Below are positions 1-64,000 of a stretch of DNA of 64,000 nucleotides, in pieces (the first letter of the stretch is position 1; every line of letters starts with the position of its first letter). The stretch is from Porphyra umbilicalis. Its lineage: Eukaryota > Rhodophyta > Bangiophyceae > Bangiales > Bangiaceae. The notes below the pieces were generated by a model that saw only the letters and a program-made list of their open reading frames with translations, had not been told where the DNA came from and did not search any database. The position numbers and the translations under genes are program-made. The DNA is taken from positions 310,001 through 374,000 of the forward strand of contig KV918770.1 of the NCBI GenBank assembly GCA_002049455.2. The letters are read 5' to 3'.

Positions 1-1386
1 CATCAAGTTGATGAGCTCCAAGTATGAAGTGACCTCGCCGGGGTTACCCGCCCGGCGAGTTGGCATAACCATCATCACCTCTGACTTGAGAGGTTCCTTC
101 GTAAAGTCTTGAAGAATGTAGAAGGCTTCGCCTTCGGAGAGGTTGTTGTCGTCACAGGCCTTGGCAAACTTGCGCAAGAACTGGAAGACCTTGGCCGGGG
201 GGGAACCATCCCACTCGTCGTTCACCCCGAAGGACTGAGCCACCTCATTTTTGCGCCGGGCCAGAGTACGGGCCTGGCGCCGCGTGTAGGCAACCGACTT
301 GTTGTCTAGCGCGTAGGTCTCACAATAGAACATCACCCGGTAGTACGGGTGCTTCACCACAATCTTGGGCGGCACCACCCGAGTTGGTGGTGTCGGGGTG
401 GTTTCAGTAGGCCACCTCCCAGCCTCTGGACCGGTCGCGGAGGAGAATTGCGTCGGGAACCCCGGGTCAATACGCCGGGGTAACTCTCGCGCCGCTCCCC
501 CGCCTTGCACACCCTCCGCCGAGTCAGGAGTCGGTTGGGCCCTCGAGTCAATACCCCGAGTGCCCTCCCTCACCGTCGACGGCGGGGGGGTAGCACGGAA
601 CGCACCAAGTAGGGCCGCAACTGCTGACTCGTCCCCCGAGCGGGAGACGTCAGTAGTCGACGACGACGACGAGTTGTCGCGTCGGCGCCAACGAGCAGAG
701 CGTCGGGCTCGGCCCCGCCGCTCAGCGGGCCTGGGCGTAGAGCCCCTCAACATCGTAACTAGCCATCGGGTAACTTCGGACCGAGCGACCTCGGCCACGG
801 CGTCTCGCCACTCGAGACCCGGGCCATCCCTGGCACCCCGTGAGCCTGGGGGAGCACGACTAGAGCTCCCTCCTGCAGGCTCCCGTGCCGATCCTGGCAT
901 CGCCCCCCCCTCCCAAGCACCGAGAGGGGATCTCCCACCGGGCCCGAGGGCCTGGGGACCGATACCGTGGGTCCCGGCGCCGTGCTCAAGCGCCGGGGCA
1001 CCCTTGGCACTCCGTGAACCTGGGGGAGCACGACTAGAGCTCCCACCCACAGGTTCCCGTGCCGGTGGTGGTACAGACCCACCGCCCCACGTAGTAACGT
1101 CGGGCAGCTGTCCTGCGCCGAAATGAGTGCCAGCACCCGACAGGACCGCCTCGGGGTGAGTACTACCCGAGGACAAGCCTGCCGGGGGGCGAGTCCCAGT
1201 CGGATCCAGGCCCGGGGGCAAGGGTTGGAACAAAGTCCGCGCCCCGCGGGCACCCGCATCCGTGGTGCCGGCACTGGTGTGGCGATCGTCAACCGACGAT
1301 CCGCCTCCGGGGGGGGTAATCTCATCCGCCCCGGCACCAGGCACCTCGACACCAGGGGGGTCTCCATTCCCCCCCCCATCGGCCAT
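1..1386 (-). CDS. Retrotransposon Gag-like protein, N-terminal part, runs off the left edge
   Basis: Translating the minus strand gives one open frame from an ATG at 1386 to base 1 with no stop (about 462 codons seen). An in-frame TAG lies just upstream near 1465. The N-terminal two thirds is Pro/Gly/Ser-rich and holds two copies of a 15-residue REPAGGSSSRAPPGS-like segment, matching a DNA direct repeat at about 842-900 and 1015-1075. From base 380 downward it becomes a globular helical region (YRVMFYCETYAL, then YTRRQARTLARRKNEV, then VFQFLRKFAKACDDNNLSEG, then SYLELINLM). The order of these motifs matches the capsid-like part of the Gag at 37083-38729. Assignment as Gag rests on that pattern, not on a zinc knuckle, which would lie outside the window. 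The host-gene alternative is less likely. Confidence 0.6.
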   Translation of the reverse strand, partial: MADGGGNGDPPGVEVPGAGADEITPPGGGSSVDDRHTSAGTTDAGARGARTLFQPLPPGLDPTGTRPPAGLSSGSTHPEAVLSGAGTHFGAGQLPDVTTWGGGSVPPPAREPVGGSSSRAPPGSRSAKGAPALEHGAGTHGIGPQALGPGGRSPLGAWEGGAMPGSAREPAGGSSSRAPPGSRGARDGPGLEWRDAVAEVARSEVTRWLVTMLRGSTPRPAERRGRARRSARWRRRDNSSSSSTTDVSRSGDESAVAALLGAFRATPPPSTVREGTRGIDSRAQPTPDSAEGVQGGGAARELPRRIDPGFPTQFSSATGPEAGRWPTETTPTPPTRVVPPKIVVKHPYYRVMFYCETYALDNKSVAYTRRQARTLARRKNEVAQSFGVNDEWDGSPPAKVFQFLRKFAKACDDNNLSEGEAFYILQDFTKEPLKSEVMMVMPTRRAGNPGEVTSYLELINLM

Positions 1387-1796
1387 CGACCCAGCCGGAC
1401 TCAGCCAAACCTGGCGTTGCGGGGCACCGCCCGCAGCGCTAGGCACCAAGGGGAGGAGATCCGACTAGGTTCCCCCTGAGGCGGGTTGGCGCACCGCCAC
1501 CACCCCGAGGAAGGTTGAGCTGCCTTCCACCCCTGCTGCTCCACCAAATGGTACAACACGCTCACCCCACCCCACCCAGTTGGGGGGAGGGCGAGCCAAA
1601 CCGTGTCGCCGGGTAGTCCTGTCGGGGAATACCCGCCCCGGAAGGAAACCCCGAAGAGCACTCACGCTCGGCGTCGACCGGGGGAAGGCGCCCCGAGCGA
1701 CAAACACGAGTTGTGTGACCGAAAGTTTACTGGCCCGCGTCAAAGGCCTCGAGGCGACACTCACGCCTCACCCTCTTATCCCGTCCGTTCCCCTCG

Positions 1797-1925
1797 GACC
1801 CTCGGAAAACCCTCCTCAGACACCCTCAAAGGACCCTCGGAAAACCCTCCCCAGACTCCCTCAAAGGACCCTCGGAAAACCGGTCTCAGACACCCTCAAA
1901 GGACCCACGGAAAGCCCTCTCCTCA
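1797..1925. repeat. Short tandem repeat, 4 x 35 bp
   Basis: Four units of 35 bp begin at 1797, 1832, 1867 and 1902, each opening with GACCCTCGGAAAA or a one- to two-base variant. The array sits in the roughly 730-bp gap between the Gag-like frame (minus) and the hAT frame (plus). It could be part of the 5' LTR/leader of the left-edge retroelement, but no LTR pair can be shown because the partner lies outside the window. Nothing else is recognisable between 1387 and 2117. Confidence 0.8.
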
Positions 1926-2117
1926 GGGCCCACTGGGCTCATAACCCGGAGGACGGCCGAAGCTTCGAATACCGCCTTGAGTAGAGGCGGGGGGAAGGGT
2001 GCTACGTGACACCCTCGCGGCGCCCCGGAGTCAGGGGCATAAAGTAACATACGTCGATAATCCAAGTGGGGTTTACACAAAATTAGGCCCTTAAGTAGGG
2101 GCCCACTCGAGGGGGTT

Positions 2118-4062
2118 ATGAATCCCAGGGAAGTATTGGGATTGCGGTTGTGGTTGGTGAGCCACGAGATGATCACAAGTGGGTCGCCAACGGAACAATT
2201 TGAAATATGCGTTAGTGGGGCATACTTCCGGGGAATCTGGATCCCGGAGTGTGGGGGCCATGTGACGGACCGTCACAGGTACCGGGGGCTACCCTTTTTT
2301 CACCTCGTGACGGGCCTGTGGGCGGAGCGCCACGGCTCTGGATCTTACGGGTCGCTCGTGCTGAGGTGCGTGAACCCCGATAGCTTCTCAATTCTTGAGC
2401 TTCACCTCGGCGTCACGCCCTTCGCCGGGCGCCACGACCACGAGAACATCAAGACGTGGCTGCTGCAGCAGCTGTCGCGATTCGGACTGCGCCCGCAAGA
2501 CGTCAGCTCTTCCACGACGGACTCGGGCAGCAACGGCAAGAAGGCCCTAAGGCAGCTGTGGCCGCGATGGATACCCTGTGCGGCACATGCCATCCATCAA
2601 GCGGTCAAGTCGGCGCTGGGGGCGACGGGGCAGACGTCAACTGCACAAGACTCTCGGTCGGGCGCCGCCGCATCCTCAAGGCCGGAAAGCAGAAAACAAG
2701 CGGCCAGCAGACTCCTGCGTCGGACACGCAAGACGACAGCCCACTTCCACAAATCGCCTCCGAGCGTCGCGATGCTGAACGCTGTCCCGCTTCCGGGAGA
2801 TGATGGCGCCCGAAAGCTGCTCACGGAGTCGCCAACTCGATGGGGTTCAACTTATCTTTCGCTTGCACGGCTTTTCACCCTCATGCCGCGGCGGGTCGTT
2901 TTTGGGAGGTTGCGGAACCTAACGGCCGCGCACGAGAGGCGCTGCATCGAGCAGGCTGATTGGGAGCCTGTGCGGCACCTGATTGGTGTCCTGAAGCCGT
3001 CTTACGAGGCGTCTATGGCATTGCAAAGCGCATCAGGCACCGTGGCGGAGGCGTTCGAGCTTTTGTGTCGACTGCAGCGGACGATGCAGGTGCCCTCGTA
3101 CCCTTGCCCCATTGACCACACCGAGCCGCTTGCCGTTGGGCGTGACGCCATTCTCGCCTTTTTGGACGCGGACAAGGGCGGGACAGACGTTATGGAGCTT
3201 GATGGCCGCCTCTACAAGCATGAGCAGGTGTACGTGACTCGTACTCGCACCGCCACCAGCATGTGCTCTGAAGCAGCGACGGTTGCGTCCGTGCTTCAAA
3301 ATGAGCTCGACAAGCGTTTCTTCAACGAGATGGACAACACCAAGAGTTGGCTGATGAACGAGGCAGATTTGGCTGCAACACTCGTCACGCCTGGCGGCGG
3401 ATCGATGCTCAAAAAGGTGGCCACGAGAAGCGGACAAGGCGACGCGAGTGACCGCGCCCACGCCGCTGTAAGGGCGACGACCACGCACTTTCTGGACGAC
3501 CGCCCGGCACCACGCTTGCGTCGCGGGGAGCTGGACAGTGAGCGAAAGAGGTGCCGCACGTCTTTGATCGTTTGGTACTCGGAAGAGAGTCGGGAGACCT
3601 GTGACGACACGCCTGGGGAGCTCGCGATGCGGGAGCTGGATCGCTTTCTGATGACGGTCCTTCCCGGTGACTACGACGGCGCCCTAGGCTTCTGGGCAGC
3701 GCGCCGAGATGACTTCCCCCCTGCTCCATCTTGTCGCGTGCTCGCTCCTTGGAGCGTCTGGGTCATCTTCCGCGTCTGAGCATGATTTCTCTGTTGCTGG
3801 GCTTGTTCTGCGCAAGGACAGGTCCACGCTCCTAGCCGAGCACGTGGAGATGCATTGCCTCGTGCGTTTCAATGCGCACCTGCTACCGTCGGACCTTTCT
3901 CTCATCCATCGCCTATCCCAAGACGAGCGTTCGTCTGCTCGAACTAACATGCAGCCGCTCACCGCCGAAATGCGTGCCGGTGGGACCGCGGTGGGCGATT
4001 CATCGGAGAGTGACAGCGACATGTTTTTGGATGAGTCTGACTTTGAAGACGGGGACTTCTAG
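2118..4062 (+). pseudogene. hAT-family transposase, frameshifted
   Basis: The frame from ATG 2118 encodes typical hAT core motifs: FHLVTGLW, LGVTPFAGRHDHENI, a TTDSGSN motif followed by IPCAAHAIHQAV, and SPTRWGSTYLSLARL. The first frame leaves the family pattern after RRDDFPP and ends at 3779. The plus-one frame (from about 3716) continues with the C-terminal hAT dimerisation region (SSSASEHDFSVAGLVLRKDRSTL, then VEMHCLVRFNAHLLP), an acidic tail, and TAG at 4060-4062. The break falls in a run of six C at 3716-3721; five would keep one frame. That can be a real mutation or a consensus error. No BED zinc finger is seen upstream, so the N terminus is missing or elsewhere. No terminal repeats were found. 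Confidence 0.8.
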
Positions 4063-6738
4063 ACTGTCGTGGGTAGCGGGGTCGGCCGTGCTTCGCTTCT
4101 GTTTTTTGCGTGTTAGACGATGGTTGTCGTCGTGTTAGTCGCTGGGTACAGCACGCCGAGCTCGTGCAGTCACCTGTCATCTTCGCTCCCCCTAAGTCCG
4201 TGCCCAGTTGACGTCCCTTCAGGTGCCGGTGAGGTGAATGGCCGCGGCGCCGCCGTGTGTGCTAGGGTACCGGTGTAGAAGCGATCAGAGAGACTGCGCC
4301 GGAGACAGCGGGCGGTCGGACTGCTGGCGCAGCGGGGATGAGAACAGACGGGCTGCATCCTGCGAGCAGGTACAGGCGACGTCGTGTCGTTTCCCGTGCC
4401 GTGCGAGGCTGAAGGAACCAAGTGGGGGGGGGTGGACGTGAAAGACGAGCGCTAGTCTGGAGGTGGGGTGGGAGGCCGCCAATGCGCAAGACACTCTTTT
4501 ACAAGAGCCCACGCCAGCGAGAACACGCGTCATAAAGAGGCACCGGCGAGGCGGAGGACGTTTTTATGCACCCCCCCCCACCGACGCCACCTCATTGGCC
4601 TTCTGCAGGGGCGTGCCGACGGTGCTTGGCACAGCTACGGTGCCCGCGCGACAGACTAACATTGTCATACCTGTCCTGAGACGAGTAGACTGGAAAGACA
4701 ACCGAGACCGCGAAGTGGTCTGCCACGGCCAGTCTCCACGCCCCCGCTGCGTTGACGGCGTCGGGCGGCGCCGGACCGGCAGGGTTCGCCAAAGCCAGCT
4801 TGCCCATCTGCAACGACGGAGGCGCGCCGATGTTGCCTGCCAACGCGTACTGGCCCGCCACAGCCGCGCTCGGCACTCCCGCCGCGTCGACGGCCATGGG
4901 CGGAACGGTGCAAAAAGCAGCCACCGCCACAAACGTGCCAGCCTTGGCTGCTGTTCTACTCCGACCGTGTGGTTTGAGGCCGGGCGCGGGCGGGCGGGCG
5001 CCGACCGGCACCGCCAGCGTTCCCCCATCCCGCAGCCCCACCATCTGGCATAGCAAGGTCAAGCGGTTGAAGAGGCCGACCGCGACCCCAGCTTGTCCAC
5101 CCCATGTCGCCGCTTGAAGCGGGCACGTCCTTGCCAGCCACAAGCATCAGCTTGCACACCTCCGCGATCACCCAGACAACCGCCGTGTCGAGCCTTGGGG
5201 GGGTGCGCGGCGATGCCGACCGACATTTTGGGCTTGCCCGTCTCCCTCCCCCCCCGGGACACAGCTATCGTCGTCAACGGCCGCACCTTTTGCTGCTTGC
5301 CATAACGGGGTATCATGAGGCAACAGGTAGCCACCTTGAGAATGACGGCAAGGCCGTCAGCCGAGCGGTCGCTTCGGCAGTCTGCTGCTGCGACTTGGAC
5401 ACCGCCACGCTGATGGCGCGCGTGCCGGCCTCGCCCACCGCCAACTTGAAACCGGCAATGCACTTGAAGGTGGCTCACGGGGGCAGTAGGAAAGGGGGGG
5501 AGGGGCCGGAGGAGAAAGTGGCGAGGCCGTCGCTGGCAGGGAGCGGGGCAGCCTCGGCCACCGCATCGCCGCGTGGGCAAAGGGAGACTCTGGGCCGTGG
5601 CGGAGTCACCGTCGGGCGTTCCGGCCGCTCGGGCGTGAGAGGAGGACGCCGCGCTACCTCAGATTGCTCTGAAACCGCTGTGGAGGGCGCTCGTCGGAAC
5701 CACCGCATGGACCGGCTACCCAGGGGCGATTTGCAGAGACTGGGTTCGGAACGTGCCACGACGTGCGTGTTCAATAGTCTCTGGCGCGTTCCAGCTCGCG
5801 CGCATGCCGACGGGCCCTGAAAAACGGGTCCAGCGGCGAAAGCAATGCCAGTGGCGCCGGCGGCGGCGGCGGCCGCAGTGGCAACAAGAGCATACGTGGT
5901 ATTCCGCGTTCTCGTTCTCGAAAATGTTTTCTTGCTGATAGAAAAAGATGTCCGTTTTCCACTTTCACCCCCACCACCCCTCGTTCGGCACCCCACGCAC
6001 CCCACGGACGCTGGAGCGGCGCGCGCCGCTCCAACGTCGCGTGTCAGGAACGGCCAGCGCGCTTCAGGGTGCCGAGGCTCGCGGACGTCGCGTAGAGGTG
6101 TGAGTGGAAGAGTACAGCATCGTCTGGCTACGGCAGAGGCCGTTCGTCCAGGGCGGCGAGCGTACCCGACCGCCACTCGCCATCGTCCTAGCCACCGCTG
6201 ACGTTGCTACGACCAGCGCCATATTCAATCCCAGTCCAGAGGGCCGGCGGGCAGGGATGAGGGGGGTAAAATGATCGCTTGATAATTATCACGATAATTA
6301 TCGCGAAATCATCGAAACCATGGCCGAGAGCGATGATAATGATCACCAGCCTGCCACGTGTTCTGACTTAATTTGCGGTTATTACTTGACATTGAGTACT
6401 TGGTATGGCGGGGAGCTGGACTGACCGTCTTGGCCGCAGGCGGTCCTTGCCGGCGATCCTGCAGTGGCAATGACGGCTGCTGGATGACCATGGGCTGGCT
6501 TTCCTGCACCTTGTCGGCGCAGAAGGTGTGGTGGTCCGTTCTCTTTCTACCATTCCTTAACGTTGTACCATCACCCGCGCCTCCATGCCTCGCCCCCCGA
6601 CTGCTCCACCGGCACGACGTTCGCGGGATAACCCTCGCCGCCCCCCGCCGGCGCCAGATGGCCACCCGCCGCCTTTCGCGGCAGCCCGTACGACGATTGC
6701 ACCCGCCGGCGCGCGGGGGTGCAGCGGCAGGCCTGCAC
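4063..6738. other. Gene-poor GC-rich stretch
   Basis: No recognisable domain in any frame. Minus-strand frames between 4592 and 6176 contain some non-repetitive peptide (for example VCKLMLVAGKDVPASSGDMG near 5140), so a decayed or spliced gene is possible, but family and boundaries cannot be assigned. Two adjacent AT-rich palindromes lie at 6281-6302. Confidence 0.4.
6281..6302. repeat. Paired GATAATTATC palindromes
   Basis: The perfect 10-bp palindrome GATAATTATC occurs at 6281-6290 and again at 6293-6302, in an AT-rich patch within GC-rich DNA, followed by GAAACCATGG. The same palindrome recurs at 24566-24575 close to another GAAACCATGG. The two patches flank the Harbinger and the intact hAT gene, so they may be end structures of a larger element. 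This is inference; no matching target duplication was identified. Confidence 0.45.
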
Positions 6739-7683
6739 CTATGGCGTAGACGGAAGTTTGGCACCCGTGTGGGGCAAGGAGCTGGGGGGCCGGGCTGGGA
6801 TACTGTTGGCCTGTGCAGGGGGCGGGGAGAATGCACGCGTGTAGACTACATGGTGACAGTAATAAATGCCTATCCTAGTGAGTGCGGCGTCAACAGAATC
6901 GCAGTTTGGTCTGAAAGTGGAGCGTGGCGGCGCCGTCATGTAACTGTGTAGCGCATGCCGGCAGTCACCCGCCGTGCACCTGGCGCGGACGTCCGCCACC
7001 ACTTCTTTTGTCATATCCGGCATGCTTAACCCCTCCTCGGCCCTCTCCCCCCCGTCCCACTCCTCTGGCTTGGCCGCCTGTGTCAGCAGCGCCGCGCCCA
7101 CAGCCCCCAGCGCCGCCGTCAGCACGACCGCCGCCCCCACCAGCAACGAGGCCAACCGTGCGGCCTGAAAGCAGCGGCCCCCACCGTCCCCGCCGCCGGC
7201 ACCCGAGCCCGAGTCCCGCCTCCCCGCGCCGCCGCTGCCGCTGCCGCTGCCGCAGCCGGCGCAGCCACCCCCAACGCCGCGGCCGCCGCCGCCGCGCGCG
7301 ACGGCGCCGCCGCCGAGCGGCACGCCGCCGGCGCCGCCGCCGCCGCTGCAGCCGCCGCTGCAGCCGCCGCCGCTGCCACCCCCCCGCGAGGACGGCCGCG
7401 GGCCGAGCCGCGCGGGCATGCGCGCCGCCGCCGCGGCCGCGCGCCCCGGCGGGGGCGACCGCCGCGCGCCCGCCGCCGCCCGCCGCCGCGAGTGTGGGCG
7501 CGCCGGCCGGATCATGGCCTGGCATGCGCCCGCCGCCGTCGGCGCCCCGCCAGTGCGCCGCGCCGCCCGCCAACGGCGACGGCGGCGACGCCGCGGGCCC
7601 GCGGCCCGCCGCGGCGGGTCCCCGCGGCGGCGGGCCCCCGCGCGGGGGCCCGGCGGCGCGCCTCCTGCCGGCGGCGGCGACAC
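6739..7683 (-). CDS. Hypothetical protein with one membrane segment
   Basis: This 314-residue open frame has a Gly/Ala/Arg-rich first half of little information. It is followed by a strongly hydrophobic segment (LASLLVGAAVVLTAALGAVG and onward) and a soluble tail with several cysteines (RARCTAGDCRHALHSYM, RPNCDSVDAAL). The DNA of the membrane segment (about 7051-7150) is repeated, diverged, at about 9583-9683, where the matching peptide reads LTAALGAVGAAVLPGAAKPEE. Duplication of that module suggests it is or was part of a real gene. The N-terminal low-complexity part is probably not translated as drawn. No family recognised. Confidence 0.3.
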   Translation of the reverse strand: MSPPPAGGAPPGPRAGARRRGDPPRRAAGPRRRRRRRWRAARRTGGAPTAAGACQAMIRPARPHSRRRAAAGARRSPPPGRAAAAAARMPARLGPRPSSRGGGSGGGCSGGCSGGGGAGGVPLGGGAVARGGGGRGVGGGCAGCGSGSGSGGAGRRDSGSGAGGGDGGGRCFQAARLASLLVGAAVVLTAALGAVGAALLTQAAKPEEWDGGERAEEGLSMPDMTKEVVADVRARCTAGDCRHALHSYMTAPPRSTFRPNCDSVDAALTRIGIYYCHHVVYTRAFSPPPAQANSIPARPPSSLPHTGAKLPSTP

Positions 7684-7689
7684 GCCGCT

Positions 7690-9582
7690 CCCCGCCTCAC
7701 AGTGAACACGTTCGGTGCGGCGCCACCGCGCTCATCAACAGCCGAGGTCCCTAAAGAGGCGGCGGCTCGGGTCGTCCCCCCCCCCCCCGAGCCCCTTCCC
7801 GCCCCACCCCCACCCCCCCCCGCCTCACCCGCCGCCCACCCGCCCCTCCGCATACTGCCCGCCCCCCGCCCCGGCTGGGTGTGAAACACGCCGCCGGCGC
7901 CGCCGCCCCCCCCGCCGGTGGGCGGCGAGGGCGTGCCCCCCCCGCCGCAGAGCGGGGAGATGCACGCGGTCGGGACCGGGGCCCACCATCCCCCCCCCCC
8001 CCGCCCCCACTTCCGCCACCCCCCCACTGGCCGCGGGGGCGCGCCTGCCCCCCGCCGGGCACCGCGTTTTCATCCCCCCCCCCGTCGCCGCCGACCGGGG
8101 GCGCGCCCCACACGGGCGGATGCCCGCTCGGCGGCGTGCCCCGCAGCAGTGCCGCCCAGCCGCCGCTCGGGGGGGTGCCGCTGCCGCCGCCGGCGGCCGA
8201 CATCCACCTGCCGCTGCCGCCGCCGCCGCCGCCGCTGCTGCGGCGCCGCGCCGACGAGGTGGCGGCGGCGGCAGCGGGGGTGGAGGTGCCGCCGCCGCGT
8301 GCTGAGGCGGGCCCGTCGCCAAACGGGTCGCCGCCGACCGTGGCCCACGGGCCGCCGCCGCCGCCACTGCGTCTGCCGCGCGCGCGCACCGCCCTAAACG
8401 GGGTGCGTGGCGGGGGGATCCCCCACCGCCCCGGCCCCAAGACGCACCCGACCGCGGGGTTGGGTGCCACGCCGCGGGCGTCTGCAGGAGGGCGCACGTG
8501 CCGCCGCCGCTGGCGGGCGTCGCCCCCCCGCCGCCCGTGCCGGCGGGCGGCGACACGTCCATGGCGTCGGGCGCGTCCGGCACCAGATTTCCCCAGCCGC
8601 CGCCGCTGCCGGCGGGGGGCGACCCGCCGGTAGGGGTGCCGAGCAGCAGCTCCTCGGCCTTGACCGCGCTGCTGTCCGCCGCCACGGCCGGCGACGACGG
8701 CAGCGACGGCTGCTGCGCCGTCGGCGGCGGCGGCACCGCGGAGCCCACCGCGTCGAGCACCCTCGCGTCGGTCTTGGTACAGGGCGGGGGGTCGCCGCTT
8801 CCGTCGAGGTCGCCGTGTCCGCCCCCGCCGACGCGGCTCGTCGGCGGCGGCGGCGGTGGCGGTCATGGTGGCGGCCCCGACGGCAGTGGCGGGGGGGGCA
8901 TGCCACCCCCCCGCTGACGCCGCTGCCGCCACCGCCGCCGCCGCCGTCGCTGCCGTCGCCGCCGCCGCTGCCGCCGCTGCCGGCGCTGGCGCGGCGCTGC
9001 GCCCCCCCCCCCGGCCACCCGCCAACCGCGCGGTGCGGCGGTTGGAAAATCCGCCGCTCAGCGGCGCACCGCCAACGCCGCGGTGACCGACGCGGCGGGG
9101 GCGGTGGCGCGCGTGGGGCCGACGTCCCTCACGGCGGGGGGTCGGAGCGACCACGCCGTCCCCCCCGCCGGTCGGGGTGGGCCCCCACACGAGATGGCCG
9201 TCGACTCGCGTTCAGACGTGTCGGTCGACGCTGCATAGGCGCCGGCGGTGGCGTCGCCGTCCCCGCCGCCGCCGCCGACGCCACTGTCGTCGCCCACGGG
9301 GCGGCGGGTGGGGGGGGGCGCCCGCCGGTGGCTCGCCGACGCTAACGAGGCGGTCGTGCGGGACAGAGGGGGGGACAGCTGTGGCTACAGCGCGGCCGCC
9401 GCCGACGCGGGTGTGGCGGCGTCGGCGCACCCGCCGCCGCCCGGCGGCGTCGCCGTTGGTGGCTCTGCGTCCCCCCCACCCCCCCCCCCCCCCCCCCGCG
9501 TGCGCGTCGCGAGCCGCCGCCGCGTCGCGTTGTAGTGGTTCTTGATGCAATTGTCTCGGCCCCCTCCCGGACGACTCCCCCC
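7690..9582. repeat. CCG/GCC triplet-rich low-complexity region
   Basis: About 1.9 kb is built from imperfect GCC/CCG triplets and poly-C runs. Long open frames exist here on both strands (for example 479 codons on the minus strand, 7751-9190), but all are Gly/Ala/Pro/Arg-rich and arise from base composition. A continuous C/A tract lies at about 9470-9497. Confidence 0.75.
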
Positions 9583-9683
9583 CCCCCCCTCCTCTGGCTT
9601 TGCCGCCCCCGGCAGCACAGCCGCGCCCACAGCCCCCAGAGCCGCCGTCAGCGCGCCCGCCGCCCCCGCCATCAACCTCGGCT
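9583..9683 (-). repeat. Second, diverged copy of the membrane-segment module
   Basis: About 100 bp matches 7051-7150 in the same orientation at roughly four bases in five, sharing TCCTCTGGCTT and CGCGCCCACAGCCCCCAG. In the minus frame both copies encode LTAALGAVGAA followed by AAKPEE. The surrounding sequence differs, so this is a short shared exon-like segment or a gene-fragment duplication. Confidence 0.6.
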
Positions 9684-10201
9684 GGGTGCAGCCGGGCGTT
9701 GTTCCCGTCGGCGTTCCGCCCACCGCCGTCACGTAGGACGACGTCACACCGGACGGCGCCACGCCTGCCGGCGTCGAGTCGGTTGCCAGTGAGTCGCTCG
9801 GCGTAGATCACGACAGCGCCGCCTCGATCGCCGTCCAGCCCGACGGCGCCGCCTGCATCGCCGTCGAGCGGGGGGGGGGGGACGATGGTACAAATGGGGT
9901 CCCAAGGCATTTATGGAGATGGTGGGGGTGAGGGGGTTGCGCTCAAAGGCGGGGGCGGTGGTGGGTCGGTGACGAAAGGGTGGCTGTGGGTGGTAGAAAG
10001 AAAGGGATGCTAGTCAGGTGTGCTATAGGCACCGGCTCGGCGATGACCGGCGGCGTGGCGGCCGCCAATGGACGCGTGGGGAGGGGCGGCGGTGGTCAAG
10101 ACACTCGGGGGCCCTGTGACACACGATCTCTGTTGAAGCGAAACGTCTGCGGGAGACCTGGCTCCGACTCCTGGACGCGATCCAATCTAGGGCACCACTA
10201 A

Positions 10202-10230
10202 GAGCACACCCAACAACGTCGGTTGCGAAC
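10202..10230 (+). repeat. Harbinger left terminal inverted repeat
   Basis: Twenty-nine bases that match the reverse complement of 21529-21557 at all but position 12 (A here, T on the right). It runs from GAGCACACCC into GGTTGCGAAC, the first of the subterminal TGCGAAC motifs. Preceded directly by the TAA target duplication at 10199-10201. Confidence 0.95.
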
Positions 10231-10416
10231 GATCTGCGAACCTTTTAAGAGCGCAACGTGTGCGCCTATGAGTGGCCAAAAGCGTTTCGGCAGCGATATG
10301 CGCAGGCTCTGCGAACCCGCTCCGCTCGGATCCAGAGTACTTGTTTTCTTCTGTCGGCAGATCGCAGTGTATGGGAAACGGAGAAGGTGACGTTGCTGGG
10401 TTGTCGACCTGCGAAC
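10224..10416 (+). promoter_or_regulatory. Left subterminal TGCGAAC cluster
   Basis: The heptamer TGCGAAC occurs at 10224, 10235, 10310 and 10410, all in the same orientation within 215 bp of the left end. Repeated subterminal motifs in DNA transposons are commonly transposase or Myb-partner binding sites; that role is inferred here. Confidence 0.55.
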
Positions 10417-12120
10417 TGGAGCTCGCGAGCGGCTTTCCCGTGAGATGTCCACATTCCGACAGTCCAGTGCGACATTTCAAGCAAACAGGCCATCGATCGA
10501 CCTCGCGATCACGCTGATCTGGACCCCAATCGTCAGCAAATAAGCCGGTCAAGTGAGACACGCAGCGCGATAGGCTTCAAATGGCTGCAAATTCTTCCGA
10601 TCGAGTAGACACGACGAGGTCAAACGCACAAATGTCGGAGACACGTTGGCAGCATCTCGCATCATCTCGCGGCGCTGTCGCATCTCGCGACTGACAGCAG
10701 TGATTTGTAGGTCTCTCATTGGTCCGTTCAGCCCGCAGACGTACAGCATGCGTGCAATCTGGTGGCGCTTTCGCCTCGATCGACACTGGAGCATTCTGTT
10801 CTGAAGCGCCTGTGAGGCGGCCGCGTGGTGTCCGCCGGTCACCGTGACGCAGGGCGGGCTCCCACGCGGCCGCCTGCGGCGGTCGGGCGGCCCGGCCTGC
10901 AAGGCTGCCGAGACGCGACAGGGGCCACGCACGATCGCGTCCCTTGCGGAGCCGCAGAATCGTGCGACCCCCTCCGATTTTTGTGTCAGCGATCCGCATG
11001 CTCATTGGTCAGACGCACTCTCGCTGTGCACCTCCCCGGCCACACCCTCGATTGGCCGTCAACCGTGAACGGCCGACTGGGCGCCACATGTCGCGCAGGG
11101 AGCTCTGTGGCGTTTGAGCGAGGCCTGCGGGCCACGCGTGCCACGCTCGGCGTGGCCTGCAGGGCCCCTGAGCGTGACAGGCAAGAAAGGCGGCCGCCCG
11201 ATTCCCCCCGAGCGAGGGGGCAATCGAGGGCGGCCGCCTGTTTTTGGGGCGTACGGTGCGGTTGTGCCACCTGCGAGACCGTCGAGAACGGCCGTGGTGG
11301 AGCCCTGCGGGCCCCTCTGTCATCGTCTAGGCAGTGGCAGGGTGGGGGCGCCGCGCATCGTCTCGAACGGTCGCTTGCGTTGGGGGCAGACTCTGTTTGT
11401 GGACCATTTGTGGGCGGGGTGGCAGCGCCGGGGGCAACCGCACCGGGGCCGTGACCCGTTCGGCGCCGAGAGAGGAGCATTGTGCATCCGCGTGCGTGCG
11501 TGCGGCCGCCATCGTCGCCAGCGGCCGCCGTTGCAGCGCGGGAGAGGAGACGTCGAGCGCGCGTGCTTTGTAGCGGCCGCCGTTGTCGTTGGCGGCCGCG
11601 TTGCATCACGGGAGGGAGGACGTGCGTGTCCGCGCGCTTTTTCGCGGCCGCCGTTGTCGTTGGCGGCCGCGGCGGCACCGTGTGCGCGTGTGCGCTGCTC
11701 TTGGCGGCCGTCTTTCTCTGTGCCCGCCGCTGGTCCCGACCGTTTTTGGACGAGGGTGCGGCGGAAGGCGGGCTGCCTCACCTTTTTGGCGGCCGCTCTG
11801 TGCAGAAGCGGCCGCCTTTCGCTCCCTGCCCACGAGGCGTCGGACTGTGCGAGGACCGGCCGTTGCGGCAGCATGGTTCTTCCCGCGCCGCGTCCGATCT
11901 CAAAAACGGAGCGCCGGCGCGGTCTGCGGCAGTTCTGCCGTATGTGCCGACGCACGCTGGGCGTCGGTGACGATCATCCCCTGTGCGCGCCATCCTGCCC
12001 GTGTCCGTGGGCGGCGCGCACTCGGCCCATATCAGAGGCTCCACCACGAGCATCTGGGGCCGAGGCGCCACCACCTCAACCTGTACACCCTCCTTGCCTC
12101 GGTCCACTGCCGTCAGGACC

Positions 12121-12600
12121 GCCGAGCCCGCATCGTCAAGACCCGCGTCCCCCCGATTGGCGGCCGCCGCCGCAGCGGCCGCCGAGCCCGCTTCGTCAAG
12201 GCCTGCGTGCCCCCGATTGGCGGCCGCCGCCGCAGCGGCCGCCGAGCCCGCTTCGTCAAGGCCTGCGTCCCGCCGATTGGCGGCCGCCGCCGCAGCGGCC
12301 GCCGAGCCCGCTTCGTCAAGGCCTGCGTCCCCCCGATTGGCGGCCGCCGCCGCAGCGGCCGCCGAGCCCGCTTCGTCAAGGCCTGCGTCCCCCCGATTGG
12401 CGGCCGTCGCCGCAGCGGCCGCCGAGCCCGCGCCGTCAAGGCCTGCGTCCCCCCGATTGGCGGCCGCCGCCGCAGCGGCTGCCGAGCCCGCCCCGTCAAG
12501 GCCTGCGTCCCCCCGATTGGCGGCCGCCGCCGCAGCGGCCGCCGAGCCCGCTTCGTCAAGGCCTGCGTCCCCCCGATTGGCGGCCGTCGCCGCAGCGGCC
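12121..12600. repeat. Tandem repeat, 8 x 60 bp
   Basis: Eight units of exactly 60 bp begin at 12121 and every 60 bases after. Each contains CGATTGGCGGCCG and CGCAGCGGC. Sixty is divisible by three, so several frames stay open on both strands (20-residue periods such as RPPPQRPPSPLRQG or the Ala-rich alternatives). Units differ by only a few substitutions, so the array is young or homogenised. It lies upstream of the Myb-like gene, and I see no evidence that it is translated. Confidence 0.95.
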
Positions 12601-13011
12601 GCCGAGTTCCACTCGCGCATGCCAGCCGTCGCGAGGCTGGCAGCCACCGGCGAGCCCACCTCGAGCAAGTGCGCCCCGTGACCAAGTCCGGCCGTCATCA
12701 TCGGGTCTGGGGAGCCCCCCTTGTCAAGGCGCATCTGGGTCCGCCTGGCGGCCGCCCCCGGCGCGGCCGCCAAGCCCACTTGGTCAAGGTCCACCCTCTG
12801 CAACCCGGCGGCCGTCGCCCCAGAGGCCGCCGAGTCCCCCAAGCCCGCCGCGTCAAGGACCACCTGCGCCGACGTGGCCACCTGTCGGAACATCCAGTCC
12901 GCCAAGTCTCTCGGAGCGAGCGCGGCCACCAACTCCACCGGTGGACGCGGGGGAATTGCGGGAGCTGCAGGAGCTTGCCCGCAGAGCGCACAACGGGGAC
13001 CGGACTGCGCA

Positions 13012-15318
13012 ATGGCTGCTGCGGGAGGGCAGTCCGGACTGCCTGCAGGAGAGCAATTGGTGGGAGGCGCGGCGGCACGGGCGGCAGCAGATGAGACAAG
13101 GTCACCTGCCGCCTCCTCGGCCGCGGCCGGCGGGGCCACCGATCGGGCGGCCCCCGACGCCGCCGCCACGGCCGCAGACCGACGCGCTGACGGAGATTTC
13201 GAGGCCCCTCCAAGCTGCAGCGTCGCAGGCCGCGGATACAACCTCGTCGCGGGGGGGTCATCGGGGCTTGGGCGAGGCCGCGGACGTGGACATGCACTCG
13301 GCGGACCAATCGGCGCCGGCGGATACGGTGAACGCGGCGTCGGAGACGCTACCGTCGACGCCGATGCCGGGTTTGCAGTCCGCGGCCGCGGGGCGGGCAG
13401 GCGCGGAGCACTCGGAGGGCGCTGCCCTCCCGGCGGCCGCGGAGCAGGGGTTGCAGAGGTGCGCGGGGCTGAACAGGCTGTCGCTGCAGCCACCGCCGGT
13501 CTCCCGGCCTCTGACGCTACACGAGGCGATGGCGGTGACGCAGAGCCCCGCGGCGTCACGTCGCCCAGCCGATCAGGTCACGGAGCGGCCGCCTCAGCGG
13601 CCGCTCACGGGAGTGGATCTGGCAACACAGCCGGAGCCGCGGCCGCCGACGGCGGCCGCGGCGGCGGAAGCGGAGTCGGCGATGGAGGGCGTGCACCCAC
13701 CGCCGGCCCAGGCGGGGACGGACATGGAGGGGGTGCAGCGGCCGCCGGTGGAGGCGGGGACGGTGGCGGTCCCCCTTCCTCCTCAGCGGCCGCTGCGACA
13801 GCCGACGCCGTCGCCGCTGGAGACAACGAGTCCCCCACCGCCAGGGGCAGAGGACGCGGCCGAGGATGGACCGAGGCAGAGCGAGTAGCTCTCTGCCAGG
13901 CCTGGTTGGCGGTGGCGCAAGACCCGGTGGTCGGTACCGACCAGAGCCGAGCAACCTTTGCCGCTGCAATCGTCAACGGGTACAAGTCCCATTGCCCGAT
14001 GGGCCCTGGACGCAGGGCGCGCACGGACACTGCCATCGACCGCGAACTGCGCTATTCAGTTTTCAAGAACGTTCAACGCTTTTCATCCTCTATGGTGGCC
14101 GTCGGGCGTCGCCAGATGACGGGCAATTTGACCGACGAGGACCTGATACGCATGGCCACCGCGCACTTTGACGCCGAGAACCTGTATGAGGCCGTGAAAG
14201 CGGACGACAACGACGGGGACGCGCCGGTCTTGGTGGTGAAGAAGGGCGGCACGAGAGGAGCCGATTGGGTCAAGTGTTGGACGGTCATGCGCAAGTTGGA
14301 CAAGTTCAGCGGCGCGTCGGGGGCGGCCGCCACGGCGGCCGCCGCTCGCGGCCGCCGTCCTGTGCCAGGCGGGGGCGTCGAGGACATTTCGGACGACGAC
14401 TCGAGCTCCACGGTCGGTAGGCGGCGCGGCCTCTTCCAAGAGCGGCCTATCGGTACGAAGGCCGCCAAAGCGGCGGCCTCGACTGACATTGCTATCCAAA
14501 GGGAGGCCGCCACGACGGCGGCCGCCCTCAAGTCCTTATCTGAGACGGCCATCGAGCGCGCCGACATTGACTTTTGGAAGGCCAAGGACGTGCGTGAGAC
14601 GGGTGAGGCGGAGCAGTGGCGCAAGAACGAGATGGAGCGGCGGCTTCTGCTCTCCAACGCCAGACTGCGCAAGGCCAAGGCCGCGGAGGCACGGGTCGCT
14701 TCGCGCTCGACAACAACTGCGCCGTCTATGTCGGGCACCTCTGCGGCCGCTACCGCGGCCGCTGAGGCGGCGGCGGGTGCGGCCGCAGGTAGGGCTCCAA
14801 GTGCGGCCGCATCGCCAGCATCTGCAGTTTCTCCAAGTGGTGGTGCGGCCGCGTCTCCCGGGTCTGGTGGAGCGCCCGGTACTCCTGGCGGCGTGGCTGT
14901 GAACGGCGGCGAAGCGGCCGCGTTGGCGCCGGCCGCTGACAACACAGTCGGGTCCCTGGCGTCTGGCGCGGCCGCGAGTGCGGCCGCATTGCCTCCGTCT
15001 TCATCTTCTCCGAGTGACGGCGTCGACGCGTCGCCGCGTACCGGCGCATCACCAGCCGCGGCCGCAAGCGCGGCCGTTGCCCGCCGCGCTGCGGCCTCGG
15101 CCGGTATCAGCTCGGTCAAGCGGAGGAAGGGGCGAGGCTGGAACTCGTTGCAGACCAAGCAGGCCCGCTTCACGGCGGCCAGGAACACCGTATCGGGTCC
15201 AAGCCGTTCCATGACGCCGCGGCCGCATAATGCGGCCGCTGGCGAATCGGGCGACGACGAGGAGGACGCTGCCTGTGGTACCAGTGGCAGCGATTGCGCG
15301 GATGGTGACTTGGCTTGA
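13012..15318 (+). CDS. Myb/SANT-like DNA-binding protein of the Harbinger element
   Basis: PIF/Harbinger elements carry a second gene whose Myb-like protein binds the transposon ends and helps the transposase enter the nucleus. This frame has the plant NAM-associated/Myb-SANT pattern at about residues 285-400: GWTEAERVALCQAWL, then DPVVGTDQSRATFAAAIVNGY, a basic GPGRRARTD segment, and LTDEDLIRMATAHF. A charged, probably coiled-coil stretch follows (ERADIDFWKAKDVRETGEAE, then LRKAKAAEARVA). The rest is Ala/Ser/Pro-rich, encoded by GCGGCCGC-laden DNA. ATG 13012 was chosen as start (768 residues); the frame is open upstream to about 12700 without another ATG. It converges with the transposase at 18606-20468. 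Confidence 0.75.
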   Translation: MAAAGGQSGLPAGEQLVGGAAARAAADETRSPAASSAAAGGATDRAAPDAAATAADRRADGDFEAPPSCSVAGRGYNLVAGGSSGLGRGRGRGHALGGPIGAGGYGERGVGDATVDADAGFAVRGRGAGRRGALGGRCPPGGRGAGVAEVRGAEQAVAAATAGLPASDATRGDGGDAEPRGVTSPSRSGHGAAASAAAHGSGSGNTAGAAAADGGRGGGSGVGDGGRAPTAGPGGDGHGGGAAAAGGGGDGGGPPSSSAAAATADAVAAGDNESPTARGRGRGRGWTEAERVALCQAWLAVAQDPVVGTDQSRATFAAAIVNGYKSHCPMGPGRRARTDTAIDRELRYSVFKNVQRFSSSMVAVGRRQMTGNLTDEDLIRMATAHFDAENLYEAVKADDNDGDAPVLVVKKGGTRGADWVKCWTVMRKLDKFSGASGAAATAAAARGRRPVPGGGVEDISDDDSSSTVGRRRGLFQERPIGTKAAKAAASTDIAIQREAATTAAALKSLSETAIERADIDFWKAKDVRETGEAEQWRKNEMERRLLLSNARLRKAKAAEARVASRSTTTAPSMSGTSAAATAAAEAAAGAAAGRAPSAAASPASAVSPSGGAAASPGSGGAPGTPGGVAVNGGEAAALAPAADNTVGSLASGAAASAAALPPSSSSPSDGVDASPRTGASPAAAASAAVARRAAASAGISSVKRRKGRGWNSLQTKQARFTAARNTVSGPSRSMTPRPHNAAAGESGDDEEDAACGTSGSDCADGDLA

Positions 15319-15979
15319 GTTGTATCTCTGTTAATATTTGTGTCGGTGGGGTCTCTGCGCGTGTGGAGTGCTCGACTACTGCATCGACTATTGTACGACA
15401 ATCATACACGGTTTTTTTTTCCCCTTCGCCGGGGTTTTTTTTCCTACACACCGACTCTGTCCGACCCTGCGACTCCGTCCGAGAAGCGAGCACGGCAAAA
15501 TCCTCTCACTTGTACACCAGTCATGCTGCAGCTTGAAAGTATAAGCCACTGGTGGACATCCGCCTACGCCATACAGAGCGGCGGCCTCGTCCGTCTTCCT
15601 AGATAGAACGGAGGCCGTCCAAGCGTCTTTCCTATCCCGGGTCGGCGTGGTGGCGTCCGCCGACGTGCCAATGTGTGAGGAAAAAAAAAAGCCATGATGG
15701 CAAAAAAAACCATTGAACGCTACAAATACGGCTCCAGAAGGGACCCGCGATCATCAAAGATATGGGCCGCCAGGTCGTCGCGGAGACAGAAGAACTCTGC
15801 TCTATCCGTGGCGGTCTGGCGCGCCCGTAACTGGAACAGAAAAGAACCCGGCGGGGGGTCCGCGCCGCCCAAAACCACGGGAGCGTGCGGCAAAGCCGCC
15901 AAACGGGGAGCTGCGGCCGCCGCGGCGGCCGCATCAGCGGCCGGTCCTGCGGCTGTGGAGCCACCTCCCGCAACCGCAC

Positions 15980-18900
15980 GCGGACCGACAACGCCGGCGG
16001 CCGCGGCGGCGGCGCCCGCACCACCAGCTCCCTCCCCGACACGCACGCCCGCCGGCAAGTGGCCGCCAGCGGCGGCCGCCGAACCATTAAAGTCGGCGGC
16101 CGCGGTGGCGGCGCCCGCACCACCAGCGCCCTCTCCTCCACGCACGCCCGCTGGCGAGTCGCCGCCGGCGGCGGCCGCCGAGCCACCAAGGACGGCGGCC
16201 GCGGCGGCGGCGGCCGCACCACCAGCTCCTTCTCCGCCACGCACGCCCGCTGGCGAGTCGCCGCCGGTGGCGGCCGCCGAGCCACCAAAGTCGGCGGCCG
16301 CGGCGGTGGCGCCCGCACCCCCAGCGCCGTCTCCCCCACGCACGCCCGCTGGCGAGTTGCCGCCAGCGGCGGCCGCCGATCCAACAAAGTCGGCGGCCGC
16401 GGCGGCGGCGGCCGCACCACCAGCTCCTTCTCCGCCACGCACGCCCGCTGGCGAGTCGCCGCCGGCGGCGGCCGCCGAGCCACCAAAGACGGCGGCCGCG
16501 GCGGCGGCGCCCGCACCACCAGCTGCATCTTCTCCACGCACGCCCGCTGACGAGTGGCTGCCAGCGGCGGCCGCCGAGCCACCAAAATTGGCGGCCGCGG
16601 CGGCGGCACCCGCACCACGAGCTGCATCATTTGAACGCACGCCCGCTGGCGAGACGCCGCCAGCGGCGGCCGCCAAGCCACCAAAGCCGGCGGCCGCGGC
16701 GGTGGCGCCCGCACCACCAGCTCCGTCACCTCCGCGCCCGCCCGCTGGCGAGTCGCCGCCGGCGGCGGCCGCCGAGTCACAAAAGTTGGCGGCCGCGGCG
16801 GCGGCGCCCGCACGACCAGCGCCCTCTCCTCCACGCACGCCCGTTGGCGAGACGCCGCCGGCGGCGGCCGCCGAGCCACCAAAGTTGGCGGCCGCGGCGG
16901 CGCTGCCTGCGCCACCAGCTCCTTCTCAACCCCGCACGCCCGCTGGCGAGTCGCCGCCAGCGGCGGCCGCCAAGCCACCAAAGCCGGCGGCCGCGGCGGC
17001 GGCGCCCGCACCCCCAGCGCCGTCTTCCCCACGCACGCCCGCTGGCGAGTTGCCGCCAGCGGCGGCCGCCAAGACACCAAAGTTGGCGGCCGCGGCGGCG
17101 GCGCCCGCACCATCCACACATCCGACGTCCCCCCCGCATGATGGCGAGGCGCCGCCGGCGGCGGCCGCCGAGCCACCAAAGTCGGCGGCCGCGGCGGTGG
17201 CGCCCGCACGACCAGCGCCCTCTCCTCCACGCACGCCCGTTGGCGAGACGCCGCCAGCGGCGGCCGCCGAGCCACCAAAGTTGGCGGCCGCGGCGGCGCT
17301 GCCTGCGCCACCAGCTCCTTCTCCACCCCGCACGCCCGCTGGCGAGTCGCCGCCAGCGGCGGCCGCCAAGCCACCAAAGCCGGCGGCCGCGGCGGCGGCG
17401 CCCGCACCACCAGCTGCGTCACCTCCGCGCCCGCCCGCTGGCGAGTCGCCGCCGGCGGCGGCCGCCGAGCCACCCAAGTCGGCGGCCGCGGCGGTGGCGC
17501 CCGCAACCCCAGCGCCGTCTCCCCCACGGACGCCCGCTGGCGAGTTGCCGCCAGCGGCGGCCGCCGATCCAACAAAGTCGGCGGCCGCGGCGGCGGCGGC
17601 CGCACCACCAGCTCCTTCTCCGCCACGCACGCCCGCTGGCGAGTCGCCGCCAGCGGCGGCCGCCGAGCCACCAAAGACGGCGGCCGCGGCGGCGGCGCCC
17701 GCACCACCAGGGCCCTCTCCTCCACGCACGCCCGCTGGCGAGTCGCCGCCGGCGGCGGCCGCCGAGCCACCAAAGACGGCGGCCGCGGCGGCGGCGCCCG
17801 CACCACCAGCTGCATCTTCTCCACGCACGCCCGCTGACGAGTGGCGGCCAGCGGCGGCCGCCGAGCCACCAAGATTGGCGGCCGCGGCGGCGGCGCCCGC
17901 ACCACGAGCTGCATCATTTGAACGCACGCCCGCTGGCGAGTCGCCGCCGGCGGCGGCCGCCAAGCCACCAAAGCCGGCGGCCGCGGCGGTGGCGCCCGCA
18001 CCACCAGCTCCGTCACCTCCGCTCCCGCCCGCTGGCGAGTCGCCGCCGGCGGCGGCCGCCGAGTCACAAAAGTTGGCGGCCGCGGCGGCGGCGCCCGCAC
18101 GACCAGCGCCCTCTCCTCCACGCACGCCCGTTGGCGAGACGCCGCCGGCGGCGGCCGCCGAGCCACCAAAGTTGGCGGCCGCGGCGGCGCTGCCTGCGCC
18201 ACCAGCTCCTTCTCAACCCCGCACGCCCGCTGGCGAGTCGCCGCCAGCGGCGGCCGCCAAGCCACCAAAGCCGGCGGCCGCGGCGGCGGCGCCCGCACCC
18301 CCAGCGCCGTCTTCCCCACGCACGCCCGCTGGCGAGTTGCCGCCAGCGGCGGCCGCCAAGACACCAAAGTTGGCGGCCGCGGCGGCGGCGCCCGCACCAT
18401 CCACACATCCGACGTCCCCCCCGCATGATGGCGAGGCGCCGCCGGCGGCGACCGCCGAGCCACCAAAGTCGGCGGCCGCGGCGGTGGCGCCCGCACGACC
18501 AGCGCCCTCTCCTCCACGCACGCCCGTTGGCGAGACGCCGCCAGCGGCGGCCGCCGAGCCACCAAAGTTGGCGGCCGCGGCGGCGCTGCCTGCGCCACCA
18601 GCTCCTTATCCATCCCGCACGCCCGCTGGCGAGTCGCCGCCAGCGGCGGCCGCCAAGCCACCAAAGCCGGCGGCCGCGGCGGCGGCGCCCGCACCACCAG
18701 CTGCGTCACCTCCGCGCCCGCCCGCTGGCGAGTCGCCGCCGGCGGCGGCCGCCGAGCCACCAAAGTCGGCGGCCGCGGCGGTGGCGCCCGCACCCCCAGC
18801 GCCGTCTCCCCCACGCACGCCCGCTGGCGAGTTGCCGCCAGCGGCGGCCGCCGATCCAACAAAGTTGGCGGCCGCGGCGGCGGCGCCCGCTCTTCCAGCT

Positions 18901-19030
18901 CCTTCTCCGCCACGCACACCCGCTGGCGAGCCACCGCCGGCGGCCGCCGCCGGGCCGACCAGACCGGCGGCCGCAGCGGTGGCGCCTGCTCCATCATCTG
19001 CTCCGCCACCGCCGATGCCCGCTGGCGATC
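15980..19030. repeat. 99-bp tandem array (about 30 units) with 1287-bp higher-order repeat
   Basis: Successive GGCGGCCGCGGCGG landmarks are 99 bp apart (for example 16194 and 16293). Variant units recur exactly 13 units later: TTGAACG at 16631 and 17918, CTGACG at 16547 and 17834, and stops at 16926 and 18213, all 1287 bp apart. So a 13-unit block was itself duplicated in tandem. Ninety-nine is divisible by three and the DNA is extremely GC-rich, so frames of over 1100 codons stay open on both strands. Only the right-hand end of the array is plausibly coding, as the transposase tail. Confidence 0.93.
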
Positions 19031-20468
19031 GATCGCCGGCGGCCGCCGCCGCGGCGCCCAGGCTGGCGGCCGCGGCAGCGGCGTCATCGGCACCAGCTTC
19101 TCCCTGCCCAACTGCGCCGGCGAAGGGGTCTCCGCCGGCGGCCGCCGCCGATTCGACATCGCCGGCGGCCGCCACACCTGTTCCCGTATTGCCAGCCCAG
19201 CCGACGTCGCCTGCGCCAACGGCATGGCCATCATCGGCGGCGGCCGCAGGTTCCCCATCCCTTGCGGCCGCCGCCGCTGCCGTACGCTCATGAGCGACAT
19301 ACCGGCCACGCCTCTGCTCAACGACCATGTTGTGCAGAATGGCGGCCGCCTTGCCGGCAAGCATCATCTGCTCTACAGAGCCAAATCGGCCAGGGTGTAG
19401 AAGAATGTGGAATCTCGCGGTCATAACCCCGTAGAGCCGCTCGACATCCTTGCGCAGCGCTTCCTGGAGCCGGTTGAAACATTTTTCTGCGGGTGTGATG
19501 GGGTTGGGGTACGGAGACACAAAAAATGGATACTTGGGATAAACACCGTCAGTAAGATAATACAACAAACGACGACAACGACCATTCACACAGAAAGAGA
19601 AAGACTTCGGCGGCCACACACCCTCCACCACATCAAAATACAACGGTGAGATACGTAACACGTTGAGGTCATTGAGGCTCCCCGGCGCCCCGATAAAGAA
19701 ATGCCAGATGTAAAGGTCCTCATCACAAACCGTCTCCATGACAATGGAGCGCCGCTTCTTGCGGTTCTGATACTGCCCAGCAAGCCCCTTTGGGCACGCG
19801 GCCCACTCCCAGTGCGAGCAATCGAGGCTGCCGATGCATCCCGGCATGCCCCGTGCTGCGTTGCGCTCCAGCATGCGCTTGACCTCCTCGTCGTTAGGAG
19901 GCCGCAGGTAGACGGGCTCCCACTCCTCAACAATAAACTCAATCAGCTTCTTCGTGGCCACCTCAATTGTAGACTTGGACAGCCGGACATACTCATCCGC
20001 ACGATCATACGACTCCCCGTACGCGAGGACACGGAAGGCGGCCACCAGCTTCTGCAGAGCATAAGCTTGTGGCCGCCCCGTCGCATTGATGCTCTGCCGC
20101 CAAAATGGCCGGTCCCGGATGGCCTCATAAATGCGCATAAAAACAGACCGTGGCACACGGAAGCGACGCTCAAACGTCTCTTCTCCATACACAGGCGGCT
20201 GCCCATCCACACCAAAATAATCCCGCATGATGCCGCGCATACCCTGGTCGAAATCACGTGGCCGGTTGGGACGCCGCCCGGCCACAGACCCGACAAAACG
20301 CCGTCTGCGCGCTCGCTGCGCCGCATTCCTGCGGTGACGGCGCATTAGGAACAGAGATCGCGCTCCGATGACGGCCGCAAGCAGCTCGTCCGCGGAGCCC
20401 TCCGACTGCCCGCGGCCGTCATCGCTCGACGACCCAGACCCATCATCAGTGGACACGTCCATCTCCAT
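18606..20468 (-). CDS. PIF/Harbinger DDE transposase with repeat-derived C-terminal tail
   Basis: This is a nuclease/strand-transferase of the plant-type Harbinger superfamily, 620 residues from ATG 20468. The catalytic pattern is visible: D216 in CIGSLDCSHWEW, D307 in YYLTDGVYPKYPFF, E343 in RKDVERLYGVMTARF, giving D-35-E spacing. PGSLNDLNVL is also conserved. An N-terminal acidic and Arg-rich segment may hold nuclear signals. After about residue 400 the protein turns into Ala/Gly-rich sequence and then 33-residue units of the 99-bp array, ending at TAA 18606-18608. The matching codon in related units is not a stop, so the end is set by one substitution within the array. The gene is convergent with the Myb-like gene. 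The core appears intact. Confidence 0.9.
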   Translation of the reverse strand: MEMDVSTDDGSGSSSDDGRGQSEGSADELLAAVIGARSLFLMRRHRRNAAQRARRRRFVGSVAGRRPNRPRDFDQGMRGIMRDYFGVDGQPPVYGEETFERRFRVPRSVFMRIYEAIRDRPFWRQSINATGRPQAYALQKLVAAFRVLAYGESYDRADEYVRLSKSTIEVATKKLIEFIVEEWEPVYLRPPNDEEVKRMLERNAARGMPGCIGSLDCSHWEWAACPKGLAGQYQNRKKRRSIVMETVCDEDLYIWHFFIGAPGSLNDLNVLRISPLYFDVVEGVWPPKSFSFCVNGRCRRLLYYLTDGVYPKYPFFVSPYPNPITPAEKCFNRLQEALRKDVERLYGVMTARFHILLHPGRFGSVEQMMLAGKAAAILHNMVVEQRRGRYVAHERTAAAAAARDGEPAAAADDGHAVGAGDVGWAGNTGTGVAAAGDVESAAAAGGDPFAGAVGQGEAGADDAAAAAASLGAAAAAAGDRSPAGIGGGGADDGAGATAAAAGLVGPAAAAGGGSPAGVRGGEGAGRAGAAAAAANFVGSAAAAGGNSPAGVRGGDGAGGAGATAAAADFGGSAAAAGGDSPAGGRGGDAAGGAGAAAAAAGFGGLAAAAGGDSPAGVRDG

Positions 20469-21288
20469 CCACCAGTGCAGCCGACGTGACGAGAGCTAGA
20501 GCGGCCGCAGAAGCGGCCGCAAAGGCGGCCGTCAACACGGCCGCTCACGGCCGCTGCGCCGGCGAAGGAGACGGGCAGAACGGAGAAACGGGATGGACGA
20601 CGCCGACGACGGCGGTGCCGCAATCGCGCTGCCCCCGACGACGACGGTGTGGTCGACGTGCCGCTGGTGGCGGCCGCACCGCGCCGATCTGTTGCTCCGC
20701 GCCCCCCCCCCACAGAAAGCGCGATTGGCAGGTCCCGGGCGGCCGCGTGACCAATAATGTGGGCTGCGCGGCGCTGCCTGAAAACCCCCATGCACGGCCC
20801 ATTCCCGCGGGTGCGGCTGCGCGCGGACAGGCACATGCCGGCCACACAATGTTGCGCTGCGCGGAACCCCCCCCCGATTGGCTCCCAGCGCAGGTTGGAG
20901 GCACCAGCAGCGCGTCAACTGGGGGCCACCCCGCCAAAGAATTCCGCTGGACGACCGATTGGGGCCGCGCGCCAACCCATGCGACAGTGCCTCTAGGCGG
21001 CCCCCCCCCCTAATCAAACCGTTCAGCCGTGGGGGGGCCGACCCAGAATCGCGCGTGGCGGCGGATGTCCACCAGGAAAAAACGGTGTCCCGCCGGCCCC
21101 CCCCCCACAGGGCCCGGCAATGAGCGCCGCCTGCGCCTCGAACGGAATCTGCGGCCACTCGCGACCGCATGCTCATGAATATCAGAGCTCGAGACGCCTG
21201 TGCGATCGTCAACGCAACGTGTGTTTGTCTGCGATCGTCCCGATTTGGGTGTTTGACCCCCGTTTAGACACAATTGTAGACAGATTCG

Positions 21289-21535
21289 GTTCGCAAAACG
21301 TTCGGAAATGCACAAACGTCTGCCCAAACGTCAGTGGTATGGTCGGCCGATGGAAAAATGCGAACCTCCTGCGAACCAGCGCCATATTATCCGGTTGGAC
21401 TTATATCTGGCCCACCAGTAGCTCGGTTCGCAGATCTGGTTCGCGACGTTGGTGGGATGACCGGTTTTCCCATACCTCTGCCCATAACTGGCAAATATGC
21501 CACGTTTAACGAATAATACGCAAAAGCGGTTCGCA
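21289..21535. promoter_or_regulatory. Right subterminal TGCGAAC cluster
   Basis: Five copies of TGCGAAC or its complement GTTCGCA start at 21289, 21359, 21370, 21426 and 21529, within 270 bp of the right end. They mirror the left cluster but sit in both orientations. This is candidate binding DNA for the element's own proteins. Confidence 0.55.
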
Positions 21536-21557
21536 ACCGACGTTGATGGGTGTGCTC
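21529..21557 (-). repeat. Harbinger right terminal inverted repeat
   Basis: Reverse complement of the left repeat with one mismatch in 29 bases, ending GGGTGTGCTC. It is followed directly by TAA at 21558-21560, which duplicates 10199-10201. Confidence 0.95.
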
Positions 21558-21657
21558 TAAGCAGCCGTGCGGCGTTGGGGCTTGGAGACAAAATTGCCCA
21601 CGTGCAAGACTACCCGCACTCTCCCCCTAACAAACTACAACCCCGCGCCCTTGCCAA

Positions 21658-23838
21658 TCACGGCGTTGTCGACTGCTGCGTTGCAGGCTGAAATTCTCCG
21701 TCTTGTTGGGTCTCGTCAAGAGCAAAATCGTTACCGTCTCCATCGTCTAGGTTGGCGGCCAACAGCTCAGCAACCGCCCCCATCCCCAGTTCCTCCTCCT
21801 TCACATCTACCGGACCGTCGTTGGCCCCGTCCAGCTCAATAGCTTCGAGCTCCACATCCGTAGACGCCCCCCCCGCCGCCGCCACATTGCCAGCGGTGCA
21901 GGCCGGCTCCTCGGGCAGCACGCGAGAGTTGAAGTACATGTAAAGAAGCTTGTGCAGCGTCTCATAAGAGAGCCTGGTCCTCAGCTTGCTCTGGATATGT
22001 GCAGCGTTGGAGAATGACCGCTCCCAGGCCGCAAACCCCACCGGCATCCTCATGATCTTGACTGCAACTGTCTGCAGGTGAGGTACAGCCGACCCGCAAG
22101 GCAACCACCACTGGTGAGGGTTGACGACGGTGCTTGCGTCCCACGCCTCCTCCAGGACCAAGTTTCCCACGGCCTTGGACCGGAAGGCTGTGTACTCTGA
22201 CAGAATGGCCTCAAATGTAGCGCGCTTGTTCGTGGAGGGCAGATCGGCGTCGTCGTTGCAGCCGTGCGTGGCCAGAGCCAGCTTGGTGTCGTGCGAGGCT
22301 GCCAAGGCCTTGAGCAAGGAAAATGCGGATGACATCTCGGGGGCGTCGGGCTGGTCTGAGCGGTCGATGTACCGCGGGTCTAAGAGGTAGGCGAGGGTGT
22401 GCCCAGGTCTTAGGGTGTACGTCTTGCGCTCCTGCAAGGACTTCAGCACGTGCTGCCGGAACAAGAGGCGCTCGCTCGAGGCCGGGAAGTCAAACGAGGA
22501 GAAGTGCTGGTGCAGTCGAAACAGGGCTGATCGCACCAAGCCTAGGCAGCGGCCATCCGACTGCCCAACGTCCAGAGCCACGGAAAGCGGCTCGAGCAGC
22601 TTGACAATCATGTTCAGCTCGTCCCAGTTTCCTTCCCGCTTCACAGCCTGGGAAACATCTGCAGCCGCCTTGCGCTGCTCGACGGACCCCTTCAAGAGGC
22701 ACTCTGCCTTGAACGCGGTGTCCACCACGGCCTTCTCCATAGCACCTTGTGTCTCGAGTAGCGCCGTCGCCGCAGTGAGTTGAGACTTCCACCGGGTGGC
22801 CCCAGGCCGCTGCAGCTGCACCACGCGGCCGTACTCGGCCTGCTGGCACCGCTCGAGCACTGCCTTGGGGAAGCCGTGCAGCCGCCAGTATCGCGTCATG
22901 CTGCCACAAAAAGCGAGGGGACGAGACACGCAGGGGTGCTTGCAAATGTCTGCAAAGAGAAGGTCCAGGCAATGGGCGGCACACGGGATCTTCACCATCC
23001 AGGGGTAGCGCAGCAGGTCCCACACAGCCTTCATCTGGTTCTCCGTGTCGGACACAAACGCAAAAACGTTGCGGGGCCCCAGCGCGTCGATGCGCGCGGA
23101 GAAGAAAGCCGCCGTGTTCTCCGCCGTGTGTCTGCTCTCCCCCCACACCTTGGTCTCAACGTACAGTGGCTGAGGCACGAACAGCAACATATTGTAGACG
23201 CTGTTCATCAGCCGATCAGACCAGCCGTCGCCACCGACCACTATAGTTCCGTCCCTAACGCAACGCTGGATAAACGACTCAACGAGCAACGAGAGGTTCT
23301 TGAACTCCTTGTTTAGAAGCGGGCCAGCCACAGACCAGCGCGACGGGGGCTTGTAAGCGGGGTTTAAGGCCCGGGTGAAGGCGCGAAATGAGGGAGACTC
23401 GGTCGTCAACAGGGGCAGAGCGTTGCGATAAATCCATTTGGCGCACAGGGCGTCTAGAATCTCCACTTGCTTTGACGAAAGCACCTGGACAAAAGACGCA
23501 AGTGGGCCCGTCGTTGACGTAGAAGGACCAGCAGCAGAGCCCAAGGAAGTGCCCTTGCGGGCTCTCTTGTCAGTGGACTCCGTCGTAGCGGCACCTGCTA
23601 CCATACCTGCCAGGCCCATGTCACACGTGTCAGCGCCGGCCTTGCGCTTGTATGAAGACAGCTTGCGCAGCAAAATGCGTCGCACCTCAGCAGGCGGGTC
23701 GCATTTAGGCCCCACCATGTGGCGCTTGATCACAGTGGGGTTGCCATACAGCTCCTGCTGGCAAAAAGTGCATTTAAAGAACTTGGGCCGCGTGCCCGGA
23801 GTCAAGTAGTCCCACACGGGGTCCTTAGAGGCACCCAT
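21658..23838 (-). CDS. hAT transposase with BED zinc finger, apparently intact
   Basis: From ATG 23838 the frame runs 726 residues; it stays open another 100 Pro/Ser-rich codons to 24138, but with no ATG. The BED-type finger opens the protein (DPVWDYL, then CTFC and KRHMVGPKC as C-C-H-C ligands). A DUF659-like catalytic region follows (GDGWSDRLMNSVYNMLLF, FVSDTENQMKAVWDLLRYP, KIPCAAHCLDLLFADI, TRWKSQLTAATALL). Near the end is the hAT C-terminal dimerisation region (NPHQWWLPCG, ERSFSNAAHIQSKLRTRLS). An acidic tail precedes the stop. No frameshift or internal stop is visible. The Harbinger TAA lies only 98 bp past the stop, so the hAT element's 3' flank is interrupted there. It is distinct from the frameshifted hAT gene at 2118. 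Confidence 0.88.
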   Translation of the reverse strand: MGASKDPVWDYLTPGTRPKFFKCTFCQQELYGNPTVIKRHMVGPKCDPPAEVRRILLRKLSSYKRKAGADTCDMGLAGMVAGAATTESTDKRARKGTSLGSAAGPSTSTTGPLASFVQVLSSKQVEILDALCAKWIYRNALPLLTTESPSFRAFTRALNPAYKPPSRWSVAGPLLNKEFKNLSLLVESFIQRCVRDGTIVVGGDGWSDRLMNSVYNMLLFVPQPLYVETKVWGESRHTAENTAAFFSARIDALGPRNVFAFVSDTENQMKAVWDLLRYPWMVKIPCAAHCLDLLFADICKHPCVSRPLAFCGSMTRYWRLHGFPKAVLERCQQAEYGRVVQLQRPGATRWKSQLTAATALLETQGAMEKAVVDTAFKAECLLKGSVEQRKAAADVSQAVKREGNWDELNMIVKLLEPLSVALDVGQSDGRCLGLVRSALFRLHQHFSSFDFPASSERLLFRQHVLKSLQERKTYTLRPGHTLAYLLDPRYIDRSDQPDAPEMSSAFSLLKALAASHDTKLALATHGCNDDADLPSTNKRATFEAILSEYTAFRSKAVGNLVLEEAWDASTVVNPHQWWLPCGSAVPHLQTVAVKIMRMPVGFAAWERSFSNAAHIQSKLRTRLSYETLHKLLYMYFNSRVLPEEPACTAGNVAAAGGASTDVELEAIELDGANDGPVDVKEEELGMGAVAELLAANLDDGDGNDFALDETQQDGEFQPATQQSTTP

Positions 23839-24138
23839 TAAACCGACGGCGTCGTTTGAGCCGCCGTGTATCCGTGCCCGTAGAGGTAGGTCGCCGGCAG
23901 CGGAGGTGCAACCAGCACCAGGGGTGTGGCCCGCAACGGAGGAGTGGGATGCAGCGGACGGGTGCTCCGGCGGTGAGGGGGTGGCCGGGAGTGGAGGGGT
24001 GGTCGGCAGTGGGGGAGTGGACGACAATGGGTGTGTGGCCGGCTGTGGGGGCAGGACGGGCTGAAGGTCCGATTGGCAGCAGGGCAGCGCCTCGCAGCTG
24101 TCTGGGGGCCGGGTGCTGTCAGCAGCTATCCTCGCCAC

Positions 24139-26252
24139 TGCCGCACCCCTCTAGCTGGCGGCAGCGACAGTGTCAGGACACCACGACCGGTAGAGCACAC
24201 GCGCGGCCGGGAATCAGACCGGCCACTGGCGGTGCCTCTGGGAGAGAGATTGGCACTGCTGTTGTCCATGCGTTGACAGCAGTCGGGCTGTCGCAGGCAA
24301 GTCCTTCAGCTGTTGCCGTTCTGGGCACGTGCAGGCAGCATACAGTGACCGCCCTGCCATGGGCTCGGGGGGGGGCAAGGTGAGTGACGTTGTAGCCATG
24401 AGGCGGCGCAACGTTGGGCGCCTGTGGCGTGGGCATCGTGCTCGCCTTAGAGGCTGGAAACGTACCAGTGGAGAACGACGAGGATGTGACACACTTGGGA
24501 TCGTCCAATATTAAGTATGTTAATTTTGACACTGATGGTTTCTGAAACCATGGACGATAATGATTGATAATTATCGAGAAAACAAACCATCAATGATGAT
24601 TTCATAGTAATCTTGCAACCCTGCCGGCGGGGGCGTCGGCGTGACAACGCGGGAACAGAGAAGCGTGGCGGGGGAAGGACGCACTGACGCAGAGCCGTCG
24701 GAAACTATGATGGCAGGATAAGCCGGCATCAGCCGCTGCGACGAAGACTTTTGCGGAGGTCAGACTTGCGCGAGGGCTTTGCGCACATCGTGGGGTGCTG
24801 GTCGGACAAACAGGGACGCCACCAAGTGCTCTCGTCTTGCAAGCCCAGCGCATCCCCGCCCGTTCGGCTAGCCACAGCCCCCACCCGTCCCGCTCTGCCG
24901 CAACCGCCGGCTGAGGCCACACCGGCAGCCACGCGGGGCGGCTGCGTCGCCACTCGCCCCATCGATAGGGGCCGTCCCCCCCCCCGCTACACCCCCCCCC
25001 TCCCCCCGACACAGATGCCGCGCGGGTGACTACGGAAAAGGACAGCGAGCGGCGGGGCGGGCGACGCGGGGGCCCCCGATCGCCCGCCGCTCGCTCGGAA
25101 GAACAATTAATGGCACCGCGGCTTGCCAACTCGCCCGCCCGCCCGCCCGCCCGGGGCACGCGGCCGACCCAACTTTCGGGCCCAAACGGGCGACATAAGC
25201 TGCTTATCACTACCACGGGCGGGCGGCACCCCCCCCCCCGCCGGTACCGTCTCTCTGCTTCCCACCATTCCGCCCCACGCTGTTGCTGTCGCCAACAGCC
25301 GCGCGTGCGGAGATGACCAGACGCGCGACGTGCCCTCCGCCTGCAACCTCCTAGGCAATGCAACCGCGCAGTGATGTCACCCCCCGACCGCAGGGTTGCC
25401 AGCGGCACGCGGCCGACTCGCCACCCCCACGCCGACGGCGCCGCGGGCGGCGACCGCGGCGTCGGCCAACCAGCATCGAACAGACGCGCGCCTCTTCCGC
25501 GGCAGCAGTGTAGGTTCGTGGCCCTCGCGGTTGTGTGCAGGACGCTAGTGGGGAAGCATTGCTACCTGCAAAGGCGTCATTGCGCATTGTGGCCGCCGCC
25601 GCCGCCAAAGTCGTCACGCACCCTCGAAGCGGACAAGGGGGCAACGACAGCGGCACCATCACCGCCGCATGCCGCCACCGCCGCTACAACCGCGTACGGA
25701 TACCACCGCCGCTTCCGCCGCGTGCCGCATTCGCCGCCTCCGTCACCGTCCGTCGCGACGCCAGGCGTACTCCCGCCACCTAGACGGGGCGGTGCGGGCC
25801 GCTGCCTGCCGCTGCCGCGGCGCCACCGCACGTCACCCCCCTCCTCCCCCCCGAACCACCCCACGGACGCGCAACGACGCCGTCGTGGAGAGCCTGTCAT
25901 TTGAGGAAGTCAGCACACGGCCGCAATGCCGCCAGGCGTCGGTACGAGCTCGCCAACATAGGGGAAGACCACGCGTGGCGGCGGCAGCGGCGGCGGCGGC
26001 GGCACGGCAAAGGCCCCACCCGCTGCGCGCCGCGTCTCTGCCGGTTGGCAGCGGCGACGCAGCGGGGGTAGACCCCTGCACTCTTGCCATCCCCTTTGCT
26101 GCCGCTCTTGCAGCCTCGCCACACACGGCAGGCGCGTCCACCACGACAGCTAAGCGGCGCCGCGACGGCGGCGGGCGCGGCGGCAACAGCAGCAACGACC
26201 CGTCGCGCCGTTGCCCGTCAGTGCCCAGCCGCCGGGGTGCATGGGTACGCAG
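24139..26252. other. Gene-poor stretch
   Basis: No supported gene. It holds the AT-rich patch around 24530-24610 (GATAATTATC palindrome at 24566-24575), then GC-rich sequence with poly-C runs and many overlapping Arg/Pro/Ala frames that look compositional. Confidence 0.5.
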
Positions 26253-26660
26253 AGTAAAGCGTTCATGAGGTTGCTCCCCGCGACGGAACCCTTCGCAGCG
26301 CTGGCCACTGACTTACTTGGTTCCCTGCCCAAGACCCCCGAAGGATATGAGTATATCCTCGTTATTTGTGACCGATTTACTAAGGTCACTCGGGCGGTCC
26401 CGCTTCGAGACATCACGGCTCTTGATGTTCTCAGCTCATTTCTCGACACGTGGGTTGCTAGCTATGGGATCCCCGATTCAATTCTATCGGATAACGGACC
26501 CCAATTCGCTGCCGTACTCTGGCAAGGGGAGCTCAAGACCCTGGATATTGACACTAACTATGCCACCCCTTATCACCCGCAAACTAATGGGCAGGTCGAA
26601 CGGTTTAATAAGACATTAGTTAAGAAAACACGACACAACGTAAGTGACCACATATGGCAC
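26253..26660 (+). pseudogene. Ty3/gypsy integrase core fragment
   Basis: A short region encodes the integrase catalytic core: ATDLLGSLPKT, YILVICDRFTKVTRAVPL, YGIPDSILSDNGPQF and YHPQTNGQVERFNKTLVKK. The three acidic catalytic positions (D, D, E) are present with normal spacing. Both sides are missing: no zinc-binding N terminus, no chromodomain, and the frame leaves the family right after the E motif. It differs from both integrases at 38.7-60.5 kb, so it belongs to a third Ty3 lineage. Confidence 0.85.
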
Positions 26661-27109
26661 TTCCCCCAAAAATGGACACACCGCCGATCAGGAAGGATCG
26701 TTCCCACATCATGCTATAAGAGATCCTCCAGCAAGTGGATCCAATGACTGTGCCGCTTTTGTGCCCCGGTAAAACTTGTCGCACTCTGATGATCCCCACG
26801 CGAGATGCAGGAAGCCGACCAACGTCACCAAATGCCTTCTGCTCAGGCAAGGAAAAAAGCCTTCTGCCTGGGGGCATTTCTTTCAACATCTGCAGGATCC
26901 GCCGTCGCGCGTCGTTCGAGTATGCGTTTTGTGTCCGCCTTCGGCGAATGCGATCGTCGTCCAGAATTCCTATGGCCTGTTCAGGAGGCTGAGTCAGCTT
27001 TTTTTCGTGGACCGCCGCCATGTTCGCTGTGTGCAATTGGGCCGGCCATTCGTGGCCACAGAATCTGCGATCGGCCACTGCAGATCAGTCCGAGGTCAAG
27101 CCCGGCCCC

Positions 27110-27385
27110 TTCCCTTGCCGCCCCCGCTCCCGCCCTCGCCGCCCCCGCCCCCGCCCCCGCCCTCGCCGCCCCCGCCCCCGCCCTCGCCGCCCCCGCCCCC
27201 GCCTTCGCCGCCCCCGCCCCCTCCCTCGCCGCCCCCGCCCCCGCCATCGCCGCCCCCGCCCCTGCCCTCGCCGCCCTCGCCCCCGCCATGGCCGCCCTCG
27301 CCCCCGGAATCGCCGCCCCCGCCCCCGGCATGGCCGCCCCCGCCCCCGGCATGGCCGCCCCCGCCCCCGCCATAGCCGCCTCCGC
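27110..27385. repeat. CCGCCC simple repeat
   Basis: About 275 bp of CCCCCGCC/CCCTCGCC units, opening Pro-rich (PPPPPSPPPP), Ala-rich and Gly-rich frames. It resembles extensin-type or minisatellite sequence. No gene can be defended. Confidence 0.85.
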
Positions 27386-28099
27386 CGCCGTCCTCGCCGC
27401 CTACGTCCCTACCCTCGCCGCCTTCGCCCCCGCTGTGGCCGACCCCGCCCCCGCCGACGCCGTGGCTGACCGCGCCGCCGCCCCGGCCGTGGCAGACCCC
27501 GCCCCCACCGTGAAAGCCGCCACCATCGGCGCCACTGCCGTCGCCGCCGCCGCGCCCGACCGACCCGCCACGGCCACGGGAAGGGGGTGCGCCCCTCCGC
27601 CCGCAACGGTGCCAGCCGGTCGGGCGAGGGGGGCGCGGGCGACGGGGGCGGCGACGCGGCACGCGTGTCGGGCGCCTCCACCGTTGCGGTCTCCCCCGCC
27701 GGCCCGTCGGCCGCCGCTGCTACAGCCGCGTCAGCAGAGTGACCGGCCAGCGGCCGGCGGAGGAGACACGGCGACAACAGACGCGACCGCGCCCGCCGCC
27801 TCTCGGCGGGTGCGGCCGCCGGCGGCCACCGCGCCCGCGGGCGAGGCCCCGCGTCGGCCCTGCCGCGGCGCCGCGGGGGCGCCGGCCCTGCGCCCGAAGT
27901 GGCGGCAGGCGCCGCAAACGCCGGCAAGCGCAGCTGCGGGGGGTGCTGGTGCAGACAACCCGGCCCCGTACCGCGCCCATGTCCGCCGCCGGCCGCATGG
28001 GCGGCATCGGGTACAGGCGGCGGGTACGGGCGGCGGGGGGGTCCCATCGGCGCGCTGCTGCCGCCGCCGCCGCCCGTCGCATGTCCCCTTTCTTCTTTC

Positions 28100-29904
28100 T
28101 TTCTGACCACCACTCACCTTGCGTTCCATCCATTTTTTTATCCTTCTCTTGTGTTGCTGTTTCCATGCGTCAATCATAATCTCTGCTCGCATTCAAAGAT
28201 ACCACCTTCTCAGCCTTCGCCACGGCCATCATCATCGCCAAGTCCAATCAGCTCTTTGCCTTGTGTGCATGTCGGCGGCCAGTTGCGCCTCTGCGCCAAG
28301 AAAGAACGAATATGTGTTGCGGTTTTATTCTCGCGCCCACCCCATTCCACGCTCTCCTACCGTGCGGGCCTTTGCTCCCTCTGCCTTATCCTGCTCACCC
28401 GCGTGGAAGCCGCTGCCACGGTGGCCGACATTCGGCGACGGTGGGAATGGTCACTTTATCTCCACTCGCCCATGGTGTCTCGGAGCGAGTGCCTGCGGCG
28501 AACAGGAATGTTTCATGTGGCACAAAACTAACAACATAAGAGAGAGAAGAAGTGGAAAGAGCAGAGCAAGTAGGGTGATGTTTAGACGACAAAACAAGGG
28601 ACAGCGGCGACGGGAGGAAAAACGAAACAGATGCGGCGTCGGCGATGGCGGGGGCCGAGGCGGGGGTGGCGTCGGCGGGGACGGTGGTAGCCACAGTCGG
28701 GGCGGGTGACAAGATCGTAGGGAATTGGGGCGCGATGGTGGGGGCAGCGACGGTGGGGGCGGCGACGACGGGGGCGTGGGCGGCGGCGACAACGCAGGCG
28801 CATCAGGGCGTGTCGGGGCATTCACAGCACACGTATTTCTTCCAATATGCGACAAATCGAAAGTCTACCTGCTGAACCATGCGAATCGCGTCGATCTGGA
28901 GCAAGCCGGATCGCCATCACGCTTGTTGCAGACCGGGCCATGTTGAGCACTATGATGACTCTGGATGGTCTTCTTTTTTGGATGAGCCTATGATCGAAGG
29001 ACGGGGGGGGTATTGCAGTCTTCCCGATTCTGGCCGACCCGGACAAGAACAACCTACAGTCCGCACAACTTCTGATTGGTCGAGAGGTCGTATCCGGCTG
29101 GATGGATGGCTGTCATGCATCTGTTCTGCACAGTTGTTCTTGTCGCGATCGGCCAAAATTGGGGAGACTGCAATAGTAGCTTGGGTTCTATGATGCGGAT
29201 GGGGAACGAGGTGACATCAATGCGTCAAGGTGGGACAATCTTTTCATCAGAGGTAGCGTGAGAAGAGCAGCAGCTACAAGAAAACGAGGCTGTCAAAAGT
29301 GGGTTGCAAACCACGTACCATTGTTCACCACGAGCTTCTCTATCATTGTACGTCACGATCAGTAAAAGCAGTATCTGCTTTTTACCTGCTTTTTTGCGCT
29401 TCTTATGTGCACGCCTCTTGGTACCGTGGAGACAGTACGAGTTTCACGTGTACACTGTAATCATGCAACGTGTCCGCATCCTAATGTCCGCCCTTAACTG
29501 GGCGTGGCGGGGGGTGGCGCGAGTGACGGTTGCCCGTCGCCGCCATACTGTACAGCGGCGGCGGCCACCCGGCCGCGCGCATTGCCAACGACGCAGGCGC
29601 CATCGCCGGTGGGCCGACGTGCAAGCGCGAGTGCCAGTGGGGGCGCTTCGAGTACAGTGCCACGGCGCGGTGCGAGGCGGCCGGCGGGTGCCGACGCCAA
29701 GGGAGAGACCAACACAACACAGATGAAAGGGACAATCGGGCCGGGCGGTCGCTGACGCGGCGCCGAATGTCCGTCCACCACCCGCACCTGTACGCAAATC
29801 CACAAAAAAAGGGACACTGCCGCGTCGCCCCCCCCCCCCCCCCCCTGCCAGCCTCCACAAAAGACAACACGACCCGAAGAGAGAACAGAGTTAATGGCAT
29901 GGAA
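28100..29904. other. Unassigned stretch of more balanced base composition
   Basis: Less GC-biased than its surroundings, with short frames on both strands that match nothing I recognise. It contains the inverted repeat at 29011-29175 and a poly-C tract at about 29829-29846. Confidence 0.4.
29011..29175. repeat. Fold-back inverted repeat
   Basis: Arms at 29011-29053 and 29133-29175 are inverted copies at about 37 of 43 positions (both read TATTGCAGTCT inward and end ACAAGAACAAC), separated by 79 bp. This could be the core of a fold-back MITE; no target duplication was identified. Confidence 0.65.
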
Positions 29905-31410
29905 TCAGCGCCCGACGGCGGCAAGCAAGTCACGCCGCGGCGGGGCCGACACGCTACGGGCGCCCGCCCTCGCTCTCCCCCCCGTCGCTGTCCGCGCCCG
30001 TCGACGAGGCTGCCGAGGAGCACGCGCTCGCCTCGTCGAGCAGCCGCTCCACCCGCACGACAGTCGACCCCGGGGGCGCGGTGAGGGCGGCCCCCCACGG
30101 GGGGGTGCGGCTACCTCACCGCGGGTGCCCGCCTTGGCAGTCCCCCACCCGCCGCCCGTCGGGCGGCGGGCGGCGGGGGCAGGGCGCCACGCGGCGGCCG
30201 CCACCGCCGCCATCGCCGCACAGACGGTGCGGGAGAGGCTGCCGCCCCCCAGCGCACCACCCGGCGCGTCGGCCGCGTCGGCCGCCACGCCGCCCGGCGC
30301 CGCCCCTACAGACAGCACCCGCCGCGCGGCCACGGCGCGGCGCGCCCACTGCGCGGCGCAGCCGCCAACTACAATGGTGACTCCCCCCCACTGGCGCCCA
30401 TTGAGGCCGTGCGCGTACACGACGTCGCTGACGACGACCGACGCAAACTGCCGTGCGGTCATCAGCGCCGCGTAGGCGAGCGCCCCCCACCCCTGCAGGA
30501 TCACATTAATCGCCCACTGCGACGCGACGGTCACGGACGACAGGGCGGCCACGTCGGCGGCCACCCCGTCGTGGGCGCCGACAAAGGCGACGGCGGGGGC
30601 GGCAGCGCCCGTCGCCAAGAGCGCCGTCGCCGAGCCGCCCGCCGCCGCTGCGTTGATCCAAAACAGCTGGTGGCCGACGCTCGTGCGGTGGCGCCGAAAG
30701 AGCACCGCCTGCCTCGTCGACGTGGCCGCGTCGGCGAGCAGGTACACGCCGAGCAGCGCTACACCGACCGGGACGCTACCGCCGCCGCCGGCGGCCGCCA
30801 CGTTGCCGCCGCCGAGGACGAGGCCACAGCCGGCGGCCACAACCACCGCCGTGCCGTAATCGCCAGCTGTGTAGCGCGCCGTGGCGCGGCGTCCGCCACC
30901 GCCACCCCCACCGCCATCACCACCGCCACCGCGCCCACCGCCGCCGCGGCGCCTGGCGGCGCACGCGGCGCCCGCCGACGTGAGCAGCATCACCGAAAGC
31001 ACCTTGTTGCACTTGCCGAGCGCCACGGCCGGAAACGTCAAGTGCCGCAGCGCCTCGTACTGCGCCGACGTGGCCACCACGTTCGTCGCCGCCACCGCCG
31101 CGTAGGCGGTCAGCGGCGCCGACGGGCGGAGGGAGGCGAGGCCGCTCGGCGCCGCCACCGCCGCGGTGGCCGCCGCGCACACCACCGCGGCGAGGCGGTT
31201 GGCACACACGAGGAAGAGGGAGTGGGTAAAGGGGGAGGCGACGGCGGTGCCGGCCGCCGCCGCGTCCGCCGCCGGCGGGTACGCGTGCGTCATGAGACGC
31301 TCCTGGAAAAGCGAGTAGGCCATGAGCGCCGCAAAGAGGGTGGCGGCGGCGACCACGCCGCGGGCCGTCGAGGGGGAGGGGGGGAAGGGGGGAGGGGGAG
31401 TGCCGCGCAT
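29905..31410 (-). CDS. PAPS transporter-like protein (SLC35B2/PAPST1, UAA family)
   Basis: Proteins of this type move the sulfate donor 3'-phosphoadenosine 5'-phosphosulfate from cytosol into the Golgi for polysaccharide sulfation. The frame from ATG 31410 (501 residues) shows the multi-spanning nucleotide-sugar transporter pattern: SLFQERLMTHAYPP after the first membrane segment, FLVCANRLAAVV, TNVVATSAQYEALRHLTFP followed by LGKCNKVLSVMLL, GVYLLADAATSTRQAVLFR, and GALAYAALMTARQFASVVVS then YAHGLNGRQWGGV. About ten hydrophobic segments fit. A Gly-rich insertion after the fourth replaces a short loop. Homology ends near residue 390; the Ala/Arg-rich tail is probably partly untranslated or spliced. 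Human-type SLC35B2 is the closest pattern I recall; UDP-galactose transport (SLC35B1) is the main alternative. Confidence 0.8.
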   Translation of the reverse strand: MRGTPPPPFPPSPSTARGVVAAATLFAALMAYSLFQERLMTHAYPPAADAAAAGTAVASPFTHSLFLVCANRLAAVVCAAATAAVAAPSGLASLRPSAPLTAYAAVAATNVVATSAQYEALRHLTFPAVALGKCNKVLSVMLLTSAGAACAARRRGGGGRGGGGDGGGGGGGGRRATARYTAGDYGTAVVVAAGCGLVLGGGNVAAAGGGGSVPVGVALLGVYLLADAATSTRQAVLFRRHRTSVGHQLFWINAAAAGGSATALLATGAAAPAVAFVGAHDGVAADVAALSSVTVASQWAINVILQGWGALAYAALMTARQFASVVVSDVVYAHGLNGRQWGGVTIVVGGCAAQWARRAVAARRVLSVGAAPGGVAADAADAPGGALGGGSLSRTVCAAMAAVAAAAWRPAPAARRPTGGGWGTAKAGTRGEVAAPPRGGPPSPRPRGRLSCGWSGCSTRRARAPRQPRRRARTATGGRARAGARSVSAPPRRDLLAAVGR

Positions 31411-31429
31411 CACCGGCAACCCCGCCCCC

Positions 31430-31620
31430 GCCCTTGTCGACGTTGCTGTCGCCGTCCGACTCTACCCCGCCCATCGCGTCGACGGGCAGCGCGCGTGAGG
31501 GGGCGAGGCACGCCGAGGAGGTGGACGGGGGAAACGGCGGCGGCGCCCCTCCGCGGCGCTCGCTGCACGCTCCGCTGGGCGCGTCTCCCACGCGTGCGCC
31601 GCCGCCCCCCGGCGGCCGCC

Positions 31621-31675
<55 letters not shown>

Positions 31676-32800
31676 CGCTGCCGCCGGCAAGGGCGCTGCC
31701 GCCGCCGCGGCGCGGGTGCACGCTGCCGCAACGGCGCGCCACAGGCGCGCCGGCGGGAGGCGCCGCCACGGCGCGCACGCGCTGCCGTCACCGCCGCCGC
31801 CGCCGCCGCCGCCACCGCCGCCTCCACCGCCGCCGGCCGCCCCCCGCAGTGGTGGCGCCGCCGCCGCCGCCCCCGCCACCGCCCCGCCGCCCGCCGCCCC
31901 CCGACGCGCCACCGGCGGGTGCAGCGGCGGCAGGCGGCCGACCGCGACAGCGGCAGCGGCCGCCCGCCACGGCCGCTGCGTGCACGCCGTGGCAGCTGCT
32001 GCTGCTGCAGCGGTGGCCGCGGCAGCGGCGGCGGCAGCGGCAGCGGCGGCCTTGGGCGCCACCGCAGAGGCACCCGCGGGGGCGGCGCCGGCCGGGGCGG
32101 TGGCGGCCACCGCCGGCGGCGCCACGCCCGCGTCACGGCCGGCACACCCGCCACACCCGCCGGCGCGCGCCGCCGACGCGGGCGGCGCCATGGCGACACA
32201 GCCGCCGCACCGGACGGCTCCGCGCCGGGGCGTCGGCGGCCGTCGCGCCGGCGGCCGGCGTGGCGGCGGGGGGGGAGGGGCGTGTCTGACAGTCCCACCG
32301 GCAGCGTCTGTCGCGCGCGGGCGGGGGGGTGAGGGCGGGCGCAAAAAACGGCAGGAGGGGGTGGGGGGGGGGGGGGGGGTGCCCACTGTCGACGACGGAC
32401 TGCGGCGGCAGCGCGGGTCGGCCCGCGGGTCGGCCGCCGTCAAGACGGCGCCAGCCGCGCCATGGCAGCCGCGGCGGAGGCCGCGGCCGCGAGCGCGCCG
32501 CTGGCAGGGGGACGCGCCGCCGAAGCGCGGCGCCCCACCCCCCCCCCACGGCGGGGCGGCGGATTGCCCCCCACCCGAACCCCGCGGCCACGGCGGGCGG
32601 TCGGTCGCACGGCCGCCGCGCGGCGGGCGCGCGCCCCCCCCCCCACGCCGCCCACTGGCAGCCGCCAGCGTGGCGGCGGCAGCGGTGTGGCGCCGCGCGG
32701 CCGGCGGGCCAACGGCGCGCGCGTCGGGCGGGGCCGGGCGGGCGGCCGGCCGGGGGGGGTGGAGCCGCTCTGTGCTGCTCAAGTGGGGTCGGAGCACATT
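31430..32800. repeat. CCG/GCC triplet-rich low-complexity region
   Basis: Long GCC/CCG runs (notably about 31610-32120) and a G tract near 32364. All six frames are open for long distances with Ala/Gly/Pro/Arg-rich products. This is probably untranslated upstream DNA of the transporter gene. Confidence 0.65.
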
Positions 32801-32829
32801 GGCCTTTTTCCCGATGCGGAACACACATT

Positions 32830-33055
32830 CTGGTGTGTAGACCCCCCCAAACGGGATCGTGGGTGCAGGTACTGAAAGCGAGTTCGCGAAAACACCCTGG
32901 ACTTGCAAAACGAAAGAACTGTTTTCACACGACGAAAGATACATAGGCAAGTCGAGCACCGCCTCCCGGGTGAGCGTCACCTGCACGACCGGCGCCGCTT
33001 GGGAGCGCACGTACGAGCGGGAGATCAGAAAAAAGGAGACAAGGAAGGCGGCCAT
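32830..33055 (-). CDS. Possible secreted or membrane-anchored protein, fragmentary model
   Basis: From ATG 33055 the minus strand reads MAAFLVSFFLISRSYVRSQA, a good signal peptide or anchor. It continues with varied, non-repetitive sequence containing VQVTLTREAVLDLPMYL, SSCENSSFVLQV (one N-glycosylation sequon) and GGVYTPECVFRIGKKANVL. Beyond 32830 the frame becomes Arg/Pro low complexity, so the true end or splice site is unknown. The frame is also open upstream to 33811. No family recognised. Confidence 0.3.
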
Positions 33056-33811
33056 GGCGGCGGTGGTGGCGGTTGCCGACGTGACCACCGCTTGCTGGCG
33101 TAGGGGGCGCTCCGCCCACCGCCGCCGCGGCGTCCACCGCGGCCCGCACGAGCGGCAGCTGCTGCCGTCGGGGGGGTACCCGCCCACTGGTGAGTAGCGG
33201 CCGCCCGCACGCTCCTCGGCGACCAGCGCTTTGTCTTCGTCCGAGGGGGGGTAGGTGATCGCCGCGAGGGGCTCCTGCCGCACCCACCGGAGGGTCAGCA
33301 GCGGCCGCCACCGCCGTGGCGGGCGGCGGCTGCCACCGATGCACGGCCGCCACCATCCGAGCAACCACCGGCCGACGCTGGCTGGGCAGTCGTCGCTTGC
33401 CGCAGCGCAGACTCGAGGCCGAGCTGCGCGATGCGCACGTGCGCGGCGCCGACGCGGTGGATGCGGAGGGGGGGGTATGTGGGGCCACAGAGGGGGAGGG
33501 GGGGGGAAGAAGCCGTCGATGGCACGGGGGGGCGGGCGGCGGGGTGGAGCGAGAAAATAGCAGGGGCGCCACGCCGCCGCCGCCGCCGCCGCCGGCACCA
33601 CCGCGGCCGCGGCCGCCGCAGTCGCGGGCGCCACTCGCTGCCGTGTGCGGGCGCGCGTCGTGCGCACGGTCGTCCACTGCTCACCGCCGCGTCGGCGGCA
33701 GGCGCGGCGGCAAAACCGCCAGCGGCGGTGGCCGCCGCCCCCACGCGCCGCGCGCGGGTGTTGCGGGAAGGGACGCGACCACGCAGGCCGCAGCGCATTC
33801 AGCGCCGACAC

Positions 33812-36281
33812 AACCCCCTGTTTGAAAAATCAAAACCGACGTCTCCCACAGGGCCCGCAGAGCCCGATTCTGGCCAACTACCGCGGAATTGCGACATCAT
33901 GGCCGTTCATCGCCGCGTTCACCTGCCCCCACGACCCCGTAAATGCCGCACCTGCCCTCACGCACCTTTTTAACCACGATTCTGCTTCCGCGGACCGTAC
34001 GGGCGATGAAGACGTCGCCACCTCTAGCAACTTCACAGAAAGATGCGGGCAGCCCGGGCGCATGTTCCCTCAGTCAATAAAGTACCGGGGGATGTCCTCC
34101 AACGGCGTAGGGAGCCAAACGGACCGCCAAAAACGTTTTTTTAAGTACTCCCGCAACGTGCACTAGAAAAAAGGACTTTTTTTTCGACGTGTGGGTGTGA
34201 GAAAGCACCCTAGACTAAAGTCCAGAGAATTCAACACATTTGGATATCAATAGAAGCCCCCCCCAGCGGCAGGGGGGGCTGTTAGCGAAGCTCGTGCAAA
34301 TGCCTTTTGCAAGAACTACACGCCAATGTGAACCGATAAATACTGATTGAGAAGCATCCAAGCACGTTTCTTGTCGCCAGGTTGGCCAAAGATCCGCTTT
34401 CTCCTTCGGAGCTATCAGGCACCACCCACGTCCTTCCCCGCCGTTGTTGACAGTCCCCCGGCACCCAATCACCCTTTTCTGCCGGCCATCTGGTTGAGAA
34501 ACCGCTTTGGTCCAGGACTCTTTTCATCCTGGACAAACTACCCACTCAGGGCAATCCCAGCAACGTCGGTCCCATCTTCCATTTAACCTGATCTGGGGTG
34601 ACACGTGTGGCTCTCTCAGTGGGAAGACTATCCTGGGGGCCCCATATCCCGACGGGCGGTATGTACTGCGCGACATCGGCCGTCGAAACTATCATGGCCG
34701 AAGGGACGTTAGGGTATACGTTGCTGGATTACATGCGACCCAAATGGGACCATTGGCTGTTTAGAGAAGGACCGAGTTGCTACGGATGGCAAAGCTGTCC
34801 CGTGTCGACTGGAGATCCACCACAGAACTCGGCCGAAGTCCCTCGAAAACGGAATCAAGCACGCCACGAGACCAAGAATTGAACGACAGCTCGTGAAACA
34901 AGGCTAAACGTATCCGAATTGTGCTCAATACGACACAACATAGGGTGAACGCGAAGACATGTGGCAGTGCCACGGTTCGTCCAACAAGGCTATCTGTTGC
35001 CGAGACCTCCCGCAGGCGACAACGGGTACCGCATAAGGCGGATCACCCACAATCTGGGTTGCGGCTGTGTCGTCAGCAGATGCTGAGAGCAGATGGAGGT
35101 GCTGTCCAGGCCCGACAGGGACCCTCTCATGTTGTGTGGAACGGACGCTGCTGTGGCCTCGAGGGTATCAACCAACAATAGCGGATGTCATGAGCCTCTC
35201 TCGTGAAGAGTTCTTGGATTTCAGGCCGAAGGGGCGCTGTCTGATTGGCCTTCGCGGAAAATCAATCGTTTATCCAGATAGACCTCCACGGGATTTAGTG
35301 GAATCGGAGCATTTTAGAAGTCCAAGGTCGTACATTGGGCTCGGTTTGGACCTAGATCGATCCGCCATCCTTCAATCAGTCAAAGCGGATCGCGCGGGGG
35401 TCATCACGAGAGGACGATCCCGTGATTTACCGGCACACTGGACGGACAGCGAGCGGGCGCCGCGCAGCAATGAGCAGCTCAGCGAAGTATTCGGGCAGCC
35501 GTCGGCCGCATCAGGTGGACCGTCTGCGCATCGTGGGCAGACACGTGCGTGAGCGGGGCGTGAAGAGGCGGTTGGCAGCCAGCTGTCGCCCGGTGGCCAA
35601 GCCCTACAGGCGGCGTGGCGAGCTACGCTGTGGCTCTGTGGCAGTGGCACGTCTCACGATACTCAGATTTGTGGTCTTGGGGCATTGCCCCGACGCGTGG
35701 GTCGGAGGTGTCAGTATGGGAGGCGTGGGCCACGCTACCCGCGTGCGAGGCGGCCGCCGGACGCCACTCGCCGCAGGGCGGGCGGGCCCGGGAGGCATCC
35801 AGTCTGTTGCCCGCCCCTCTAGGTACCGTTTTGGCGGACCTGCAGCACTGTTCGCGCGCGCGTGTCCGCCGCCTGACCGATTCCTGCCCAGCGAGGCTCA
35901 GGCCCAGGGGATACGCAGGCTGTCGTCCCCCACTCTCACAGACGAATGTGGGGTCCTGGCGCAGCCCGCGCGCTGATCCGCTTTTCGACGCATTGCTGCC
36001 GGGCGTAGGCCGACCCGGCCGGCACGCGGGTTGTAGTCCGCAGCCACACACAGCGATTTGAGGGACCGCTCGCAGTGTTCTCGCGCGCGCGTGGGCGCCT
36101 GACGCAGTGCGTGCGCGGCGTCCTCGGGCGGCCCTGGCGGCCTCCCGCTGGTGCCAGCGCTCGTGTGGCGCCCTGCCCCCACCCCGGGCCTCCCCTCCCG
36201 TGGGGCGCCACCGCTCTCGCGCCTTCTTTATCCCGCGCAGACCGTGTACCCCGACTGTTACGACCTCCCCGCCCTCCGACC
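33812..36281. other. Unassigned stretch left of the composite retrotransposon
   Basis: Several short frames of ordinary composition (for example plus 35191-35552 with SLSREEFLDFRPKGRCLIGL) but no recognisable family. It may contain decayed transposon sequence or untranslated DNA of the split frame starting at 36282. Confidence 0.35.
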
Positions 36282-36459
36282 ATGACGCGCGGGAAGAGTG
36301 CCAACGACTCTCGGAGGCGACGCGCCCAACGCAACCGTAACGCCCCCCTCCTCCCGCCCTCCCCTCCCTGTACCTGCGAGGGCCCCTGTGACCATCTCAA
36401 CGTGCATGCTCCCACCCCTCCTCCCCCTCCACCTCCCATGCCGCACGCGAGGCAGGGGG
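36282..36459 (+). pseudogene. 5' part of a small reading frame split by the composite retrotransposon
   Basis: From ATG 36282 (MTRGKSANDSRRRRAQRNRN) the frame runs to the retrotransposon edge. It is basic and Pro-rich with a CTCEGPCDH cluster. If bases 36460-52348 (the element plus one target duplication) are treated as absent, the frame continues without a stop into 52349-52659 and totals 162 residues. No family recognised; it could be a host gene or the Gag-like protein of another element. Confidence 0.5.
36455..36459. repeat. Left target-site duplication GGGGG
   Basis: Five G directly before the first LTR match five G directly after the last LTR (52344-52348). The length fits Ty3/gypsy integration. 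Homopolymer sequence makes a chance match possible, but phase continuity of the flanking frame supports it. Confidence 0.65.
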
Positions 36460-36852
36460 TGTAGCATATCTCTGCTACCAATTGGCAATTAGCCACGAGT
36501 AGCCCCCTTGACTGGCCGAATCCACGGATTTGTGTGACTCGGCTTGTGGCACGCCCTTTGGGGGGTTCCTTCCGCATTGTTTATTTTTTATTGCTTGTTT
36601 GCTTGCCTGTTTTATCTGTCTGACGGCACTCATTACGATCGCTTGATCGGATGGTCGATCGACCAGTGCCGTTGTTTGTATTAAACCACCGTGGGTCCGG
36701 GGTCGCCGTCGTGGGCACCACCCGGCTCCCCATCGGATGCCCTCCAACAAAAGGTCTTCTTCCTCGCCGCGACGGCGATAGAACTCGCTTTATTGCTTGG
36801 CTACGGTCGGTCTCAGTACACTGGTAATTGAACTAACGTTATTAATACCACA
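36460..36852 (+). repeat. LTR A (5' LTR), 393 bp
   Basis: Starts TGTAGCATATC, ends AATACCACA. TATT/AT-rich stretch near 36580 and a TTATTGC segment near 36791. It differs from LTR C at only three positions (36525-36535 region, two; 36700 region, one). Confidence 0.95.
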
Positions 36853-36854
36853 TT

Positions 36855-36873
36855 TGGTGGAGCAGCAGGGGAT
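36855..36873 (+). promoter_or_regulatory. Primer binding site
   Basis: Two bases after the LTR the sequence reads TGGTGGAGCAGCAGGGGAT, starting with the TGG expected to pair with a tRNA CCA end. The tRNA species was not identified; it is not the usual initiator-Met sequence. Confidence 0.6.
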
Positions 36874-37082
36874 ACCCTCGCCTTCATCGTGCCTCGCGGC
36901 ACGGTGTCCCCGAGAACTTTCTCGCTGCCTCGTGGCATTGTGACGGTGTCGATACGGTCGCTTGGCGCGCGGGGCGTAAGCCATCGACTTGTGGGCGTGG
37001 TGCCGGGGGCATCACGGTTGAGATCTCCGACGTTGGCGCGCAGGGCGTAAGCCAAGTCGGAACACTTTGTTCAGGTCCCAGT

Positions 37083-38729
37083 ATGTCTACTGGTGGTACC
37101 GGCGGCACTCGGCGAGCCAGAGACGGCAAGTTGCCATCTGGCTACCGGCCGCCGGGCGGGGGACAAGGCACTCCTGCCGCCTCCGACGCCCCCACGGACG
37201 GTGCTCCAACTCCTCCCATCCCTGCGGATCAAGCCGCCTCTGGGCAGATGCAGGTGGTGGAGAGCCTGAAGGCGGCCGTTGAAGCACTTCAGCGACGCCT
37301 AACGGCCCAAGAACAGACTAACGAGTCTCTGGCGCGAGCCAATGACAAGTTGGTCGACGACGTCGAGGCCCTGCGCAAGGTCGACTCCCATGAGGAGGAA
37401 CGCCGTGTGGCTAAGTCTCGCCGCCAGTCGGGCGACAAGACCAAGGACGTCAAGAAGACGAACAAGGTGATCAAGGACAAGTCCGTCCGCAAGGACGCTC
37501 CGGCTAACGCCGCGCTTTCCTCATCTTCCGACGATTCCGCGTCTGGGTCAAGCCCGACGTCGTCAGACGACGACAACCCCAACGCGACGGACACGTCCTC
37601 TTCGGACGATGGCCACGGGCCCCCACACCCGCCGTCGCCCCCAAGTGGGTCCTCGCCGAGCGAAAGCTCGAGCGAGTCGGACGCGGCCGCGCGCAAGCGC
37701 CCCACGCCCCCCACCAAACGGAAGGAGCGACTTGAAAAAGCCGATAGGATCAAGGTGATCCGCCCGGCTAATAGCCGCTTCAAGACACTCCTGGACTACA
37801 GGACGTACTTCCTGATCCGCCGTCAACTGACGTATACGCCTAAAGAGGCACAGCGGTCGCACCGTCTCAACAAACGTTTGGACGGAGCGTTCCATGGGCA
37901 ACAGCCATTCACGGGAGCCCTGCCCTTGGGCATCTTCACGTTCTTGACGACCTTTCGCCGCGCGTGCGACGCGGCTGGGCTGACGCACGGTCAAGCCCTT
38001 CCGCTTATGGTCTTTCGACTAGCCGGCAACGCCAAGATGGCCTTCTCCAGCGCGCTTAACAGCACCCTCGGACGCAAGCGTTACGCCATCCGTACCTACG
38101 GGGATGCCGTCAACTGGCTTCTTTCGAAGTATGCGACACACGCAACCATGGCTAACGCCTATCAAGACATCATTACGATGAAGCAACAAGACAACGAGGC
38201 GCCCACGGCCTTTGGTCAACGCGTGGAAACGCAATGCGACCTCCTGAACGGTTTGTTCGACATCCAAGACGTTAAGGACGTCTTCATCACTGGTCTTTCG
38301 GACCTTGTGCAAGCGCACGTCCGGGTACTGAACGACCAGTTCCCCGACCGAACCCTGTCCGAGACGGTCGCCACCGCCCAAATGTACTGGGACGGCACCA
38401 ACAAGTTTCGTTTGCAACTCAAGATTACCCGCCCAACGGCGATCAAAGTCGCTTACGCGACACAAGACCAGCGGACGACGACGGAACGACCGTTCACACC
38501 GGTTCGCACCCCGCCGCCCCCTCGGGCCGCCGTCCCTCAAGCCAATCGGGCTGACATCTGTTACAACTGTAACAAGCCGGGGCACTTCGCCGCACAGTGT
38601 GCCGAGCCTTATCGCCCTCGCGAGCGTCGGCAACCGCCTATCGGCGTTCATGCCCTTGCCGACGGTAACGTCGAGGAAGACGAAGTCGAGCATCCGGCCG
38701 ACGCCGTGGACGACTCGAAAAACGTCTAG
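37083..38729 (+). CDS. gag: Gag polyprotein of the composite Ty3 element
   Basis: 548 residues from ATG 37083 to TAG 38727-38729. There is a predicted coiled coil at about residues 57-98, a Ser/Asp-rich linker, and a helical capsid-like region from about 245 (FKTLLDYRTYFLIRRQL, FTFLTTFRRACDAAGLTHG, DAVNWLLSKYATHATMANAY, ETQCDLLNGLFDIQDVKDVF). A CCHC zinc knuckle lies at 493-506 (C493, C496, H501, C506). Gag packages element RNA. The frame overlaps the pol frame by about 60 bases, and a predicted -1 slip site lies two codons before the stop. It appears intact. Confidence 0.92.
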   Translation: MSTGGTGGTRRARDGKLPSGYRPPGGGQGTPAASDAPTDGAPTPPIPADQAASGQMQVVESLKAAVEALQRRLTAQEQTNESLARANDKLVDDVEALRKVDSHEEERRVAKSRRQSGDKTKDVKKTNKVIKDKSVRKDAPANAALSSSSDDSASGSSPTSSDDDNPNATDTSSSDDGHGPPHPPSPPSGSSPSESSSESDAAARKRPTPPTKRKERLEKADRIKVIRPANSRFKTLLDYRTYFLIRRQLTYTPKEAQRSHRLNKRLDGAFHGQQPFTGALPLGIFTFLTTFRRACDAAGLTHGQALPLMVFRLAGNAKMAFSSALNSTLGRKRYAIRTYGDAVNWLLSKYATHATMANAYQDIITMKQQDNEAPTAFGQRVETQCDLLNGLFDIQDVKDVFITGLSDLVQAHVRVLNDQFPDRTLSETVATAQMYWDGTNKFRLQLKITRPTAIKVAYATQDQRTTTERPFTPVRTPPPPRAAVPQANRADICYNCNKPGHFAAQCAEPYRPRERRQPPIGVHALADGNVEEDEVEHPADAVDDSKNV

Positions 38730-38758
38730 GCCGGGTGCCCGACTTGGGGTTGCCCGGC
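38717..38758 (+). promoter_or_regulatory. Predicted -1 ribosomal frameshift signal between gag and pol
   Basis: In the gag frame the last codons are TCG AAA AAC GTC TAG. The heptamer G AAA AAC (38717-38723) fits the X XXY YYZ layout except that its first base differs from the next two. A -1 slip there enters the pol frame, which is open from 38669. After a 6-base spacer, GCCGGG (38730-38735) can pair with CCCGGC (38753-38758), with more pairing inside the loop. Confidence 0.6.
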
Positions 38759-41700
38759 GGAACGCGAAAGCGTACGGTGACAAGACTCTTACGTCGTGCC
38801 CTTCGGCACTATGAGATCGCAGCCACGTTAGGCCCATGCCTGCGCATAATGCGAAGTTGCCGCCCTGTCTTAGACACGGGCGCCGGGGTCAACATAGTGC
38901 GAACTAGTGTTCTCCCTTCGAACTGGATGGCTTACGCCGAAGAGTTGACTACGCTTCCGCGCATCCGAGATGCAAACAACAATCGTCTTGTGACGAAGTA
39001 TGCCATACATCTGTATGTAGACACCGGAGGTGTGCGTCTATTTGACCGATTCCTCGTTGCCGACAACTTGTCAGTCCCGTGCATTCTTGGCACCGAGTTC
39101 ATTGAACAAAACATCGAGGGCATTCTGCCGCGCTTGCGCAAGATCGTCTGGCAAGAGCACGTGCGATGCACGGAAGAGCAACCTCGGCCAACGCCGATCT
39201 TAGCTTGTCTTAACGACAGCGCGTGGGACCGCCACTGGCAAGATAAACCCGCTCGGGTTCGAGCCTGCAAACAGGTGCGTGTCAACGGACACAAGGAGGA
39301 GTGGATCATGGCCACGTGCGACACGCCTGGTATGGTTACCATCACTCCGAACATTCGGTTGTGCCGACACAAGTCCATGGCCGTCGCCCGCGGCATCGCC
39401 ATCGTCAAACCGGACGAACCATTCCTGGTCAAGTTATGCAACTTCGGCAAGGACCAAGTCATTGTTCGCAAGAACTCTACCTTGGGGTTTGCAGAACCCT
39501 ACCAAGGGCCGATGCTCTCCGCCGTCTTGGATGACAACACCCCAAAGGGTGGAACCGATAACTCATCGGACGACGCGAGTCGTGACCCACTCGAGGACCT
39601 CGACCTCAGTGAGGCACCCGAGTACCTGCACAAGCAGATTCGAGACATGCTGAAGACGCATTCGTCTATGTGGGATGGAACCCTTGGCGTCATCCGTGCT
39701 ACGGAGCACGCCATCGTCACTCCTCCCGACGCTCTGCCCATACGGGCCCAACCCTACCGAACCGGGCCGTTCAAACGGCAGATCATCGCTGATCAAATCA
39801 ACAAGATGTTGAAGCTCAACGTCATTGCCCCTAGCCACAGTGCTTGGGCAAGCCCCGTGGTAATTGTACCAAAGAAGAACGGCAAAGCCCGATTCTGTGT
39901 CGACTATCGTCGGTTAAACAACATCACCAAGAAGGATGCTTATCCCTTGCCTCGGATGGAGGACTGCCTCGACTCCTTAGGAGATGCCCAGGTGTTCACG
40001 TCTCTCGACTGCACCGCGGGGTACTGGCAAGTACCCTTACGCAAGGACGACCAAGAGAAGACAGCGTTCACAACGCATTGTGGTATATACCACTGGTTAT
40101 CCATGCCTTTCGGCTTGACGAACGCGCCCGCTACCTTCCAGCGCGCGTTGGATATTATCCTCTCGGGTTTGAAGTGGCAGATATGCCTCGTCTACTTAGA
40201 CGATGTCATCATCTTCTCCGCAAACGCGGAACAACACGTCAAAGACGTTGACACGGTACTTCACCGTCTCCGTGAAGCCGGGGTCACCCTCAACTTGGAA
40301 AAGTGTACGTGGTTCTCCGATGAGGTCGAGTACCTAGGACACATTGTCCGCCCCGGGCAACTGCACGTGCACAACAAGAACGTGGATGCTCTGAAGCATG
40401 CCAAGTTCCCAACCACAAAGACCCAGCTGAAAAGCTTCTTGGGCATGTGCAACGTCTATCGACGGTTTGTCATAGACTTTGCCAAACGAGCAAAGCCCCT
40501 GAACGCCCTGACTAGGGCCGAGATCCCACCGGATTTACCACCACCGACGGACGTGGCTATCGCCGCCTTCGAGGACCTTCGCAACGCACTGTTGTGCCCA
40601 CCGGTACTTGCCTTGCCGAAGGCCAATCGGAAGCTCGTCGTTGACGTGGACGCATGCGCCGACCAAGTTGGTTGTACCCTCCTCCAAGAGGAGCCGGGCG
40701 AACTGCTTCACCCTGTCGGGTATTGGAGCCGAGATCTCACTGCTGCAGAGCAAAACTACTCCACCACGGAGCGAGAATGCCTCGGCGTTGTGTGGGCTGT
40801 CCTCAAGTTGAGGCACTTCCTCGACGGACAACGCTTCCTCATCCGAACGGATCACCAAGCACTTAGCTGGATCTACAGCACGACCGACTCAAGCGGACGC
40901 TTGATGCGATGGCGACTTCGCCTCTCCGAATACACATTCGATATGGTTTATAAACCAGGTGCATCTCACCACTTGCCCGACTTCCTGTCGCGCGCCTCTA
41001 CGGTGGCGCCGCCAGAAGATATCCATGATGATATACCTTGTCTGGCATTGGCCGAGACGGCCAACGGCTTAAGAACGGGGAGGTACACGGGTACCGACAC
41101 ACCGGAACCGGTGGAGTTTGACGACGTTGTCGAAGCACAACAAACAGACGACTTCTGCGTCGAGATGTCCACTCGCGTGGAGCGCGGAACGGCCATGGCC
41201 TTCTTCCGCGATGAGCATCACGCTCTGTACCGCCGTGCGCCTTACGGCAAACAATTGGTTATTCCAAAGTCGCTACGCGAACGCGTGTTGACCCTCGAGC
41301 ACCACGCAACCGTGGCCGCCCATCCTGGTATGAACCGGATGTATTACACCATGCGCAAGGCATACTACTGGCCTTCAATGGTGACGGATATTCATTCGAC
41401 CATCACCAAATGCACAACGTGTGCGCAAAACCGCCTCGCCTTGCGGCGACACACCACGCCCCTGACCCTGTTCCAGGCTACCGAGCCTCTCACGGAGCTA
41501 TCCGTTGACATCTTTGGGCCCATCCCGGCCTCCAAGAAGGGCAACCGCTTCATCTTGGTTATCACCGACCGCTTCGCCAAGCTCACCAAGTGCGTCGCCT
41601 TGCGGCGAATCACGGCTTTGTCAGTGGCGGCAGCCATCATCGACGCGTGGGTGTCAGCCTACGGGCCACCGGACCGAATCCTATCGGACCAAGGGCCCCA

Positions 41701-43186
41701 GTTCATGTCGAACTTCTTCATCGCTGTGATGAAAATGCTTGGCATTGAAACGGTTCGCACCACGGCGTATCATCCCCAAACCAATGGGCAAGTTGAACGG
41801 TACAACCGTACCATGGCTACGCAGCTGCGACACTACGTCGCCGACGACCCATCACGATGGGATGAGCTACTCCCGGTAATCACCATGGCGTATAATAGCC
41901 AACCACATCGGTCGACGGGCATCGCCCCATTTGAGCTTGTTATCTCAAGGCGGATCCCCAACCTCACGGTTCGCAACTTGCCCCCGGGCACTCCGCTTAC
42001 CAATAAGGGAACGCTCAAGGATGGGTCACCCCTAGCTCGCAAGCGCGAGTTCATGGCCCGCCTGCGCAAGCAGATCCCCATCGTGGTCGAGGCCTTGCGT
42101 AAGACGCAACAACGTTACAAACGTAACTTCGACCATCGGGTCGCAACCCGCAATGCGGACGTCAAGATCGGCGACTACGTATACACGACCAACCACGATC
42201 GGCAAAACAAGCTGCAAAGCAAAGCCATTGGACCCTTCGTGGTCGTCGACGCGGACGTGGACGCCTCCACGTTTGTCATTGACATTGACGGCGAGGAGAA
42301 ACGCGTCAGCAGTGACCATGTCACCCCCGCTCCTCGTCCAACGACGACGGACAAGGTTCCACACCCCTTGCTAGATGGTCTAGACCAACGCAAGTCAACC
42401 CCGGCAACTGCCGATGAGTATGTGATCGACAAACTCCTAGGCTTACGCCAGACGGGTGACAGCTATAGCGCTAAGGTGCGCTGGTTCGACTACGGGTCGA
42501 AAGACGACACCTGGGAACCCCTGGAGAACCTCCCCCGCAACCTGGTGGTGCGTTTCCTTCGACAGAAGAAGAAGCATGTACCGGGGTACGAGTGGCAAAC
42601 GCCAACGCGACGAAGTCGCCGACAGGCCGGGCTCACAACCGTGGCCAACATCGTCATGGACTCCACGTGGATACCCACTATCCAACATGTCCATGTTACC
42701 GGTGACGGAGTTATCCATGCCGATGTCTCTTGGACAGAGTCAAGTACCAACGTTGCAATTAAGGAAGTTATTCCTGTGGCGTGGCTCAAGTCCACTCTGC
42801 CGTCCATGACGCGCAACTTTGCGTATGACCCCCAACTCGCCTTGCGGCATTTCCCTCGGCTGAACCGTGTTTACGGTCCGTACACATATGTGTGGCCGAA
42901 GTCCGCGCAGGCGACACTGATCGGGAGCGATCCCCCTGTACCAGTGCTCCCCAACGGGTTTCTGGTACCTCCGGTACAACACTTGGACTCAGTCCTTCGA
43001 CGCTTGGTAACAACCACTGAGGAAGCAACCGTGGTAATACCACAATGGACCAACACCAGTTGGTACGCTACTGCCGTACGTGCATGTTTCGAGTACGAAG
43101 TGCTTCTATCAGCAGACTCAAGGGATGCAAATCCCACACCATGGGCCATGCTGGCATGCCACTTCCTTCATCGCTATGATGACTGA
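38723..43186 (+). CDS. pol: Pol polyprotein: protease, reverse transcriptase, RNase H, integrase, chromodomain
   Basis: The frame is entered by -1 frameshift. Residues are counted from the GTG at 38735, because no ATG serves as start. Aspartic protease DTG at 47-49; reverse transcriptase with YLDD at 487-490 and SLDCTAGYWQV before it; RNase H with VVDVDACADQVGC and RTDHQALSW; integrase zinc finger (HHATVAAHPG, then CTTCAQ); catalytic D925, D985, E1021 (D-35-E). A chromodomain spans about 1228-1280 (EYVIDKLLGL, KVRWFDYGSKDDTWEPLENL). An unusual extension of about 200 residues follows the chromodomain (for example ADVSWTESSTNVAIKEVIPV). No internal stop is seen, so this copy may be functional. 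Confidence 0.93.
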   Translation, partial: RLGRVPDLGLPGGTRKRTVTRLLRRALRHYEIAATLGPCLRIMRSCRPVLDTGAGVNIVRTSVLPSNWMAYAEELTTLPRIRDANNNRLVTKYAIHLYVDTGGVRLFDRFLVADNLSVPCILGTEFIEQNIEGILPRLRKIVWQEHVRCTEEQPRPTPILACLNDSAWDRHWQDKPARVRACKQVRVNGHKEEWIMATCDTPGMVTITPNIRLCRHKSMAVARGIAIVKPDEPFLVKLCNFGKDQVIVRKNSTLGFAEPYQGPMLSAVLDDNTPKGGTDNSSDDASRDPLEDLDLSEAPEYLHKQIRDMLKTHSSMWDGTLGVIRATEHAIVTPPDALPIRAQPYRTGPFKRQIIADQINKMLKLNVIAPSHSAWASPVVIVPKKNGKARFCVDYRRLNNITKKDAYPLPRMEDCLDSLGDAQVFTSLDCTAGYWQVPLRKDDQEKTAFTTHCGIYHWLSMPFGLTNAPATFQRALDIILSGLKWQICLVYLDDVIIFSANAEQHVKDVDTVLHRLREAGVTLNLEKCTWFSDEVEYLGHIVRPGQLHVHNKNVDALKHAKFPTTKTQLKSFLGMCNVYRRFVIDFAKRAKPLNALTRAEIPPDLPPPTDVAIAAFEDLRNALLCPPVLALPKANRKLVVDVDACADQVGCTLLQEEPGELLHPVGYWSRDLTAAEQNYSTTERECLGVVWAVLKLRHFLDGQRFLIRTDHQALSWIYSTTDSSGRLMRWRLRLSEYTFDMVYKPGASHHLPDFLSRASTVAPPEDIHDDIPCLALAETANGLRTGRYTGTDTPEPVEFDDVVEAQQTDDFCVEMSTRVERGTAMAFFRDEHHALYRRAPYGKQLVIPKSLRERVLTLEHHATVAAHPGMNRMYYTMRKAYYWPSMVTDIHSTITKCTTCAQNRLALRRHTTPLTLFQATEPLTELSVDIFGPIPASKKGNRFILVITDRFAKLTKCVALRRITALSVAAAIIDAWVSAYGPPDRILSDQGPQFMSNFFIAVMKMLGIETVRTTAYHPQTNGQVERYNRTMATQLRHYVADDPSRWDELLPVITMAYNSQPHRSTGIAPFELVISRRIPNLTVRNLPPGTPLTNKGTLKDGSPLARKREFMARLRKQIPIVVEALRKTQQRYKRNFDHRVATRNADVKIGDYVYTTNHDRQNKLQSKAIGPFVVVDADVDASTFVIDIDGEEKRVSSDHVTPAPRPTTTDKVPHPLLDGLDQRKSTPATADEYVIDKLLGLRQTGDSYSAKVRWFDYGSKDDTWEPLENLPRNLVVRFLRQKKKHVPGYEWQTPTRRSRRQAGLTTVANIVMDSTWIPTIQHVHVTGDGVIHADVSWTESSTNVAIKEVIPVAWLKSTLPSMTRNFAYDPQLALRHFPRLNRVYGPYTYVWPKSAQATLIGSDPPVPVLPNGFLVPPVQHLDSVLRRLVTTTEEATVVIPQWTNTSWYATAVRACFEYEVLLSADSRDANPTPWAMLACHFLHRYDD

Positions 43187-44747
43187 CAAGAAACTGCGAA
43201 GTTGATACGCCGAGTGTGCGCGCGAGCGCGGTTGCGGACGAAAATGTCGTACAGACTCTGGTCAGTAATGACCGGGATCCCATCGACCACGTCGGTCGGG
43301 CCAACGTGCGCGTCGAACGAGCCGCGAGGCTGAGGCGAACATGCATCTCCGGGTCGGTGGACCAAACGACATCGGGTCCGTCACCCGCAACGGCGTGAGC
43401 CACGTGCGCCGCGCCGCCGGCAGTTGCCGCCCTTGCCCGCGTTGCCGGCTCTCGACGCCCGCGCCGCAAGGCGAATCGCCCGCGTCGCCGGCCGTTGCCA
43501 CCCTTGCCCGCGCCGCAAGGCGAACTGCCTGCGCCGCAAGGCGAATCGCCCGCGCCGCAAGGCGAACTGCCTGCGCCGCAAGGCGAATCACCCGCGCCAA
43601 CGGCTGCCGTCAACCGCGCCGCCAGGCGAGCCGCCCGCGTCGCAGGCCAATGCCGCCCTTGCCTGCGCCGCAAGGCGAATCGCCCGCGTCGCTGGCCGAT
43701 GCCGCCCTTGCCCGCGTCGCCGGCCGTCGCCACCCTTGCCTGCGCCGCAAGGCAAATCGCCCGCGTCGCCGGCCGTCGCCACCCTTGCCCGCGCCGCAAG
43801 GCGAATCGCCCGTGCCGCCAGGCGAACCGCCCGCGTCGCTGGCCGATGCCGCCCTTGCCTGCGCCGCATGGCAAATCGCCCGTGCCGCCAGGCGAACCGC
43901 CCGCGTCGCTGGCCGATGCCGCCCTTGCCTGCGCCGCATGGCAAATCGACCGTGCCGCCAGGCGAACCGCCCGCGTCGCTGGCCGATGCCGCCCTTGCCC
44001 GCGCAGGCGGCCCTTGACGCCCGCGACGCAAGGCGAATCGCCCGCGTCGCCGGCCGTTGCCGCCCTTTCCCGCGCCGCAAGGCGAACCACCCGCGCCACC
44101 GGCTGTTGTCGACCGCGCCGCAAGGCAGAAATTACCCGCGCCGCCAGGCAAACCGCCCGCGCCGCCGGCCGTTGCCGCCCTTGCCCGCGTTGCCGCCCCT
44201 CGACACCCGCGCCGCCAGGCGAACCACACGTGCCGACGCCGCGCTTGGCCAACGGGCGCGCCGCCCGCACCGCCGGGCGTGCCACCCTTGCCGCCGCCGC
44301 GCTTGGCCAACGGGCATGCCGCCCGCCCAGCCGGGCGTGCCACCCTTGCCGCCGCCGCGCTTGGCCAACGGGCATGCCGCCCGCCCAGCCGGGCGTGCCA
44401 CCTTTACCGCCGCCGCGCTTGGCCACCGGGCGCGCCGCCCGGACTGCCGGACTTGCCGCCCTTGCCGCCCTTGCCGCCCTTGTGCCTTGCCGCAGGGCGC
44501 GCCGCCCGCGTTTCCGACCTCGCCGTCCTTGCCGACCTTGCCTTCCTTGCGCCTTGCCGCCCTTGCCGACCTTGCCTTCCTTGCGCCTTGCCGCCCTTGC
44601 CGCCGTCGCCGCCGGGCTTGCCGCCCTTGCCGCCGTCGCCGCCGGGCTTTCCGCGCTTGCCGCCGTGCGCGCCGCCCCCCCCACCCAGCGCAAACCCACA
44701 CTCACCGGGCCCACCACCTCGCGGTGTGCCACCTTGCGGCGGCGCAC
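43174..44747 (-). pseudogene. Antisense frame remnant, first internal copy
   Basis: On the strand opposite pol, an N-terminal segment matches the antisense frame at 48937-51249 (RRRKVAHREV start). A second match lies close to pol (DVVDGIPVITDQSLYDIFVRNRARAHTRR against EVVDGVPRVTDNRLYEMCVRNRARAHTRR). The match then stops: the C-terminal two thirds of the antisense protein is deleted. Between the two anchors lies GC-rich repeat DNA with 70-bp units (GCGCCGCATG at 43861 and 43931, next boundary about 44001). Seventy is not divisible by three, so the 559-codon open frame here is mostly compositional. Confidence 0.7.
43440..44680. repeat. GC-rich tandem repeats expanding the antisense frame
   Basis: Degenerate units built on CGCAAGGCGAATCGCCCGCG and GCCCTTGCC. 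At least three consecutive 70-bp periods lie near 43791-44001, then GCTTGGCCAACGGGC units at 44245-44430 and GCCGCCCTTGCC units to 44660. The region replaces the deleted part of the antisense gene in this copy. Confidence 0.8.
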
Positions 44748-45354
44748 CCCTACTCAACCTTGCCGTTAGGCCTCAACCTGTGCGCGAGCACGATGACACG
44801 GGATGGCCCCGTGCCGACAAACGGAGACCCGCACAAGACACGGTGGTAACCGGCCGCAGGGTACGCACCCCCCCCCCCCCCCCCCCCTTCCCCTCGGCAA
44901 CAAGCACCCGCGTCCCGGCTTTCGCCTTCTCGCCGGGGTAGTCAAACCCCGACGAAGCTGGCGCCACACGGCACCGACGATGGCCACCCCAGCACGTGCT
45001 GCTCGACGCGCCGCCGCGAACATGGGTCTTAACCCTGGCACCCGCGCCCGCCCCCGCACCAACGTACCCACACGCGTGGAACCGCCCGCGCCGGCACGCC
45101 TACGCGTAAGCGTCGAGCTGACCCGCAGATCAACCTGCCCGCCACGCAAGCACGCGCGTGCGTGATCGGACGGTCGCGGCCGACGCCGGCGAACCGCCAC
45201 TTCCCCCCAATCGGGACTGAGCGGCGCGCCCCTTCGCGACTCCCGCCGCCCGGGCAGTTACGCCCGCGCGCGCCCGTAAGAGTCCGCGATTGCCCAATCG
45301 GGTTCCACCATTCTCGGATCTCACCGGGACGGTTCGAATCTCGCGTTGGAGGTA

Positions 45355-45746
45355 TGTAGCATATTTCTGCTCCCAATTGGCAATTAGCCACGAGTAGCCC
45401 CCTTGACTGGCTGAATCCACGGATTTGTGTGACTCGGCTTGTGGCACGCCCTTTGGGGGGTTACTTCCGCATTGTTTATTTTTATTGCTTGTTTGCTTGC
45501 CTGTCTTATCTGTCTGCCGGCACTCATTACGATCGCTTGATCGGATGGTCGATCGACCAGTGCCGTTGTTTGTATTAAACCACCGTGGGTCCGGGGTCGC
45601 CGTCGTGGGCACCACCCGGCTCCCCATCGGATGCCCTCCAACAAAAGGTCTTCTTCCTCGCCGCGACGGCGATAGAACTCGCTTTATTGCTTGGCTACGG
45701 TCGGTCTCAGTACACTGGTAATTGAACTAACGTTATTAATACCACA
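45355..45746 (+). repeat. LTR B (middle LTR), 392 bp
   Basis: Starts TGTAGCATATT, ends AATACCACA. It has six substitutions and one T deletion relative to LTR A. On its left it shares with LTR C the pre-LTR sequence CGCGTTGGAGGTA, so it stands in 3'-LTR context. On its right it is joined directly to reverse-transcriptase coding sequence, with no primer binding site. Confidence 0.95.
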
Positions 45747-48700
45747 GATATTATCCTCCGGGGTTTGAAGTGGCAGATATGCCTCGTCTACTTAGACGAT
45801 GTCATCATCTTCTCCGCAAACGCGGAACAACACGTCAAAGACGTTGACACGGTTCTTCACCGTCTCCGTGAAGCCGGGGTCACCCTCAACTTGGAAAAGT
45901 GTACGTGGTTCTCCGATGAGGTCGAGTACCTAGGACACATTGTCCGCCCCGGGCAACTGCGCGTGCACAACAAGAACGTGGATGCTCTGAAGCATGCCAA
46001 GTTCCCAACCACAAAGACCCAGCTGAAAAGCTTCATGGGAATGTGCAACGTCTATCGACGGTTTGTCCAAGACTTTGCCAAATGAGCAAAGCCCCTGAAC
46101 GCCCTGACTAGGGCCGAGATCCCACCGGATTTACCACCACCGACGGACGTGGCTATCGCCGCCTTCGAGGACCTTCGCAACGCACTGTTGTGCCCACCGG
46201 TACTTGCCTTGCCGAAGGCCAACCGGAAGCTCGTCGTTGACGTGGACGCCTGCGCCGACCAAGTTGGTTGTACCCTCCTCCAAGAGGAGCCGGGCGAACT
46301 GCTTCACCCTGTCGGGTATTGGAGCCGAGATCTCACTGCTGCAGAGCAAAACTACTCCACCACGGAGCGAGAATGCCTCGGCGTTGTGTGGGCTGTCCTC
46401 AAGTTGAGGCACTTCCTCGACGGACAACGCTTCCTCATCCGAACGGATCACCAAGCACTTAGCTGGATCTACAGCACGACCGACTCAAGCGGACGCTTGA
46501 TGCGATGGCGACTTCGCCTCTCCGAATATACATTCGATATGGTTTATAAACCAGGTGCATCTCACCACTTGCCCGACTTCCTGTCGCGCGCCTCTACGGT
46601 GGCGCCGCCAGAAGATATCCATGATGATATACCTTGTCTGGCATTGGCCGAGACGGCCAACGGCTTAAGAACGGGGAGGTACACGGGTACCGACACACCG
46701 GAACCGGTGGAGTTTGACGACGTTGTCGAAGCACAACAAACAGACGACTTCTGCGTCGAGATGTCCACTCGCGTGGAGCGCGGAACGGCCAAGGCCTTCT
46801 TCCGCGATGAGCATCACGCTCTGTACCGCCGTGCGCCTTACGGCAAACAATTGGTTATTCCAAAGTCGCTACGCGAACGCGTGTTGACCCTCGAGCACCA
46901 CGCAACCGTGGCCGCCCATCCTGGTATGAACCGGATGTATTACACCATGCGCAAGGCATACTACTGGCCTTCAATGGTGACGGATATTCATTCGACCATC
47001 ACCAAATGCACAACGTGTGCGCAAAACCGCCTCGCCTTGCGGCGACACACCACGCCCCTGACCCTGTTCCAGGCTACCGAGCCTCTCACGGAGCTATCCG
47101 TTGACATCTTTGGGCCCATCCCGGCCTCCAAGAAGGGCAACCGCTTCATCTTGGTTATCACCGACCGCTTCGCCAAGCTCACCAAGTGCGTCGCCTTGCG
47201 GCGAATCACGGCTTTGTCAGTGGCGGCAGCCATCATCGACGCGTGGGTGTCAGCCTACGGGCCACCGGACCGAATCCTATCGGACCAAGGGCCCCAGTTC
47301 ATGTCGAACTTCTTCATCGCTGTGATGAAAATGCTTGGCATTGAAACGGTTCGCACCACGGCGTATCATCCCCAAACCAATGGGCAAGTTGAACGGTACA
47401 ACCGTACCATGGCTACGCAGCTGCGACACTACGTCGCCGACGACCCATCACGATGGGATGAGCTACTCCCGGTAATCACCATGGCGTATAATAGCCAACC
47501 ACATCGGTCGACGGGCATCGCCCCATTTGAGCTTGTTATCTCAAGGCGGATCCCCAACCTCACGGTTCGCAACTTGCCCCCGGGCACTCCGCTTACCAAT
47601 AAGGGAAAGCTCAAGGATGGGTCACCCCTAGCTCGCAAGCGCGAGTTCATGGCCCGCCTGCGCAAGCAGATCCCCATCGTGGTCGAGGCCTTGCGTAAGA
47701 CGCAACAACGTTACAAACGTAACTTCGACCATCGGGTCGCAACCCGCAATGCGGACGTCAAGATCGGCGACTACGTATACACGACCAACCACGATCGGCA
47801 AAACAAGCTGCAAAGCAAAGCCATTGGACCCTTCGTGGTCGTCGACGCGGACGTGGACGCCTCCACGTTTGTCATTGACATTGACGGCGAGGAGAAACGC
47901 GTCAGCAGTGACCATGTCACCCCCGCTCCTCGTCCAACGACGACGGACAAGGTTCCACACCCCTTGCTAGATGGTCTAGACCAACGCAAGTCAACCCCGG
48001 CAACTGCCGATGAGTATGTGATCGACAAACTCCTAGGCTTACGCCAGACGGGTGACAGCTATAGCGCTAAGGTGCGCTGGTTCGACTACGGGTCGAAAGA
48101 CGACACCTGGGAACCCCTGGAGAACCTCCCCCGCAACCTGGTGGTGCGTTTCCTTCGACAGAAGAAGAAGCATGTACCGGGGTACGAGTGGCAAACGCCA
48201 ACGCGACGAAGTCGCCGACAGGCCGGGCTCACAACCGTGGCCAACATCGTCATGGACTCCACGTGGATACCCACTATCCAACATGTCCATGTTACCGGTG
48301 ACGGAGTTATCCATGCCGATGTCTCTTGGACAGAGTCAAGTACCAATGTTGCAATTAAGGAAGTAATTCCTGTGGCGTGGCTCAAGTCCACTCTGCTGTC
48401 CATGACGCGCAACTTTGCGTATGACACCCATCGTGCCTTGCGGCATTTCTCTCGGCTGAACCGTGTTTACGGCCCGTACACATATGTGTGGCCGAAATCC
48501 GCACAGGCGACACTCATCGGGAGCGATCCCCCCGTACCAGTGCTCCCCAACGGGTTTCTGGTACCTCCGGTGCAACACTTGGACTCAGTCCTTGGAAGCT
48601 TGGTAACAACCACAGAAGAAGCAACCGTGGTAATACCACAATGGACCAACGCCAGTTGGTACGCTACTTCCATACGTGCATGTTTCGAGTACGAAGTGCT

Positions 48701-48794
48701 TTTATCAGCAGACTCAAGGGATACAAATCCCACAACAGGGGCCATGATGGCCTGCCACTTCCTTCATCGCTATGACGATAAACAGAAAAACTGA
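45747..48794 (+). pseudogene. pol: 5'-deleted pol of the second internal copy
   Basis: The sequence right after LTR B equals the first copy from 40151 (GATATTATCC), inside reverse transcriptase just before YLDD. About 3.3 kb (PBS, gag, protease, start of RT) is missing. The rest is nearly identical to 40151-43186. CGA in the first copy is TGA here at 46083-46085, a stop consistent with CpG deamination. Downstream the frame is open from 46149 to 48794 through RNase H, integrase and chromodomain. It cannot make a full Pol and must depend on another copy. Confidence 0.92.
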
Positions 48795-48936
48795 GAAGTG
48801 GATACGAACATGTCAAACGACAAACAACAACAAGACGAAGAAACATCAACACCCTAAAAAGGCGTAAGACCCCGACATTGTCAACCCCACCCCCCCACCG
48901 GGGTCAACCGAGCAAGTCACTGAGCAGTGAACCTCG

Positions 48937-51249
48937 CTACTCCTCGTCGTCACGACGACGCGAGTCCCGACGGGAATCGCGGCTCGCGCCAACACTGGCC
49001 GCCGACTCCTGCGAGACACTACGCGCACGCGTGTTGCGCGCCGAGTGCGGAACCCCCGTCGACGGGCCTCCGCCCTCGTGGGTCTGACGAGCAAGGATGC
49101 TCTGCGCGTTGAAGCGCGCCGGCGCGGCCTCCTCCTCTGGCTGTATAGCCTCGAGGTGCTGGGCGAAGCGCCCGTAGTTGGCCTCGCCGTCAACGGCGCG
49201 AGCCACGGCATGTCCAATAATGGACAAAGCCGACTCGACACCCCGTCCGTCCGCGCGCTCAACAGCGGTACGCAAGCCTGCGATCTGCTCGACCCAGGCG
49301 CTAGCCACCGCCGACAAGGCTGCCCCGCGGGGCGCGCGAACGCGTACATCGCGCGCGCGCGCCGACCCAAACAAGGCAACCGCCGCGGTTGACGACGCGC
49401 GGGTCGGCCAAGTGGCATCCACCGACCGTGGCGGAGAGGGCGAGCGATCGCGCCGCGGTGAACGCGGGCGGTGGCGGCCCTCGCGGGCGTCGCCAACGGC
49501 GTGAGCCCAGGTCCGACGACCACGACGCCACACCCCGCGATGGTTCGAAGTAATTCGAGCCATCGGGAGTGGCGCGTTCGGGTCCAACGCCCAGTCGAAA
49601 TCGACACAAGGGTGGCGCAGGCAAAAGCCGTATTCCTTGGTCGGGTCGACCGTGACCCGCACCTGCCGGGCTTCCCCGGAGTCGCGGTCGCGCCAGACGA
49701 CGTCCTTAAGGACCTCCCGCCAGGGAAACGCCGTCACGGCTTGACGCATCTTGCCGTACAAGACGTACTTGGCCTCGCCGTCGGGCGCGTCCTTCAACTT
49801 GGACGTATCCAACGCGTCGAAATGACGAAGCGTCTTCGTGTCCAAGTGGACGAAGAGCTCGTCCTCCTGCAGGGTGTGAACCCACGCAGCAACTAAGTTG
49901 CAGTAGTACTCGGAGTACACCTCCTGCCAGACGGAGCTGTAGGCGTTGCGCAACGCGTCCGCCATGTAGGACACCACCACGGGGGTCGCCACCCACAACC
50001 CCGTGTGGGGCTCCCAGTCCGGGATAGGCGGAAGCCAACGGGACAAGTCGAACGCCCGTGGCGCACGGAGAAATACAGCCGCCCACGCGGTAGGCATCAA
50101 CTCGCGACCGCGAAAGAAGCGCGTGTCAGCGGCCCGACGGTGGTCGGATGGGAACATCGGCAGCCGAAAGGGGTTCGGCAACCCGGTGACCCGCGGACTG
50201 CGGTCATCTTCGACATTGTCGTTCTCCTCGTGCTTCACCAGCGCAAGCTGCTCGAGGTACGGCTCCAGACCGGAGTCGTGCCCGAACGGGACCGAAAGGT
50301 CCTCGGCGAGAGCCCTCTTGAGGAAGACGGCCTTCGGCCAGTTGCGCAGCAAGCGACAAAACGAGTTGGCCGCTGCCTCGATCGACTCTGTACCCTTCAC
50401 AGGGAACATAAGCGCATTGGCGTACACCAAGCGGTGGAACGGGTGCAACGGCAGTTGGTACCGCACGACCTCGTTGCAAAACGACATCACCTCGTATACA
50501 CGACGCTGAGGTCCCTGGTTCCCGAAGTACGGGTCCCCATGGACCTCGGCCACGCGGTCGCCCGCGTGGTCCGGCAACCCGGCTTGCGCCATCACGTCGA
50601 TGAAGTCGGGCAACGCCTCGTAGTGAGCGTAAACACGGCGCGTGTGCGCACGAGCGCGATTGCGTACGCACATCTCGTACAGACGGTTGTCGGTGACCCG
50701 CGGGACCCCATCGACCACCTCTACAGGGTTGGCGTGCACGTAGTACGAGCCGCGAGGCCGAAACTGGCGCAAGACCTCTGGGTCCGCGGAGCAATCCACT
50801 TCCGGATGGCCACCCGCGGCGGCATGCGCCCCGTCGATGGCCTCACCGCCACCGGCAACGCCGACGTCCACCGCCATCGCGGCGGAATCCGCCATCGCGT
50901 TGGCCGTCCGGGGGGTGTTTACCCTGGCCGTCGCCGCCGGGCTGGCCGCGCTTGCCGCCCTTGCCGCCGTCGCCGCCGGGCTGGCCGCGCTTGCCGCCCT
51001 TGCCGCCGTCGCCGCCGGGCTGGCCGCGCTTGCCGCCCTTGCCGCCGTCGCCGCCGGGATGGCCGCGCTTGCCGCCCTTGCCGCCGTCGCCGCCGGGCTG
51101 GCCGCGCTTGCCGCCCTTGCCGCCGCGCTCGCCGCCCTTGCCGCCGGGCTTGCCGCCTTGCCGCCGTGCGCGCCGCCCCCCCCCACTCCGCGCAAACCCA
51201 CACTCACCGGGCCCAACACCTCGCGGTGTGCCACCTTGCGGCGACGCAC
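48937..51249 (-). CDS. Antisense-strand protein of the Ty3 element (family A), unknown function
   Basis: A long frame on the strand opposite gag/pol, between the pol 3' end (143 bp away, convergent) and the 3' LTR. The open frame is 770 codons; ATG 50895 gives 652 residues and is my preferred start. The N-terminal extension is a 13-residue Ala-rich repeat encoded by 39-bp units. The core is globular and unlike any family I know (VRNRARAHTRRVYAHYEALP, SFCRLLRNWPKAVFLKRAL, RGRELMPTAWAAVFLR, WVATPVVVSY, FPWREVLKDVVW). An Arg/Ser-rich segment (RRDRSPSPPRS) and a charged tail end it. Ordered motifs recur in the antisense frame of the other Ty3 family at 55933-58908. Antisense genes are known in some LTR elements (maize Grande, HTLV-1 HBZ). 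Confidence 0.72.
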   Translation of the reverse strand: MRRRKVAHREVLGPVSVGLRGVGGGGAHGGKAASPAARAASAAARAASAASPAATAARAASAAIPAATAARAASAASPAATAARAASAASPAATAARAASAASPAATARVNTPRTANAMADSAAMAVDVGVAGGGEAIDGAHAAAGGHPEVDCSADPEVLRQFRPRGSYYVHANPVEVVDGVPRVTDNRLYEMCVRNRARAHTRRVYAHYEALPDFIDVMAQAGLPDHAGDRVAEVHGDPYFGNQGPQRRVYEVMSFCNEVVRYQLPLHPFHRLVYANALMFPVKGTESIEAAANSFCRLLRNWPKAVFLKRALAEDLSVPFGHDSGLEPYLEQLALVKHEENDNVEDDRSPRVTGLPNPFRLPMFPSDHRRAADTRFFRGRELMPTAWAAVFLRAPRAFDLSRWLPPIPDWEPHTGLWVATPVVVSYMADALRNAYSSVWQEVYSEYYCNLVAAWVHTLQEDELFVHLDTKTLRHFDALDTSKLKDAPDGEAKYVLYGKMRQAVTAFPWREVLKDVVWRDRDSGEARQVRVTVDPTKEYGFCLRHPCVDFDWALDPNAPLPMARITSNHRGVWRRGRRTWAHAVGDAREGRHRPRSPRRDRSPSPPRSVDATWPTRASSTAAVALFGSARARDVRVRAPRGAALSAVASAWVEQIAGLRTAVERADGRGVESALSIIGHAVARAVDGEANYGRFAQHLEAIQPEEEAAPARFNAQSILARQTHEGGGPSTGVPHSARNTRARSVSQESAASVGASRDSRRDSRRRDDEE
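50939..51133. repeat. 39-bp tandem repeat, 5 units
   Basis: Five units of 39 bp (CTGGCCGCGCTTGCCGCCCT within each). Thirty-nine is divisible by three; in the antisense frame each encodes ATAARAASAASPA or a variant. It lies upstream of the preferred ATG of the antisense gene. Confidence 0.9.
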
Positions 51250-51950
51250 CCCTACTCAACCTTGCCGTTAGGCAGCGACCTGTGCACGAGCACGAAGACA
51301 CGGGATGGCCCCGTGCCGATAACAACGCGGACCCGCACCCCGGCTTCCGCCGTGTCGTCGGGGGAGTCAACACCCCGACGAGGGCGGCGCCTGCCGTCAC
51401 GACGACAACCAGCTGGTGCTACCCCGCGCGCCCGACTCGGTGCTAACCGGCCTGGAGGTGTGAACCCCACACCCACGCTCGGCACCACGGACCCGCGTCC
51501 CGGCTTTCGCCGTGTCGTCGGGGTAGTCAAACCCCCGACGAAGGAGGCGCCACTCGGCGCCGACGACGGTTGTCCCAACGCGTTTTGCACGACGCACCCG
51601 CGCACCAACGGGTCTTAACCCCGACGCTGGTCGCCTGTCAACCGGCCGTTTGGCCACCACGCCGACGCCGACGCCGACTCCCCTGCGAGGGCGCGTGTAC
51701 GCGCAAGCGCCGGTCGGATCCGCAGCGTCAGCTGCCCGCCACCCACGCCCACGCGTGTGTGGCGGGACGGTCGCGACCGACGACGGCGAACCGCCACCTC
51801 CCCCCAATCGGGACTGAGCGGCGCGCCCCCCACGGCTCCCACCGCCTGGGCGGTTGCGCCCGCGCGGGCCCGTAAGGGGCCGCGATCGCCCAATCGGGTT
51901 TCACCATCCTCTGATCTCACCGGGACGGTTCGAATCTCGCGTTGGAGGTA

Positions 51951-52343
51951 TGTAGCATATCTCTGCTACCAATTGGCAATTAGCCACGAGTAGCCCCCTT
52001 GACTGGCCGAATCCGCGGATGTGTGTGACTCGGCTTGTGGCACGCCCTTTGGGGGGTTCCTTCCGCATTGTTTATTTTTTATTGCTTGTTTGCTTGCCTG
52101 TTTTATCTGTCTGACGGCACTCATTACGATCGCTTGATCGGATGGTCGATCGACCAGTGCCGTTGTTTGTATTAAACCACCGTGGGTCCGGGATCGCCGT
52201 CGTGGGCACCACCCGGCTCCCCATCGGATGCCCTCCAACAAAAGGTCTTCTTCCTCGCCGCGACGGCGATAGAACTCGCTTTATTGCTTGGCTACGGTCG
52301 GTCTCAGTACACTGGTAATTGAACTAACGTTATTAATACCACA
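51951..52343 (+). repeat. LTR C (3' LTR), 393 bp
   Basis: Starts TGTAGCATATC, ends AATACCACA, and is followed by GGGGGG. Three substitutions from LTR A. Preceded by CGCGTTGGAGGTA, a weak polypurine tract. The region 51250-51950 between it and the antisense frame holds no other gene I can support. Confidence 0.95.
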
Positions 52344-52348
52344 GGGGG

Positions 52349-52659
52349 GATCTCCTCCCCCCCCCGGCTTTGGCGATGGCAACGATGGAGGGCGGCCGCA
52401 TCGACTTAAGCGGCCGCGGTCCGTCTATGGTCGCGACCGTGAACGTGGCGACCCTGAGGACCCCGACCAACAACGGCGCGCGATTCGACCCCGCGGAGCT
52501 TGGGACCTGGACGGTGGGCATCGTGCCCCCCCTGACCCGGTGCGCCGACCTCTCCCTCCTGGCGGTGGACGCGGCCGGCCGCCTTTCAGCCCTCCTCGAC
52601 GCCCACCCGGTCTCCCGTCTGGCCCGCCACGCCCGCCGCCGAGGCGTTTTGACAAGTAG
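52349..52659 (+). pseudogene. 3' part of the split reading frame
   Basis: This continues, in phase, the frame interrupted at 36459. It begins SPPPPGFGDGNDGGRPHRLK after the target duplication, passes a charged segment (YGRDRERGDPEDPDQQRRA) and Pro/Arg-rich sequence, and ends at TAG 52657-52659. Confidence 0.5.
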
Positions 52660-52740
52660 ATCCTTGTAAACTTTTAGCAGCTTTTACATACTTAAACAGC
52701 TGCTTTTCGCTTAGTCCATAGATAAAGCGCAGTTTCTGTT

Positions 52741-53058
52741 TTCCCTGGCCTTTAGGACAGGGTGCTCTCAAAGTGTAGTGATGCACACATATACTTAGAG
52801 AATGGGACTTGATCTCCGTTTCAGAGGTGGCAGTCTGCATTCGTGTCCTCAGGGATCTGAGGGCGTGTCAGCGTTGGAAGGGTCGCGATGACGCTAAAAA
52901 GCGAATAGAGTTACGTGGCTGAGAAGGACTCTCCTGCCACAAGGGCCACAGGGCCCGGACGGCGTCTGCCCCTCTGCCCCCCCCACCGCCCCGAGTTGCG
53001 CACGGCAACCGCGCGCAGCGACTTTCGAGGTTCGACGCGCCCACGATAACCCGCGGGT
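52741..53058. repeat. 316-bp direct repeat, left copy
   Basis: Starts TTCCCTGGCCTTTAGGACAG and ends near CCCGCGGGT. It matches 55340-55656 in the same orientation with scattered substitutions. Ends are not TG...CA, so it is not an obvious LTR. No coding content recognised. Confidence 0.9.
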
Positions 53059-53664
53059 GATCGTGCCTGCGCGCCGTCTTCTGTTGCGGCGGCGCGTCGG
53101 CGGTTGCTGAAGCCACCTAGCGGCGCGGTTGGATGCGCCCCATCGCGCGGCGATCAGTCCCACCCGCCTGGCCGTGCGCCGTGTCGGCCTCCCTGCCCGC
53201 CGTGCGCAGGTGCGCTGCGCGGCGGAGTGACGCCCCTTCTGTGGGCGTCGCGCGACGCCGGCGGACCGCCGCCGCTGCTGAGGCGGCGGCGGCATCCCTT
53301 TCTTCGCCCCACATTCTCCCCGCCACGGCAGCGTGGCTGTACGTGCCCCCGTGCGCGCTCGCGGCTATGGAGCCGACCGGCATGCCCGGTGTCGATGCGT
53401 CGCCGAGCGCGCCACCGCCCTGAAGGCCAGGGTATTGCACGCACGTGCCTGGAATTTTCTTCTAATCGCACAGCATATTCTGATGGTTTTCATGGTTTTT
53501 GACCGTGCTCTCCTGGAGGGTACGGTCATTTTATTGCTTTCCTACTCGGTTCTGGTAAATCGCCTGGTCTAAGAGAAATGCGCAGTCGTGGTCCTCTGTA
53601 TCTAGACATAATATATGAATTCTCCTAGCATAAATAAATCAAAAAGCATTCATCAAAAAGTAGC

Positions 53665-53720
53665 TATTTAATGAAAATATTTTACAAAAAAGCATTTTAG
53701 TAAAATATCTTCATTAAATA
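53665..53720. repeat. 21-bp hairpin next to the tRNA
   Basis: Arms 53665-53685 and 53700-53720 (TATTTAATGAA...ATATTTTAC) are inverted with one mismatch around a 14-base loop. AT-rich hairpins beside tRNA genes are common in organelle genomes. Confidence 0.8.
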
Positions 53721-53757
53721 CTTAAATGAAGATGAATGAATATTTTCAATACTTTGA

Positions 53758-53827
53758 GCGGGTAGCGGGAACCGAACCCACATCATGAGCTTGAAAGGCT
53801 AAGCACATACCACTAAACCATACCCGC
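53758..53827 (-). tRNA. Organelle/bacterial-type tRNA, Gly backbone with Glu anticodon (UUC), probable pseudogene
   Basis: Seventy nucleotides fold as a tRNA: the acceptor GCGGGTA pairs perfectly with TACCCGC, and a five-pair T stem (one G-U) encloses TTCGGTT. The anticodon loop is CTTTCAA with TTC at 53795-53793. The backbone (AGCC...CAAGCT, ATGATG, GGGTTCG) is that of bacterial/organelle tRNA-Gly(UCC), whose loop would be CTTCCAA; one C-to-T change gives UUC. The T loop lacks the normal A58 and one anticodon-stem pair is broken, so it is probably decayed. Confidence 0.7.
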
Positions 53828-54187
53828 ACTATTCAATAGTTGCTATTTCATTGAATGTAGCGCAATTTTACGATGTTTGTGGCATGAAATAGATTATGCA
53901 CTCTCCAGACCCACATCAAGAAAACGAGCAATTTCGGCAATAGTATTTTTTCAAAAGATGCCAATACTGAGAAAATGTCATAGGATTGTATGAGTTTTTC
54001 AATTTGCTCATTTGCTTTCAAACCTCAGAATCAGCCTGATGCTTAACCTGAAAAAGCAGGAGGAAATATTATATAACCCAAAAAAATGTGCCATGATATC
54101 AATACTAGTATTACAATGCTGTTTACAAATGTAGTAAAATCATTACGTGAAGTACTAAGCTGTGTACATGAGCAATAGCAAAATAAT

Positions 54188-54817
54188 ATGGTGCGTGTCC
54201 CAAAAATGAGACATCGCGGTTTTTTCTTTTTTTCTCGGCCCACTGGCCTTCTGCAACGGTCCGATAATGTAATGTGACCCACTCGGTCCCACTGTGCTGC
54301 CAGAACGGCCCCTGACAGTGTTTGCAGAGGCGGCACCTCCTGACGTGACATGGGGGAAAGTGTCATTCATTGCAGCTTCGACAGGTGACGATCACGCGCC
54401 CCAATCAAATGCACGGATACTAGAGCAGGCATGTGCTGACAGTTCGTGCACGAAGAAAAGGGCACGACCTTACCAATAAAAACGTGAAAAAGACCCCCAT
54501 GTAGCCCCTTGTGAGGAAAACACGATTTGGGACACCCCTCATCGAAGCTCCAGTTAGCACATGAGCTTTGGCGTTGTAAATCTTTAACCCAAAGAACCTG
54601 AAAAAGACTGGCTCCAAGATCGGGGCTAACTGAGAGGTCCACAGAACAGGGCCCACAGGCGGGTATTAAGGAGTTGTCAGCCAAGCACGCGTCAGGAGAG
54701 GCTCTTTCCATGGAGGCCCGTACAGAAATTTCTCGTACCTCACGCCGCATGCCCCCGTGCAGTGATGTGTCAGTCCTTCAGAAAACGCGCATGTCTCATT
54801 TTTGGGACACGCACCAT
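54188..54817. mobile_element. MITE with perfect 27-bp terminal inverted repeats
   Basis: 54188-54214 and 54791-54817 are perfect inverted repeats (ATGGTGCGTGTCCC...). Taking TGGTGC as the tip, both sides carry TA, the target duplication of Tc1/mariner elements. The roughly 630-bp body has no recognisable transposase, so it is non-autonomous. It sits inside the AT-rich island. Confidence 0.85.
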
Positions 54818-55114
54818 AATCCACAGAATATCATGGCAAACTTTGTTAAGCCTCTTAATGATAATCTTTTTGTATGTAATGTTTTTACGCAGGTTAGAAC
54901 ATCAAATTTCAGTAAGAGAATATGAGGTAATACTGGCCTATCGGCGAGGCTTATCTCCGTTTCTGAGAGGTCTGGTGATAGGTATGGCGAAGGTCATTTT
55001 TTAATTGGACCCGTTAATAAATTATGGCCCACCAGAGGCACAGATGTGGCTTCGCATAATTACTATCGGCTAATATTTCAGTCGTACAAACAGCAGGTCT
55101 GTGTTTACTCTCTG

Positions 55115-55176
55115 AAGCTAGGAAATGGACTTGAACCCGTAACCTACTGAGTCCAAAACAGTGGCTCTACCAACTA
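55115..55176 (-). pseudogene. tRNA-like remnant, possibly Pro (UGG)
   Basis: The minus strand has a good D-arm (CTAGTTGGTAGAGC) and B-box (GGGTTCAAGTCC). The anticodon arm ACTGT...TCAGT has one mismatch around TTTGGAC, which would give UGG. No acceptor stem forms, so this is a decayed or truncated copy. Confidence 0.4.
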
Positions 55177-55339
55177 GCAAAAACAAAGAATAAATGAAAA
55201 AGATCTTTAACGCAATCTGACTTTTCAGATTTTTGAGGCATGTTTTGTGTTTGGAAAAAATAAATCACCTAATATAAGAAAATACTAATTGGGATTTTTT
55301 TAATCTAAATCTTCAAAAAATTCTTGATCACATTCCAAA

Positions 55340-55656
55340 TTCCCTGGCCTTTAGGACAGGGTGCTCTCAAAGTGTAGTGATGCACACATATGCTTAGATC
55401 AAGGGACTTGCTCTCCGTTTCAGAGGTGGCAGTCTGCATTCGTGTCCTCAGGGATTTGAGGGCGTGTCAGTGTTGGAAGGGTCGCGATGACGCTGAAAGC
55501 GAATAGAGTTACGTGGCTGAGAAGGACTGTCCTGCCACAGGGGTCACTGGACCCGGACGGCGCCTGCCCCCGTGTCTCCTCTACTGCCCCGAGTTGGGCG
55601 TGGTGACAGCACGCAACGACTTCGGGGGCTTGACGCGCCCACGATGACCCGCGGGT
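55340..55656. repeat. 316-bp direct repeat, right copy
   Basis: Second copy, 2.28 kb after the first. Homology stops at GCGGGT, exactly where TGTAGTACCACA begins at 55657. That suggests the minus-strand Ty3 element inserted into this repeat. GATGACGCTGAAAGC and CTGAGAAGG occur in both copies. Confidence 0.9.
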
Positions 55657-55932
55657 TGTAGTACCACAATCTAGGGGGTTACCTCAGAAGGAGGGAAGTA
55701 ACGGCCGTCTCAGCCGCTCGCGCGACACCCGCTATGGGACTCGAGGTCCGGGAAGTCGGGCCGATCGAAACGCCAAGACATCGAGACACGGTTTACTTGC
55801 CGGCGACGACGGTGCCTCCCACCGTCGTCGCCCTTCGTCCTAAAAGGGCGGAAACCGTCGCCCGGGCCCAAATTCCCCAAATGGGAATTGACCCGGGCCG
55901 TCACCAACCAATGCAGATAATTCCCTCCATGC

Positions 55933-58908
55933 ATGTCAAGTCCCCCGAGGCGATCATTACAGACGAGGGGGAGAAACCGTCCCGCGCGCAACGCGCTGCA
56001 CCCGCCGCGTGGCGCCCGGTCGGCCGTCGCCTGCCGCGCCCTCTCGGGCGCGCCAGCGCCCGCTCGGGCGCGCCAACCCGGCCTCCCGCGGGGCCCGCGT
56101 GCCGGGCGCGGCGGATCGGGTGCGCTCCCTCAAGGGGCCCGAGCCGGGCAGCGGGGCCGTCCCCTCGCCCCGCCATCCCGCGTCGCCAACCCGTCGGCCA
56201 CCACCGCCGCTGGCGTCGCCCCCACGCGTCGGGGACCGACGTCCCCCGCCGTCGCCGTCGTCCCCGCGGTGGCCCCCTGGCGCCTAGGGGGGCCCCGTAG
56301 TACTACATCCCCTTCGGCTGAGATGGAGCCGTCCCCGGCGACGCCTCCCGATAGCCCCGTCGGGGCTCCGTCCCCCGCGCCCCTGGCGTGCCCGCCCCCG
56401 GTGGCCGCCGCCCCGGGGCCGGCGCCGTCGGCCGTCGCGCCGCCCGCGTCGGGACCGCCCGGGCGCCGCCCAACCGTCCCCGCCCGCCCGTCGGTGCCGC
56501 CGGGTATGCGGTTCCCGTACGACCCGAACGGCCGGGAGTGGCGGAAGCCGCCCCGCCCAGTGGGCGCCGCCACCGCGACCAGCGCCGGGGCCGGGTCCGC
56601 GGCTTGCCCGGCGGCCGCCCCCGGCGGGGGCCCCGCGGTCGTGCCGGAGGAGCGACCGCCGTTGTTGGGGCAGTCGGCCCCCGCGCTCCCGCCGCGCCCG
56701 GCGCCGCCCGACGTCCGAGCGTGGCTTGCTCCGCTGGGGCCGGTCGTGGCCTCGGCCGACTGGCCGCTCGTCAGTGACGTCTTCCTCCCGGCTCATCCCC
56801 ACGACGCCGGCGAGGCCGCTGCCGTGTGGCGGGCCTTCAAGGAGTTCGCCAAGGTGGCGGGGTACGGCACCCGGCCGGCGGCCGAGCGCGACTTTGCTTC
56901 CTTCGTCCGCTCCGTCGGGGACAGCGCGGCGTGGCTACGCTGCATGTTGCGGTGCAACCCGGGTCGGGTGCTCTTGGTCCCGCATCCCGCGGCCGAGCTC
57001 CCGTTCGTCGCCGGCGAGGAGGAGTACGCCTACCTCGAGGATTGGCACACCCGCCTTCGCCACCGCCCTGCGGTCCCGTTCGGTCACTCCATGGCGCTCG
57101 CCAACTTCGGGGGTGTGGGCCCCCTGATCGCCTTGGCGTCGGTGGGCCCCGCGACCGCCCCGGCGGACTTGGCGTTGGAGGCCGCGCGCCGCGCGCGCGG
57201 CGAGCTCGTAAGCGCCCGACGGGCGGGGCACGGGGCCATCTTCCTGTCCGTCCGCTCCGGCATCGCCTTGACGCCGGCGCGTGCTCCCTTGCCGCCGGCA
57301 ATGGCCACGCGGTGCGCGACGCCGCGGCTGCTGACGTACGAGTACCCGCCCGTCGTGCACCAGCAGCAGTCGCTGCTTCAGGCGTTCCCGTGCCACCCTA
57401 TCCAGGGCACGGCCTACGTCATGCTGACGGCCGCCATCGTGTCGGGGTTGCTGCGTGCATACCGCGAGACGCACCGCGTCTTCGAGCCGTCGCCGTGCTA
57501 CTACGACTTGACGCGGAAGTTCAAGGTCGACGACCTCGCGCCGGGCGACAGCGGTGCCGCCGACGCCCTTGAGGAGTACGATGCCATCGTGAGGGCTGTG
57601 CCCTGGGCGGCAGTCCATGACCTGCTGCCCTACCACCACGACACCACTCGTCAAGCCCCCAGCACCCTGCTGCCCCACCAAGTGGGTACTGTGGCGGACG
57701 GCCGGTGCCACTACGTTCGCGTCGTGAACGTCTTGCGGACGCCGCAGACCCCGTTGGGGGTCATGCTCGCGGAGCCGCGGCTCGCGGACGTCGCCCCGCG
57801 GGCGTTGCCCGTGACGACGGAGCCTTGGGCGATACCGGCCGGCTTCACTTCGCCCGACCCGGACGCCGTCCCGCCGTCGACGGGGGAGGCGGCCGCGTCG
57901 GCCGCGTACCGCGCGCGGAAGCGGCGCCACGCCGACATGGCGCGCGGCGGCCCGGCTCCGCCTGTACCCCACCACCCGGGGCCCCGATACCCCGAGGGGG
58001 AGGAGGAGGAGGTCAGCGCCGGCGACCCCGGGGGTCCCGACGCCTACTCCCGCGGCTTCTCCTCGTCGACCCGTGTCGGCAATGCCGAGTGGGGCCCGCG
58101 AGAGGCGGGCCGCGAGGACCGAGCCGGCACGGCTCATGGCGAGCGCTGGGACGCGACGTGGCGCGGCGACCGCGCCGACACTGCCGGTGACCGGCCCGGG
58201 CGCGGGTGGGCGTCCGAGTCGGGCGGCGGCGCCGCTGCCCCCCGTCGCGACCACGACGACCGCTGGGGGGACGGCGGCCACGGCCGCCGTGCCGACGTGC
58301 GGGACGACCGCGTGTGGTCGGCGGCCGGTCAGGGTGACGGCCGCGGCTGTATGGCCGACGGCCGTGACGGGCTCGCGTGGCCCTCCGACGGCGGCCAGGG
58401 CCGCGACGGCGCCGCTAGCGGCTGGGGCTACGGGCGGTCCGAGTACCGCCCCGCCGGCGAAGCCGCGGCGCCCGCCGGTCCGCGCCCCGCGCGTTGGGAT
58501 GCCGCCCCCGCCAACGACGGTCCCGGCGGGGCGCCGATGGAGCTCGGGGTTGCCGGTCCCATCATGACCCCCGTTCCGGGGCAACCGGACGTCGCCTACG
58601 ATTGGTGGCTGTCCGCGTCGTGGACGCCCCCTACCCCGGTGACGGCCACGGAGTGGCGGGACGCGCTGACGTCCGGGCAGGTTGTCGCCTTGTTCGGGTA
58701 CGACCCGTCCATCAACTGGTCCGAGGTGGGGCCGTGCGAGATCACCGCCGCGATGGTCGAGTACGCCCGCATCGGGCTCGCCGCCGACGTCCCCCCCTGC
58801 CTGGAGCCCCCGCGGACGCGGGCGAAGCGGTTCCACGCCGCCCTGCGGCGCGTCCTACGCAAGGCGGGTCGCCCCGTTCACGTATGGGAGTTTCGTCGCC
58901 GCGACTGA
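55933..58908 (+). CDS. Antisense-strand protein of the second Ty3 element (family B), unknown function
   Basis: 991 residues from ATG 55933; an in-frame ATG at 56323 (MEPSPATPPD) would give 861 and may be the true start. It is opposite in strand to pol and ends 211 bp from the integrase stop, tail to tail. The N-terminal third is Pro/Ala-rich. The middle core shares ordered motifs with the family-A antisense protein: RGELVSARRAGHGAIFLS, RCATPRLLTYEY, YYDLTRKFKVDDL and AVPWAAVHDLLPY, with nearly the same spacing. Then comes a Gly/Asp/Arg-rich, RGG-like region and a charged globular tail (ALFGYDPSINWSEVGPCEIT, then FHAALRRVLRKAG). No known domain. No internal stop despite damage in the neighbouring pol. 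Confidence 0.72.
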   Translation: MSSPPRRSLQTRGRNRPARNALHPPRGARSAVACRALSGAPAPARARQPGLPRGPRAGRGGSGALPQGARAGQRGRPLAPPSRVANPSATTAAGVAPTRRGPTSPAVAVVPAVAPWRLGGPRSTTSPSAEMEPSPATPPDSPVGAPSPAPLACPPPVAAAPGPAPSAVAPPASGPPGRRPTVPARPSVPPGMRFPYDPNGREWRKPPRPVGAATATSAGAGSAACPAAAPGGGPAVVPEERPPLLGQSAPALPPRPAPPDVRAWLAPLGPVVASADWPLVSDVFLPAHPHDAGEAAAVWRAFKEFAKVAGYGTRPAAERDFASFVRSVGDSAAWLRCMLRCNPGRVLLVPHPAAELPFVAGEEEYAYLEDWHTRLRHRPAVPFGHSMALANFGGVGPLIALASVGPATAPADLALEAARRARGELVSARRAGHGAIFLSVRSGIALTPARAPLPPAMATRCATPRLLTYEYPPVVHQQQSLLQAFPCHPIQGTAYVMLTAAIVSGLLRAYRETHRVFEPSPCYYDLTRKFKVDDLAPGDSGAADALEEYDAIVRAVPWAAVHDLLPYHHDTTRQAPSTLLPHQVGTVADGRCHYVRVVNVLRTPQTPLGVMLAEPRLADVAPRALPVTTEPWAIPAGFTSPDPDAVPPSTGEAAASAAYRARKRRHADMARGGPAPPVPHHPGPRYPEGEEEEVSAGDPGGPDAYSRGFSSSTRVGNAEWGPREAGREDRAGTAHGERWDATWRGDRADTAGDRPGRGWASESGGGAAAPRRDHDDRWGDGGHGRRADVRDDRVWSAAGQGDGRGCMADGRDGLAWPSDGGQGRDGAASGWGYGRSEYRPAGEAAAPAGPRPARWDAAPANDGPGGAPMELGVAGPIMTPVPGQPDVAYDWWLSASWTPPTPVTATEWRDALTSGQVVALFGYDPSINWSEVGPCEITAAMVEYARIGLAADVPPCLEPPRTRAKRFHAALRRVLRKAGRPVHVWEFRRRD

Positions 58909-59118
58909 GGGCATCGCCCTGGCCCCGTAGGTGTGGCGCTTAGTCCGACGGCGTTCGGTCGTCTTCCGCCGTAGAATAAAGCCGTGGGCTTGTCCTTAGT
59001 CCCACTTAGCGTCCGCGGCCCGTTGTGGCCCCGCCACGTCTTGGCATAGTCCCCCAAAAACCCCAGAAAAACCCATTCCCCCCCCCGCCGCGCCCGGCCA
59101 CCGCGCCTACCCAAGGGG

Positions 59119-60468
59119 TCAGGCACGCATGGCCGGGGGCGGCGCGGCGGCGCCGCCCGAGGCGGCGCCGCCGTCGGGAGCCGAGGCTTGCGGGGCCGCC
59201 GGCGGCGGGTCGGCGGACGTGTGGGGCAGCCCCAGGCGCGCGGCGCGGCGCAGGTAGACGCGCAGCGTCTCGTGCGGGGCGTCCGTGGCGTCCAGCCAGG
59301 TGGGCAGCGGGTATCCGGTCCAGTAGACCTGGACCCGGAGGGTGCCGTCGGGCAGCGTCGCGTGGTCCGCGATGCGGTCCACGGCATACCGCTGGCCGTC
59401 GGCCTCCGCCCCGTGGAAGGAGCGCGCGGCCCGCAACGCGGGGTGTTGGGCAGGGGATTCGGCGGCCGTGCCCGAGGCGCGGACGACGTGCGCCACGTTC
59501 TCCCGTCGGTGCTCCCCGTCCACGTCCAGGAGGACCGTCGGGCCGTCCGTGGAAACCACGCGATACGGTCCGCGGGCGACGTGCGTCAGTTTGCCGCCGG
59601 CGCCCTCCTCCTTGGCGTGGGCACGCAGCCACGCGCAGCCCCCCACGGTGAGCTTCTCCGCGCGCAGCGCGAGGCGCTTGTCGTGGTCGCGCTTGTAGCG
59701 CCCCTGCGTGGCCTTTAGCGTTGCCCGCATCTGCGGGATGAGCTGAACGAGGCGGGTCAGCAGGGAGGCTTGGGCGCGCTTCTCGGCGGCGGTGCCGCGT
59801 TGCGCCGTGATGAGGTACGCCCCGGACTTCGGGATGTCCTTGAAAGCCCAGCTGGATACCCCCATGGGGTCGACCAGTTCCAGCGGGGCAACCCCGGTGC
59901 TACGGTGGGGGCGGCTGTTGTACGCCAGCGTCAGGGCCCCAAGGAGTTGGTCCCAGGACCGCGGATGCTCCGCCACGTAGTGGTTTAGGATCGTATGCAT
60001 CGTGCGGTTGAACCGCTCCGTCTGCCCGTTCGTCTGCGGGTGTGACGGTGACGTCACCTTAGGCTCGATGGAGAGCAGGTTGCAAACCTGGCCCCAGAAG
60101 TGGCTGGTGAACTGGGGTCCCCCGTCCGAGAGCAGCCGGTCCGGCGGACCATAAGCGCCCACCCAGTAGTCCAGGACGGCCGAGGCGCAGTCCACCGCCG
60201 ACGTACCGTCCATCGGGATGGCGCGCACCAGCTTGGTGAACCGGTCGGTGATCACCAGGATGAATCGATGGCCGGCGGCCGTTCGGTCGAGGGGCCCGTA
60301 GAGGTCCACAGCAATGTCCTGGAAGGGCATGGTGGCGGGGAACAGGGTCAGGGGCGAGCGCCGTGCCAGCGGGCGCACGCGCTGCCGGGCACAGCTGTCG
60401 CATTTCCTAACATAGGAGACGACGTCGGCCGCCATGCCCACCCAGTAGTAGTACCGCCGCATCGCCGC
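59119..60468 (-). pseudogene. pol: Integrase with chromodomain-like end, family B
   Basis: This segment follows an in-frame TAA (60469-60471) that cuts the zinc-binding N terminus. It holds YYYWVGMAADVV, CDSCARQRV (second zinc pair) and the catalytic core VDLYGPL, LSDGGPQF and GQTERFNRT. The C-terminal region ends with a chromodomain-like stretch (YAVDRIADH, VQVYWTGYPLPTWLDA). The core is well conserved, so the breaks are recent. Confidence 0.85.
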
Positions 60469-60471
60469 TTA

Positions 60472-60958
60472 CATGCGGGATTCCCCGGGGTGCCCGGCGA
60501 GGGTCGCGTCGTGCTCCAGGTGGAGGACCTGCTCCTGCAAGGAGGTCGGGACTACCACCTGGTGGGCGCCATCGGGCGCCGCGCGTCGCCGGAGGACCTA
60601 GTCGGGATCCTCGAAGAACGGGATGCGCCGCCCGTCATTCAGGGCTTTCACGATCTCCTTGCAGTACCCGTCGTCGGCTTGGGCCGAGAGCACCGCGTCG
60701 CGGTTGATGCCCCGGACCGTTGGGCCGCCAACGTAGTTGGCGGCGTCGAGCCCCCGGACCGTGTTGGCTCGCACAGCGAAGACAGGGACCGCGTCGTCGA
60801 ACGCGGTCTCATCGCTGGCCCCGGACTCCAGGCGGGAGATGCTGTCGGCCATGAAGTGTGTCATCCCCGGCTTGTAGGCGACGTCAAACTCCAACTCGCT
60901 GAGGCGAAGGCGCCAGCGCGCCAAGCGGGGATTCCCCGAACCCTTAATGTAGGATCCA
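60472..60958 (-). pseudogene. pol: End of RNase H and integrase zinc finger, family B, with in-frame stop
   Basis: After the frameshift, the next frame continues RNase H (LARWRLRLSELEFDVAYKPG, FMADSISRL). TAG at 60598-60600 interrupts it. The same frame beyond the stop reads VVVPTSLQEQVLHLEHDATL then AGHPG, the integrase zinc finger, before TAA at 60469-60471. Confidence 0.85.
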
Positions 60959-63663
60959 CCGTAGGCAGTCGTGGTCCGTGCGCACAAGGAAACGATCACC
61001 CTCGAGGTAGGGGCGGAGCTTGAGCGACGCCCAGACGACTGCCAGGCACTCCTTCTCCGTGACCCCGTAGGGGAGCTCGTTCGTTGCCAGCCGCCGGCTG
61101 ATGTACGCGACCGGCTTGAGTTTCCCGTCGTCTTGCTCCTGCAGCAGGGCGGCGCCCACCTGCGTCCCGCAGGCATCTACGTCGAGGACGTACTTCCGCC
61201 CGCGCCGCGGGAGTGCGAGGACCGGCGGGGTCGTGAGGGCCTCCTTGAGCCGGTCGAACGCCTGCTGCTGCAATGGCGTGGCAGGGGGCACCAGGACGGG
61301 GGCCGTGGACCCCATGAGGTCCGTCAATGGCGCTGCCATCCTTGCGAAGTTCGGCACGAACCGGCGGAAGACCTTCCACATCCCCACGAAGCTCCGCACT
61401 TGCGTGCGGGTCGTGGGGAAGTGCGCCTCGCGCAAGGCGCGCGTGTGCGCGTCCATCACACCGAGCCGGCCCGGCTTGATTTCATGCCCGAGGTATTCCA
61501 CGGTCTTTCGAAAGAACCGGCACTTGGGCAGGCGGAGTGTCACTCCCGCGTCGCGAAGCAGGCGCAGAACGCGGTCGACGTGGCCGACGTGCTCCTCCTC
61601 CGTCTTGGAGTACACGATGACATCGTCGAGGTAGATAAGGCAGCTTTGCCACTTCACGCCGGAGAGGATGATGTCCAGCGCCCGCTGGAACGTGGCCGGG
61701 GCGTTCGTTAGGCCGAACGGCATCCGTTTGTACTGGTACGCGCCCTCGTGGCACACGAAAGCCGTCTTCTCCCGATCTTCGGGTGCGATGGCAACCTGCC
61801 AGTAGCCGGCGTTGCAATCCAACGTCGAGAAGATGGTCGCCTCACCGAGGCTGTCGATGCATTCGTCCATTCGGGGCAGCGGGTACGAATCCTTCTTGGT
61901 GACGACGTTCAGCAGTCGATAATCGACGCAGAAGCGGAGGGTGCCATCCTTCTTGGGGACGAGCACGACCGGGAAGCCCCATTCCGACGACGTCGGTTCG
62001 ATGACGTCCGCCTCCAGCTGCCGCTTGACCTCGGCCGTCTCGGCCTCCCGCGCCGTGTGCCCAGCGCGGCGCGGTGCGAAGCGGACGGGCCGGGCGCCGG
62101 CGTTGAGGTCGATGCGGTGCTGGGTGGCTTTGATGACGCCGAGCGCCTGGCCCGTCCACATTGCCTTGTGCTGGTCCAGCATGCGGCGGATCCGGGTGTG
62201 CAGCGTCGGGTCGACGTCCGGCAGGTCCACGTCCTCCACTTGCGGGGGGGACGCGGGTGGCGCCGCGTTCGCCAGGGCGCTTTCTTCGCCCGGGTCCCGG
62301 GGTCGCGCGGGGGTCGCAGCCGTACCACCTGAGGCCGTCGCTGGGTCCGGGCTCCGCCCCGGCGCGGGGTCGTCTCCGGTGCTTGACACCGCCGCCACGA
62401 CGCCTTCGGCGGCCGTGGCCGGCGGGAAGGCCGGGGCGGCCGGTGTACCGGGAGGTGCCCCGGGGGGCACTTGTACGACCCCTGTCGTCAGCAGCTCGAC
62501 GTAGCCGACGTTGGCCTTCTGCCGGAGGATGACCTCGCGCGCGCCAAAGTTGGTCACGATGACCGGGAAAGATAGCCCCGGCACGATATCGTGTACGCCG
62601 TTGGCGATGGTGACCCCGTGCGTTGTGAAGAGGCGCGAGGCGCCGAACACCTGACCCAGGCCGCCCCACATGGTCCGCACCCAGACGACCGTGGCCGCCG
62701 ACGGCGGAAGCCGCGTCTTGTGCGTCGCACGGAGGACGCAGGAGACGCCCATCGAGCGGTCGCCATCGTCCAACGGTCCCCGTAGGATCGCCGTGACGGA
62801 CCCGTCCGTCCAACGGATGGACCTATCCTGAGGCAGGATGGCGTGGGCGTTGTCGTCGATGAACGTGCAGCCCAAGATGACCGGGACCGACAGGTCGTCG
62901 ACGACGAGGAAGGGGACCGGGATGATCCGTGCGCCCGTCTGGAGCCACAGCGTGACGGTCCCGCTAGTGCGTAACCGTGCGTTGTTGGCGTCTCGCAGAC
63001 GTACCTGTTCCTCCTCCTTAGAGGTGACCACCTGGCGGAGCCAGTCAGGAGCGAGAACGTCCCGGCGGACCAAGTTGGGGCCCGCCCCCGTGTCGACGAC
63101 GACGCCGAACGCGCAGGGGGACATCTTGTCCAGCCCCAGAGAGGCCACGATACGGTAGTTATGCAGGCTGAAGAGCAGCACTTCCCCGTTCCGGGGCGGG
63201 GTACCCGGCGCGTGCGTGGGGTCCGCGACGGCGGCGGCGTGCCGGAGAAAGCGGATACGTTCGCGCCGGGCGCGTCCCCCGAGGCGCCGCCGGGGCCCTG
63301 GCCCGGTGCGCGCCCCGTTGGCGGGTAGGCCCGCTGGGATACCATCCCCGCCACCCCACGGCCGGGGGTCGGAGTGGCCCAGAGCCAGGACCGACGCGGC
63401 GACCGGCGGAGACGAAGGGACGGCCTCAGCGGCCACCGGCGTCGCCGGGACGGGGCAGTGGTCCGGCTCGTCCGCCGTCGCGTGGCTGACCCCCCCGGGC
63501 CGCGCGAGGATGCGGGGGCAGAAGGCGGGCGCCGGCGGGAATCCCGCAGCGGCCCGCCGCTTGCGTACCTGGCGCAGGCGGGTCGCCGTGATGTAGCAGT
63601 GCCGGTGTGCCTTGAGACGGACGACGTCCGTGGGCAGCCCACTAAGGGGGCTGCCCCTTCCTC
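60944..63663 (-). pseudogene. pol: Protease, reverse transcriptase and RNase H of family B Pol
   Basis: The frame is open to 63727 upstream and is probably entered by -1 frameshift at 63664-63670. Counting from the GTG at 63727: protease DTG at 212-214 (VVDTGAGPNLVR), RT with STLDCNAGYWQVAI and YLDD at 699-702, RNase H with VLDVDACGTQVGAALL and FLVRTDHDCLRW. The frame ends at 60944 where RNase H should continue; the adjoining frame carries on near 60950, so one base is missing or extra. Confidence 0.88.
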
Positions 63664-63670
63664 GTTTCCC
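63632..63670 (-). promoter_or_regulatory. Predicted -1 ribosomal frameshift signal, family B
   Basis: Minus strand: the canonical slippery heptamer G GGA AAC (63670-63664) is in phase with the gag frame (CAG GGA AAC). Next is a 7-base spacer (63663-63657) and a perfect 9-bp stem, GGGCAGCCC with GGGCTGCCC (63656-63648 and 63640-63632), around a 7-base loop. A -1 slip leads into the protease/RT frame. Confidence 0.75.
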
Positions 63671-64000
63671 TGGGCGTGGCAGGGGTGGCCGTCCCCACGA
63701 CTCGCGCCGTCGGCGCCCGCGATGCACTCCTCGGAGGAGCTCTCCCCCTCGTCGCCCGCTACGTCCGGGTACGCCCGGTCATCCGTTTCCACGGCGTGGA
63801 CGAAGACAGCCGTGCCCGGCGGGACGGTCCCATGGTTGGCGCCGGTCGGCGGTACCGGTGGAACCGGCGGTCCCGTACCCAGGGGCAGGGGTGCCGGCGG
63901 AGCCGGTCCCCGCCCGTTACGGTGTGCCGCGACTGCTTCGCGCAGCGCGCGCCCGTGGGCCCGCACCTCGGGAGACTGGGCGGGGCACTCCCACACCCAG
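63664..64000 (-). CDS. gag: C-terminus of Gag, family B, runs off the right edge
   Basis: The frame entering from the right reads WVWECPAQSPEVRAHG, which looks like the last cysteine of a CCHC knuckle (H would be just outside the window). A Pro-rich linker and an acidic segment (GDEGESSSEECIAG) follow up to the slip site. The gag frame has no stop after the slip site until 62554, so the natural Gag end is unclear. Confidence 0.55.

Follow-up and report, generated by a model that had tools for sequence, protein, structure and literature searches.

Antisense genes are known from a few lineages of LTR retrotransposons. The antisense ORF of Grande is transcribed from a promoter of its own; HBZ, the antisense gene of HTLV-1, is transcribed from the 3' LTR and carries a bZIP domain. 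One kind of antisense ORF, defined by its position and strand between pol and the 3' LTR and by conservation like that of other element proteins, goes by the name aORF-3R; examples are found in Grande (gene23), RIRE2, Retand and PvRetro13, where the ORF is kept in most copies (PMC7264820, in the sections on these elements). The same sections mention an antisense aORF in Boty of Botrytis cinerea, and give no antisense gene a determined role. HBZ and the related antisense genes of deltaretroviruses are mentioned both there and in the relevant part of PMC11963269.

Here we describe a further case, from a red alga. In a 64,000-nucleotide stretch of Porphyra umbilicalis DNA—the window, to which our coordinates refer unless a locus is named—an earlier note had picked out a long frame opposite pol in each of two Ty3/gypsy families, A and B; a third family, C, was found among matches to the B protein in the genome assembly. 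Our reading, to which we give a probability of roughly 0.82, is that these three families, all with a chromodomain, carry a second protein gene, which lies between pol and the 3' LTR, runs antisense to pol, and has a selected core and a variable tail, and we propose that its product has a nuclear accessory role. The layout itself is of a known kind; the protein family, the red-algal host and the chromodomain setting appear to be new as far as the open-access literature shows.

The elements and their antisense genes

Family A occupies positions 36460–52343. Its sequence opens with TGTAGCA and closes with CCACA, and it is flanked on either side by GGGGG, a low-complexity target-site duplication; because of these ends and flanks, we read it as one composite insertion. 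Its three LTRs, of 393 bp, lie at 36460–36852, 45355–45746 and 51951–52343, the last (plus strand) being the 3' LTR of the insertion and 98–99% identical to the other two. The first of the two units holds gag (37083–38729, plus strand), pol (38735–43186) and the antisense gene only as a remnant (43207–43405, minus strand, 72% identical to 50635–50834). The second holds the 3' part of pol, from mid-RT onward, and a complete antisense gene. This 3' part (45747–48794, plus strand) comprises the end of RT, RNase H, integrase, the chromodomain and a C-terminal extension, with Pfam matches on 46149–48791; it is 98.4% identical to 40151–43209. Family A contains a 3060-bp direct repeat of pol. As a whole (LTR, gag-pol unit, LTR, pol-antisense, LTR), the insertion resembles a product of recombination between copies. 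Gag A, which is separate from the antisense gene, has a zinc knuckle (E 5e-6) and a Retrotrans_gag match below the cut-off (E 7e-4); pol A matches RVT_1, RNase H, H2C2, rve and Chromo (E 4e-6), as well as RVP, below the cut-off (E 0.014). GC-rich tandem repeats lie between pol and the 3' LTR of A, at 43400–44750 and 50888–51183.

The pol of family B (59119–63727, minus strand) is broken into several frames, as the frame map and Pfam matches on two separate pieces indicate. RT, RNase H and integrase are recognized in these two pieces; the Chromo match is weak (E 0.32), and the region concerned is 57.5% identical to pol C. The 3' LTR of B, also on the minus strand, extends from 55657 to about 55914. 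Its outer edge is apparent from 26 of the 29 other copies, which start aligning at 55653–55659; its inner edge was placed by eye, from the TG..CA ends and a polypurine tract. One element edge has been seen for B, and one for C. B is inserted in the second member of a repeat pair, 52741–53067 and 55340–55665, 89% alike, the first of which represents the empty, unfilled site. The rve matches of both pol A and pol B are weaker than the last of the 150 integrase matches listed. By sequence, families A, B and C would be classed as Ty3/gypsy LTR retrotransposons with a chromodomain, C from its pol end alone. The pols of A and B are as divergent as the earlier note had supposed: 43% identical over 755 aligned positions in PR-RT-RNase H, and 37% over 412 in integrase.

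The antisense genes are arranged tail-to-tail with pol, as had been described, with stop-to-stop differences of 143 (A) and 211 (B), equivalent to 142 and 210 intervening bases. Position and strand, between pol and the 3' LTR, are those of an aORF-3R. Among 30 A loci, the pol end lies opposite the antisense gene in 29, the exception (L017) being cut by the end of its contig, and an LTR is present in all 30; among 30 B loci, the pol end is present in 21 and the LTR edge in 28.

Other parts of the window include a transposase-like gene (Plant_tran, DDE_Tnp_4; 18609–20468, minus strand) that runs into Ala-rich repeats; a hAT-like transposase gene (DUF659 and a dimerisation domain; 21661–24138, minus strand) open for 826 codons; and a likely host gene for a UAA-type nucleotide-sugar transporter (29908–31419, minus strand). 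In the assembly, one contig carries a phycobiliprotein gene set, with eight near full-length matches, and chlorophyll-binding proteins occur too; together with the high GC content of the window, these genes are what one would expect of a red alga.

Selection across copies and the limits of the genes

We searched an assembly of 83.8 Mb in 665 contigs. For the A core, the best 96 of 433 candidates were scored, a list in which more distant relatives of A could not show up; these matches are 86–100% identical, and in 64 of the 96 the core is without a stop. The B core has at least 114 matches, drawn from the best 111 of 163 candidates; among them are subfamilies at 60–75% identity and two matches at 33%. 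Thirty A and 30 B loci, window copies counted, were taken with 1.5-kb flanks. Variants seen in one copy, which we call private, were taken to have arisen mostly after insertion, and those shared by at least two copies to have been inherited mostly from active elements. Besides the window copies, the counts cover 29 loci of A and 21 of the 29 of B; L042, L043, L047, L049, L051, L053, L060 and L066 were dropped from the B counts for large gaps or many differences.

In both cores, shared variants are mostly synonymous. The A core has 6N:29S shared versus 93N:64S private (Fisher 9e-6), and the B core 14N:37S versus 154N:78S (Fisher 5e-7). With the observed mutation spectrum, the omega of shared variants is 0.09 for the A core and 0.15 for the B core. 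This is conservation like that of other element proteins, as in an aORF-3R: the C-terminal part of pol A has 12N:16S among shared variants, and constraint on the antisense core is thus no weaker. (The pol count rests on 26 loci and the window copy; L017 is without the region, and L010 and L011, with 149 differences each, are misaligned or divergent and were left out.) The comparison across copies that the earlier note had proposed thus comes out as it anticipated, and we conclude from these variants that the cores of both frames are under purifying selection, and that the genes are real.

The loci were picked as best protein matches, which biases against amino-acid changes, and the antisense protein itself was the query, so that the counts concern copies that have the gene. 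Such bias is unlikely to be the cause of the low omega, because it acts on private and shared variants alike, and because the 5' parts of the frames are neutral in the same loci. For A, it is unlikely also because a search by DNA (best 40 of 327 candidates) puts 28 members of the 29-locus set among its 39 top non-self matches. Of the other five frames, just one has a low omega too, 0.29 for A and 0.19 for B. That frame shares its wobble positions with the gene, and is interrupted by 12 stops in the A core and by 10 in the B core. Codon usage does not discriminate, since one reverse-strand control frame is as close to pol usage as the gene is.

Frame A is present where the earlier note placed it, opposite pol at 48937–51249 on the minus strand, 770 codons from a GTG in the ORF map, but it is too long at its 5' end. 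Omega changes from neutral to constrained at a start codon, the ATG of Met119 in that frame: residues 1–118 have 25N:10S shared variants, the neutral expectation (omega 0.99), and residues 119–583 have an omega of 0.15. The corrected gene occupies 48937–50895, minus strand, and encodes 652 aa, with a core at about residues 144–583 (numbered in the reported frame) followed by a tail containing Arg/Ser. Exactly 652 codons from Met119 are kept in 23 of the 30 copies, and in 21 of these 23 the last 12 residues are alike; of the other seven, six are broken early and one (L017) runs off the end of its contig. Indels tell the same story. In 29 copies there are two in the 1959-bp gene versus 89 in 1055 bp upstream, and three in 142 bp downstream; per kb per copy this is 0.035 in the gene versus 2.9 just upstream, some 80-fold rarer inside.

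What lies upstream of Met119 in the reported frame (50896–51249, minus strand) is in frame in the window copy but non-coding. It contains GC-rich tandem repeats and, across copies, many frameshifting indels, and a marker string close to the start first reported was found in frame, by exact match, in eight of 30 copies. The stretch upstream of the gene differs in length among copies, and the long frames there look non-coding. The GTG at 51249 is ruled out as the start of gene A by neutral N/S, by indels and by poor frame retention upstream of Met119. The A tail, outside the query, has an omega of 0.31 on 13 shared variants, which do not differ significantly from private ones (Fisher 0.55). At the gene ends of the loci examined, no poly(A) signal like AATAAA was seen after gene A.

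Frame B, too, is where it was reported (55933–58908, plus strand), and its 991 codons in the ORF map are open while pol B consists of several broken frames. Its extent has also to be revised. Shared variants in residues 1–130 are 19N:8S, as under neutrality (omega 1.07), and in many copies this 5' part (55933–56322, plus strand) is frameshifted; residues 131–266 have an omega of 0.41–0.45 on few variants, and residues 267–636 one of 0.15. The start is most likely Met131, with Met192 an alternative, which gives a gene of 861 aa at 56323–58908, plus strand, with its conserved core at about 56731–57840. From Met131, an open frame of exactly 861 codons occurs in ten of the 30 copies; from Met1, one of exactly 991 occurs in five. 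In the tail, outside the query, the signal of selection is weak (omega 0.58, Fisher 0.27; 0.73 for residues 701–870). An AATAAA at 58975–58980, plus strand, 66 nt past the stop codon, may serve the antisense transcript as its poly(A) signal; of the 30 B loci, seven gave an exact match to the gene end, and six of these seven keep it. It is because of these signals of selection, length and indels that we have moved the start codons of both genes.

In 200 dinucleotide shuffles, another comparison that the earlier note had suggested, no frame grew as long as either of those reported: 770 codons for A versus a maximum of 687, and 991 for B versus 878. In the interval 48795–50900, which holds the corrected gene A, the figures are 653 and 395.

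Relationships among the three antisense proteins

The two 33% matches to the B core are the loci L069 and L070 of family C. The antisense protein of C is 33% identical to that of B (E 3e-19), a sequence match that establishes the two as homologous. The loci are 98.4% identical over 2.9 kb, from a TGTAGCACAACC edge. L069 ends short of the region that faces pol, and the pol end is seen in L070 only, where the long antisense frame, ending at 7636, lies opposite a pol end whose stop is at 9620 and which is 57.5% identical to pol B over 80 aa (E 2e-21). Pfam finds Chromo in this pol end at E 4e-4, below the family cut-off. Between the antisense gene and pol of C, at L070:8048–9551, is a tandem array with an offset of about 115 bp from one copy to the next. 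The two copies differ by 21N:14S over the frame and 7N:9S in the core. A search with the C core finds more C copies, then the B family from E 9.5e-21 on, and no A copies among the 112 matches listed up to E 10 (best 111 of 129 candidates scored). Purifying selection on the A and B cores, together with a clear homologue of B in a divergent family of the same layout, bears out the idea of an old, selected antisense gene.

The earlier note had gone further, and held the A and B proteins to be homologous because of motifs shared in the same order. The motifs are present, and their spacings (117 and 267 nt in A, 114 and 288 nt in B) are close to those stated, but the pairs are non-significant by BLASTP or profile, and the homology is not established. 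That the two proteins are unrelated, and were gained separately, is a serious contender that falls a little short of an even chance. BLASTP of A against B gives E 0.67, and hhalign a probability of 2.6% (pair E 0.018), no significant profile-profile match. Hmmsearch places A among its own shuffles, and in a profile comparison with C alone, 19 of 100 permutations do as well as A itself. Single-sequence z-scores for A-B vary with the matrix and the shuffle used, lying between -0.1 and 3.05 (p 0.02–0.5), and the local z of 2.4 compares with 3.25 for B and a transposase-like frame, the best of 42 unrelated pairings with window proteins (2.12 semi-global). The A-B and A-C alignments agree with B-C only at a PW motif, the one motif consistent across A, B and C (8 of 262 positions, equalled by 23 of 200 shuffles), and the A-C alignment pairs the motifs differently in two of the earlier note's three pairs.

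Several observations pull the other way. The single-sequence z for A-C is 4.4–4.75 against full shuffles (Gumbel p 0.001–0.004) and 3.4–4.05 against local ones (p 0.004–0.009), above both unrelated maxima, whereas that for A-B is not above the local one. Against a B+C profile, with larger alignments, A has a probability of 1.5%, yet its score is reached by only one of 100 column permutations. The genes have a common place and orientation in their elements. And the chromodomains, at 48–57% identity for B-C, 26% for C-A and 20% for B-A, set against 33% for the antisense proteins of B and C, predict that an antisense relation between A and B would be near undetectable if it were as old as that of the pols. 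Homology of A and B is, from their sequences, possible.

A bolder reading, which we put forward tentatively and would not ourselves favor, is that one ancient antisense gene predates the split of these chromodomain Ty3 lineages and has been passed on together with pol throughout pol's own history. It would then be a second, oppositely transcribed core gene of an entire clade of Ty3 elements in red algae, with a new fold and without a plant or fungal counterpart, possibly controlling or protecting the element in the nucleus.

Nature of the protein and comparison with known systems

On our preferred reading, of a selected accessory gene in all three families, A, B and C each carry the antisense gene on the strand opposite pol, between pol and the 3' LTR; its transcription would run toward pol and start at a promoter in the 3' LTR or next to it. 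Its product (652 aa in A, about 861 aa in B) consists of a conserved core of some 370–440 residues and a variable, low-complexity tail. The tails differ: that of A has seven SR/RS dipeptides, that of B basic stretches, and that of C 13 RGG. The A, B and C cores have no Pfam match at E up to 10. Neither A nor the B+C profile has relatives among PDB sequences, where one weak match (E 0.31) is to a low-complexity part of A, or in IMG/VR. AlphaFold models are unusable (mean pLDDT 32 for the B+C core, 31 for the A core); such as they are, these low-confidence models are rich in helices.

Since Pfam and PDB searches found no catalytic motif, fold or domain in these proteins, their role is a matter of analogy. 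Published antisense genes are thought to be nuclear and regulatory (the parts of PMC7264820 and PMC11963269 that discuss them), and by that analogy we favor a nuclear accessory protein, one that would bind nucleic acid in serving its own element. We are less sure of this role than of the proposed promoter; possible targets are the element's RNA, its pre-integration complex or its transcription, in line with proposals for Grande gene23 and Retand TRP28.

It might, instead, be a second particle protein resembling a capsid or nucleocapsid. The helix-rich models would suit such a protein, and the 13 RGG of the C tail recall nucleic-acid-binding proteins, but family A owns a sense gag with a zinc knuckle, and neither Retrotrans_gag nor the zinc knuckle finds a match in the whole frames of A and B or in the A, B and C cores, so we think this unlikely. 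More doubtful is a host gene captured by an ancestor and kept because it helps host or element. Such capture is known for LTR elements (PMC7264820, in the part concerned), but the C-core search lists 112 matches up to E 10 (best 111 of 129 candidates), all of them B or C repeats, with no separate single-copy relative among them; for A, where the best 96 of 433 candidates were scored, a host relative is conceivable. A slimmer chance still is that antisense RNA, and not protein, is what matters, as a trigger of dsRNA responses or a block to pol expression. Tail-to-tail genes could yield overlapping RNAs, and roles of this sort are discussed in sections of PMC7264820. An RNA role alone gives no reason to expect, in one frame, a low omega and variation at third positions, although it may coexist with a protein role. 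Last and least, stop codons are AT-rich and GC-rich DNA yields long frames by chance, and the window (GC 0.664; 0.66–0.77 hereabouts) is full of long overlapping frames, but with the shuffles falling short, and with selection, exact length and scarcity of indels all mapping to a single frame and start codon, chance is refuted by the sequences for both cores and holds only upstream of Met119 (A) and Met131 (B).

The selected accessory gene that we prefer offers something in its own right. Copies within one genome show selection on the protein itself and give the limits of the gene, and since many intact copies exist in related families, function is now testable. The layout now extends to a red-algal host and to elements with a chromodomain, and we take this to suggest that Ty3 elements repeatedly gain or retain antisense accessory genes. 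We found none described in chromodomain-bearing elements of this kind in the open-access literature, where the statement to that effect in the earlier note goes uncontradicted.

Set beside HBZ of HTLV-1 and the related deltaretrovirus antisense genes, the genes here share an opposite-strand location in the 3' part of the element; the comparison is one of layout only, transcription from the 3' LTR or its vicinity being in our case a prediction, and no Pfam match to bZIP was found in the whole frames of A and B or in the A, B and C cores. Boty offers an antisense frame downstream of pol that, like these, is outside plants; it is fungal, it is compared here by description only, and the open-access literature gave us no chromodomain status for it. 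Closest are Grande, RIRE2, Retand and PvRetro13, from which the present elements differ in their red-algal host. In Retand, described as a non-chromovirus in the pertinent part of PMC11963269, the antisense protein TRP28 has PF04195; the pol genes here end in a chromodomain, and PF04195, like other Pfam families, has no match in the A, B and C cores at E up to 10. Retand has tandem repeats in the region that corresponds to those of A and C (same source), and with the whole set, as the relevant sections of PMC7264820 describe it, the red-algal families share the essential plan: an LTR element with one long, opposite-strand gene between pol and the 3' LTR.
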